41,655 nucleotides of DNA from Verrucomicrobiales bacterium (lineage in GTDB: Bacteria; Verrucomicrobiota; Verrucomicrobiia; Limisphaerales; SXTU01), in contig SXTU01000026.1 in assembly GCA_005791875.1 (NCBI GenBank), positions 1 through 41,655 of the forward strand, given 5' to 3'. Positions 1 through 41,655 of this stretch are shown here, one piece after another. The notes under the pieces were generated by a model. That model had not been told where the DNA came from, made no database searches, and worked only from the letters and a program-made list of their open reading frames with translations. The translations under genes and the position numbers were made by a program. How positions within the stretch are numbered: the stretch's first letter is position 1; every line of letters starts with the position of its first letter.

Positions 1-39
1 AGGACGATGCAGAGGTTGGAAAGGGTCATGTCGTTTTGG

Positions 40-181
40 CCACAGATTTACTCAGATGAAACACAGATGGGGAAAAGTCCCGGGGGCGTTGGAAGACATG
101 GCGAGTCGAGCGGTTGCTCGTGCAGTGCATCTGGCGACTGGCGCAGCTCCCCATCTGTGTTTCATCTGTGTCCATCTGTGG
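40..181. repeat. Inverted repeat, CCACAGAT family
   Basis: Left arm 40-72 and right arm 149-181 are inverted copies of a 33-nt sequence built on CCACAGAT...CAGATGAAACACAGATGG, with about three mismatches confined to one short block. The arms flank a 76-nt loop. The element lies just downstream of the miaB stop, so it could act as a 3'-end structure for that transcript. It resembles the CCACAGAGACAC palindromes at 35.0 and 37.8 kb in style (CACAGA words) but is a different sequence. Bases 1-187 contain nothing else that I recognise. Confidence 0.75.
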
Positions 182-187
182 CTGAAA

Positions 188-1546
188 TCAGTTCAGGTTC
201 AAAATCGCCGGGTCGCCATACAGCGTGAAGGGCGCGGCGCGGACGATGCGCACGTCCATCACCTGCCCGATGTGCCGCTCGCTGCCCTCGAAGATGACGA
301 TCTTGTTCGCGCGGGTGCGCCCTTCGAGGCGGGCGGGGTTCTTGCGGCTCGGGCCTTCGACGAGGATTTGCAGCACGCGGCCTTCGCAGGCCTTGTGCTT
401 GGCCTCGGCGATTTCGTTGATGAGCGCCAGCAGTTGGGCGTGCCGGGTTTCGATGAGGTCCTCGGGCAACTGGTCTGGCATGGCGGCGGCAGGCGTGTCG
501 CGGCGCGGCGAGTATTTGAAGACGAAGGCGTTGTCGAACTCGACCTCGCGGGCGAGCGACAGCGTCTCGGCGAAGTCCGCCTCCGTCTCGCCGGGGAAGC
601 CCACGATGATGTCCGTGGTAATGCCCATCTCGGGGTGGACGGCGCGGAGCTTGGCGATGATGTCAAGGAAGCGGGCCCGTGTGTAACCGCGGTGCATGAG
701 CTTCAGCACGCGGTCGCTGCCGGACTGCACGGGCAAATGCGCGCTTTCAACGAGCTTGGGCAGGCGGCCGTAAGCCTCCACGAGGTCGTCGCCATAGCCT
801 TTCGGATGCGGCGAAGTGAAGCGGATGCGTTCCAATCCATCAATGGCGTGGACGGCTTCGATGAGCTGAACAAACGCAGATTTGCCATCATGCTCGAGGA
901 TTTCCCGGCGACCATAGCTGGTGACAATCTGCCCGAGCAACGTGATTTCCTTCACGCCGCGCGCGACGAGTTCGCGGCACTCGGCCACGATGTCGGGAAT
1001 CGTCCGGCTGCGCTCCTGGCCGCGCGTGTAGGGCACGATGCAGAATGTGCAGTATTGGTTGCAGCCCTGCATGATGCTCACAAAGGCGGTTGCGGCTCTC
1101 CCCTTCGACGCGCCGTTGAGCAGGTGCTCCTTGATGGTCGCCTCGCTGCCGCGCTCCTCTTCGGTGTCCACGATCTTGTCCCGGCGGCCAGCGAGCAGGT
1201 CATCCACGTAGTCGGCCACGCGGTGAAACTTCTGCGTGCCGACCACGAGGTCCACGTCGGGTAACTGGTCAATCAACTCCCTGCCCCGGCTTTGGGCCAT
1301 GCAGCCGAGGAAGCCGAGCAATACGCCGGGCCGCTGCTTGCGAAACTGCCCGGCGAGATTGGTCATCTTGTCCACGGCCTTCTGCTCCGCGTTGTCGCGC
1401 ACGCTGCACGTGTTGAGCAGCACGACATCGGCGGCGGCCTCGGAGGGGGCGAGGGCATAGCCTTTGGCGACGAGCTGGGCGGCGACGGCCTCGCTGTCGC
1501 GCTCGTTCATCTGGCAACCGTAGGTCTTGAGGAAAACGCTGGGCAT
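188..1546 (-). CDS. miaB: tRNA-2-methylthio-N6-dimethylallyladenosine synthase
   Basis: Radical-SAM methylthiotransferase that adds a methylthio group to i6A37 in tRNAs reading UNN codons; cytoplasmic. The 452 aa match the usual MiaB length. The N-terminal UPF0004 domain begins KTYGCQMNERDSE and shows the three cluster cysteines (YGCQMN, NTCSVRDNAEQK, GFLGCMAQSRG). The radical-SAM motif is GCNQYCTFCIVPYTRG near residue 160 (CxxxCxxC). HLPVQSGSD and a C-terminal TRAM domain (about 380-450) follow. The normally very conserved LLGQNVNSY reads LLGQIVTSY here. The ATG start gives a full N-terminus without an extension. It is monocistronic as far as the window shows; the 56-bp gap to the pseudopilin stop upstream contains nothing obvious. 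Confidence 0.96.
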   Translation of the reverse strand: MPSVFLKTYGCQMNERDSEAVAAQLVAKGYALAPSEAAADVVLLNTCSVRDNAEQKAVDKMTNLAGQFRKQRPGVLLGFLGCMAQSRGRELIDQLPDVDLVVGTQKFHRVADYVDDLLAGRRDKIVDTEEERGSEATIKEHLLNGASKGRAATAFVSIMQGCNQYCTFCIVPYTRGQERSRTIPDIVAECRELVARGVKEITLLGQIVTSYGRREILEHDGKSAFVQLIEAVHAIDGLERIRFTSPHPKGYGDDLVEAYGRLPKLVESAHLPVQSGSDRVLKLMHRGYTRARFLDIIAKLRAVHPEMGITTDIIVGFPGETEADFAETLSLAREVEFDNAFVFKYSPRRDTPAAAMPDQLPEDLIETRHAQLLALINEIAEAKHKACEGRVLQILVEGPSRKNPARLEGRTRANKIVIFEGSERHIGQVMDVRIVRAAPFTLYGDPAILNLN

Positions 1547-1602
1547 GAAAGCAAAACGGCGCGCAGCTTAGAGGCCGCGCGCCGCCGTTTGAAGCAGAAT
1601 GA

Positions 1603-2406
1603 CTACGGCCCTTCAGAAGTCCGCAGCTTCAGCCAGGTGGCATCGGCCGCCCCGTTCGGGCGGTCGACGCCGGTCACGTTGGCGGTGGACATCTGCAGGG
1701 TGGTCCAGCGGTGCAGCTCCACGTGGCCGTCCGCGTAGCCGAAAGCGGTGCTGCCGTTGTGCATCGCGGCCGGCCGGTTGCTGTTGTTCCAGCTGTTGTC
1801 ATTTACCGGAGCCAAGTCCACCGCGAAGTAGCCATCGTCGATCGAGTTGATGTCCTCATGCATGAAGACGTAGAGGTCGGTCGGCTTGCCCATCTGACTC
1901 AATCGCGTGTAAACGATCCGGCCCGGCGTGGCCGCCGCACTGGGACGAGCACCGCCGTTCATCCAATTGTTCATGGAGACGCTCCGGACGAAGGTGCCTA
2001 CCGCTCCGGGATACCGGTAAGTGTCAGAGGGACAGCGGAACACTCCCGCGTTCATTGCGTATTTGCCGAGCTGGCAGTGCATGAAGAGGGCGGTGTTGGT
2101 TTCGTTGCCGGTGTTGTATCCGGTGCCTGCTGGACGCAAGCCTTCGGCGCTCCAGGTATTATTGCTGTTGCTCAAAGCGGTTGCCCCGCCGTTTCGGCTG
2201 ATCCGGTCATCCATGTCACCGGCGTATAACGACCATGCCAGTTGGAGTTGTTTGTTGTTGGAGAGGCACTTCGTTCCGAGCGCCTTGGCCTTCGCCTTCG
2301 ACAGCGCCGGCAGCAGCATCCCCGCCAGGATCGCGATGATGGCGATGACGACGAGGAGCTCGATGAGGGTGAAGCCGGGCTGCCGCGTAAAATTTGGGAA
2401 TTTCAT
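1603..2406 (-). CDS. Type II secretion/type IV pilin-like pseudopilin, HX9DG class
   Basis: Secreted or inner-membrane pseudopilin, 267 aa. A short basic leader ends in Gly before [18 protein letters not shown], the class III (prepilin peptidase) cleavage and methylation motif with Glu at +5. The C-terminus carries H-x9-DG ([14 protein letters not shown]), the signature of a large pilin-like family expanded in Verrucomicrobia and Planctomycetes. It is the second gene of a tandem pair, 13 bp downstream of its paralogue, and the first 70 residues of the mature parts are nearly identical ([18 protein letters not shown] in both). No secretion ATPase or secretin gene lies nearby, so its role in pilus or secretion is inferred from the family only. 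Confidence 0.9.
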
Positions 2407-2419
2407 GGAGCTGATTTGC

Positions 2420-3259
2420 TTACGGGGAAGCCTTGCTCTTTAGCCAATCGACGTCTGCGGTATTGTTGGCGACGACAGTCACGCCATTCCAAATCCCCAA
2501 CTGATTCCACTTGTGAGACTCGGCGCGGCCGTCTGCGAAACCGATGGTGGTCGAGCCACCATGGAGCGCGGCAGGGGGATTCTCAAAAGTGTTAAATGAA
2601 GCCCTCCAACTGGGGTTGGGAGCGCCCGTTCCCGCAGTCCCCAAGTCGAGGCGGAAAATGCAATCTTCGATGGTTTGTGGAGATTCGTGGATGAACACGA
2701 AGTTGTCCGACGGCTTTCCGATGTTCGACTCCCGCCTGAACACGGTATACCCGGGGGAATTCACCGCCCCGGCCGTCCGGTTCATGAAGATGTTCATCGT
2801 GACGCTGCGAACATAGGGCACAGTCCTACCACTGCCGGGATAAGGCGTTTTGTCTGATGGGCACTGGAAGATGCCTGCGTTCCCCGCGTAGCGGCCCAAA
2901 AGCCCAGTCATGAAATAGGCAGGGTCGATGTCGCAATTCGGGCAGGCAGCCTGGTGGGCTCCACCTGGCTGCTGCATCCAGCCGTTCGCCCAAGATCGAT
3001 TGGCGTTGGCGAGACCTCCTCCCGCGTTGTCGTTAAGCACGAGCCGGTCATCCTGATCCCCCGAGTAGAGTGCCCATGCCAGTTGCAGTTGCTTGTTGTT
3101 GGAAAGGCACTTGGTGCCCAAGGCCTTGCTCTTGGCCTTGCCCAAGGCCGGCAAGAGCATCCCGGCCAGAATCGCGATGATGGCGATGACGACGAGAAGT
3201 TCGATGAGTGTGAAGCCAAACGACCGGGCTGGGCGGAGAGGTTGGTGACAATATTTCAT
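2420..3259 (-). CDS. Type II secretion/type IV pilin-like pseudopilin, HX9DG class (paralogue)
   Basis: 279-aa pseudopilin, upstream member of the tandem pair. The leader [15 protein letters not shown] precedes the prepilin motif [18 protein letters not shown] with Glu at +5 of the mature form. The C-terminal H-x9-DG motif is [14 protein letters not shown]. It has a longer variable middle than its neighbour, including CPNCDIDP and a proline-rich stretch. The N-terminal 60 residues are almost the same as in the downstream copy, while the rest diverges, pointing to an old tandem duplication with the assembly helix conserved. Likely co-transcribed with the downstream copy. Substrates and function are unknown. 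Confidence 0.9.
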
Positions 3260-3355
3260 ACGCGGTGGTGTCGCGGGCTAGGAAGGAGCGTAGCCAGTTT
3301 CCGTCGCTTTGCAAGCGGGGACATGGGCGACACGGTTTTTGCCAGGAACCGGCCT

Positions 3356-3413
3356 GTAGCTCGACATTTCGATTTCCAGAACGAGTCGTGCAGATGCGGA
3401 TACCGCACTCGAC
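3356..3413. repeat. Possible decayed copy of the GTAGCTCGACATT palindrome
   Basis: The sequence from 3356 begins GTAGCTCGACATTT, like the first arm of the much better element at 17411-17484, and CTCGACGTTT follows at about 3408. The central part no longer pairs well. It lies between the sulfatase stop and the pseudopilin start, in a 181-bp gap that holds no gene. A degraded relic is the most I can claim. Confidence 0.3.
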
Positions 3414-3440
3414 GTTTCGGGGTTGGAACCAAACGTGGCG

Positions 3441-4883
3441 TCACTTCGCCGCCTTGGCCTTCGGCGCTGGCTCCGCTGGGGCGGGGACGAGGCGATTGGC
3501 CTCGTTGTAGAGCGCCTTGAGGCGGGTGACGATCTCGGGGTGCTTTGCGGCCACGTCCTTCTGCTCGCCGGGGTCGGACTGGAGGTCGAAGAGCTGCAAG
3601 GGCTGCGGGGCGTCGCCGGTGCGCAAGCCAGGGTGGTCAGTGGGTTGATACTGTTCGTAGGGTGCGAGGATGGTCACGCCATCGGGGCCGCGCGGGTCGG
3701 TCCAACGCTGGCCGGACTTGCTGAGGTTTAGAAACGGGTCGCGCGGCGGCTGAACGTGCAGCTTCCATCGGGCGTCGCGGACGGTGGCGAGGAGCGGACC
3801 TTGGTGACCAAAGATGGCTGCGTGCGGGCTGGGCGCGGCGGAGGTGAAGAGTGGCAGGATGTCGCGACCGTCAATGACACGGTCGGCGGGCGCCGCGATG
3901 TTCGCGGCCTTCAGCGCGGTGGCGAAGAGGTCCATCATCACGGCGGGCGCATGACTGACGTGGCCGGCAGGGATTCTGCCCGGCCAGCGCGCAAGGCAGG
4001 GCACGCGGTAGCCGCCTTCGTAGGAGCTGCCCTTCATCCCGCGCAGGCCGCTCGTGCTGCCGCCGAACCACGGGCCATTGTCGCTCGTGAACAGCACGAG
4101 TGTGCGCTCATCGAGACCGAGCGCCTTCACCTTCGCCAGCACTTCGCCGACGCTCGCGTCGAGGTCGGCGAGCACGTCACCGTAGAGTCCCGCGCCGGAC
4201 TGCTGGTAAAACTTCTCGGTCGTGGCGAGCGGCTTGTGCGGCATGACCTGCGGGAAGTAGAGGAAGAAGGGCTTCGCCTTGTTTCGTTCGATGAAGTTCA
4301 CGGCGCGCTCGGTGTAACGGCGCGTGAGCGTGGCCTGCACGAGCGGATACTCTGTGACATTCGTGCCGTTCATGAGCTGCACGGGCCTCATGTCGTTGCT
4401 GTAAAGGATGCCGAGATACTCGTCGAAGCCGCGTCCGGTGGGCATCTGCTCGGGGCGTTTGTGGCCGAGGTGCCACTTGCCGACCATGCCAGTGGCGTAG
4501 CCGGCCTGCTTGAAGAGCTGCGCGAGGGTGATTTCCGACGCGGGCAGCGCGACGGTGTCTGCCACAGGGCCGCCGTCTGGCGCGGGGTTCGCCGTCATGC
4601 CGCAGCGGAACGGGTAGCGGCCGGTCAGCAGCGAGGCGCGCGTCGGCGCGCAGAATGGCGCAGGTGTGTTGAACTGCGTCAGGCGCGCGCCCTCGGCGGC
4701 CATGCGGTCGAGTTGCGGCGTCTTGAATTTCGGGTGGCCGGAGCAGCCGAGGTCGCCGTAACCCAAGTCGTCGGCGAGGATGATGATGACATTCGGGCGC
4801 GGCTCGGCAGCGGGGAGAGCGCAGTTCAGCCCGGCCAGAAGCCAAGCGAACAGGATTGTAGAGCTGAGGCGCAGGCCGCTCAT
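3441..4883 (-). CDS. Secreted arylsulfatase-type sulfatase
   Basis: Hydrolyses sulfate esters, probably on polysaccharides, in the periplasm or outside. The 480 aa start at the second in-frame ATG, because this ATG overlaps the esterase stop (ATGA) and puts a signal peptide (residues 1-26, ending LNCALPAAE) at the N-terminus. Metal-binding DD lies in NVIIILADDLGYGDLG (residues 31-46). The formylglycine site is C78 in FCAPTRASLLTGRYP, the C-x-P-x-R pattern modified by formylglycine-generating enzyme. GKWHLG and LFTSDNGPW supply further active-site residues. The length is typical for the S1 sulfatase family. It is the last gene of the five-gene operon; no modifying enzyme is encoded here. The substrate cannot be read from sequence. 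Confidence 0.93.
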   Translation of the reverse strand: MSGLRLSSTILFAWLLAGLNCALPAAEPRPNVIIILADDLGYGDLGCSGHPKFKTPQLDRMAAEGARLTQFNTPAPFCAPTRASLLTGRYPFRCGMTANPAPDGGPVADTVALPASEITLAQLFKQAGYATGMVGKWHLGHKRPEQMPTGRGFDEYLGILYSNDMRPVQLMNGTNVTEYPLVQATLTRRYTERAVNFIERNKAKPFFLYFPQVMPHKPLATTEKFYQQSGAGLYGDVLADLDASVGEVLAKVKALGLDERTLVLFTSDNGPWFGGSTSGLRGMKGSSYEGGYRVPCLARWPGRIPAGHVSHAPAVMMDLFATALKAANIAAPADRVIDGRDILPLFTSAAPSPHAAIFGHQGPLLATVRDARWKLHVQPPRDPFLNLSKSGQRWTDPRGPDGVTILAPYEQYQPTDHPGLRTGDAPQPLQLFDLQSDPGEQKDVAAKHPEIVTRLKALYNEANRLVPAPAEPAPKAKAAK

Positions 4884-5779
4884 TTTTTCGAGTCGCGCCA
4901 CATCCAGCGCATCGCGTCGGGGAAGAGCTGCGTGCCGTGGTTGCCGCTGTGGACGCCCTCGCCGAAGACGAATTTGTGGTCATAGCCCTTCTCCTTGAGC
5001 GCGGCGGCCATCGCCTTGTTCGCCTCCGGCCACGAGCCCGCCGCGTTCACGATGTCGTTCGCGCCGCCTTGCTGAAAGATGCGGATGGGCTTCTTCGCCG
5101 CAGCGCGGACCAGCCCGGGATAGGCGTTGCCGCCGCGGATGTTCGTGAAGCTGCCCACGGTGGTGAAGCACTTGCGGAACTCGTTGGGCCGTTCCCAGCA
5201 CACCGTCCACGCGCAGATGCCGCCGCTGCTGCTGCCGGCGATGCAGCGCTGCTCGGGGTCTTTGGTGAGGTTAAATTTCTTGGCGACTTCGGGGAGAATC
5301 TCCTCCAGCAGGAAGCGCGAGTATTGGTCACCCAAGCTGTCGTATTCGAAGCTGCGGTTCGAGGCGGGCGCGGGTCGGCCATCGGGACGCTTCGGCGCGA
5401 CCTCGCCGGGCTTGAGCGGCTTGGTGCCGGGCCGGATGAAGATGCCGATGGTCACGGGCATTTCCTTTTTGTGGATGAGATTGTCGAAGACGGTCGAGGC
5501 CTTGTAGAGCATCCCATCCTGGCAGACGAAGACGGCGGCGGGCGTCTTGCCGTCGTATTGCTTCGGGACGTAAATGGAATACTTCCGCACCGTGCCGGGG
5601 AAGACCTTGCTGTCGTTCCACTCGTGCTCGGTGATGACGCCCTTGGGCACGCCGGGCTGCTCCTCGGAGTCAGGCGTGAGCTTTTTGTATTGGTCATCGG
5701 GCGAGGGGGCCTTCTTGTCCGCGGCAAGGAGCGGCGCAGCCATGGCGAGGCAGAGCAGGGGAGTGAGGAGGGATTTCAT
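4880..5779 (-). CDS. Secreted enterochelin esterase-like alpha/beta hydrolase
   Basis: Putative carbohydrate or siderophore-type esterase, 299 aa with a signal peptide (MKSLLTPLLCLAMAAPLLAA). The family pattern is a Fes/esterase D-like alpha/beta hydrolase: a beta-strand region KYSIYVPKQYDG, nucleophile elbow GSSSG (S184) and a C-terminal His region GEGVHSGNHG (H277/H281). I chose the ATG at 5779 because it overlaps the TGA of the upstream 73-aa gene (ATGA) and begins the signal peptide; an upstream extension of the same frame runs through the 73-aa gene and looks non-coding. Its own stop overlaps the sulfatase ATG. Being paired with a sulfatase suggests de-esterification of a decorated glycan; that is inference. 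Confidence 0.85.
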   Translation of the reverse strand: MKSLLTPLLCLAMAAPLLAADKKAPSPDDQYKKLTPDSEEQPGVPKGVITEHEWNDSKVFPGTVRKYSIYVPKQYDGKTPAAVFVCQDGMLYKASTVFDNLIHKKEMPVTIGIFIRPGTKPLKPGEVAPKRPDGRPAPASNRSFEYDSLGDQYSRFLLEEILPEVAKKFNLTKDPEQRCIAGSSSGGICAWTVCWERPNEFRKCFTTVGSFTNIRGGNAYPGLVRAAAKKPIRIFQQGGANDIVNAAGSWPEANKAMAAALKEKGYDHKFVFGEGVHSGNHGTQLFPDAMRWMWRDSKK

Positions 5780-5997
5780 GGCTTGGATGCGTTGGGGACG
5801 GATGCAGGGCGGGACTTCTTCTGGGCTAATTTGCGAGCTGGCGTGACGGGGACATAGACCACGCGATCGCCGACGCCGACGACTAGCGGTAGACCGAGGC
5901 GGGCGTTCTCGGCGCGGAGTTTCTTGGCGACCCGGCGGAAGGCACGCTCCGCAGGTGCGAGAAACTCTCTCTCGAATTGTGCGCTGGGCTGCTTCAT
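5776..5997 (-). CDS. Small basic protein coupled to zeta-type kinase
   Basis: A 73-aa protein starting MKQPSAQFEREFL, with a Lys/Arg-rich helix (residues 12-32), a short hydrophobic strand LGLPLVVGVGDRVVYVPV and a basic tail. It has no signal peptide. The reading frame is well supported by context: its ATG overlaps the kinase stop (ATGA at 5997-5994) and its TGA overlaps the esterase ATG (ATGA at 5779-5776). Small partners next to zeta-like (COG4185) kinases are common, so it may be an antitoxin-like or accessory protein; nothing in its sequence proves this. I do not recognise a named family. Confidence 0.7.
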   Translation of the reverse strand: MKQPSAQFEREFLAPAERAFRRVAKKLRAENARLGLPLVVGVGDRVVYVPVTPARKLAQKKSRPASVPNASKP

Positions 5998-6560
5998 GTG
6001 TGACGTAGGATAGCTGGCAGGTCGGACGAGGAACAAGTCTCCGAATTGCCAAGCCGCACCGGCGGCTGGCTGCGGTTGTCCCACACTGCCCAGAAGTCGG
6101 CGATCCGCGCGTAGGCGGCTACGAAGTGCGCCCGGCTGCGGTGGAAGCGCCTCCGGATGTCGGCCGCCGGCACGTGATGACCACCTTTCTTCACGCGCTC
6201 ACGCACGCGCGCGATGGCCAGGGCCACCGTCGGCAGCCAGAGATAATGCAGGTGGATTCGGTAGCCAGCCTGCTTCGCATCGCGCAGCAACCGCAGGTAG
6301 GTGCGCCCGCTCAACGTGCTTTCCAGCGCGAAGGTTTCCCGCCGCCGCATGAGCGCGCGCACTTCGGCGAGCAAGAGTCGGGCAGCGCGGATGCCTCCCG
6401 ATTTGGTGTCGAGCGGGGAGATGCCTTGGGCTATGAGGTGCGCGTTGAGGAAGTTCAGACAGCGCGCCTCACGCGGCAGGAACTCGCGCGCGAAGGTGGT
6501 CTTTCCCGCACCGTTGCAGCCGGCGATGAGGTGCAGGATGGGCTGGCTCGCGGCGGGCAT
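5994..6560 (-). CDS. Zeta toxin-like P-loop kinase
   Basis: A 188-aa protein with Walker A GCNGAGKTTFARE (residues 14-26) close to the N-terminus, then NAHLIAQGISPLD, FALESTLSGRTYL and a C-terminal basic helical region (VRERVKKGGHHVP, DIRRRFHRSR). This order matches the COG4185/zeta-toxin family. True zeta toxins phosphorylate UDP-N-acetylglucosamine; many chromosomal relatives have no shown toxicity. It sits 18 bp after the SMP-30-like gene and is coupled by ATGA to the 73-aa gene. A cytoplasmic kinase inside an operon of exported enzymes is odd and is listed as a finding. The family call is firm; the function is not. Confidence 0.85.
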   Translation of the reverse strand: MPAASQPILHLIAGCNGAGKTTFAREFLPREARCLNFLNAHLIAQGISPLDTKSGGIRAARLLLAEVRALMRRRETFALESTLSGRTYLRLLRDAKQAGYRIHLHYLWLPTVALAIARVRERVKKGGHHVPAADIRRRFHRSRAHFVAAYARIADFWAVWDNRSQPPVRLGNSETCSSSDLPAILRHT

Positions 6561-6578
6561 GGGACGGACAGGCCGGAC

Positions 6579-7553
6579 CTACTTCTTCTTCGCCGGCGGC
6601 GGCGGGTCCTTCGGCGGCTGGAGGAAGAAGAGGTTCCCATTCGCCTTCGTCTTGCGGGCGAACACCTGGTCCGCGCAGGTCACGTAGAGCATATCCATGT
6701 TCGGCCCGCCGAAGCCGCAGCTTGTCATGAACTTGCTCGACGGCTTGGGCAGCACGCCGCTCATGCGGCCGGTCGGGTCGAACACCTGCACACCCACGGC
6801 GCTCGCCACGTAGTAGCGGCCCTGCCGGTCGCTCGTCATGCCATCGCCGGAACTGCGCGTCTTGTAAACCGGCGAGCGGCCGTCGGGACTTTTCGCGTTC
6901 GTGTCCACTTCCGTGCGCAGCGTCATGTAAGGCTCCTTGTGCGCGAGGCTGCCGTCCGGCTCGATGCGCATCGCCCACACATGCACGCCCGCCGAGTCCG
7001 AGACCGCGAGCGTCCCTTGGTCTGGTGACACCGTGATGCCGTTGGGCGCGGTGATGCCCGTGTCCACCGCGCGCTTCTCGCCGGTCTTGGGGTTCACGAA
7101 CGTGATTTGCTTCTTGCCGGTCTCGGTGAAGTAAACGTGCCCCTTGTGGGTGACTACCAAGTCATTCGGTTGCACGTCCTCGGCCACGACGGTCTTCTTG
7201 CCCCCCGGAAACTCAAACGCCACCAGCTGCTTGTCCTTGCCCACGCAGGCGTAGAGCCGCCCGTCCGGCCCCCACTTCAAGCCGCTGCACGAGGTGCCTT
7301 CGAGGAACTTCGACTTCGTCCCATCTGGCGCGACCTTCCAGATCGCCGGCGGCGTGCTCCTCATGTCGCTGAAGTAGAAATTGCCCTTGTCGTCCGCGCA
7401 CGGCGCGTCGGTGAAAGCGTGTCCCTCGGATACCAGCTTCCAGTCCTCGCCCTCGATCAGCAGCATCGAGAGCGGCATGTCCTGCGAGTGGGCTTTGAGG
7501 GTGAGCAGCGCGAAGCCGAGCAACGTGAGCGTCCAGTGTTCGAGTCGTTTCAT
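6579..7553 (-). CDS. Secreted SMP-30/gluconolactonase-like beta-propeller
   Basis: A 324-aa protein from the ATG at 7553, which opens a signal peptide (MKRLEHWTLTLLGFALLTLK, ending HSQ); the longer frame upstream has no such feature. Six-bladed propeller motifs follow: EGHAFTDAPCADDKGNFYF, LKWGPDGRLYAC, DVQPNDLVVTHKGHVYF, ITAPNGITVSPDQGTLAV and GDGMTSDRQGRYYVA. The conserved Glu, Asn and Asp ligand positions of the SMP-30 family (divalent metal) appear present. The tail is Pro/Lys rich (PPKDPPPPAKKK). It is the first gene of the operon. Probably a sugar lactonase acting in the periplasm, though many secreted homologues are untested. Confidence 0.88.
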   Translation of the reverse strand: MKRLEHWTLTLLGFALLTLKAHSQDMPLSMLLIEGEDWKLVSEGHAFTDAPCADDKGNFYFSDMRSTPPAIWKVAPDGTKSKFLEGTSCSGLKWGPDGRLYACVGKDKQLVAFEFPGGKKTVVAEDVQPNDLVVTHKGHVYFTETGKKQITFVNPKTGEKRAVDTGITAPNGITVSPDQGTLAVSDSAGVHVWAMRIEPDGSLAHKEPYMTLRTEVDTNAKSPDGRSPVYKTRSSGDGMTSDRQGRYYVASAVGVQVFDPTGRMSGVLPKPSSKFMTSCGFGGPNMDMLYVTCADQVFARKTKANGNLFFLQPPKDPPPPAKKK

Positions 7554-7636
7554 GTGAGTTTGGTGAGGCTTTCTGCCACGGATTCGGCGTGGAGGAAACA
7601 GGTATCTTCGCTGAAGGCGATGGCCGCAGACCGCCG

Positions 7637-8524
7637 CTACAGGGAGCGCGGGCGCGCTGGCTCGATGTGGACGAGCACGTCGCGGACTTTGGGGAGCTGG
7701 GCGCGAAGGTGGTCCTTCACCTGATGGGCGATGGCGTGCGCGCGCTCGACGGTGAGGTTGCCGTCCACTTCCACGTGCATGTCCACGTGGAGCTGCCAGC
7801 CCATCTTGCGGATGAAGCATTTCTCCACACCGCGCACGTCTGGGACGCTGGCGGCGATGGCGCGGATCTCGGCGACCACGGCAAGGTCCGGCGCAGTGTC
7901 CATCAACTCAGCGAAGGCCTCGCGCAAAAGGCGCGTGCCGTTCCAACCGATGACACCTGACGCGAGCAACGCCGCGAGGTCGTCCGCCGCCTCGTAGCCC
8001 GGCCCGCCCACGAGCGCGACGGCGATGCCGATGCCGGCGAAGAGCGACGTGATGGCGTCGCTGCGGTGATGCCAGGCGTCGCCCTTCACGGCGGTGCTCT
8101 CGATGGAGGTCGCCTCGCTGAACACGTGGCGGAAGAGGGTTTCCTTCACCACCACGACCACGATGAGCACCACGAGCGTCCACGGGGCTGGAGTTCCATG
8201 CGGGTGAAAGATTTCGCGCACAGAGTGGACGGCGATCCACAACGCCGCGAGCAGGAGAATGGTGGCGACCATCGCGGAGGCGAGCGGCTCGGCCTTGCCG
8301 TGGCCGTAGGGATGGTCCGCGTCCGCCGGTGCGTCGGCGATGACCAGCCCGCGCCAGACGATCAGCGAGCTGAACAAGTCGGCAAGCGACTCGACGCCGT
8401 CGGCCACGAGCGCGTGCGAGTGGCCGAGAAAGCCCGCCGTCATCTTGCCCACGGCGAGCACCGTGTTGACCACCATGCCGAGGAAGGTCGCGCGCAGGCT
8501 GCGTTGGAGGCGATGGTCGGGCAT
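7637..8524 (-). CDS. Cation diffusion facilitator family metal transporter
   Basis: Proton-coupled efflux of divalent metal (Zn, Mn, Fe or Co) across the inner membrane; 295 aa from the ATG at 8524. A GTG start at 8617 would add 31 residues encoded by a repeat and is less likely. TM1 begins near ATFLGMVVNTVLAVGK; the TM2 site is HALVADGVESLAD; a cytoplasmic HPYGHGKAEPLA loop follows; the TM5 site is HHRSD (the HxxxD pattern of CDF proteins). The C-terminal domain (MGWQLHVDMHVEVDG) is the ferredoxin-like dimerisation domain. An 83-bp gap to the SMP-30-like start contains nothing recognisable. Metal specificity cannot be assigned. Confidence 0.93.
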   Translation of the reverse strand: MPDHRLQRSLRATFLGMVVNTVLAVGKMTAGFLGHSHALVADGVESLADLFSSLIVWRGLVIADAPADADHPYGHGKAEPLASAMVATILLLAALWIAVHSVREIFHPHGTPAPWTLVVLIVVVVVKETLFRHVFSEATSIESTAVKGDAWHHRSDAITSLFAGIGIAVALVGGPGYEAADDLAALLASGVIGWNGTRLLREAFAELMDTAPDLAVVAEIRAIAASVPDVRGVEKCFIRKMGWQLHVDMHVEVDGNLTVERAHAIAHQVKDHLRAQLPKVRDVLVHIEPARPRSL

Positions 8525-8536
8525 GAGGGGCAGGTG

Positions 8537-8619
8537 GCAAAGTGGGAGCGTGGGAGGGTGAGAATCGTGTTCGTGTGCCGCTGGCTTTCCCGCTGTCTCA
8601 CTTTCCCGCCTGCTCACTT
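8537..8619. repeat. Imperfect inverted repeat, GCAAAGTGGGAG family
   Basis: Arms around 8537-8562 (GGCAAAGTGGGAG...GGGTGAG) and 8595-8619 (complement of GCAAGTGAGC...AAAGTGAGA) pair imperfectly. The element occupies the 102-bp gap between the AsnC-like gene and the CDF gene. One minus-strand frame stays open through it and would extend the CDF protein by 31 residues. Confidence 0.45.
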
Positions 8620-8626
8620 GCTCCGC

Positions 8627-9784
8627 TCATCCGGCAATCATCCGCTCGCCGGGTTGGAGTTTCATGCGCTCGGGGTCCAGTCCGTTGGCGCGGCACCAGT
8701 CGCAGTAGGCGTTGGGGGAGATTTCGCTGGGCTTGATTTCGCTGCGGCCGCCCCAGAAGACATTCGTGTAGCTGACCGTGATACCCAGACTGGTCAGGTG
8801 CGCATCAATCGCCGCCTTGTGCGCGAGCACGAGCGACTTGTCCGTGCCGTGCGCCACGCCCATGACGTTCACGTTGCGGAACTCCGGGCCGCCTTCGCGC
8901 CAGTAGGCGTGCGTCATGATGTGGTGGCGGCCAACTTCGCGACCGGCCTCGATCTCGCGCCCGACCGGCACGGCCCAGTGGAAGAGGGCGTTGAACTTCG
9001 TGACCTTCTCGCCGGTGGTGAGGGTCTTGACGTGTTCGAGGAAGGTGGAGAAACGCCCGATGATCTTGCGGCGGTTAAAGTCGGCGGCGACTTCGAGGAA
9101 GGTCGGGAGCGGCACGCCCGCCTCGGCGGCGCGCGCGGTCCAGAGGTCGGGGATGAGTTCCTCGGGTTTGAACTCGCGCTTCACGGCTTCGAGGATGCGC
9201 CACTCCGCGTCGTTGAGCGTGACCATCGCCACGTCCGTGACCTCGGCGGGGCCTTCGGACTTGCTGCCGGGTTCCATGCCTTTGCGCCGCGTGTGGCCGA
9301 CGCCGAGGGCGAAGAGCTTCTTCGCGGGCATGAGGCGGAAGTGGCCCGCGCCGATGCGGTGCGCGAGATACTCGCAGTGGCGCGGCATGGAGTAGCCAGC
9401 GGGAATCTTCAGCGTGGTCCAGAGCTTGTAAGTCGAGCCGGGCGTGGCGGCATCGGTCGAGCGGGTGACGACATGGCCGGAGAAGGGGTCGTTCTGGAAG
9501 AGGTCGTCGAACGCGACGTCGAGGCGCTCCTGCGGCACCTCCCACGCGACGAGCGCACCTTGGGCGAGGTTCGTGGCGAGCAAGGTCTGCCGCACGCGGC
9601 GGATGACGCCCGCGCGCAGCATCGCCCGGATGCGCTCGATGACCGTGTCGACCGGCAGGCTGGACTGGCGGGCGATGGCTCCGAGCGGGTCGGTTTGGAA
9701 GCCCTGCAACTGGTCCTCGGAGATCGCGAGAATGCGTTCGTTGATCGGGTCGGAGATTTCAACAGGGACGGTGGGGTGGCTCAT
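8627..9784 (-). CDS. Two-module AsnC/Lrp-like protein, siroheme decarboxylase (Ahb)-like
   Basis: A 385-aa protein made of two tandem modules, each with a winged-helix-like segment (GAIARQSSLPVDTVIERIRA, then LNDAEWRILEAV) followed by an AsnC-type alpha/beta region. The second module has HAYWREGGPEFRNVNVMGVAHG, which recalls the HxYxR...yNlfxMvHG pattern of siroheme decarboxylases AhbA/AhbB and NirDL; the first has a weaker counterpart (PRHCEYLAHRI). Automated annotation would probably call it an Lrp/AsnC regulator. No haem d1 or alternative haem genes lie nearby, so the enzymatic role is an inference. A cysteine pair (CDWC) sits near the C-terminus. Monocistronic, with its 5' flank in a 250-bp repeat-rich gap. 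Confidence 0.65.
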   Translation of the reverse strand: MSHPTVPVEISDPINERILAISEDQLQGFQTDPLGAIARQSSLPVDTVIERIRAMLRAGVIRRVRQTLLATNLAQGALVAWEVPQERLDVAFDDLFQNDPFSGHVVTRSTDAATPGSTYKLWTTLKIPAGYSMPRHCEYLAHRIGAGHFRLMPAKKLFALGVGHTRRKGMEPGSKSEGPAEVTDVAMVTLNDAEWRILEAVKREFKPEELIPDLWTARAAEAGVPLPTFLEVAADFNRRKIIGRFSTFLEHVKTLTTGEKVTKFNALFHWAVPVGREIEAGREVGRHHIMTHAYWREGGPEFRNVNVMGVAHGTDKSLVLAHKAAIDAHLTSLGITVSYTNVFWGGRSEIKPSEISPNAYCDWCRANGLDPERMKLQPGERMIAG

Positions 9785-9897
9785 GGTTCAGGTGTCGGAC
9801 GCAAATGTCACCCGCATCATTCCCGACGCGGCAGGGTGCTGCCAGACACAATTTTGCCGAAGGCACCACACAGTTGCGCAACCGGCGGCCTTCCCTC

Positions 9898-9980
9898 TAC
9901 TGCTCCTGCTCTTGATCCTGCTCTCTTCCGGGCAGCGCGGAGGAGCAGGATTAGGATCAGGATTGCGAGCAAGAGGAGCA
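9898..9980. repeat. GCTCCTGCTC / GAGCAGGATTAGGATCAGGATT inverted repeat
   Basis: The left arm at about 9898-9924 (TACTGCTCCTGCTCTTGATC and on) pairs imperfectly with 9946-9980 (GGATTAGGATCAGGATTGCG and on, ending AAGAGGAGCA). The arms are themselves quasi-periodic (GGATTAGGATCAGGATT). The element lies between the AsnC-like gene and the damaged response regulator gene. Confidence 0.6.
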
Positions 9981-9995
9981 CTCTGCCGGGAACAA

Positions 9996-10023
9996 GTTTG
10001 AGACTCCTCACGTCGTCTCCTAC
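9996..10023. repeat. Half element of the GTAG-GACGTGAGGAG palindrome family
   Basis: The complement reads GTAGGAGACGACGTGAGG followed by AGTCTCAAAC. This matches one arm of the complete hairpin at 16699-16771 and the half copy at 32681-32712. No second arm is visible within about 100 bp. It ends 12 bp before the stop of the damaged response regulator gene. Confidence 0.6.
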
Positions 10024-10034
10024 GACGGCTCGCG

Positions 10035-10682
10035 TCAGTTCTGCTTCGCGGTCCACTGCTCGGCGAAACTGCGGAGGTCGGTCTGGTTCGCGAGGCCGAG
10101 CTTGAGGACGATGCTCTGGCAGACCATCGGGAACGGCAGCGCCTGGTGCGCGATGCGGCGGGAGATTTCCTCAGGCGCGCTCCCGGAGCCGAGGAGCTTC
10201 AGGACGAGCCCTTCGTCGTCGGTCAGCAGGTCCTGGCGGTTTTATGGCTGGTTGCGGAAACGGTTTTCAATCTCCGCCAGCGCCTGTCCGTAAACTGGCG
10301 GCGTGCAGAAGAAGCGGCCGGCCAGCGGGTCGGGGATGGCAGTGATGAGGAAGGTGGGCGCGGACTGCTTGAGCACGTAGGCGGCGGCCCCGGCCTCGGT
10401 CGCTTTCTGGACGTAGCGCGGGTCATCGAAGAGCGAGAGCACGATGCAGCGGGCGCGGAGTCTGGCGGGAGAGTTCTCGCAGCAAGTCGAGGCCGCCGAC
10501 CATCGGCATGACGATGTCCGTGATCACAACATTGGGCGTTGTCTGCTCGATGAGGTGGAGCGCTTCGAGGCCATTGGCCCCCTCGCCGATGACGCGGAAG
10601 TCCGACTGCGACTGGAGCAGCCCCGGATGCCGCGTCGCACGAGCGGGTGGTCCTCCACGATGAGGATGCTGGTGGTCTTCAT
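10035..10682 (-). pseudogene. NarL/FixJ-type response regulator, broken by two frameshifts and a stop
   Basis: The ATG at 10682 overlaps the histidine-kinase stop (ATGA). Translation gives a receiver start (SILIVEDHPLVRRGIRG). The frame is lost near 10620, where one base is missing, and continues in the next frame with GLEALHLIEQTTPNVVITD (phospho-acceptor Asp). An extra base near 10461 returns it to the first frame: VLSLFDDPRY, then AGAAAYVLKQ (conserved Lys). After IENRFRNQP an in-frame TAA (about 10243) interrupts, and a LuxR-like end follows in the same frame (LLTDDEGLVLKLLGSGS, then SIVLKLGLANQTDL) to the TGA at 10035. All key receiver residues are retained, so decay is recent or the lesions are sequence errors. 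If intact it would have been about 215 aa. Confidence 0.8.
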
Positions 10683-11944
10683 ACTTTGAGGGTCCCGCTG
10701 GCTTTGGCCAAGTCAGCGGGCCGCAACATGCGGGGGTCCATGGTGGTGAAGGCGGGAGGTTCGACGGGCTTGACCTCAGCGAGCGGGAACTCTGCGTTCA
10801 CCCGGAAGCCCCCGCCGGGCCGGGTGGTGAAGGAGCAGGTGCCGCGCAACTGGCGCACGCGCTCCTGCATCCCCACCAGCCCGCAACTGCCGTTGCGGCT
10901 CAGGCTGCCGCTTGTGTCGAAGCCGCGGCCTTCGTCGCTGACCTGCACTTGCAGCGAGTCAGGACCGGCCCGGAGCAGCACGCGGACTTCCTGCACGCCC
11001 GCGTGGCGGGCGACGTTCGTCAGGCATTCCTGGACAGTCCGATACACAGCCATTTCCAGCGCACGGTCAAATCTCCGACCATCCGCGCCCTCGTGCTGGA
11101 AGTCCACGCGGATGCGTGTGCTGGGAGTGAAGGAGTCGAAATACCAGGCCAGCGCTGGCACGAGGCCGAAGTCCTCCAGCATGGCCGGGCGCAGTTCCTG
11201 CCAAAGGTTTCGGATGAGCTGCGTCAGTCGCGTGAGGGCGGCCCGCCCGTCTGCGACCGTCTCGGGCACCTTCGCCTGCGCGACCTCCTCGATGCTATCG
11301 AATGAAAACTTGAGCACAGTCAGCGCCTGACCGGCCTCGTCGTGCAGTTCGTGTGCAAGGCGGCGGCGTTCGCGCTCCTGGGTTTCGAGCAGGCGATTGT
11401 TGAGCGTGCGCAACTCCTGGGCGGCCTGAAGCAGTTCGCCGTTTGCCAGACGCAGATCCTCGGTGCGTGCGAGCACGCGCTCCTCGAGCAATTCATTGGA
11501 TTTGCGCAGTGCCTCAGAGACCTCGCGGATGCGCAGAAACGAGCGGAGCCGGGCGATGAGTTCCTGCGGCTGGATGGGCTTGGTGAGGTAATCGTCCGCG
11601 CCCAGGTTCAGGCCGGAGACGCGGCTCTGGACGTCGATCTCCATGCCGGAAATCAGAATCACGAACGATTGCTTCAGGCGCTCCTCGGACTTCAGCCAGT
11701 GGCACAGGTCCCGCCCATCCTCATCAGGCAGCTTCACATCCAGCACCAGCAGTTCCGGCTGCCGCTTGGCGAGCACGCCACGGGCTTCCTGTGCGGTGAA
11801 GGCCTTCCAAACCTCAAAGCCCTCGGCCTCCAGAATCTCGGCCAGCAACTCGACCGTCGCTGAGTCATCGTCCACGATGAGGACACTGTGCCGGGGCGGA
11901 CCGAGGGATGGTGGAGGGGCTTGAATTTGACTCACGTATTCCAT
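10679..11944 (-). CDS. Soluble REC-histidine kinase (HisKA_3 / NarL-partner type)
   Basis: A 421-aa cytoplasmic signalling protein. The N-terminal receiver domain (about 20-135) has the acidic cluster VDDD, phospho-acceptor ELLVLDVKLPDEDG and LTKP. A coiled-coil linker (about 140-200, EERVLARTEDLRLANGELLQ) leads to the HisKA_3 phospho-acceptor region RRLAHELHDEAGQAL. The ATPase has N-box ECLTNVARHAG, G1 DEGRGFD and G2 GLVGMQERV. No transmembrane or sensor domain is present, so input probably comes through its own receiver domain from another kinase. The stop overlaps the start of the response regulator, the expected partner, which is broken in this sequence. Confidence 0.92.
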   Translation of the reverse strand: MEYVSQIQAPPPSLGPPRHSVLIVDDDSATVELLAEILEAEGFEVWKAFTAQEARGVLAKRQPELLVLDVKLPDEDGRDLCHWLKSEERLKQSFVILISGMEIDVQSRVSGLNLGADDYLTKPIQPQELIARLRSFLRIREVSEALRKSNELLEERVLARTEDLRLANGELLQAAQELRTLNNRLLETQERERRRLAHELHDEAGQALTVLKFSFDSIEEVAQAKVPETVADGRAALTRLTQLIRNLWQELRPAMLEDFGLVPALAWYFDSFTPSTRIRVDFQHEGADGRRFDRALEMAVYRTVQECLTNVARHAGVQEVRVLLRAGPDSLQVQVSDEGRGFDTSGSLSRNGSCGLVGMQERVRQLRGTCSFTTRPGGGFRVNAEFPLAEVKPVEPPAFTTMDPRMLRPADLAKASGTLKV

Positions 11945-11983
11945 CCTACCATGACCGGTGACGGGAGGAAAGTCTTAAGCTGC

Positions 11984-13162
11984 TCACCGATCGTAAATGC
12001 GCGCCGCCTCGGAGAAGCCCTTCACCTCCGCGCCCGCGCGGCCCGGGATGATCTCCAGCCGCAGCCTTCCATCGGCCAGCACTTGCGCGAGCACGACGCC
12101 CTGCACCACGTCGGCGTCATGGCGCACCTGCCGTTGGCCGGAGCTGCCGAGCTGTCCGTAGAGCAGCTCGTATTTCACGAGGCCGTCCGCCGCGCTGACC
12201 TTCGCCGGGTCCGGCGCGTTGTCTTTTACCCAGAACTGGCGCGGCCTGCCACCGTAGCTGCCGAGCGACACGACGAGGTTTGCCGGCTCGACGTGGTGAT
12301 ACACGAACGCAACGTGCCCATCCCAGTAGTCGAGACGGGGGTTCAAGCCCGCGTAGCCGCCGCTGTCCTGCCGATACCAGTTGCCCACGAGCCGCCCGGC
12401 CACGTCGTAGCCGATCTGCCCGCCGAGCGGCTTCGACTTGCGCGGGTTCAGCGCGAGCAGCTTGCCGCGCAGCGGCTCGTCCACGTAGTCGAACGGATCC
12501 ACCGTGTGCGGCTTCCACGGGTCGCGATGGAGGAACTGCTCCAGCCGCGCGAAGCCCGTGCGCGTCACGGTCGAGTCCACGAGGGCGAAGTCGAACATCC
12601 GCTGCACGTGACCGATGACCTGCCCAGCCTTCACCGGGATGCGCACGTTGAACGGTGGGCCAGGCCGCAGCGGTTCACCGACTTCCTTCAACAGCGACGC
12701 CTCCAACTCGGTGACGTGGTCGTAATAGCTCCAGCACGTCGCCGAGTGCTCCAGCGTGAGCTTCAAATCCACCGCGCGGTCCAACACCGTGGGGTCAAAC
12801 TGCGCCTGTCCGCCGGGCGGGTTGGGCCGCCATTGCAGTGAGACGATGAACCCGTCCGCCACGGCGAGCACGTCGTGGAGTTGTTCCTTCGCGCCATTCG
12901 CGACGAGATAGAGATGGTCGGTGGGTGTCGTGTGGCCGCTGGCCATCATGCCCATCGGGTTGATGTGGCTGATGTCCGCCACGCGCACGGGAAAGTTCGC
13001 GAGCCGCACCGGGCCGGTGCCAGCAGCTTGTCCCCGGCTTCACATCCGGTTCAAGGCCTCGGCGGTGGTGGCAGGCTTGGTCTGTGCGGAAGCGGTGCCC
13101 GCATAGCCAGCGGCCAACAACATCGCAAGGAGTCTGGCAGCCGCAGAGGTTCTATCGCTCAT
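11984..13162 (-). pseudogene. Secreted M23-like domain protein interrupted by TGA at codon 41
   Basis: The ATG at 13162 overlaps the end of the 1402-aa gene by 11 nt. It begins a good signal peptide (LLAMLLAAGYAGTASA). Codon 41 is TGA (13042-13040) in the context NRM-stop-SRGQAAGTGPVRL. The upstream paralogue reads AMWSRGQAVGRGPVRF at this spot, so the TGA replaces a Trp TGG. The frame then stays open for 351 codons. The body matches the C-terminal third of the 1402-aa protein across its length (VDPFDY, DEPLRGKLLALNPRK, GRLVGNWYRQDSGGYAG, GQLGSSGQRQVRHDAD). It has a lysostaphin/M23-like layout (GHTTPTDHLY, VLAVADGFIV, VKAGQVIGHV), with catalytic competence doubtful. An internal start at 13009 could still give a cytoplasmic 341-aa product without a signal peptide. 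Confidence 0.75.
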
Positions 13163-16100
13163 AAATCTGAGTCCTCTTCGTGAAGCCCTTCACCTGCGAC
13201 CCTGACTGGCCGGGGAACACCTCGAATCTCAACTTCCGGTTCGGCAACACCTGCGCGAGCACGACGCCCTGCACGGTGTCCGCGTCTTGGCGGACCTGCG
13301 GCTGGCCGCTGCTGCCGAGCTGGCCCCAAATCAACTCGAACTTCACCACCCCGTCCGCCTCGCCAATCTTCGCGGGGTCAGGCGCGTTGCCTTTCACCCA
13401 GAACTGCGCGGTCTTGCCGCCGAAGTCGCCGAGGCTCACGATGATTCTGCTGGGGTCAATGTGGTGCGGTGCGAACGCGAGGTGACCCTTCCAATATCCA
13501 TGCGGGTCCGAACGGTCACCCGCGTATCCGCCGGTGTCTTCGCGGAACCAGTTGCCGACGAGCCTGCCATCCACGTCGTAATCAATCTTGCCGAAGAACG
13601 GCTTCACCTTGCGGGCGTTCAGCGCGAGGAGTTGCGAGCGCAGCGGCTCATCGAAGTAGTCGAACGGGTCCACGATGTGGACGCGCCATGAGTAATGCCC
13701 ATAGAGCGACGGGGTGAGGAAGCCGGGCAGGCGCGTCTCGGTATTCACCACGCCGAAGTCCAGCGAGCGACCGCCGACCTTCCCGAGGACTTGGCCCGCC
13801 TTCACCGCGATGCGAGTCTGCGTGGGTGGTCCCATTCGCTTCTGCGCGAATCGCTCGCGCACCACTCCGTCGAGGCGCTCAAGCACTGACTTGTCCAGTT
13901 GCGTGAGCAGGTCGTATTGAGTGTAAAACGTGCCGGAGTGCTCGATGGTCAGCGCGTAGTCGCCGTATTCGCGCGTGCGCTCGGTCGAGCCGGCCATCTG
14001 TGTGCGATGGCCAACGATGACGATGAACCCGTCCGCTGGTGCCAGCACGTCGAAGTGTGCGCCGCTCGGCGGGACCGCCTTCGGATAAAAATAGCCGTGG
14101 TCAATCGGGCAAACGTGGCCACCCACCATCAAGCCGTAGGGCACGACGCTCGCGATGTCCGCATGTCGCATCGGCGAGTAGGTAAATCGCACCGGGCCTC
14201 GGCCGACCGCCTGTCCGCGGCTCCACATCGCGCCCCAGTCGGTCAAGCCATCCGGTAGTGTGGGCGGCCGGAAAGATTGCCGGCCCGGGCCTTGGCCTTT
14301 CTGGTTCGGCAGCGGTTGCGAGAAGCGCTGCGCGCTCGGCGTGCCCGGTCGCGGCGGCCCAGTGGCGGCGAGCAGCCAACTGCCGTCCTTGAGCTTCACC
14401 GCGCCGGGGTCGGCTCCGGGAAAGCGCGTCGCGCCCGCGCCCGTTGTCCAAGTCGCGCCATCCGCGCTCGTCACCGGCCACGGTCCCTGCCCCGTGCCGA
14501 AGAACACGAGCCGCCCGCCGTCGCTCTGCATGTTGCCGAGCCAGCGGCCCTGCGTCGGCATGGTCACATCCGCGACCCGCTCGAACTTCAGACCGTCCTT
14601 GCTCACCAGATGATAGCCCGTGCCTCCGCGGGGCGGCGCGCGCCGTTGCTGGTCCGCGGCCATTTCCTCCGCCGACCCGTTGTCGGGCACGATGAGATGG
14701 AACACGCCGTTGTGCAGCGCAGCGGCGCAATCAATCACCACGCGCCCCTCCAGCGCGAAGCGCACACCCGGTTCCACGTCGTAGCGAATCCCGTCCTTCG
14801 AGACCGCTGAGTAAATCGCCGGCGTGCCACGGCGGAAATCCGGGCTGCGGCTCGATGTGAAATACATCCGCACGCGGCCGTCCGGCAGCGGCACGAGCGT
14901 CGGGTCGAACGGCCGCGCCAAGCCCGCATCCAAGCCTTCCACAATTGTGGACTGCGGCTTGGTCCACGTCCGGCCTTCGTCGCTGGAGAAACACACGGCC
15001 ACGAGGTCGAAGTTGCGGTCGTCGTCCGCTGGAAAATTCTGGAACGCCGCGATGAGCCGGCCATCCTGCATCCGCGCAAGCGTTGGCACGCCTGCGCGAC
15101 CGAAGGTGGCAAGCTGCGCCGGCTGTTCCGTGCTGTGACGCTGCACAATCACGTCCTGGTCCCACGGACCGGGGCCAGTGCCGCGCGGCCAACTTGGACC
15201 CTGGCCTCCTTGAGATGCGCGATTGGGATTGAACTGCGGCTGTGCATTCGCGCGTGTGGTGCGTTGCACTGCCGCGTTGGCCTGCCGGCTGAAGCGCAGG
15301 ATGCGCGTGCTGAACTTGAACTCGCCCACCCACAAGTAGCCGCCGCCAGACGCCACCGAGCCGGGCATGAACATTTTGTTGCGACTGAGGCCAGCCTTGC
15401 GGTCTTGCTCGTCGGTCGCACCGAGCGACGCATCGGCCGGTCGGCCCGCCAGCGCGTCCTCCACGCGGTCCCACACTTGCACGCGATGGTTGCTGCGGTC
15501 AGCGACGAAGAACTGGCCGTTCGCCGCGAGCGCATCGCCGGGCAGGTTGAACACGCCCGCCCCGCCGATGCGATACGCGCGGTTGTCCGTGCCGAGTTCC
15601 TTCACCGGCCACACGCGGACTTCCTGCCCCTCGAACGGCGCGGCGCACAGGTAGTTCCCGTCGCTGTTCAGCCGGCCGGGGTTCGACACTTCGAGCGTCA
15701 GCTTGGGCTCGCTGTCCGCGCCGGGGATGCCGTCCCACACGTAGATGCGGTTCGCCTGCCGGTCCGCGAGGTAGAAGTGCCGCGTGTCCACCGCCACGCC
15801 GGTCAGTTCGCGCAACTCGACGCTGCCAATGCGTCCGCGCAACGTCACATCGGGCAACTCGCCGTCGAGCGGAAGCTTCTTCCAGATGAAGACCGTGTTG
15901 CGGCCTGCGAGTGCGAGCGTCGTGCTGCTCGCGGCGTTGTCCCACGCACCGTCGGGCAGATGATAAACGAGGTCGGGCTTCGCCGCGCTGGTGTCCGGCA
16001 GGCTGCGCCAAACGTATAACTTTCGGTCAAAGTCCGACGAGACGAACAGGCTCTTGCCGTCAGTGGCAACGGCGGGGTTTTGGATGAAGTAGTTCTCAGC

Positions 16101-17360
16101 CCAAGTGTCCTCGTCGGTGCGCTCGCTGCCGAGGGCGAAGTCGGGCGGCTGGTTGTCGCGCGTGGGCAGCGCGTTCCAGCCGAGGATGTGGTTGCCGTTG
16201 TAAGTGCAGACGTAGAGGCGTCCGTTTGCGATGACGGCATCCGGCCCGTCGCCGTTGCGATACGAAGCCGGACGCAGCACCACGTCGGCGTCGCTGTTGG
16301 CGTCGCGCGGAACCTTGCTCCACAGATAGACAGACTGGATACCGCCGGCGACGAGCTTGCCATCCGCCGTGAACGAACCCTTGAGCCACTCGCCCCAGCG
16401 CCAGTCCGGCTGCTGCGTCGCGGAAGTGGGAAAGGAATTCCAAACCATCGTCGCGGGCCGGGAGCGCTCGCCGTAGTTGTGGTCGCTGACAGCGAAGAAC
16501 GACTTGCCGTCACTGGTGACATTGCGCGGCGTGCCCGCGCCCTCGGGACGGAGGATAAAATCGGGCGGCTGCTGGTCGCGCGCGGGGAAGGTGTTCCAAA
16601 CCAACACCGCCGCGCCGCGCGTGGCGACGACGGCGAGATTCGTGCCGTCCGTCCAAACGCCCCACGGCCAGCCGAGGCGCGTGCCTCCAAATCGACGAGT
16701 AGCAGTCGACGTGAGGAGGCGCTGATTCCCCGGAGAAAAATCAGTTTGAGCCTCCGCACGTCGGCTGCTACCGGCGCGGGTGGCTCCGCCGCCGTCAGAG
16801 ACTGCGCTGAGTTCGATGACAAGGTCCGCCGCCTGCCCGTTCTTCGTCGGGAAAGAATTCCAAATCAGCACGCGGTCATTCTCCGTGTCGGCCACAGAGA
16901 TGCGGCGGCCATCGGGCGCGATGGCGACGTTGCCCGGCCAGTTCAACTGATGCCGCCCTGCGCCGGAGTTGTTCTGCGCGAAGTCCGGCTGACCGAGCAC
17001 GAGGTCCGGTGGAGTGTTGCCGACGGGTGCGGACTTCCAGATGAGCACGCGATTGTTCCAGCGGTCGGCGACCAGCAGCGCCTTGCCATCCGTGGCGAGG
17101 CCGGAAGGATGGTTCAGCAGCAGCGGGCCGCCGGAGTTGTTGAAGCCCTTTGCGCCCAGCACGAGGTCCGCGTCCTGCCCCGTGACGAAAGCGCCGGGCT
17201 TGGCTTCGCCAGCGGTCGCATACTTCGAGCTAGTGCGCTCGACGCGAATCGAGTCGCGCCGCTCCGAGCCTCGCGGCTGCTGGGCTGCGACCGCGAGCGG
17301 GAGGAACAGGCAAAGCAATGCGCGGACAGACAAGGCGGGCAGCGAAGGGGCTGAGTGCAT
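13152..17360 (-). CDS. Giant secreted propeller / sialidase-like / M23-like fusion protein
   Basis: A 1402-aa exported protein. Signal peptide 1-27 (ALLCLFLPLAVAAQQ). Residues about 60-680 hold repeated blades of the NHL/six-bladed type, each with (A/P)DLVLGQPDF-like and NRVLIWKSAP-like motifs. Residues about 700-1060 look like a five-bladed BNR/sialidase fold with an Asp-box (SSDEGRTWTKP) and a further SKDG motif. Residues about 1080-1402 form an M23-like module (GHVCPIDHGYFYP, VLAPADGFIVIV, VKAGQVLGKVGGRSLDFG) repeated in the downstream gene. A palindromic repeat (16699-16771) is translated in frame as residues about 197-221, between two blades. The catalytic role is unknown; glycan or peptidoglycan binding is plausible. 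Confidence 0.82.
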   Translation of the reverse strand: MHSAPSLPALSVRALLCLFLPLAVAAQQPRGSERRDSIRVERTSSKYATAGEAKPGAFVTGQDADLVLGAKGFNNSGGPLLLNHPSGLATDGKALLVADRWNNRVLIWKSAPVGNTPPDLVLGQPDFAQNNSGAGRHQLNWPGNVAIAPDGRRISVADTENDRVLIWNSFPTKNGQAADLVIELSAVSDGGGATRAGSSRRAEAQTDFSPGNQRLLTSTATRRFGGTRLGWPWGVWTDGTNLAVVATRGAAVLVWNTFPARDQQPPDFILRPEGAGTPRNVTSDGKSFFAVSDHNYGERSRPATMVWNSFPTSATQQPDWRWGEWLKGSFTADGKLVAGGIQSVYLWSKVPRDANSDADVVLRPASYRNGDGPDAVIANGRLYVCTYNGNHILGWNALPTRDNQPPDFALGSERTDEDTWAENYFIQNPAVATDGKSLFVSSDFDRKLYVWRSLPDTSAAKPDLVYHLPDGAWDNAASSTTLALAGRNTVFIWKKLPLDGELPDVTLRGRIGSVELRELTGVAVDTRHFYLADRQANRIYVWDGIPGADSEPKLTLEVSNPGRLNSDGNYLCAAPFEGQEVRVWPVKELGTDNRAYRIGGAGVFNLPGDALAANGQFFVADRSNHRVQVWDRVEDALAGRPADASLGATDEQDRKAGLSRNKMFMPGSVASGGGYLWVGEFKFSTRILRFSRQANAAVQRTTRANAQPQFNPNRASQGGQGPSWPRGTGPGPWDQDVIVQRHSTEQPAQLATFGRAGVPTLARMQDGRLIAAFQNFPADDDRNFDLVAVCFSSDEGRTWTKPQSTIVEGLDAGLARPFDPTLVPLPDGRVRMYFTSSRSPDFRRGTPAIYSAVSKDGIRYDVEPGVRFALEGRVVIDCAAALHNGVFHLIVPDNGSAEEMAADQQRRAPPRGGTGYHLVSKDGLKFERVADVTMPTQGRWLGNMQSDGGRLVFFGTGQGPWPVTSADGATWTTGAGATRFPGADPGAVKLKDGSWLLAATGPPRPGTPSAQRFSQPLPNQKGQGPGRQSFRPPTLPDGLTDWGAMWSRGQAVGRGPVRFTYSPMRHADIASVVPYGLMVGGHVCPIDHGYFYPKAVPPSGAHFDVLAPADGFIVIVGHRTQMAGSTERTREYGDYALTIEHSGTFYTQYDLLTQLDKSVLERLDGVVRERFAQKRMGPPTQTRIAVKAGQVLGKVGGRSLDFGVVNTETRLPGFLTPSLYGHYSWRVHIVDPFDYFDEPLRSQLLALNARKVKPFFGKIDYDVDGRLVGNWFREDTGGYAGDRSDPHGYWKGHLAFAPHHIDPSRIIVSLGDFGGKTAQFWVKGNAPDPAKIGEADGVVKFELIWGQLGSSGQPQVRQDADTVQGVVLAQVLPNRKLRFEVFPGQSGSQVKGFTKRTQIYER
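16699..16771. repeat. Complete GTAG-GACGTGAGGAG hairpin inside a CDS
   Basis: Left arm 16699-16725 (GTAGCAGTCGACGTGAGG and on) and right arm 16741-16771 (complement GTAGCAGCCGACGTGCGG and on) pair almost fully around a 15-nt loop. Half copies are at 9996-10023 and 32681-32712. Here the element lies within the 1402-aa gene and adds an Arg/Ser/Ala-rich segment (AGSSRRAEAQTDFSPGNQ) between propeller blades without breaking the frame. Confidence 0.85.
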
Positions 17361-17410
17361 CTGACAGATTTAACGCACTCGCCGCGATTTGGGTCGAAGG
17401 AAATCCGCGT

Positions 17411-17484
17411 GTAGCTCGACATTCCAATGTCGAGACGAAGTGTGATGACGCCGCTCCGAACTCGACATTGGAATGTCAAGCTGC
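17411..17484. repeat. GTAGCTCGACATTCCAATGTCGAG nested palindrome
   Basis: Arms 17411-17434 and 17461-17484 are inverted copies with two mismatches in 24 nt. Each arm is itself palindromic (CGACATTCCAATGTCG), so the element can fold as one long stem or two small hairpins. It fills the gap between the BNR gene stop (17487) and the 1402-aa gene start (17360). Its position fits a 3'-end structure for the BNR transcript. Confidence 0.85.
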
Positions 17485-17486
17485 TT

Positions 17487-18722
17487 TCAACCCGTCACCA
17501 GCCGGTTGGGCCGGTGCCAGCGGATGCGCGCGAGTAGGAGGTCGCCTTTGTAGCCGCGCTTGGGGAGCATCTCGCCGTCGGTCACCCAGGATTCTTCCGG
17601 GCTGACGTTGACGGGGTGGAAGTTGCCGCTGTAGGCCACGTCGTCGGGCTTGTTCATGCCGTCGCCGACCAGTGGCAGCACGACGCGCTCCGTGTCGCGA
17701 CGCAGGCGCAGCGTGCGCGGGTCCACTTGCGCGACCCACAGCGGCGCACGCCAGCGGGGAACGTTCAGGTTGCTTGCGTCCTTGCGCGTGTAAACCAGGA
17801 AGAGCGCGTCCGAGTGCGTGAGCCAGTGCTGCTGCGTGGAGGACAGGTCCAGCGGCGTGCCGTCGTCCCACGCCCACGCCTGCTTCGGTGTCCACGTGAG
17901 GCCGTCGTCGCCGACGCAGACGTAGCCGCGATTGTCCTCCGCGCGGATGGTAAGGAAGAGGCGGCCTTGAAACTGCGTGACCGACGGCTCCAGCAGGCCT
18001 CGCCCTTTCGGGTTGAAGATGGGCTCGCCGACTTGTTTCACCGTGAGCGTATCGCCATCGAATCCGCAAATCAAGCCAGCCACTGCACGTGCCTCGCCCT
18101 TGTTCGCGCCGAAGGTGAAGGACATCTGGATGTCGCCGTTGGGCAGCACGACGCGTTGGCCGCAGTTGTTCGAGTAGATGTATGCGCCACGCGGGTCAGC
18201 CCACTCCAGCTTGCGGCGCCTCCCCCACTTGCCATCTCGCCAAACGGCGTAGATGGGCCAGCGCGGCGGCTGGTCGGCGGAGAATTTCGGGCCGGAGTAA
18301 AAGACGTTGTGTCCGAGCGCGAGCACAGAGTTCGTCTGCGGATGCCACTCGGGCACGACGTCGCAGACGCCTTCCTCGGCGGGGCCGTTGCCTTGCTTCA
18401 CGCGACCGAGCGGTGGAACAGGCTGCGGGTCAGTCCACGTCTTGCCGAGGTCGCGCGTGGTCATCCAGTGGACCGGGCCGAAGTAGTCCGAGCCGGCGAT
18501 AGTCTGGAGCGTCATCAGCACGATCGGCCTGCCCGCGCCCGGCACGACGCAGCAGCGCGGGTGAAACCAAGTCGGCCCGCTGCCATCGCGACCCCGACGC
18601 AGCGTGACCTTCTCGATGGCGGCGATGAACTCGGCTCGCTCGCTGGTGGCGGCTTGCGGCAGGGCGGACGTGGCGGTGGCGGCGAGGACGGCACCCGACT
18701 GGAGGAACGCGCGGCGGTTCAT
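17487..18722 (-). CDS. Tat-exported sialidase/BNR-repeat protein
   Basis: A 411-aa protein starting at the ATG at 18722, which opens a twin-arginine signal (MNRRAFLQSGAVLAATATSA). The 13 residues before it in the open frame add nothing. Sialidase-superfamily six-bladed propeller features: TTRDLGKTWTDPQPVPP (Asp-box), GDDGLTWTPKQAW (Asp-box), GRGLLEPSVTQFQGRLFLTI, RAEDNRGYVCVG and a final KPDDVAYSGNFHPVNVS. The superfamily includes exo-sialidases and many uncharacterised glycan-processing or binding proteins from planctomycetes and verrucomicrobia. Tat export implies folding before transport. Its substrate is unknown. Confidence 0.85.
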   Translation of the reverse strand: MNRRAFLQSGAVLAATATSALPQAATSERAEFIAAIEKVTLRRGRDGSGPTWFHPRCCVVPGAGRPIVLMTLQTIAGSDYFGPVHWMTTRDLGKTWTDPQPVPPLGRVKQGNGPAEEGVCDVVPEWHPQTNSVLALGHNVFYSGPKFSADQPPRWPIYAVWRDGKWGRRRKLEWADPRGAYIYSNNCGQRVVLPNGDIQMSFTFGANKGEARAVAGLICGFDGDTLTVKQVGEPIFNPKGRGLLEPSVTQFQGRLFLTIRAEDNRGYVCVGDDGLTWTPKQAWAWDDGTPLDLSSTQQHWLTHSDALFLVYTRKDASNLNVPRWRAPLWVAQVDPRTLRLRRDTERVVLPLVGDGMNKPDDVAYSGNFHPVNVSPEESWVTDGEMLPKRGYKGDLLLARIRWHRPNRLVTG

Positions 18723-18855
18723 GTGTCGAGGACTGACGTGCGTCGCGGGCGAGCGGTTCAAGCGGACGATTCTTTCGCCGGGTTGGAGGTCGGCGCTCCG
18801 AGTGGATGGCGCTTGAAGTCTTGCCCGGCCCTGCGCCAGCGGGCATCAAGTGCGC

Positions 18856-19221
18856 ATGAACTATCTTCTGGCGGGTCTGGTGGGGATTGTCGGCGGAATC
18901 ACGAGCGGCTTGTTCGGCGTGGGAGGCGGCGTCGTGATGGTCCCAGCCATGTTGCTGTTGCTTGGGACACAGGTCGGCGACATCAAGTCCGCGATCGGCA
19001 CGTCGCTGGCGGTTATCGTGCCCACGGCGCTGGTCGGTTCGTGGAAGCATCACACGCAGGGAAACGTGAAGTGGGACGTGGTGGCGGCGCTGGTGCCGAC
19101 GGCGCTGGCGGGTGGCTATCTCGGAGCGTGGCTGACGACGAAGATTCACGCGGATGACTTGAAGAAGATGTTCGGAGCTTTCCTCGTGCTGGTGGGGTGC
19201 AAGCTGCTGTTCTTCAAGTGA
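18856..19221 (+). CDS. Half-size TauE/SafE (sulfite exporter) family permease
   Basis: A 121-aa membrane protein with the N-terminal half signature of the TauE/SafE (DUF81) family: LVGIVGGITSGLFGVGGGVVMVPAMLLLL, then AIGTSLAVIVPTALVGSWKH. Four hydrophobic helices are visible. Full family members are about 250 aa with two such halves, so this would need to dimerise. A GTG two codons upstream (18850) is an alternative start. It is divergent from the BNR gene. Short TauE proteins of this kind are known; it need not be a truncation. A role in sulfite or organosulfonate export would fit a genome with sulfatases, but that is speculation. Confidence 0.85.
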   Translation: MNYLLAGLVGIVGGITSGLFGVGGGVVMVPAMLLLLGTQVGDIKSAIGTSLAVIVPTALVGSWKHHTQGNVKWDVVAALVPTALAGGYLGAWLTTKIHADDLKKMFGAFLVLVGCKLLFFK

Positions 19222-19268
19222 GCGGTGCGGTGGTGGTATAGTTCGTGTCAGGACAACATTCGGTCTTT

Positions 19269-19411
19269 CATTAGCACCCGGCTTCAGCCGGGTGGGTTGG
19301 GCGACACGAAAGGGAAGCCGTTTCAACGGCTTTTGACAGCGGGCAGAAACCGTTGAAACGGTTTCCGCAGCGCCACCGACGCAAACACCCGGCTGAAGCC
19401 GGGTGCTAATG
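19269..19411. repeat. CATTAGCACCCGGCTTCAGCCGGGTG complex palindrome, copy 1
   Basis: Outer arms 19269-19294 and 19386-19411 are a perfect 26-nt inverted repeat, and each contains its own hairpin (ACCCGGCTTCAGCCGGGT). Two inner hairpins lie between them (GCCGTTTCAACGGC near 19317; AACCGTTGAAACGGTT near 19348). The whole can fold as a cruciform or cloverleaf. A second copy is at 34244-34393. It occupies the 276-bp gap between the TauE-like gene and the Sco1 gene. Confidence 0.92.
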
Positions 19412-19497
19412 AGAGGGTCAAAGCCGACTTAGCAGCCGGCGCTCCGCTCGCTGCGCTGCCTTGTCAAAGCCCACGCGCCGGAACACATTTCCTGGCG

Positions 19498-20469
19498 ATG
19501 AAACTTTCTTCGATGGTCATAGGCATGGCACTGGGCGCGCTGCTGGTCGCGCTGGTGCTGGGTTTGCTTGGCGCGCGGACCTCGGTGAGCGTGACCATCC
19601 CGCCGTCCGCGCCCCTTCCACCGACTCCACCTCCGCCTCCGCTGAACACCAACGTCCAAACCTTCTTCGTCCGCGGCGTGGTGAAGGAACTCAGAGGCGA
19701 CGGCAAGACTGTCGTGATAGACCACGAGGAGATTCCGACCTACATGGCGAAGATGACCATGCCGTTCAAGGTGAAGGACAGCAACCAGCTCGCCAGCCTT
19801 GGCGCGCACGATCAAATCCACTTCCGCCTGAACGTCGCGGAGTTCGAGAGCTGGATTGACCAGGTGACGAAGACGGGCAAGGCCGTGCCGGTCGCCGACC
19901 CGGCGCGCAAGAATTTCCGCCCTGTGCGCGAGGTGGACCTGCTCAAGGAGGGCGACGCGCTGCCAGGCTACCCGCTCACAAACCACCGGGGCGAGGCGTT
20001 CAACACGGCGCAGTTCAAGGGGCAGGCGCTGGCCATCACCTTCATTTTCACGCGCTGCCCGCTGCCGGACTTCTGCCCGCGCATGAGCCTGCGCTTTGCT
20101 CAAGCCTCCAAGCTGATCAAGGAAATGCCCAACGCGCCGGCCAACTACCATCTGCTCTCCGTCACCTTCGATGTGGATCACGACACGCCGCTGGTCTTGC
20201 AGAACTATGCGAACACGGTGAAGGCGCAGCACGATGCGGACATGGCCAAGTGGAGCTTCGCCACCGGGAAGCTGATTGACATTGATGACCTCACGGAACG
20301 CTTCGGCCTCGCTTTCGCACGTGATCCGGGAACCGTCTCGTTCAACCACAACCTGCGCACCGTGGTGATTGATGCGACCGGCAAGGTGCAGAAAATCCTC
20401 ATCGGCAATGACTGGAAGGCGGACGCGCTCGTGACGGAGATCGAGAAGGCGGCGAAGGCGAAGCCGTGA
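19498..20469 (+). CDS. CusF-Sco1 fusion, membrane-anchored copper protein
   Basis: A 323-aa protein with an N-terminal membrane anchor (about 8-27) and a Pro-rich linker (PPTPPPPP). Residues about 55-125 form a CusF-like copper-binding domain with H76 and M86-T-M88 (HEEIPTYMAKMTMPF); Met83 stands where CusF has Trp. Residues about 140-320 form a Sco1/SenC thioredoxin fold with FTRCPLPDFCPRMS (C187, C193; a five-residue spacing instead of three) and the conserved His284 (SFNHNLRT). Sco proteins deliver copper to cytochrome oxidase CuA. No oxidase genes are in the window. It is preceded by the palindrome and ends convergently with the DUF4838 gene. Confidence 0.92.
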   Translation: MKLSSMVIGMALGALLVALVLGLLGARTSVSVTIPPSAPLPPTPPPPPLNTNVQTFFVRGVVKELRGDGKTVVIDHEEIPTYMAKMTMPFKVKDSNQLASLGAHDQIHFRLNVAEFESWIDQVTKTGKAVPVADPARKNFRPVREVDLLKEGDALPGYPLTNHRGEAFNTAQFKGQALAITFIFTRCPLPDFCPRMSLRFAQASKLIKEMPNAPANYHLLSVTFDVDHDTPLVLQNYANTVKAQHDADMAKWSFATGKLIDIDDLTERFGLAFARDPGTVSFNHNLRTVVIDATGKVQKILIGNDWKADALVTEIEKAAKAKP

Positions 20470-20474
20470 TGGCT

Positions 20475-20498
20475 TGATCGCTCTCGGCGAACCGATCA
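20475..20498. terminator. Possible hairpin between convergent genes
   Basis: TGATCG (20475-20480) pairs with CGATCA (20493-20498) around a 12-nt loop, in the 42-bp gap between the convergent sco and DUF4838 genes. There is no T run. It is a candidate 3'-end structure only because of its place. Confidence 0.2.
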
Positions 20499-20511
20499 GT
20501 CCAGACCGAGA

Positions 20512-22932
20512 CTATGGAGTGGCCGGCCGATACACGAACGGGCGACGGAAGATGCCGCCGAAGTGGTGCGGGTTGTGGAGCCGCAGCGTGATGGAGTTCT
20601 TGCCGGGCTTGAGGTGCCTGCTCACGTCCACGTCCCACTCGAACTTGTAGTCGTTATACCACCACATCGCGCGCTGCTCGCGGTGCGCGACGAGCGAGCC
20701 GTTCACGTAGAGCCAGCATTCGTTGAAGAGGCCGGGGAACATCAGCCGCACCTTGCCTTGTGTGTCGGCGGCTTTGAGGTCCAGTTCGGTGCGATACCAC
20801 GCGTGGCCGGTGTAACTGTGGAAGTCGGGCGTGATGACGCCTTGCGCCTGCGCGTAAACGTCGGTGCGGAGCATTTCCCAGTGGCCAGGGTTGTTCTGGT
20901 GGACGGCTGTGCCAGCCTTGTCCTTCTGGCTCTTCCACCAGCTCAAGTCCGGCTCGCGATACGCCCAGCCGCTCGATAGGCCGGTGTCATTCGGGTCGCG
21001 GCGGAAGGCCCATTCGAGCGGCGTCTTGGCGATGAGTTTCCCCTTGGGGCCGGCGGTGAGCGCGAGCAGGTCGTGGTATTGCTTCACCTCGCCGGGGAAC
21101 CACGCGGGGCCGCTCTTGTCGCTCTCAGCGGCGACCCCGGCCACGCGCGTGGTGAAGGTCGGGTTCAAGTTCGCCAGCACCAAGCGCGTGGCCAACGCGC
21201 GGTCGCCAGCGGCGGCGGCGGCTTTGAAGTCCGTCTCCGTCGCGGCCGCCGTGACCATCGCCATGTAGCTTTGGATGAGGTCGAAACTGAGGCGCGTGAA
21301 CTTCATCCGCTCCTCGAACTTCGGCCAGTCGCGGGGTAGCTCGCCGAGCCGACGCGAGACGTTCTTCATGATGGCCTCCGCCGCGAGCAGGTGCTGCGAC
21401 AGCTCCTTCACCAGCGCCGGCGTGTAGATGGCGGGTGCGACGAAGTGCTCGTGCTCCGTCACGATGCTGTTCTCCCAAGCTTGGTTAATCGCCGTCCAGT
21501 AAGCCGCCATCGGCGCGGCGGCGGGGCCGTAAAACTTCGGGTAGAACTCGGCGAGCAGCTTGTCCACGTCGGCGTCCGGGTTCCAGCAGAGTTGCAGGCG
21601 CACATGGAGGTTCAGGAACGTCGTGGCCATCGCGCCGCGGCTCTCGGTGGCGACGCCGAGGATGCCGGCCTTGCGATAGTGTTTGATGTCCTGCCGGATG
21701 GAGGCGATGGCCGGGTTCGGGAGGTCACGCCAGACGAGCATCCCTTGGTCGTAGTCGTAGATGACCACGCGGCCCTGCATGACTTGCGCCCAGCGATACA
21801 TCATCTGGCGATACTCCTGGCGCGGCGGCGACTTGGGGTCGTCCATGCCGTGGATGGGGTCAATGTCAATGGGCGCGAGATACGCCACGAGCGGCTTCTC
21901 GGCGATGATGTTGCGCTGGGGCGGGAGGGTGATGTTCGCGTAGGCGAGGAAGCCAATCTTCGCGGTGCTGGCCGGGTGTTCCGCCTGCAAGCGCCGCGCG
22001 ACGTTGTTGTAGAACGTCATGAACGCGTCGGTCATCGAGGGCGTGAGGAAATACTTGTCCACGTAGCCGGACTTCAGCTCCTTGTCCTTGGGCGAGTCGG
22101 ACTCATACAAGCCGTCCTCCAAGCCGAGGGAGAACTGCTCGCCCTTCGCGAACTTCGCCGACACCTGCCTGGCGACGTGCTCCGCCGTGGAGTCGTCCGC
22201 GATGGGGACGTTGAACATGGACTTGCCCTTGGGGATGAGGTCCTTCGTGTAATGCGCGAGGGCGTGGCCGTTGGGCACGTTGATGCTGTTGCCGAAGTTG
22301 CGGCGCTGAAATTCCTCCTGTCCGAGTGCGCTTGCGTTCCACGAGAGCCAGTAGTGGCGGACCTCGAAGGGAGACCCATAGGCAAAGTCCAACGCACCCA
22401 CCTTGAGCGCCGCGTGCTGCGGAATGCACTCACCGAAGTCCGTGGGCAAATACCAGCGGCAGCCCCACAAGTGCAGCAGGTGCGCGACGGCGTAGTAATG
22501 CGACTCGTCGTGATTGCCCGCGAGGAGGACGCGGTTGCCCTTGCGCCGCACGACGAAGGCGTCCGCGCGCAGCGTGGGGTTGGGCTTGGCGGCTTTGGCC
22601 AGCGCGGCTTTGAGCGATGGGTCGGCCTTGAGCGCCTCCTCACCGACGATGAGCGTCGGCGTCGTGCCCTTCAGCGCCGCCGCGCCGGCCTCGGCGGTCT
22701 CCGCGAGCGCCGGCTTCGCGCCGGTCATCAGCTCGATGTATTTTACAAGGTCAGCGGCGGCCTGCTTCTCCCATTTGCCCGCCGTCGGAGAAACGACCAC
22801 GACCGCCTTCGCCCCGCTGGCCTCGGCGAGGAGCAAGTCATCGCGGCCGCTGGTGCCAGCGGTCGGAGCGAGCAGGGCAGGGGAGGCGAAGGGCAGGGCG
22901 AGGGCGAGGAGGAGTGGAAGGAGCTTGTTCAT
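20512..22932 (-). CDS. Secreted DUF4838 protein with C-terminal jelly-roll, putative glycoside hydrolase
   Basis: An 806-aa exported protein; the start is the ATG at 22932 that opens a signal peptide (MNKLLPLLLALALPFASPA). Residues about 30-180 resemble the GH20/GH67 N-terminal fold (AAADLVKYIELMTGAKP, RKGNRVLLAGNHDESHYYAV, LLHLWGCRWYLPTDFGECIP). The DUF4838 core follows (about 200-520), with YANITLPP, IDIDPIHGMDD and VIYDYDQGMLVWRDLPNP. Residues about 640-806 are a GH2-like sugar-binding jelly roll (HAWYRTELDL, FNECWLYVNGSLVAHR, KPGKNSITLRLHNPHHFGG). DUF4838 is related to alpha-glucuronidases; the activity here is unknown. Divergent from the 1094-aa gene with a 149-bp shared upstream region. 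Confidence 0.85.
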   Translation of the reverse strand: MNKLLPLLLALALPFASPALLAPTAGTSGRDDLLLAEASGAKAVVVVSPTAGKWEKQAAADLVKYIELMTGAKPALAETAEAGAAALKGTTPTLIVGEEALKADPSLKAALAKAAKPNPTLRADAFVVRRKGNRVLLAGNHDESHYYAVAHLLHLWGCRWYLPTDFGECIPQHAALKVGALDFAYGSPFEVRHYWLSWNASALGQEEFQRRNFGNSINVPNGHALAHYTKDLIPKGKSMFNVPIADDSTAEHVARQVSAKFAKGEQFSLGLEDGLYESDSPKDKELKSGYVDKYFLTPSMTDAFMTFYNNVARRLQAEHPASTAKIGFLAYANITLPPQRNIIAEKPLVAYLAPIDIDPIHGMDDPKSPPRQEYRQMMYRWAQVMQGRVVIYDYDQGMLVWRDLPNPAIASIRQDIKHYRKAGILGVATESRGAMATTFLNLHVRLQLCWNPDADVDKLLAEFYPKFYGPAAAPMAAYWTAINQAWENSIVTEHEHFVAPAIYTPALVKELSQHLLAAEAIMKNVSRRLGELPRDWPKFEERMKFTRLSFDLIQSYMAMVTAAATETDFKAAAAAGDRALATRLVLANLNPTFTTRVAGVAAESDKSGPAWFPGEVKQYHDLLALTAGPKGKLIAKTPLEWAFRRDPNDTGLSSGWAYREPDLSWWKSQKDKAGTAVHQNNPGHWEMLRTDVYAQAQGVITPDFHSYTGHAWYRTELDLKAADTQGKVRLMFPGLFNECWLYVNGSLVAHREQRAMWWYNDYKFEWDVDVSRHLKPGKNSITLRLHNPHHFGGIFRRPFVYRPATP

Positions 22933-23081
22933 TTGGATTTGCAAAGGTGCCAACGAGTGACGAACGAAGCAGGCGGGACTTCAATGTCTGGCGACTTTCC
23001 GGTGATTGGACTTTGTAGAATGCGAGCCGTCAGCGTTCGTCAGTTCTGCGCACCAGTCACGAGAACAGCCACCAGCATCAC

Positions 23082-26000
23082 ATGAGATTCACCGCCCTCC
23101 TCACTGCCACCGCCCTCGCCTCGGCCGTCTTCGCGCCCGCTCAAGATGCACCCAAGCCCATCCGACTCATCGCTGAGGCGGAGGACTTCAAGGTAGAGAA
23201 GGGGCCGTGGCAGGTGGTGCCGTATCGCGAGAATTACTACGCCTCCACCTTCGCCATCTCGTTTCTCTCGCGCATGGGCTGTCTCGGTGCGCCGGAGCAA
23301 CTGGAGGCCGGGCAGCAGGCCGTTGCGACGCAAGTCATCGAGGTGCCGCGCGCGGGGGAGTTTCAGGTGATGGCGCGCTACGAGCAGCCGCACAACTTCT
23401 CCGTCGAGTTCACCGTCGAGGTCGTGCAGGGCGGCAAGACGGTTTATCGCGGCGACTTTGGGCGGCTGGAAGCACCAAAGATTTGGGCGCTCAACGGTCA
23501 TCAGCGCGTGCCGATGGAGCGCTACTGGTGGGGCGGCACGGACAACATCGTCTGGCAGCAGTCCGGCACAGCCAAGCTCGCGAAGGGCACGGCCACGCTC
23601 CGCCTCATCGCCAACTCGCAGATGGACGGCACGACGAAACGCGCGATGGCCGCACGGCGCAACGTGGATGTCATCTGCCTCACCGACGACAACGCCGGCA
23701 TCGAGGCGCAGCGAAAGTCGAACTACCTCGAGTTCGATGGCTGGCTCGCGCAGGACGGCGACCTGTTCGTGCGCGTCACGAACCCGCGCGATGGGCTGGG
23801 CCCGTGCGTGCCGGTCATTGCGCCGTTCGATCAGGGGCAGCATTCGCCCTACTACATACACGTGCGCGACTGGCCCACGACGCGCGTGCTCAAGAGCGGT
23901 TATCTCGTGACGCCGACCAGTTACGAGCTCACCGGCCCGCGCGTGCTTGCGGTTAAGCCCAAGGCGCTCGCGCCGCTGCTCGACCCGGAGAAGTTCGCCG
24001 CTGCGCCGGACCCGAAGAAGAAGACGAAAGGCCCGGTCCCATTGGCGATTCCCGACGACCAATATCTTCAGCCCGGCGACACCTCCGGCTGGGTGCCGAT
24101 GGGCCAGGTGCTCGACGCGCTCAACAACGTGCAGTGGTTTCCCAAGGCGACTTACAAGGACGCGAAAATCACCGAGCTGCACCTCAAGCTCGAATTCGCC
24201 GTGCCCGACGGCAAGGGCGGGCTGAAGTCCGTGAAGACCATCACGGTGAAGGGCAAGCCGGACTATTACTCGCCCGTCACGTTCGAGATGCCCGGCAACG
24301 TCGCGCCCAACGCCGCGATGGCGAAGGCCCTGAAGGAGCGGTTCTGGCTGCCGGAGATTCGCACGCAGAAAGAGTCGCTCGACTGGTTGCTCGCGGAGGT
24401 CGCGAAGTTCCCGAAGGTCGGCTCGGTGCCGAAGCGTTTCCTCGCTTACAACCTCCTCGGCTTCAGCGGCGCGCTTGGCGCGTGCCCCGAGGCCAAGCAG
24501 CTCGCCAAGGCGCTGGGCGACAACACCGCCGTGGACCAGACCGGCAAGAAGCGCGACCTCGTCGCGCACTGGCGCGACCCGAGACTGCCGGCGATTCAGA
24601 GGCACGAGGCCGCGCGCAAGGACGGCTTCAACGACCTCTACATCGTCAGCTATGGCGATGAGATTCACCTGCCGTCGCTGCCGGTGACGGACGAGGAGTT
24701 CGCCGCGTGGCTGCGCGCGCGCGGGGTTCAATACTCCGGCGAGGTGAAGGTGATTTCGCCCAAGCCCAAGGACACGCCCGAGGCCATCGCCGCCGCGAAG
24801 AAACACCCGCTCTATTACTACTCGACCATCTGCATGAAGGAGAAAGGCGGCCAGCACTACGCCGCCGGCACCGCCTACTACAAGAGCAAGGGCGTGCTGA
24901 CCGGCGCGAACTACTCGCCGCACGCGAACTACTTCATCAACGAGATGGACTACATCCGGCCCTTCAAGCTGCGCGCGATGAGCATGCCGTGGTCGGAGGA
25001 TTACGTCTGGCAAATCCCCGAGTTCAGCGTGCAGGCGATGGGCTACCTCACGTCCGGCCTCCGCGCCGGCGCGAAGTATGACAACCTGCCCATCCACATG
25101 TATGTGATGCCGCATTCGCCGGGCAACACGCCGCGCGATTTCCGGCTCTCGTTCTTCACCGCCGTCGCGCACGGCTCGCGCATGGTGAACTACTTCTGCG
25201 CCTCGCCCTCCGCCGTCGGCGGCACGGAGAACTACGTGGACACGCGCGACCTGCCGATGTGGCGCGAAGTCCATGCCTGCACGCACGCGGCGGGCGCGTT
25301 CGAAGACTACGTGATGGACGGCCAGGTGCGCCCCGCGAAGGTCGGCCTCATTCTCTCCAGCGTGGATGACGTGCTCACGGGCGCGAACAACTCCTCCCTC
25401 GCCCTGCACAACAACGAGCGCAAGGCCATCTACTACGCGCTCCGCCACGCGCAGGTGCCGGTGGATTTCCTCAGCGAGGACGACGTCATCGAGGGCCGCG
25501 CGAAGGATTGCCAGGTTATCTACATCCTCCAGCAATGGATGCACTCGAAGGCCACGGCGGCGTTGACCAAGTGGGTGCAAGCCGGCGGCACGCTCGTCGC
25601 GCTCGGCGGCGGCGGCTTCATGAACGAGTTCAACCAGTCCAACCCCGGCGCGAACACGCTCTACGGCGTGAAGTCGCAGTCGCTCGCCACCGACCCCGAC
25701 CTCGTGCCCAAGTATCTGCTTAAGGAGAACACGCCCTTCCTCACCAAGCAGGACCTGCCGCCCTACGTGCCGATGGACAAGGTGAAGTGGACGCGCGGCG
25801 ACCGCTCCGTGAGCGACGTGCCGGTCATCGTGTGGAAGCAAACGCTCGTGCCGTCCGACGCGAAAGTCATCGGCACCTTCGCCGACGGCAAACCCGCCGT
25901 CCTGGAAAAGGCCCACGGCAAAGGCCGCGCGCTGCTCTTTGGCTTCCTGCCCGGCCAGGCGTATCTCAAGAGCGGCCTCCCGTTGCGCCCCGCCGACCGT

Positions 26001-26366
26001 GGCGCAACGGACGCAGGCTACAGCCACTTCCTGCCCACCGCGATGGACCCCGCCCTGCGCGCCGCGCTCGTGGACGACTTCCTTCCCGCCGGCTTCGCGC
26101 GTCCCGTGGTGTGCAGCGAGACGCTCGTGGAAAGCTCCGTGATTGACACGCCCGCGCTGGCGGGTGCGCCCGCCCGCCTTGGCGTGCCGCTGATGAACTA
26201 CACCGGCAAACCCATCGCGAAGCTCGAAGTAAAACTCACCCGCCTGACCGGCGCGAAGTCCATCCGCAGCATCGAGCGCGGCGTGCTCAAGCCCGAGACC
26301 CGCGACGGCGCGACCTTCGTGACCTTGCCGCTGAACGTGGCGGATATGCTGTTGATTGACCGATGA
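23082..26366 (+). CDS. Giant secreted putative glycoside hydrolase with GATase-like domain
   Basis: A 1094-aa exported protein (signal MRFTALLTATALASAVFAPA). Residues about 25-200 look like a carbohydrate-binding beta sandwich (LIAEAEDFKVEKGPWQVV, PRAGEFQVMARYE). The central region (about 440-750) is TIM-barrel-like, with GFNDLYIVSYGDEIHLPS and INEMDYIRPFKLRAMSMPWS as acidic candidate catalytic stretches. Residues about 750-880 resemble the class I GATase-like trimerisation domain of GH42 beta-galactosidases (RPAKVGLILSSVDDVL, QVIYILQQWMHSKATAALTK, WVQAGGTLVALGGGGF). A C-terminal beta domain ends at a TGA. I cannot place it in a numbered GH family. It probably shares regulation with the divergent DUF4838 gene. 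Confidence 0.75.
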   Translation: MRFTALLTATALASAVFAPAQDAPKPIRLIAEAEDFKVEKGPWQVVPYRENYYASTFAISFLSRMGCLGAPEQLEAGQQAVATQVIEVPRAGEFQVMARYEQPHNFSVEFTVEVVQGGKTVYRGDFGRLEAPKIWALNGHQRVPMERYWWGGTDNIVWQQSGTAKLAKGTATLRLIANSQMDGTTKRAMAARRNVDVICLTDDNAGIEAQRKSNYLEFDGWLAQDGDLFVRVTNPRDGLGPCVPVIAPFDQGQHSPYYIHVRDWPTTRVLKSGYLVTPTSYELTGPRVLAVKPKALAPLLDPEKFAAAPDPKKKTKGPVPLAIPDDQYLQPGDTSGWVPMGQVLDALNNVQWFPKATYKDAKITELHLKLEFAVPDGKGGLKSVKTITVKGKPDYYSPVTFEMPGNVAPNAAMAKALKERFWLPEIRTQKESLDWLLAEVAKFPKVGSVPKRFLAYNLLGFSGALGACPEAKQLAKALGDNTAVDQTGKKRDLVAHWRDPRLPAIQRHEAARKDGFNDLYIVSYGDEIHLPSLPVTDEEFAAWLRARGVQYSGEVKVISPKPKDTPEAIAAAKKHPLYYYSTICMKEKGGQHYAAGTAYYKSKGVLTGANYSPHANYFINEMDYIRPFKLRAMSMPWSEDYVWQIPEFSVQAMGYLTSGLRAGAKYDNLPIHMYVMPHSPGNTPRDFRLSFFTAVAHGSRMVNYFCASPSAVGGTENYVDTRDLPMWREVHACTHAAGAFEDYVMDGQVRPAKVGLILSSVDDVLTGANNSSLALHNNERKAIYYALRHAQVPVDFLSEDDVIEGRAKDCQVIYILQQWMHSKATAALTKWVQAGGTLVALGGGGFMNEFNQSNPGANTLYGVKSQSLATDPDLVPKYLLKENTPFLTKQDLPPYVPMDKVKWTRGDRSVSDVPVIVWKQTLVPSDAKVIGTFADGKPAVLEKAHGKGRALLFGFLPGQAYLKSGLPLRPADRGATDAGYSHFLPTAMDPALRAALVDDFLPAGFARPVVCSETLVESSVIDTPALAGAPARLGVPLMNYTGKPIAKLEVKLTRLTGAKSIRSIERGVLKPETRDGATFVTLPLNVADMLLIDR

Positions 26367-26402
26367 AGGCTGTGCTGGAAGGAGCCTGGCAGGCATCGGA
26401 GT

Positions 26403-26511
26403 CGCGAAGCGTCTGGACTGCGGTGGCTTTAGCACCGCTTTTTTGGGCCTGCTTACACTCGGCACCGTCCGAACAGCGGCGCTGAAGCCGCCGCAGTGCA
26501 GACGCTCCGCG
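26403..26511. repeat. GCGTCTGGACTGCGGTGGC palindrome
   Basis: Arms 26403-26439 and 26475-26511 are inverted copies of 37 nt with five mismatches, mostly ones that G-U pairing would tolerate. The loop is 35 nt. The element fills the gap between the 1094-aa gene and the carbohydrate-binding gene. A plus-strand frame is open through it and into the next gene, but a good ATG plus signal peptide follows at 26524. Confidence 0.88.
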
Positions 26512-26523
26512 CATCCTTGCACC

Positions 26524-27423
26524 ATGAAATCCTCCGCCCTCGCCTCGCTCACGTTTGCCGTCGCCCTCGCTTGCACGGCCTTCGGCGCTGAACCGCCTGC
26601 CACCCAACCCACGCCCATCTACCGCGCCAAGACCGCGCCGGTCATTGACGGCAAGCTCGACGACGCCTGCTGGCAAAACGCCGTGGTTGTCGTGGCGAAC
26701 CATCTCTACGCCGCTCCCGGCCAGCGCACCGAACCGCCGCCGCTGGTGGCGCGCTTCGCGTGGGACGAGCGCTATCTCTACATTGGCTACGAGGTGAACG
26801 ACACGAACCTCATCGCCCTCGCCAGCGGGCGCGCGAGCGGGCCGCCCGGCAACCGCCGCATGACCCCCGAAGAGTATCTGCCGGAGAAGCACCTCGACCT
26901 CGCGGAGTTCTTCATCAGCTTCGGCAGCGTGCGCGAGTTCTGGGAAGTCCATCACGACGCGGCGAACCACTTGAACAACCTCATGATCGAACTCCCCACC
27001 GCCGAGGCGCTCGCGAAGATTCCCAAGCCCGGCTACAAGGACGTGACCTTCCATCGCGAGCGCTTCGTGACCGACGACCGCGAGTTCACCGTCGCCCGCG
27101 CCGTGCAACTCAAGCCGCGCCAGGCCGCCAAGCCCTCGACCGTCAACGACCCTACCGACCGCGACACCGGCTACACCGGCGAAATCCGTCTCCCGTGGGC
27201 CGGCCTCGGCGCACCCACCGCGCACCGCCGAGTGGACGGCAGTTACGCGCTCGCCGGCACGCGCCTGCCCATCCTCGCCGCCTCGCTCAACGGCAACCGT
27301 GGCGAGGCCACCTACCACTCCAGTGCCCCGCACCTGCCGCGCCTGATGTTCCACTTCTCCGTCGTGCTGTGGCCGAGGTATGTGCTGGCGGAACCTGCCG
27401 CCGACCGTGGCGCGGTGCCCTGA
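26524..27423 (+). CDS. Secreted carbohydrate-binding family 9-like protein
   Basis: A 299-aa exported protein (signal MKSSALASLTFAVALACTAFGAE). It follows the CBM9-like plan: IYRAKTAPVIDGKLDDACWQNA, LVARFAWDERYLYIGYEVND, DLAEFFISFG, then TGYTGEIRLPWAGLG near the end. Such domains bind sugars and often sit next to glycoside hydrolases, and here the gene follows the 1094-aa putative hydrolase. The ATG at 26524 was chosen over an earlier TTG because of the signal peptide. No catalytic motif is visible. Confidence 0.85.
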   Translation: MKSSALASLTFAVALACTAFGAEPPATQPTPIYRAKTAPVIDGKLDDACWQNAVVVVANHLYAAPGQRTEPPPLVARFAWDERYLYIGYEVNDTNLIALASGRASGPPGNRRMTPEEYLPEKHLDLAEFFISFGSVREFWEVHHDAANHLNNLMIELPTAEALAKIPKPGYKDVTFHRERFVTDDREFTVARAVQLKPRQAAKPSTVNDPTDRDTGYTGEIRLPWAGLGAPTAHRRVDGSYALAGTRLPILAASLNGNRGEATYHSSAPHLPRLMFHFSVVLWPRYVLAEPAADRGAVP

Positions 27424-27424
27424 T

Positions 27425-27485
27425 CCCGTGCCGGCGATTTGCAATCGCCGTGCTGCACGGAGCTGTTCCTGTCTGCTGGCACGGG
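27425..27485. repeat. CGGCGATTTGCAATCGCCG hairpin with CCCGTGCC outer arms
   Basis: A perfect 8-bp stem (CGGCGATT/AATCGCCG, 27432-27450) lies next to outer arms CCCGTGCC (27425-27432) and GGCACGGG (27478-27485). It begins two bases after the family 9-like gene stop and could serve as its terminator, though no T run follows. Confidence 0.6.
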
Positions 27486-27550
27486 GGAACTCTTGGAATT
27501 TCACAGCGAACGCTCACGTCCAACGCGCCTTGCAACGCAACCCCAACTTC

Positions 27551-28897
27551 ATGAGCCGCCTCGCCCTGCTCACGCTTGCGTTTCAGCTCCTCGCCCCGAC
27601 GGTCGCGCGCTCGGCCACCGCGCCCTTCACATACGTGCCGTCGAAGGCCTTCCACATCCCGCCCGAGACGACCACGGAGGAGTCGGGCTACTTCTCCCTG
27701 TGCGAAGGGCGCAACGGCAAAATCTACATCGGCACCGCCGCATACGGGCGCAATGCCTTTCTCGTCGAGTTCGACCCGGCCACCGAGAAGCAACGCATCG
27801 TGCTCGATGTCCACAAGCTCCTCGGGTTGCCGCTCACGCCCACCGGCTACGCCGCGCAGTCCAAGCTGCACACACGCAACTTCGTCGGCCCTTCCGGCAA
27901 GATCTACGTCGGCACCAAGCAGGGCTACCCGACCGCCGCCGAGAACGCGGCGCTCAAGCGCGGCGAGAAAATCCCCACTTATCGCGGCGGTTACGTGCTG
28001 GTCTATGACCCCGCCACGGACACCGCCGAGAACCTCGGCATGCCGCTGCCCATCGCGAGCAAGCCCGCCGGCGCGAAGGAGGGCGAGGGCGTGATTGACG
28101 TGACCGCCGACGAGGCGCGCGGGCTGATCTACGTCATCACCTGCGAGGAGCAGCACTGGTTCCTCTACGACGTGAAGACGAAGCAGTTCCGCGAGCTTGG
28201 CCCCATCCTGCGCGACCAGCCGAACACGCTGATTGATGCGCAAGGCCGGGGCACGGCGATCACGAAGGACTACCAGATCGCCCGCTACAATCCCAAGACC
28301 GCCAAGGTTTCCGTGGACCCGCTGCTCGTCGGCGGCAAGCCCTTCGCCGAAGTCCTCGGCACGAACCGCGTCCACCCCGACTGGCGCATCACGCCCGACG
28401 GCAAGACGGCGTATCTGCAAGTGCTCAACGACCTGCGCATGTTCCGCGTGGACCTCTCGGGCAAGGAGGGCAAGGCCGTCGTCGCCACGAGCCTTGGCGA
28501 CCGCCTCGCCGGCGTGCATCCCGACTCGCGCGGGTCCATCGCCCTCGGGCCGGACGGCCGCGTTTACTCGGCGCTGCGCGTGGACAACAAGACCGGGTTC
28601 GGCGCGGGCTACCTCCACCACCTCATCCGCCACGACCCGAAGAAGAAGAGCGCGATGGAAGACCTCGGCGTGTTCACGGTCTCGAACCCCGGCTTCTTCG
28701 ACTTCAAAGGCCCGCAGGCCAAGAACCCCGACGGCTCGGCGCGTCCACGCCACGGCTACCACACGCTGCCCGACGGCACGCTCACGCCGCTGCACGTCAT
28801 CATGGGCATGATCGTCGCGCGCGACGGGACCATCTATGCCACGACGATCTACCCTTACTCGCTGCTGAAGGTCGAAGGCATGAAAGCCGCCAAGTGA
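27551..28897 (+). CDS. Secreted beta-propeller protein
   Basis: A 448-aa exported protein from the ATG at 27551, which opens the signal peptide MSRLALLTLAFQLLAPTVA. Blade-like repeats: CEGRNGKIYIGTAAYGRNA, VGPSGKIYVGTKQGYPT, DEARGLIYVITCEEQHWF, DWRITPDGKTAYLQVLND, LGPDGRVYSALRVDN and VARDGTIYATTIYPYSLL. The fold is a six- to eight-bladed propeller of the kind used by lyases, lactonases and binding proteins. The open frame reaches back 171 nt through a repeat, which I exclude. No operon partner is clear; the next gene starts 70 bp on. Confidence 0.8.
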   Translation: MSRLALLTLAFQLLAPTVARSATAPFTYVPSKAFHIPPETTTEESGYFSLCEGRNGKIYIGTAAYGRNAFLVEFDPATEKQRIVLDVHKLLGLPLTPTGYAAQSKLHTRNFVGPSGKIYVGTKQGYPTAAENAALKRGEKIPTYRGGYVLVYDPATDTAENLGMPLPIASKPAGAKEGEGVIDVTADEARGLIYVITCEEQHWFLYDVKTKQFRELGPILRDQPNTLIDAQGRGTAITKDYQIARYNPKTAKVSVDPLLVGGKPFAEVLGTNRVHPDWRITPDGKTAYLQVLNDLRMFRVDLSGKEGKAVVATSLGDRLAGVHPDSRGSIALGPDGRVYSALRVDNKTGFGAGYLHHLIRHDPKKKSAMEDLGVFTVSNPGFFDFKGPQAKNPDGSARPRHGYHTLPDGTLTPLHVIMGMIVARDGTIYATTIYPYSLLKVEGMKAAK

Positions 28898-28967
28898 ATC
28901 GCCGCTGAAGAACGTCCTTTCACCTCCCGTCTGCCGTTCTCCGAATTCGCTGCTAGACTTAGCTACC

Positions 28968-31900
28968 GTGACCAACCCAGCGCACATCTCCCCGGCCCCG
29001 CCCGCGCCGGACTTGCTCCGTGAGCTGCAACAGCTCGTGCAGCGCAACACGCGGCGATGGAAGCGGCTGCTCGCGCTGGAGATGCTCGCGGTGCTCGTGG
29101 CGGCACCGCTGGCTTACCTCTGGGTCGTCTTCTCGCTCGACATCCTTGTGCATCTGCCGCGCTGGGGGCGCGTGGCGACGAGCGCGCTGTTCTTCGCGGT
29201 GCTGGTCGTGCTCGGGCGCTGGCTGTGGCAGCGGTGGCAGGAAGTCCGCCTGACCGAGGACCAAGTCGCGCTCGTCATCGAGCAGCGCACGCCGGGCGCG
29301 CGCAACCAGCTCATCAACAGCCTGCAAATCTCCCGCGAGGCGGGGAGCGGCGCGGGCGATTACGGCCCAGCGGTGCTGCGGGAGAACTACGCGTCGCTCC
29401 AAGCGTTGCATCTTCAGCAGGCGGCGAAGCTGAGGCCGGCGCTCATTCGCCTCTCCGTCGCGGGGCTGATGGTGGGCATCGGCGTCGGGTTCTACGTCTT
29501 CAAGCAGCAGCACTTCACCAACGCCGCGTCGCGCATCTTCCAGCCCTTCGCGCAAATCGCTCCGCTCTACCGCACGCTGCTCGCGGTCGAGCCCGGTGAC
29601 GTGCAGGCCGCGCCCGGCAGCACGGTGCGTGTGCGCGTGCGCATCACCGGCGAGCACCCGGCCCGGCTCGCGGTGCGGCAGGTCATCGGTGAGACGAGCA
29701 CGGTGGTTCAAGTGCCCGTGCCACCGGGCGCGACGGCGGTGGATTACACCTTTCCGAACTTGCAACGCTCGCTCACCTACGCCGTCACGGGCGGCGACTT
29801 CACCACGCCGGTTCACACCATCGAGGTGCCGCTGCCGCCGCAGGTGAATCTCGTCCGGGCCACGCTCCAACTGCCGGACTACACGCGCCTCGCGCCGCAG
29901 AAGATTGAGACGAGCGGCGGCGACCTCGAGGCTCTCCACGGCACGCGCGCCGCGCTGACCTTCGTGCTCGACCAACCGGCCGACGAGGCGGTGCTGTTGC
30001 TCGAGGGGGGGCTGGTGAAGGGCGCGACCAACGCCGCGCCGCGCCAGCTTGCGCTGCGTCGCCTCAGCCCCACGGAGTTCAGTGGGGAACTCACTTTTGC
30101 CGATGTGGCCGCCTATCAAGTCCGCGTGCAGCGTGGCAAGCAGGCCCCCGGCCCGAGCCTGCGCTACGGCCTGCGCGTGTTGCCGGACCAGCCGCCGCAA
30201 CTCGCCGTCAGCGGCCTCGACAAGCAGACCGAGGTGCAACTCGGCTCCGTCCTCCCGCTCAAGCTCACGGCCAGCGATGACTACGGCCTGAGCGAAGTCG
30301 GCCTGTTCGCGCGCAAGATGACGACCGCCGCCGCACCAGCCAAGGGCGCGACCAATGCACCGACGGCGGACGCGGAGTGGCACGCGGTCACGGGGTGGCC
30401 GCAGCCCAACTTGTCCCGCGAGTTCAAGTCCGACTTCTCCCTCGCCATCGCGGCGCTCGGCGCGGTCGAGGGCGAGCGCGTGGAAGTCGCCTTGCGCGCG
30501 CGCGATGCCGACCCCGCGAAGGCCGGCGCGTGGACGACTGGCGAGAGTTACACGCTGCTCATCGGCGGCGAGGGCACCATCTTCCAAGTCCTCTACGAGC
30601 AAATCCTCCAGTCGGAGGCGGACCTCAAGCAGCTCATCACGCGGCAGCAGCAGGGCGTCGCGCTCGCGGCGGGCTGGATGCAGAAGTTCGACCCCGCGTC
30701 CGGCGTGCGCTGGGACGACACGAAGAATCTCGACGCGCTGGCCAATGCGATGCGCGACGGGGCCACGGCGCAAGAGCAGTTGCGGCAGTCCGCCGGCGCG
30801 ACGGCGCGCAACTTCGTCTCCGCCGTCGGCACGCTGCGCTTCTCGCTCGGGATGCTGGCGGACACGGAGATGATTCGGCTCACGCGCATCCTCGAGAGCG
30901 TGGCGACGCAGGACACGCCCCCCGCCAAGCGCGCCGCGCTGGCCGAGGCGCGTTTCACGGCGGAGCGAACCATCGCCAGTCTCAACGAGATGCTCGGGCA
31001 ATACGTCGCCTTCCGGCAGAACTGGGAGCTGTCGAACATGACGCCCTTCCTGAAGATGCTCGCCGACCGCGAACTGGCGTTGCGCGACGAGTCCGCCGCG
31101 CAGGCTGGCAAGCCCGCCGCGCCGCTCGCCGCGAAGTCCGCCGCCGCGCGCCAGGCGAAGGTGCTCGCGCTCGCGGGCCTCGCGCAGTCCGCGCTAGCGG
31201 GCGTGGGCGAGCGCGTGACGCCGGTGGATGCGCCGCTCGGGCAGGCGTTCACGGCGGCGGCGGTGGCGCTGGATTCCAGCGGAGCCAAGACCGCACTGCA
31301 ACAGGCGGTGGCCGAGTTGACGCGGGGCCGTTGGTCCACTGCTGCAGCCGCCCAGACCAAGGCCGCGACGGCGCTCGCGGACATTCACGCGAAGCTCAAG
31401 CAGGCCGGGGCCGAGGCGCTGGCGCGCGCGATGAAGGAGCTGGAGTTGAAGGAGTCGCAGTTGGCCGCGCAGAAAGCCTTGGAGAAAATGATGCCCGGCT
31501 CCGGCGACAAGCTCGTGAACTTCCGGCAGGACCTCGCCAACCTCAGCGACGTGGTTCAGATGCGCGAAACGGTCGCCACCGGCAAGCCCGGCGACAAGGA
31601 CAAGGAACGGGGCACGCAGCCAGCCATCCCGCCGGACCTCGGCAGCAAGCTGGCGACGCAGGAAAGCAGCGCGCGGCCTGACTTGAGCACGATGTTCCTC
31701 GGCACGCGCGTGGAGAAGACGGCGAAGATTCCCGGGCTTGAAGGCTTGCAGCCGAACCAAATCACCGCGCCGCTTGTGCCGGACAAGCTCGAAGACCTCG
31801 TCGGCAAGCTGCTCGATGAGGCGGACGAGATGGAGGAGAAGTTCGACACGCTGGCCTTGAACTCCGGCCTCGTCGCCGTGGACCCCGGCGAGGTGAGCAA

Positions 31901-32672
31901 GATGGGCGGGCGCTTGAACTCGAACGCCGCCACGGCGACCACGGGCAACAAGAAGCCGCCCACCGCGAACGTCGGCGGCATGTCCGGCACGGGGCGGCAG
32001 GGCGCGCGGTCTTACGGCAAGGTCGCGGGCAGCGAGTCGCCGAACATGCGCGGGCGCGACAAGGTGCAGGAGGGGCAGTTCGAGGCGCCGGACCAAGAGG
32101 GCGTGCTCAAGGAGAAGAAGACCGACGACATGCAGAAGGACCAGTCCACGGGCATCGGCGGCAAGCGCGTCGAGTCCGACGACACGAAGTTCAGCCTTGC
32201 GAACAAGAGCGAGTGGAGTGACAAGTTCGCCGACCGGATGCAGAAACCGCAGGCGGTGAATCACATCGTCGAGCGCCAGGGCAAGCCGCTCGACCCGAAG
32301 GTGGCCGCGTTGCTCCGCGACTTGGACGGCGACCAGAAGCAGCTCATCCAGCGCGCGAACGCGTTGCGCAAGGAGCTGAAAAATCTCTACCTGCCCACCG
32401 ACCATCTCGACGACCTCATCGCGCAGCTCAACCAGAACCTGGAGAAGCTCCGCGAGGCACCGACCGCGGAGACCTTCCGCACACAGCAGGAATTGCTCGA
32501 CCGGCTGCGCTCGGAGGCGCGGGTGTTCCAGCGGGCGGGCACGGGTTTCCAACCCAGCCTGCCGCGTCACCAGCAGGTGCGCGGGCGCATCCTCGACGAA
32601 CCCGCCGGCCCCGTCCTGCCACGTTACGAGCAGGTGGTGAAGGAGTATTACCGCCGCCTTGCCGCGCCATGA
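28968..32672 (+). CDS. Large membrane-anchored coiled-coil protein (DUF4175-like)
   Basis: A 1234-aa protein with a GTG start at 28968. Two hydrophobic helices near 33-85 (LLALEMLAVLVAAPLAYLW; VATSALFFAVLVVLGRWLW) and a third near 160-180 (LSVAGLMVGIGVGFYVF) anchor it. Beta-sandwich-like regions follow (about 190-520), then a long helical part (about 540-860) and a Gly/Asn/Lys-rich, low-complexity tail. The layout matches the DUF4175-like proteins seen in verrucomicrobia and planctomycetes, often with MoxR/BatA-type genes, none of which are here. Its stop overlaps the next ATG (ATGA), so it leads the operon. Probably an inner-membrane scaffold; the function is unknown. Confidence 0.75.
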   Translation: MTNPAHISPAPPAPDLLRELQQLVQRNTRRWKRLLALEMLAVLVAAPLAYLWVVFSLDILVHLPRWGRVATSALFFAVLVVLGRWLWQRWQEVRLTEDQVALVIEQRTPGARNQLINSLQISREAGSGAGDYGPAVLRENYASLQALHLQQAAKLRPALIRLSVAGLMVGIGVGFYVFKQQHFTNAASRIFQPFAQIAPLYRTLLAVEPGDVQAAPGSTVRVRVRITGEHPARLAVRQVIGETSTVVQVPVPPGATAVDYTFPNLQRSLTYAVTGGDFTTPVHTIEVPLPPQVNLVRATLQLPDYTRLAPQKIETSGGDLEALHGTRAALTFVLDQPADEAVLLLEGGLVKGATNAAPRQLALRRLSPTEFSGELTFADVAAYQVRVQRGKQAPGPSLRYGLRVLPDQPPQLAVSGLDKQTEVQLGSVLPLKLTASDDYGLSEVGLFARKMTTAAAPAKGATNAPTADAEWHAVTGWPQPNLSREFKSDFSLAIAALGAVEGERVEVALRARDADPAKAGAWTTGESYTLLIGGEGTIFQVLYEQILQSEADLKQLITRQQQGVALAAGWMQKFDPASGVRWDDTKNLDALANAMRDGATAQEQLRQSAGATARNFVSAVGTLRFSLGMLADTEMIRLTRILESVATQDTPPAKRAALAEARFTAERTIASLNEMLGQYVAFRQNWELSNMTPFLKMLADRELALRDESAAQAGKPAAPLAAKSAAARQAKVLALAGLAQSALAGVGERVTPVDAPLGQAFTAAAVALDSSGAKTALQQAVAELTRGRWSTAAAAQTKAATALADIHAKLKQAGAEALARAMKELELKESQLAAQKALEKMMPGSGDKLVNFRQDLANLSDVVQMRETVATGKPGDKDKERGTQPAIPPDLGSKLATQESSARPDLSTMFLGTRVEKTAKIPGLEGLQPNQITAPLVPDKLEDLVGKLLDEADEMEEKFDTLALNSGLVAVDPGEVSKMGGRLNSNAATATTGNKKPPTANVGGMSGTGRQGARSYGKVAGSESPNMRGRDKVQEGQFEAPDQEGVLKEKKTDDMQKDQSTGIGGKRVESDDTKFSLANKSEWSDKFADRMQKPQAVNHIVERQGKPLDPKVAALLRDLDGDQKQLIQRANALRKELKNLYLPTDHLDDLIAQLNQNLEKLREAPTAETFRTQQELLDRLRSEARVFQRAGTGFQPSLPRHQQVRGRILDEPAGPVLPRYEQVVKEYYRRLAAP

Positions 32673-34204
32673 ACCTCCCCGTAGCCGCCGACGTGAGGAG
32701 GCGGACTCAACAGTTGGCGAGAATGGAAGCTTCCGGTGGAACGCAGCTCGCAGTATGTGTCGGCCGTTTTCTCCCTCACCCCGGCCCTATCCCGCTGGGA
32801 GAGGGAGCCATTTCCCCCGCTGCTCGACCACCTGAACGGTTCGATTACTTCGAGCGCTGCCGACCATTCTCCCTCTCCCAGCGGAAGAGGGCTGGGGTGA
32901 GGGGGAGCGGCTACGATGGTCTAATATCGTCGGATGCACCCGCGTTGTGCCTTTCCACTTTCTCTCTCTTGATTGTGCGCCGGTTGGGTTCAGCACTCTT
33001 GGGATTGCTCCTCGCGTTCACCCTCCCGGCCGCCACGTTGCCCCGCGAGTTCGAGGTCACGCCCACGCCGCTCGCGGAGCCACCCGCGTTCATCACCCAA
33101 GTCGTGGTGTCCAACGCCCTCTGCGCCGCCGTGAGGGAGGCGTCGTCGCTGCTAGTCGTGGGCCAGCGTTCGACCAACGACCAGCACCTCGCCGTGTTCC
33201 GTCTCGGCGCGAACGGCCTGCCCGCCGGCGAGCCGACGCGCCTCGCGTTGCCCAAGCCCGCCGTGCTTGCGAAGCACGCGAACTACCCGCTCGGTCTGCT
33301 CTTCCATCCGCGCCTGCCGGTGCTCTACGTGTGGCAGGACATCTCCGCGCCGCCGCAGGACCAGCAGGAGAAACACGCCGCGTTCACCAACTGGCTGGAG
33401 TTCGAGCACCTGCTCATTTACGCGGTGAAACCCACGGGCCTCGAACTGGTCGAGACCGCTGCGCACGGCGTGGGTTTTCACTGCGGCCTCACGGGCGGCA
33501 CCGTCGGGCTGGACGCGGCGGGAAAGATGCTCTTCCTCCCCAACAGCATCGGCGCGACCTACGACGAGGCAGGCATCGCCTACTACGCGCTCGATGAACA
33601 GGGCTTGCCGGTGGACTCCGACGAGGCCGACGCCGGCAAGTCCCGCGTGAAGGCCGGCAAGGAGAAGCCGCTCGCGAGCCGCTTCGCGCGCACCGTGGTG
33701 GCGCTCCAGCGCAAGCGCACTCATCGCTACTATCCGTCCGGCGCGGGGTGGTTCGCCGGGAGCGACGCTATGGTGATGGGCGGCTACTCCGGCTGCATGA
33801 GCGCGGACTTTCAACGCGGCGGGCTGCGGCAATCGTGGTTCACAACGCTGGAATTCGCCGGCCACTGTGTGCTGGCCGGGCATCCCAACCAGCCGGCGAT
33901 TTACCTCGCGATGCAGAACACGCCGCGCCTCTTCCAGCTCGCGCACGCGGACGGTTACGTTTCGCTCCTGCCGCAAGTCGCGTCGGCGAAGGGCGTGCAA
34001 CTCCAAGGCGCGCCGGTCGTGCTCACTCAGCAAGCGCGCGTGGCCGTCGGCGCGGCGAAGTCGGTCTGTCTCTTTGGCTTGGAAGCGGACGGGCGGTTGG
34101 ATGGGAAGGTGGAACAAGTCACGTTGCCCAGCGCATCGGTGCGCGCGATGGCCTACGCGGAGAAGCGCGGGCGGCTCTATGTGGCGGTGGACAAAGGGAA
34201 CTGA
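32669..34204 (+). CDS. Secreted lactonase-like beta-propeller protein
   Basis: The ATG at 32669 overlaps the upstream stop (ATGA), giving 511 aa, but the first 100 residues are encoded by two palindromic repeats. A signal peptide then begins (SLLIVRRLGSALLGLLLAFTLPAAT). In-frame TTG 32969 or GTG 32975 would give about 410 aa with a normal N-terminus. I keep the coupled start and note the alternative. The mature part has propeller strands (SSLLVVGQRSTNDQHLAVF, LPVLYVWQDIS, GLTGGTVGLDAAGKMLF, AGHPNQPAIYLAMQNTPRLF, GRLYVAVDKGN). It resembles 7-bladed lactonase-like proteins; the substrate is unknown. Confidence 0.75.
   Translation: MNLPVAADVRRRTQQLARMEASGGTQLAVCVGRFLPHPGPIPLGEGAISPAARPPERFDYFERCRPFSLSQRKRAGVRGSGYDGLISSDAPALCLSTFSLLIVRRLGSALLGLLLAFTLPAATLPREFEVTPTPLAEPPAFITQVVVSNALCAAVREASSLLVVGQRSTNDQHLAVFRLGANGLPAGEPTRLALPKPAVLAKHANYPLGLLFHPRLPVLYVWQDISAPPQDQQEKHAAFTNWLEFEHLLIYAVKPTGLELVETAAHGVGFHCGLTGGTVGLDAAGKMLFLPNSIGATYDEAGIAYYALDEQGLPVDSDEADAGKSRVKAGKEKPLASRFARTVVALQRKRTHRYYPSGAGWFAGSDAMVMGGYSGCMSADFQRGGLRQSWFTTLEFAGHCVLAGHPNQPAIYLAMQNTPRLFQLAHADGYVSLLPQVASAKGVQLQGAPVVLTQQARVAVGAAKSVCLFGLEADGRLDGKVEQVTLPSASVRAMAYAEKRGRLYVAVDKGN
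32681..32712. repeat. Half element of the GTAG-GACGTGAGGAG family
   Basis: GTAGCCGCCGACGTGAGG followed by AGGCGGACTCAACAG matches one arm of the hairpin at 16699-16771. It starts 12 nt after the coupled ATG of the propeller gene and is in frame with it. No second arm is seen nearby. Confidence 0.65.
32770..32905. repeat. CTCCCTCACCCC...GGGGTGAGGG palindrome, copy 1
   Basis: Left arm 32770-32807 and right arm 32869-32905 pair over about 37 nt with few mismatches (CTCCCTCACCCCGGCCCT / AGGGCTGGGGTGAGGG). Copy 2 is at 40233-40369, and the loops are also related (GCTCGACCACCTGAACGG vs CCTCGACAAACTGAACCG), so the whole 135-nt unit is the repeat. It lies in the open frame between the coupled start and the signal peptide of the propeller gene. 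Confidence 0.9.
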
Positions 34205-34207
34205 GGG

Positions 34208-35038
34208 ATGAACGTGAGCCACTCAACGCATCGGCCTCAGACTCTCATTAGCAACCGGCTTCAGCCGGGTGGCACGGGACGGTGTGAATTGGTTAGCCGT
34301 TTCAACGGCTTCGGTGGCGCGAGTCGGAAACCGCTGAAGCGGTTGTCTGCGTTCACGGCGCTGAACACCTGGCTGAAGCCAGGTGCTAATGAGAGGGGGA
34401 ACCGTTGCCTCCGTCGGTTGGCCATTTGGCTCTTGGGCCCCCTGCTTGCCTTCCTCGCCACGACTGCCTCCGCCCGCACCATCACGCTCAAACCCGAAGC
34501 CGTGGATGCCTTCGCCACGTTGTCCGAGAGCCACCCGCGCAGTGGCTGGGCGGCGCAGCAGATTGACCCGACGCTCTTCGTCTCCAACCCGCCCATCGGC
34601 GGCGCGAACACGAGTTACTTGGTCCGCTATTCCTTCGACCAAATCCCCAAGGGCAACCGCATCACGCACGCGGAGTGGGTTGTTCCCGTCGGGTTCGCGG
34701 CGACGAGCACCGTGACCGTGTGGCGCGTGCTCGCGGAGTGGGGCATCGGCGTGTGCCACCAGTTCCGCATGGTGCATCCCAAGCGGTTGGAGTGGTCCGT
34801 GCCCGGCGCACGCGGCCGCTCCGTGGACCGCGCGACCAAGCCCACGGGCAGCGGCAAGTTCGAACCGGGCATGGTGCATGTGACCGTCAACGTGACCCAG
34901 GATGTCGAGCTCTGGCACGGCGGGGCGGCGCCGAACCGCGGCTGGCTGCTCGCGTTCGATGGCCCATGCATCCTCATCTCACCCACGCACGCCGGGCGGC
35001 AGCAATGGCAACTCAGAGTCACGTATGAACCGGAGTGA
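34208..35038 (+). CDS. Secreted DNRLRE-like domain protein
   Basis: The ATG at 34208 lies 3 nt after the upstream stop, behind GAGGG, giving 276 aa. Residues about 13-62 are encoded by a palindromic repeat. The signal peptide follows (RRLAIWLLGPLLAFLATTASA). In-frame TTG 34418 is the alternative start (206 aa). The mature domain has YLVRYSFDQIPKGNRITHAE, TVTVWRVLAEWG and a C-terminal VNVTQDVELWHGGAAPNRG, the order of a DNRLRE beta-sandwich found in cell-surface and carbohydrate-associated proteins. It has no catalytic motif. Its stop lies 14 nt inside the next gene. Confidence 0.72.
   Translation: MNVSHSTHRPQTLISNRLQPGGTGRCELVSRFNGFGGASRKPLKRLSAFTALNTWLKPGANERGNRCLRRLAIWLLGPLLAFLATTASARTITLKPEAVDAFATLSESHPRSGWAAQQIDPTLFVSNPPIGGANTSYLVRYSFDQIPKGNRITHAEWVVPVGFAATSTVTVWRVLAEWGIGVCHQFRMVHPKRLEWSVPGARGRSVDRATKPTGSGKFEPGMVHVTVNVTQDVELWHGGAAPNRGWLLAFDGPCILISPTHAGRQQWQLRVTYEPE
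34244..34393. repeat. CTCATTAGCAACCGGCTTCAGCCGGGTG complex palindrome, copy 2
   Basis: Outer arms 34244-34271 and 34366-34393 are inverted copies, each holding a hairpin. The inner hairpins (GCCGTTTCAACGGC; AACCGCTGAAGCGGTT) match those of copy 1 at 19269-19411. In frame with the DNRLRE-like gene start, it encodes TLISNRLQPGGT through NTWLKPGANERG. Confidence 0.92.
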
Positions 35039-37778
35039 TTTTTCACCACAGAGACACGATGAACACAGAGGCCTTCCTCCGGGGCTTCCCTCTGTGTTCA
35101 TCGCGACTCTGTGGTCCATCCTTCTGCTGGCCGCCTCGACCGTTGGCCAAGCCGCCGCGCCGGTGCCACCGAAGGCTGCTCCCGCTGCGCCCGCCGTGGC
35201 CTTGCCCGCGCCGGCGTGGGTGCCGGGCTATCGCGTGCGTTTCCCGCTGCGGCTCATCGGCGATTTCGCGAGCGAGAAGGCGCAGACGCAGTCGGTCATC
35301 GCGCGCCTGCCCGCCGCCGGCTGGCTGCGGCCCGATGGCGCGGACATCTGCGTGCAACGGCAGGATGGAACGGTCCTGCCCGTCGCCGTGCTTTCGCACC
35401 AACCCGATGGCGAGACGCTCATCCAGTTCAAACGCAACACCAACGACCCGGTCTATTGGGCCTACGCGGGCAACGCGAAGCTGCCGCATCCGAACGTCGC
35501 GGCGCTGCCCGAGGGTATCACCGTCGAGTTCCGCAACTGGACCGGCACCTCACTGGCGAGCTGGGCGGAGGTGGTCGGGAGCTTGAAGCAAAGCCCGGCA
35601 GTCATCGGCAACGGCTTCGTGGACCAGGTGGTGCAGAACGTGAACCCGGCGCGGCCGGACAACGTGCGGAACTTCGCCGCGTCCTATCGCGGCTTCTTCC
35701 GCATCCCGGAGGACGGCGCTTACAAGTTCTACCTCGGCGCGGAGAACGCGGCGTTCCTCTTCATCCACACGAACCGCGTCTTCGAGCAGACCGGCGCGGC
35801 GCGTTTCGCCAATCGCATCCTCGCCAGCGCGTGGCGCGAAGTGGAGCTGAAGGCGGGCGTGCATTCTTTCGAGGTGCATCATGTGGCTGGTCCCGCCGCC
35901 GGCGTGGCGAATTGCACGCTCTACCTGAAGCGCGACCCGGCGAACAAGAAGCTCGCCGCCGCCGCCGTCCCCGCCGGGATGTTCGCCCAGGCCACGCGTG
36001 CCGAGGTCGCGGGCATCGAGGGCGCGAACGGCGCGGCGGCCATGACGTTCGCGTGGGGAGTTGACGACACGTTGAGCACGCCGGGGCTGGCGTTGCACCT
36101 CGTGCGCTTCGAGGCGCACGGCGCCAGTCCGGACCCGACGAAGGTGCAGTGGGACTTCGGCGACGGCACGCGCGGCACGGGGCGCTCGCCGACGCACGTT
36201 TATTTCAAGCCCGGCGAGTATCGCGTCACGCTGGACGCGGGCGGCGGCGCACCGCCGGTCACGCAACGCATCTACGTCTGGACCGCGCCGATACCCACCA
36301 GCCCGCACTCGCTCGGACGCGCGGTCGAGCTGTTGTCCGCCGCCGACTGGAGCGGCTGGGACGCGCAACGGTTCAACGCCGCCTTCGATTTCCTCCTCGT
36401 CTCCGAGCAGCCGCACCGCTGGCCGCTGGTCGAGCGGCTCGCGCGGCATTTGCTCGCGCAGCCGGACCTTGATGTGAAGCGCCGCATAGCGCTGCAAACG
36501 ACCTTGATGGAAGCGCTGGCCCGGCAAGGTCGCGGCACGGAGGCGATGGCGCTGATGGACGAGGCGCTCAAGGTCGCCGGCAAGGTCCCGAGCCTGCGCG
36601 TCACCCTGCTGCTCAAGGGCGCGGACTTGCAGTGGAATTATCTGAAGGAGTTTCCCAAGGCCGCACAGCTCTACGAGGGCATCATCAATGACCATCGCGG
36701 CCTCGGGCATCCGGCGGTGCGCGAGGCGGCGATTCACTGGGGCGACCTCTTCACGCAGGCCGGCGACCTCGTGCAAGCCGCCGAGCGCTACCGACTCGCG
36801 AAGTCGCTGGGCGGCGAGCGCTTCGCGGCGACCGGCCAGAACGAGGCCATCCAGCGCGGCGCGTTGCTGCGCATCACGGAACAAAAGCTCCGCACCGGCG
36901 ACGTGCGTGGCACGCGGCTGCTGCTGGAGCGGCTGGAGCTGGAATTCCCCGAGCAAAAACTCGAAGGCATGTATCGCTTCCTGCGCGCGGAGACGGACCG
37001 TTTCGCGGGCCGCTACGAGGACGCCATCCGCCATTACGAAGTGCTGCTGAAGCTCCGCCAGTGGGCCGGCTTCCGCGACCGCGCGATGCACGGCCTGGCC
37101 GATTGCGCGCTGCGGCAGGAGGATTTCGCGACCGCGCAGGCGTGGCTGGAAAAGCTGCGCGAGACGTTCCCCGACTACTTCATGCAGCAGAAGCTCACGC
37201 CGGTCTTCGCCGTGGTGAAGGCCCGCGCCGAACGAGTCACCGCCGCGAAGACGAACGCGGTGGCCGCCGCGGACGCGACCTTTCGCGGCCACGTCACCGG
37301 CTTCGAGCCGGGCGACACGCAACCCGCCGGGCGCTTCGACCGCGTCGCCTTCGAGCCCATGTTGGGGATGGACGGGCCGACGGTGACCAGCGGGCGTTTC
37401 AGCATGACGAAGGATTTGCGCAACGTGCCGCCCGACAGCGCGTGCTGGGTGGAGTTCTGGTATCGCAAGCAAGGCAACACGAGCCTGGAGCCGTATCAAT
37501 ACTGCTACATGAACGTCTGGATGTATGCTGGCGCGGACGGCCCGGCCACGAGTCCCACGGCGCACCAACTCATCCCGCTGGACCGCGCGTCCTATGGCCA
37601 GTGGCGCAAGGCCGCCGTGCGCATCCGCACCCCGCTCGCGCCGGACGCGCTACTGAAGCTGGAGCTCATCAACATCACGGGCACCGTGCAGATTGACGGC
37701 CTGAAAATCTTCCCCGTGAGTGACCGCCAGAGCGATTCCCTGCGGAGTTTCATCGAGGCCGAGGAGGTGGAACAATGA
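35025..37778 (+). CDS. Secreted DUF2341/PA14/PKD/TPR multidomain protein
   Basis: A 917-aa protein. The ATG at 35025 lies 14 nt before the upstream stop. The first 30 residues are encoded by a palindrome (FSPQRHDEHRG, then VFIATLW), whose right arm supplies the start of the signal-peptide core VFIATLWSILLLAASTVG. GTG 35094 is an alternative start inside the palindrome. Domains: DUF2341-like (about 63-147, VPGYRVRFPLRLIGDF); PA14 (about 165-302, YRGFFRIPEDGAYKFYLG); PKD (about 358-422, VQWDFGDGTRGTGRSPTH); TPR-like helices (about 425-725); and a C-terminal jelly roll (about 752-898, VTGFEPGDTQPAGRFDR). PA14 and PKD point to carbohydrate binding at the surface. The stop overlaps the next ATG (ATGA). 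Confidence 0.85.
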   Translation: MNRSDFSPQRHDEHRGLPPGLPSVFIATLWSILLLAASTVGQAAAPVPPKAAPAAPAVALPAPAWVPGYRVRFPLRLIGDFASEKAQTQSVIARLPAAGWLRPDGADICVQRQDGTVLPVAVLSHQPDGETLIQFKRNTNDPVYWAYAGNAKLPHPNVAALPEGITVEFRNWTGTSLASWAEVVGSLKQSPAVIGNGFVDQVVQNVNPARPDNVRNFAASYRGFFRIPEDGAYKFYLGAENAAFLFIHTNRVFEQTGAARFANRILASAWREVELKAGVHSFEVHHVAGPAAGVANCTLYLKRDPANKKLAAAAVPAGMFAQATRAEVAGIEGANGAAAMTFAWGVDDTLSTPGLALHLVRFEAHGASPDPTKVQWDFGDGTRGTGRSPTHVYFKPGEYRVTLDAGGGAPPVTQRIYVWTAPIPTSPHSLGRAVELLSAADWSGWDAQRFNAAFDFLLVSEQPHRWPLVERLARHLLAQPDLDVKRRIALQTTLMEALARQGRGTEAMALMDEALKVAGKVPSLRVTLLLKGADLQWNYLKEFPKAAQLYEGIINDHRGLGHPAVREAAIHWGDLFTQAGDLVQAAERYRLAKSLGGERFAATGQNEAIQRGALLRITEQKLRTGDVRGTRLLLERLELEFPEQKLEGMYRFLRAETDRFAGRYEDAIRHYEVLLKLRQWAGFRDRAMHGLADCALRQEDFATAQAWLEKLRETFPDYFMQQKLTPVFAVVKARAERVTAAKTNAVAAADATFRGHVTGFEPGDTQPAGRFDRVAFEPMLGMDGPTVTSGRFSMTKDLRNVPPDSACWVEFWYRKQGNTSLEPYQYCYMNVWMYAGADGPATSPTAHQLIPLDRASYGQWRKAAVRIRTPLAPDALLKLELINITGTVQIDGLKIFPVSDRQSDSLRSFIEAEEVEQ
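35046..35114. repeat. CCACAGAGACACGATGAACACAGAG palindrome, copy 1
   Basis: Arms 35046-35070 and 35090-35114 are 25-nt inverted copies with two mismatches and a 19-nt loop. Copy 2 is at 37810-37897. It sits inside the N-terminal coding region of the DUF2341/PA14 gene. Confidence 0.92.
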
Positions 37779-40093
37779 AACGACGCCACAGCCAGACCAG
37801 CGCCGATTGGGACCACAGAGACACGATGAACACAGAGAAAGACATTTCAGCGAAACCTCCTCTGCTCTTCTCTGTGTTCATCGCGTCTCTGTGGTCCAAC
37901 TCCCCTCTCCATCCTGTGACGAAACGCATTCTTCCGCTCGCCCTCGGCCTCACAGCCCTGTGTCTCGTCTCCCCTGTGGTGGCCAAGGAAATTCATTCCA
38001 ACGGCCTTGGGGGCGGGCGGTGGAGCGATGCTTCCACTTGGAAGGGCGGCGCGGTGCCGACGGCCGAGGACGAAGCCGTCATCGCCGCCCGCGACACCGT
38101 AGTCTTCGACCGCGACGACTCCGACAAGCCCACCTGCAAGCAGTTGCTGCTCGACGCGAACTCCAACCTCGCGTTCCAAGCCGGCCAGGGTCGCCGCGTG
38201 CTCGCGGTGGACGGAATGGTCGAGGCTTACGGCAGCATCAAGATGCACGCGCCCGGGCTGACCGATGCGATGGAACTGCGCTTGGTGGCCACGAACACGG
38301 CGGAACGCATCTTCAAGCTCCAGCGCGGCGGTTCGTTGTTCCTCGTCGGGCGCGCGAATCTGCCGGACGGCAAACGCAACGTCGCCATCGTTTCGCCCAT
38401 CGCACCGGGCGAGAAGAACCCGCCGCCCGCTGAACTCACCGCCGTTGCGCGGACGATGGTGGATTTGCAGAACGCGCAGTTCGACAACGTGCAGGTGAGC
38501 CTCGCCGGCATAGACAACACCGGGGACAAGCCGAACGAGCGGTGCAACGTGATTGGCAACCGCTTCACCGCGTTCGCTCGCCTGAGCCTCTCGGGGTGCG
38601 ACACGCCGGCCATCGTGCGCAACGAGTTCCGCGCGCAGAAGGCGGCGATGGTGCGGCCTTCCGCACTTTCCGTGAGCAGTTGCCAGCTTGCGGACATCCG
38701 CGAGAATCGCATCTACGGCGCATACGCCATCGGCATCGCCGTCAGCGCGGGGGAGGTCAGCGTGACCGGCAATGTCATCGAGGACTGCGCGTCGGGCATC
38801 TCATGGCACACCGGCAATGCCATGCTGAAGCAGAACATCCTTCGCCACTGCAACACCGGCATGAGCCTGCGCACGTTGACCGGGAGCGCGGAGGACACGT
38901 TGATTGACCGCTCCGTCACCGCCGTCTCGCTCGCGGCTGCGAAGGTTCAGCTCACCAGCATCACCGTCACCAACGCCGTGACGAACAAGGTGCTGCACCT
39001 GGTCTCCAGTTCGCTCACGATGCTCAACTGCAACATCCCGCCCGAGCAAATCACGCTCACGCCGTCGTCGGCCAAGCCGAAGATTGTGCGCGGCGAGGAG
39101 CCGTTGGAGGTGCTGGAGTTCCTCGTGGTGCGCGTGAAGGACGAGTTCCCGCGCAACACACACGTCGAGGTCGTCACCACGAATCTGGAGAAGCCGCTCG
39201 CGCCGGGGGCCTCCGATTTGAACATCCGCAATTCCCCCGCGCCGGTGCGGGCCGACGGCATGACCGCGCTGCCGCACACGCTCACGCCGCTGGTTGTGAA
39301 GTCGTGGCGCATGCAGGAAGACGGCGTGGTGGTGCCCGCGCCGGAATACATGCTGAGCGTGTGGACGCTGCCCACCGTGTTCCCGGGCGCGATGAAATCC
39401 ACCGCCGACCTCAAGCTCGACGCGGAATACTATCGCGAAGAGTCCGCCAAGGCTGCCAAGGCCGTCACGGACGCGCGCGCCACGGCGGACAAGCTCGCGG
39501 CCAAGGCCGCCGTTGACCAGACCGCCGCCGAGTCCGCGTGGACCGCCGCAAAGGCCGCAGTCGACCAAGCCACCGCCGCGCTCGCCACCGCGCAGAAGCA
39601 GGCTGGGGACGACAAGCTCGCCGCTGACAAGGCCGCCGCGCTTTCCGCCGAGATGGCCAAGGCGGTCATCACCGCCCACGGCGCAGTGGTCAAAATCGCC
39701 ACCAAGGACGTGGAAGCCCGCGCCGCCGCTGAGGCCGCGTGGACGAAGGCGCGGGGGGTTGCCGCGAATGCCGCCGCCGACATGCTCAAAGCGCAGAAGA
39801 CGAGCGCCGCCAGCAAACTCGCCGCAGACAAAGCCGCCGCCGAGTCATCCGCAAAAGCGAAAGACGTCACCGACGCCCGCACCACCGCGGACAAGCTCGC
39901 CGCCAAACTAGCCACGGAAAGAGCCGCCGCCGAAGCCAACGTGAAGCTCGCTCAAGCCGTCGCCGCCAAGGCCGCCGCGCAACCCACCGCGCTGCCGAAG
40001 GTGCTCAAAACCCTCAAGCTCACCCCCAGCCACACCTGGCACCGCCCGCAGCCGAACGCGCCGGAGCCGACGGTGGAAGTCCAGTTGCCATGA
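37775..40093 (+). CDS. Secreted G8-like/beta-helix protein with Ala-Lys coiled-coil tail
   Basis: The ATG at 37775 overlaps the upstream stop (ATGA), giving 772 aa. Residues about 13-42 are encoded by a palindrome. The signal peptide follows (TKRILPLALGLTALCLVSPV), for which GTG 37916 would be a normal start (725 aa). The mature part begins with a G8-like motif (LGGGRWSDASTWKGGAVPT, then EDEAVIAARDTVVF). A right-handed beta-helix follows (about 225-425, with NRIYGAYAIGIAVSAGEVSV and NVIEDCASGISWHTGNAML). The last 220 residues are an Ala/Lys-rich helix with repeated ADKLAAKAAV and AADKAAA words, then a Pro-rich end. Probably surface-bound and glycan-interacting; the tail resembles histone H1-like repeats by composition only. 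Confidence 0.8.
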   Translation: MKRRHSQTSADWDHRDTMNTEKDISAKPPLLFSVFIASLWSNSPLHPVTKRILPLALGLTALCLVSPVVAKEIHSNGLGGGRWSDASTWKGGAVPTAEDEAVIAARDTVVFDRDDSDKPTCKQLLLDANSNLAFQAGQGRRVLAVDGMVEAYGSIKMHAPGLTDAMELRLVATNTAERIFKLQRGGSLFLVGRANLPDGKRNVAIVSPIAPGEKNPPPAELTAVARTMVDLQNAQFDNVQVSLAGIDNTGDKPNERCNVIGNRFTAFARLSLSGCDTPAIVRNEFRAQKAAMVRPSALSVSSCQLADIRENRIYGAYAIGIAVSAGEVSVTGNVIEDCASGISWHTGNAMLKQNILRHCNTGMSLRTLTGSAEDTLIDRSVTAVSLAAAKVQLTSITVTNAVTNKVLHLVSSSLTMLNCNIPPEQITLTPSSAKPKIVRGEEPLEVLEFLVVRVKDEFPRNTHVEVVTTNLEKPLAPGASDLNIRNSPAPVRADGMTALPHTLTPLVVKSWRMQEDGVVVPAPEYMLSVWTLPTVFPGAMKSTADLKLDAEYYREESAKAAKAVTDARATADKLAAKAAVDQTAAESAWTAAKAAVDQATAALATAQKQAGDDKLAADKAAALSAEMAKAVITAHGAVVKIATKDVEARAAAEAAWTKARGVAANAAADMLKAQKTSAASKLAADKAAAESSAKAKDVTDARTTADKLAAKLATERAAAEANVKLAQAVAAKAAAQPTALPKVLKTLKLTPSHTWHRPQPNAPEPTVEVQLP
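37810..37897. repeat. CCACAGAGACACGATGAACACAGAG palindrome, copy 2
   Basis: Arms 37810-37839 and 37868-37897 are 30-nt inverted copies with one mismatch and a 28-nt loop. It is in frame with the beta-helix gene and lies between its coupled ATG and its signal peptide. The loop sequence differs from copy 1. Confidence 0.93.
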
Positions 40094-40232
40094 AGTCAGT
40101 CCGCGCACCAATAAAGCCCGGCGCAGCCGCGTCCAACACGCCGATGCAACCACCCACCCTTCGGCCCGCCGCGCTAGCTTGTCGTCAGAGGCACCGCAGC
40201 TTGGTGCAGCATGCGTGGGCGTTCGTAGCCGC

Positions 40233-40369
40233 TCTCCCTCACCCCAGCCCTCTCCCGCTGAGAGAGGGAGAAACCTATGCCGCTCCTCGACAAACTGAAC
40301 CGTCCCTTTCCACCACACGGTGCCGACGATTCTCCCTCTCCCAGCGGGAGAGGGCTGGGGTGAGGGAGA
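40233..40369. repeat. CTCCCTCACCCC...GGGGTGAGGG palindrome, copy 2
   Basis: Arms 40233-40271 and 40331-40369 are 39-nt inverted copies that match almost fully. The loop is related to copy 1 at 32770-32905. It occupies most of the 357-bp stretch 40094-40450, which holds no supported gene. An ATG at 40090 overlaps the upstream stop and opens a 109-codon frame through this repeat to 40419, without a signal peptide or domain, so I do not call it. Confidence 0.93.
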
Positions 40370-40418
40370 AATGCTCGAACATACCCCGAAGTTTCCCCGC
40401 TCACCGTGACGTGGCTTG

Positions 40419-40452
40419 ATTCGCCATTCGCCATTCCCATTCCCATTCCCAT
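40419..40452. repeat. Short tandem repeat before the ABC gene start
   Basis: ATTCGCC occurs twice and is followed by three CCCATT-type units ending in the start codon (TTCCCATTCCCATTCCCATG). It replaces a normal ribosome binding site: no AGGAG-like sequence is present in the 30 nt before the ATG. Confidence 0.7.
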
Positions 40453-41655
40453 GCCCTTGCTCGAAGCCCGCTCGCTGACCAAGTCCTTCCCAGGCGTGCG
40501 CGCGCTCAAGGGCGTGAGTCTCACCGTCGAGCGTGCCGAGGTGCTCGCGGTCATCGGCGAGAATGGCGCGGGCAAGAGCACGCTCATGAAAATTCTCGCT
40601 GGCGTGCAGACCGCTGACTCCGGCGAAATCCTCCTCGACGGCCAGCCCGTCGCGCTCGACTCGGTCCACGACGCCCTCGCCAACGGTATCGCGCTCATCC
40701 ATCAGGAGCTGAACCTCGCCGATAATCTCGACGTGGCGGCCAACATCTTCCTCGGTCGCGAGCCGCGCCGCTTCGGGCTGATTGACACCGCGCGCACCCA
40801 CCGCGAGGCGAAGCAGTTTCTCGACGCCGTCGGCCTCGACGTAAAGCCCGACACGCTCGTCAGCACGCTCGCCATCGGCCAGCAGCAGCTTGTCGAGATC
40901 GCCACGGCGCTCTCCACCAACGCCCGCGAGCTCATCATGGACGCGCCGACCTCCAGCCGGTCGGCGGGCGAGGCGGAGAATCTTTTCAAGGTCATCAATG
41001 ACCTGCGCACGCGCGGGGTGAGCATCGTTTACATCTCGCACCGCCTCGGCGAGGTGAAGCGCCTCGCCGACCGCGTGACCGTCCTGCGCGACGGCGAAAA
41101 CAGTGGCGGCCTGGCCCGCGAGGAAATCAACCACGCCACGATGGTGAAGCTCATGGTGGGCCGCGACCTCTCGCAATTCTATCCGCACGAGCCCCACAGG
41201 GCAGGGGAGGTGGCGCTGCATGTGGACCGGCTTCGCACGCCCATGTATCCGCGCCACGAAGTCAGTTTCAAGGTGCATGCCGGGGAGATTGTCGGCCTCG
41301 CCGGCCTTGTCGGGGCGGGGCGGACGGAAGTGTTGCTTTCCCTCTTCGGCGTCACGCCCGCGCTGGGCGGCACCATTCACGTTGGCGGCAAAGAGATTTC
41401 CCCCGCGTCGCCACAGGAAGCCATCGAAGCCGGCCTCGCGCTCGTGCCTGAGGACCGCAAGCAGCAGGGCGTCGTGCTCGGCATGCCCGTGCGTGAGAAT
41501 GTGAGCCTCGCCAGCCTGCGCCGCGACCAGCGCAACGGCTTCCTCAACCAGCGGCGCGAAGTTGAGTTGAGCACCGAGATGATCGGTGCGATGCGCATCA
41601 AGACGCCGAGCGACCGGCAGGTGGTGCAGTTCCTCTCCGGCGGCAACCAGCAGAA
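40451..41655 (+). CDS. Sugar ABC transporter ATP-binding protein, two NBDs (3' end outside window)
   Basis: RbsA/MglA/XylG-type ATPase for uptake of a monosaccharide; 401 codons to the window edge, no stop seen. The first NBD has Walker A GENGAGKSTLMKILAG, Q-loop IHQELNL and signature LAIGQQQLVEIATAL. Its Walker B reads LIMDAPTSSR: residue 165 is Ala (GCG) where the family has catalytic Glu, and residue 170 is Arg where Leu is usual. The H-loop YISHRLGEV is normal. The second NBD shows GLVGAGRTEVLL, VPEDRKQQGVV and LSGGNQQ at the edge. Permease and binding-protein genes would be expected beyond the window. The start follows a tandem repeat with no clear ribosome site. Confidence 0.9.
   Translation, partial: MPLLEARSLTKSFPGVRALKGVSLTVERAEVLAVIGENGAGKSTLMKILAGVQTADSGEILLDGQPVALDSVHDALANGIALIHQELNLADNLDVAANIFLGREPRRFGLIDTARTHREAKQFLDAVGLDVKPDTLVSTLAIGQQQLVEIATALSTNARELIMDAPTSSRSAGEAENLFKVINDLRTRGVSIVYISHRLGEVKRLADRVTVLRDGENSGGLAREEINHATMVKLMVGRDLSQFYPHEPHRAGEVALHVDRLRTPMYPRHEVSFKVHAGEIVGLAGLVGAGRTEVLLSLFGVTPALGGTIHVGGKEISPASPQEAIEAGLALVPEDRKQQGVVLGMPVRENVSLASLRRDQRNGFLNQRREVELSTEMIGAMRIKTPSDRQVVQFLSGGNQQ

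What the first reader, a model, noticed from the sequence alone, without database searches (positions are those of the whole stretch)
32669..37945. Four consecutive genes carry palindromic repeats in frame between the start codon and the signal peptide
At 32669, 34208, 35025 and 37775 the first ATG overlaps or lies within 3 nt of the upstream stop (two exact ATGA). In each case the frame then runs through a palindrome of one of four families (GTAG-GACGTGAGGAG half plus CTCCCTCACCCC; CATTAGCACC; CCACAGAGACAC twice) before a normal hydrophobic signal peptide appears. Each case alone could be chance in GC-rich DNA with few stops; four in a row, always in phase with the coupled start, is harder to dismiss. 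Either the repeats entered just behind coupled starts and were kept only when in frame, giving long N-terminal extensions to exported proteins, or translation restarts at TTG/GTG codons after them. The repeats could also tune coupling through RNA structure.
Basis: partly seen in the sequence, partly recalled or inferred. Interest (0 to 1): 0.75.

Follow-up and report, generated by a model that had tools for sequence, protein, structure and literature searches.

The report
Translated repeats ahead of signal peptides
In a group of Verrucomicrobiota bacteria, different mobile palindromic repeats have landed again and again just behind the start codons of one set of linked genes for exported proteins, and the reading frame stays open through them in the relatives that could be compared, so they are probably translated as disposable extensions in front of the signal peptide.

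Summary
In detail: at 32669, 34208, 35025 and 37775 an ATG at the upstream stop codon is followed in frame by repeat sequence and then by a signal-peptide-like stretch. Orthologous loci in four related genomes, plus one contig for gene 4, give a natural experiment. The start position is kept while the repeat differs. Two relatives lack a repeat in gene 2 and one lacks it in gene 3; there the signal peptide follows the start directly. Elsewhere other palindrome families sit in the same place. All 18 comparable states are open and in phase from that start to the conserved protein, against 7 of 36 for the other frames; a 19th is broken by an inserted gene. I favour read-through over restart at TTG/GTG. 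Against this, start signals for genes 1 and 3 are no better at the upstream ATG. Genome-wide the pattern is not general: at 105 other repeat junctions the gene frame is open 9 times, the other frames 12 and 5. A link to cleavable leaders failed its pre-set test (0 of 10). Closest kinds: GTAG-tagged REPs, Rickettsia palindromic elements, enterobacterial RU-2.

The parts
28968..32672 (+). upstream gene of the run (1234 aa, no Pfam or NCBIfam match)
32669..34204 (+). gene 1, 511 aa from the ATG in the ATGA overlap; conserved part (REFEV...) from about 33044
   Evidence: start position kept in G001, G002, G004
32681..32704 (+). GTAG-tagged REP half-element read in frame as VAADVRRR
   Evidence: dimers of this type in G001 junction 1 and in G000:C5 and C1
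32770..32906 (.). CTCCCTCACCCC-family palindrome, in frame (LPHPGPIPLGEG...SLSQRKRAGVRG)
34208..35038 (+). gene 2, 276 aa; conserved ARTITL from 34472; DNRLRE-like match below the curated cut-off
34242..34395 (.). CATTAGCACC-family palindrome, in frame; absent in G001 and G002, another palindrome in G004
35025..37778 (+). gene 3, 917 aa; PA14, PKD and TPR domains; 14-nt overlap with gene 2
35045..35115 (.). CCACAGAGACAC-family palindrome; its right arm (SVFIATLWS) runs into the signal-peptide core; shared by G001, another palindrome in G002, none behind the start in G046
37775..40093 (+). gene 4, 772 aa; beta-helix and G8 matches below cut-offs; GGAGGTGG ribosome-binding site before the ATG
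37805..37902 (.). CCACAGAGACAC-family palindrome, in frame (DHRDTMNTE...SVFIASLWS); same family in G001, G002, G046 and contig L239, CTCCCTCACCCC family in G004
37916..37984 (+). possible alternative GTG start plus signal peptide (VTKRILPLALGLTALCLVSPVVA); GTG also in G046 and L239, absent in G001 and G002
40233..40369 (.). CTCCCTCACCCC-family palindrome not in frame with the next gene (negative example)
19268..19412 (.). CATTAGCACC-family palindrome not in frame with the next gene (negative example)

Best explanation
Several families of small mobile palindromes (REP/MITE-like) have repeatedly inserted at the junctions of an operon for exported proteins. Because each start codon overlaps or touches the upstream stop codon, there is no non-coding spacer, so an insertion just behind the upstream gene falls into the first codons of the next gene. 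Only copies that keep phase and are stop-free are seen (shown by comparison). They are translated from the ATG at the stop codon as extensions of the signal-peptide n-region (inferred), which are removed with the signal peptide by signal peptidase (inferred from established secretion biology), so the mature protein is unchanged. In G001 and G002 the repeat's right arm appears to supply the hydrophobic core of the gene-4 signal peptide (read by eye).
For: The start position at the upstream stop is kept at each junction (in G046 the gene-4 start is GTG). Repeat-free states exist in which the signal peptide directly follows that start: gene 2 in G001 and G002 (25 residues to the anchor) and gene 3 in G046. 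Different palindrome families occupy the same place in different relatives: gene 1 has CTCCCTCACCCC, GGACTGCGG and GGTAGGG types, gene 2 CATTAGCACC and GATTGGGG types, gene 4 CCACAGAG and CTCCCTCACCCC. Start-to-anchor lengths run from 25 to 221 residues; 18 of 18 states are in phase and stop-free, against 7 of 36 alternative frames. For ten insertion states that I judged separate, the product of shuffle-based open probabilities is 3e-9 before phase, and 7.7e-8 with the alternative-frame rate; both assume independence. Gene 4 has a strong ribosome-binding site at the upstream ATG (-13.0 kcal/mol) and none at its two downstream GTGs. Outside the operon a 95.6%-identical paralogue pair in G000 keeps a GTAG dimer in frame behind an ATG at the upstream stop, without indels despite 29 differences in 120 nt. 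Two adjacent pseudopilin genes (GspK, and a GspJ-like one below its cut-off) carry in-frame repeats in their prepilin leaders.
Against: No expression data. For genes 1 and 3 the upstream ATG scores worse for ribosome binding than some downstream codons (gene 1: 0.0 against -4.4 at TTG 32999; gene 3: -2.4 against -5.0 at GTG 35094). Residue-level constraint in the leaders is weak: dN/dS 0.27-0.66 in six of seven segments and dN above dS in the gene-4 repeat between G001 and G002. Coding potential begins after the repeats in genes 1, 2 and 4 and in the right arm in gene 3. A GTG before the gene-4 signal peptide is present in three of six sequences. In G046 gene 2 was not found upstream of gene 3. 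There is no genome-wide frame excess, and the leader association failed its pre-set test. The named relatives are MAGs or bins.
Confidence: 0.72

Rival explanations
1. The repeats are non-coding and translation restarts at TTG/GTG codons behind them; the open frame from the upstream ATG is incidental in GC-rich DNA.
For: Non-ATG start codons lie near each signal peptide. GTG 37916 is also present in G046 and L239. Downstream codons of genes 1 and 3 have better ribosome-binding scores than the upstream ATG, and 13 of 25 called genes in the window score 0, so weak scores do not exclude a start. Outside this operon most repeats are neither inside a called gene nor open to an upstream ATG in the gene frame. 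Di Nocera et al. (PMC3733652, passages seen) write that most REPs in NH2-terminal coding regions may be extragenic.
Against: 18 of 18 orthologous states stay in phase and open although lengths and families change. In the repeat-free relatives the signal peptide starts at the upstream ATG. G001 and G002 lack the gene-4 GTG. G046 keeps 221 codons open through further palindromes (shuffle probability 0.045).
Confidence: 0.2
2. The hairpins tune translational coupling or mRNA stability of the operon.
For: The four window elements fold strongly as RNA (-46.7 to -92.4 kcal/mol) and lie just behind starts.
Against: Presence, family, size and position vary between relatives and some junctions have none; tuning does not require in-frame retention.
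Confidence: 0.05
3. Chance: few stops in GC-rich DNA and selection of a striking run by the reader.
For: Genome-wide gene-frame openness is like that of the other frames, and three other window palindromes are not in frame.
Confidence: 0.03

Closest known systems
GTAG-tagged REPs (Di Nocera et al. 2013, PMC3733652; passages including parts of the abstract seen)
   Same: GTAG-ended palindromic half-sites, head-to-head dimers, many copies, codirectional intergenic location, intragenic copies; the paper reports the most intragenic GTAG repeats in O. terrae, a verrucomicrobium.
   Different: The paper suggests that most NH2-terminal copies are extragenic; here the orthologues indicate read-through. 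Three of the four families in the window are not GTAG-tagged.
Rickettsia palindromic elements (Ogata et al. 2000 and 2002; known here through passages of the review PMC10969869; the originals were not read)
   Same: Palindromes of about 150 bp kept in frame inside protein genes, from several families.
   Different: Here they sit between a start at the upstream stop and a signal peptide, several families exchange at one site, and the host phylum differs; sequence relation not compared.
Enterobacterial RU-1/RU-2 elements (Delihas 2007, PMC2759123, passages seen; also PMC2229807, passages)
   Different: There the case is one small locus; here a run of four genes with repeat-free and repeat-exchanged orthologues.

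Membership tests
GTAG-tagged REP (element at 32681-32704 only) | palindromic half-site ending in GTAG, dispersed in many copies | tested here: met
   133 sites with up to 3 mismatches in G000, 0 for the reversed-pattern control
GTAG-tagged REP (element at 32681-32704 only) | head-to-head dimers | tested here: met
   G000:C5 1779-1802 and 1825-1848 in opposite orientation; the window copy itself is a half
GTAG-tagged REP (element at 32681-32704 only) | association with a RAYT transposase gene | tested here: inconclusive
   Y1_Tnp matches in 8 of 11 genus genomes, 2 in G000, none in G001; flanking by the repeat not examined
Rickettsia palindromic elements (as a kind: protein-coding palindromes) | palindrome in frame inside a protein gene whose relatives lack it | tested here: met
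   gene 2 against G001 and G002; gene 3 against G046
Rickettsia palindromic elements (as a sequence family) | sequence similarity to RPE families | not tested
   no RPE sequence was compared
Rickettsia palindromic elements (as a kind: protein-coding palindromes) | the insert is translated in the cell | not testable with these tools
   needs proteomics or ribosome profiling
Intergenic REP with downstream restart | phase and stops unconstrained relative to the upstream start | tested here: not met
   18 of 18 operon states in phase and open
Repeat-derived signal peptide (RU-2 type) | repeat encodes part of the signal peptide | tested here: inconclusive
   by eye MNTE...FSVFI(A/V)SLWS in G001 and G002 gene 4; no signal-peptide predictor was used

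The most novel reading that the evidence does not exclude
Cleavable leaders (Sec and Tat signal peptides, prepilin leaders) of genes that start at an upstream stop codon are a safe harbour in which mobile palindromes can be translated harmlessly, exchanged for one another over evolution, and at times turned into the signal peptide itself.
Probability: 0.3. Interest if true: 0.75.

Novelty: new variant of a known kind. Interest (0 to 1): 0.55.

Why it matters
The one survey of such repeats that I could read (PMC3733652, passages) treats copies at protein N termini as mostly wrong start calls. This operon offers repeat-free, repeat-bearing and repeat-exchanged orthologues, so that the question can be tested directly. 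It suggests that the stretch before a cleaved leader can tolerate mobile DNA, and it warns that start calls and signal-peptide predictions in repeat-rich Verrucomicrobiota need care.

Tried and rejected
Genome-wide frame excess: rejected. Leader association as a general law: exploratory 9 of 27 leader genes against 0 of 37 others (p=1.7e-4), 8 of the 9 in G000. The test written down, run on 1.15 Mb of fresh sequence from G005, G004 and G001, gave 0 of 10 against 1 of 25; the one case looks like a Tat leader by eye. A third set of 34 small loci gave 1 of 4 against 0 of 2. Pooled 10 of 41 against 1 of 64, p=3e-4; among ATGs near the upstream stop, 9 of 9 in-frame genes with leaders against 7 of 17 out-of-frame, p=0.004 with the Tat gene counted as a leader, or 8 of 9, p=0.024, without. 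Both pooled tests are post hoc and dominated by G000. Gene calls and hydropathy come from scripts of my own.

The CCACAGAG repeat as a portable signal-peptide cassette: of 313 genomes 5 had matches to the gene-4 peptide, 18 places in all. The four matches in frames of 745-789 aa are gene 4; a fifth (G001:C9, 928 aa) is not in the frame of the gene behind it and was not followed further. The other-frame control matched 7 of 313 genomes, also with some long frames. Selection on residues: inconclusive. Literature searches without any paper. Searches gave listings of which I opened four papers for passages; one search returned one Akkermansia genome paper, seen only in the listing.

Dropped before counts: G004 gene-3 junction (about 4.5 kb inserted); repeats inside called genes (37 over all sets; one of them is the gene-4 junction of G002); elements beyond the distance limits; L250, whose fourth-junction stretch looks nearly identical to L239.

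Full report
What is there. The window is contig C151 of an unnamed 4.7-Mb genome, G000. It ends in a run of codirectional genes. Four of them have an ATG at the upstream stop: 32669 and 37775 overlap it as ATGA, three bases lie between at 34208, and 35025 overlaps by 14 nt. Behind each the frame runs through a palindrome and reaches a hydrophobic, signal-peptide-like stretch (by eye; no predictor was used). The repeats belong to dispersed families with 9, 48, 63 and 133 half-sites in this genome. The named records that hold the operon are MAG or bin contigs titled Verrucomicrobia(ota) or Akkermansia; from the isolate names I take at least two to be from lakes (recalled, not from a call).

Orthologues. 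One protein search over 58 genomes found gene 3 at 74-89% identity in four besides the own one (G001, G002, G004 of the same genus, G046 of another family). Their loci were fetched, and a bin contig (L239) added one more fourth junction. Gene 1: G001 holds a GTAG-type dimer, G002 a GGACTGCGG-type palindrome, G004 a GGTAGGG-type palindrome, G000 a GTAG half plus the CTCCCTCACCCC palindrome. Gene 2: none in G001 and G002 (MNASLFKLRTLALLAMILLAAPVGQARTITL in G001), CATTAGCACC type in G000, a GATTGGGG-type palindrome in G004. Gene 3: CCACAGAG type in G000 and G001, GGACTGCGG type in G002, none behind the start in G046 (MSRTQFFAFSLLLLAATLGAPAA), and about 4.5 kb with another gene inserted in G004. 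In G046 gene 2 was not matched upstream, and a palindrome lies before that start (by eye). Gene 4: CCACAGAG type in G000, G001, G002, G046 and L239, with two further palindromes in G046; CTCCCTCACCCC type in G004. The palindromes of G004 gene 1 and G002 gene 3 are imperfect, seen by eye and not reported by the finder.

Phase test. From the start at the upstream stop to a conserved anchor, all 18 comparable states are open, over 25 to 221 residues; the other two frames are open in 7 of 36. For gene 3 the anchor lies behind a variable Ala/Pro stretch, so its lengths overstate the leader. The states are not all independent. Frame is kept while family, length and sequence turn over; this is what read-through predicts and what restart behind a non-coding repeat does not require.

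Start signals. Gene 4 has a strong ribosome-binding site at the upstream start (-13.0 kcal/mol) and gene 2 a moderate one (-5.3). Gene 1 has none (0.0) and gene 3 little (-2.4), and downstream codons do better there (TTG 32999 -4.4; GTG 35094 -5.0). Of 25 called genes in the window 13 score 0, so these scores carry little weight either way.

Genome-wide. About 1.14 Mb from five genomes, partly chosen because they hold these repeats, was scanned for genes and inverted repeats; 177 elements were classified. Most are neither inside a called gene nor open to an upstream ATG in the gene frame. Outside the operon, 9 of 27 repeat junctions before genes with a hydrophobic leader were open from an upstream ATG, against 0 of 37 before others. 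I wrote down a test for fresh data; it failed: 0 of 10 and 1 of 25. Another 34 small loci gave 1 of 4 and 0 of 2. With an ATG near the upstream stop, the gene frame is open 9 times in 105 and the other frames 12 and 5 times. The nine in-frame genes are five Sec-type exported proteins, three prepilin-like proteins (GspK by profile, GspJ-like and GspH-like below cut-offs) and one DUF1501 protein with a Tat-like leader; Sec and Tat labels are my reading. Three of the nine have ATGA overlaps, and seven of the nine lie in G000. So the phenomenon recurs elsewhere, but rarely.

Paralogues and hot spots. Two G000 genes (C1 and C5; 95.6% identical in protein, the C5 one ceramidase-like) both carry a GTAG dimer in frame behind an ATG near the upstream stop, with 29 substitutions and no indels in 120 nt. 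Inside called genes, 37 palindromes were found. In two DUF1549/DUF1553 proteins, 86% identical over the spanning alignment, from G000 and G005, different palindromes sit at the same loop behind a SATY motif, and two further proteins with that motif have palindromes there too. Sites that tolerate inserts seem to collect different palindromes over time.

How it works. Shown: kept start position, absence or exchange of repeats, kept frame. Inferred: coupling, translation through the repeat, removal of the extension with the signal peptide, and tolerance as the reason for the location. The likely insertion habit is simply 'behind the upstream stop'; the overlap places that site inside the next gene.

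Known kinds. GTAG REPs in Verrucomicrobia, intragenic and NH2-terminal copies included, are described in PMC3733652, which regards most NH2-terminal copies as possibly extragenic (passages). In-frame palindromes are known from Rickettsia elements (review passages). A repeat forming part of a signal peptide was proposed for YPO1552 (passages). Searches, judged by their listings (one search listed 10 of 5,015 papers), showed no description of palindromes between such starts and signal peptides; the library is open-access only.

Noticed in passing
L117:13427-15418, L184:15959-17929, L179:4095-6644, L201:5201-8059: Proteins with a SATY motif (the first two confirmed as DUF1549/DUF1553) carry different in-frame palindromes at the same loop behind the motif: a recurrent insertion spot inside genes.
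   Followed up: partly
L053:5671-6700 (G000:C18): Two adjacent type II secretion pseudopilin genes (GspJ-like and GspK) each have an in-frame palindrome of a different family in the prepilin leader.
   Followed up: partly
L131:3-4079 (G000:C221): An FtsX-type permease gene holds three separate palindromes inside its called frame.
   Followed up: no
L033 (G046:C65) 14120-14782: The gene-4 leader of G046 is 221 codons long, starts at GTG and is open through two further palindromes.
   Followed up: partly
L034 (G004:C478): About 4.5 kb with another gene is inserted between genes 2 and 3, with a CCACAGAG-type repeat shortly behind gene 2.
   Followed up: no
window 2200-2376 and 3041-3217; 11988-12508 and 13156-13679: Direct repeats of 161-300 nt (71-81% identity) suggesting duplicated genes on the minus strand.
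   Followed up: no
L237, L238: GenBank titles call two of these operon-bearing MAGs Akkermansia muciniphila, which looks like a placeholder name.
   Followed up: no
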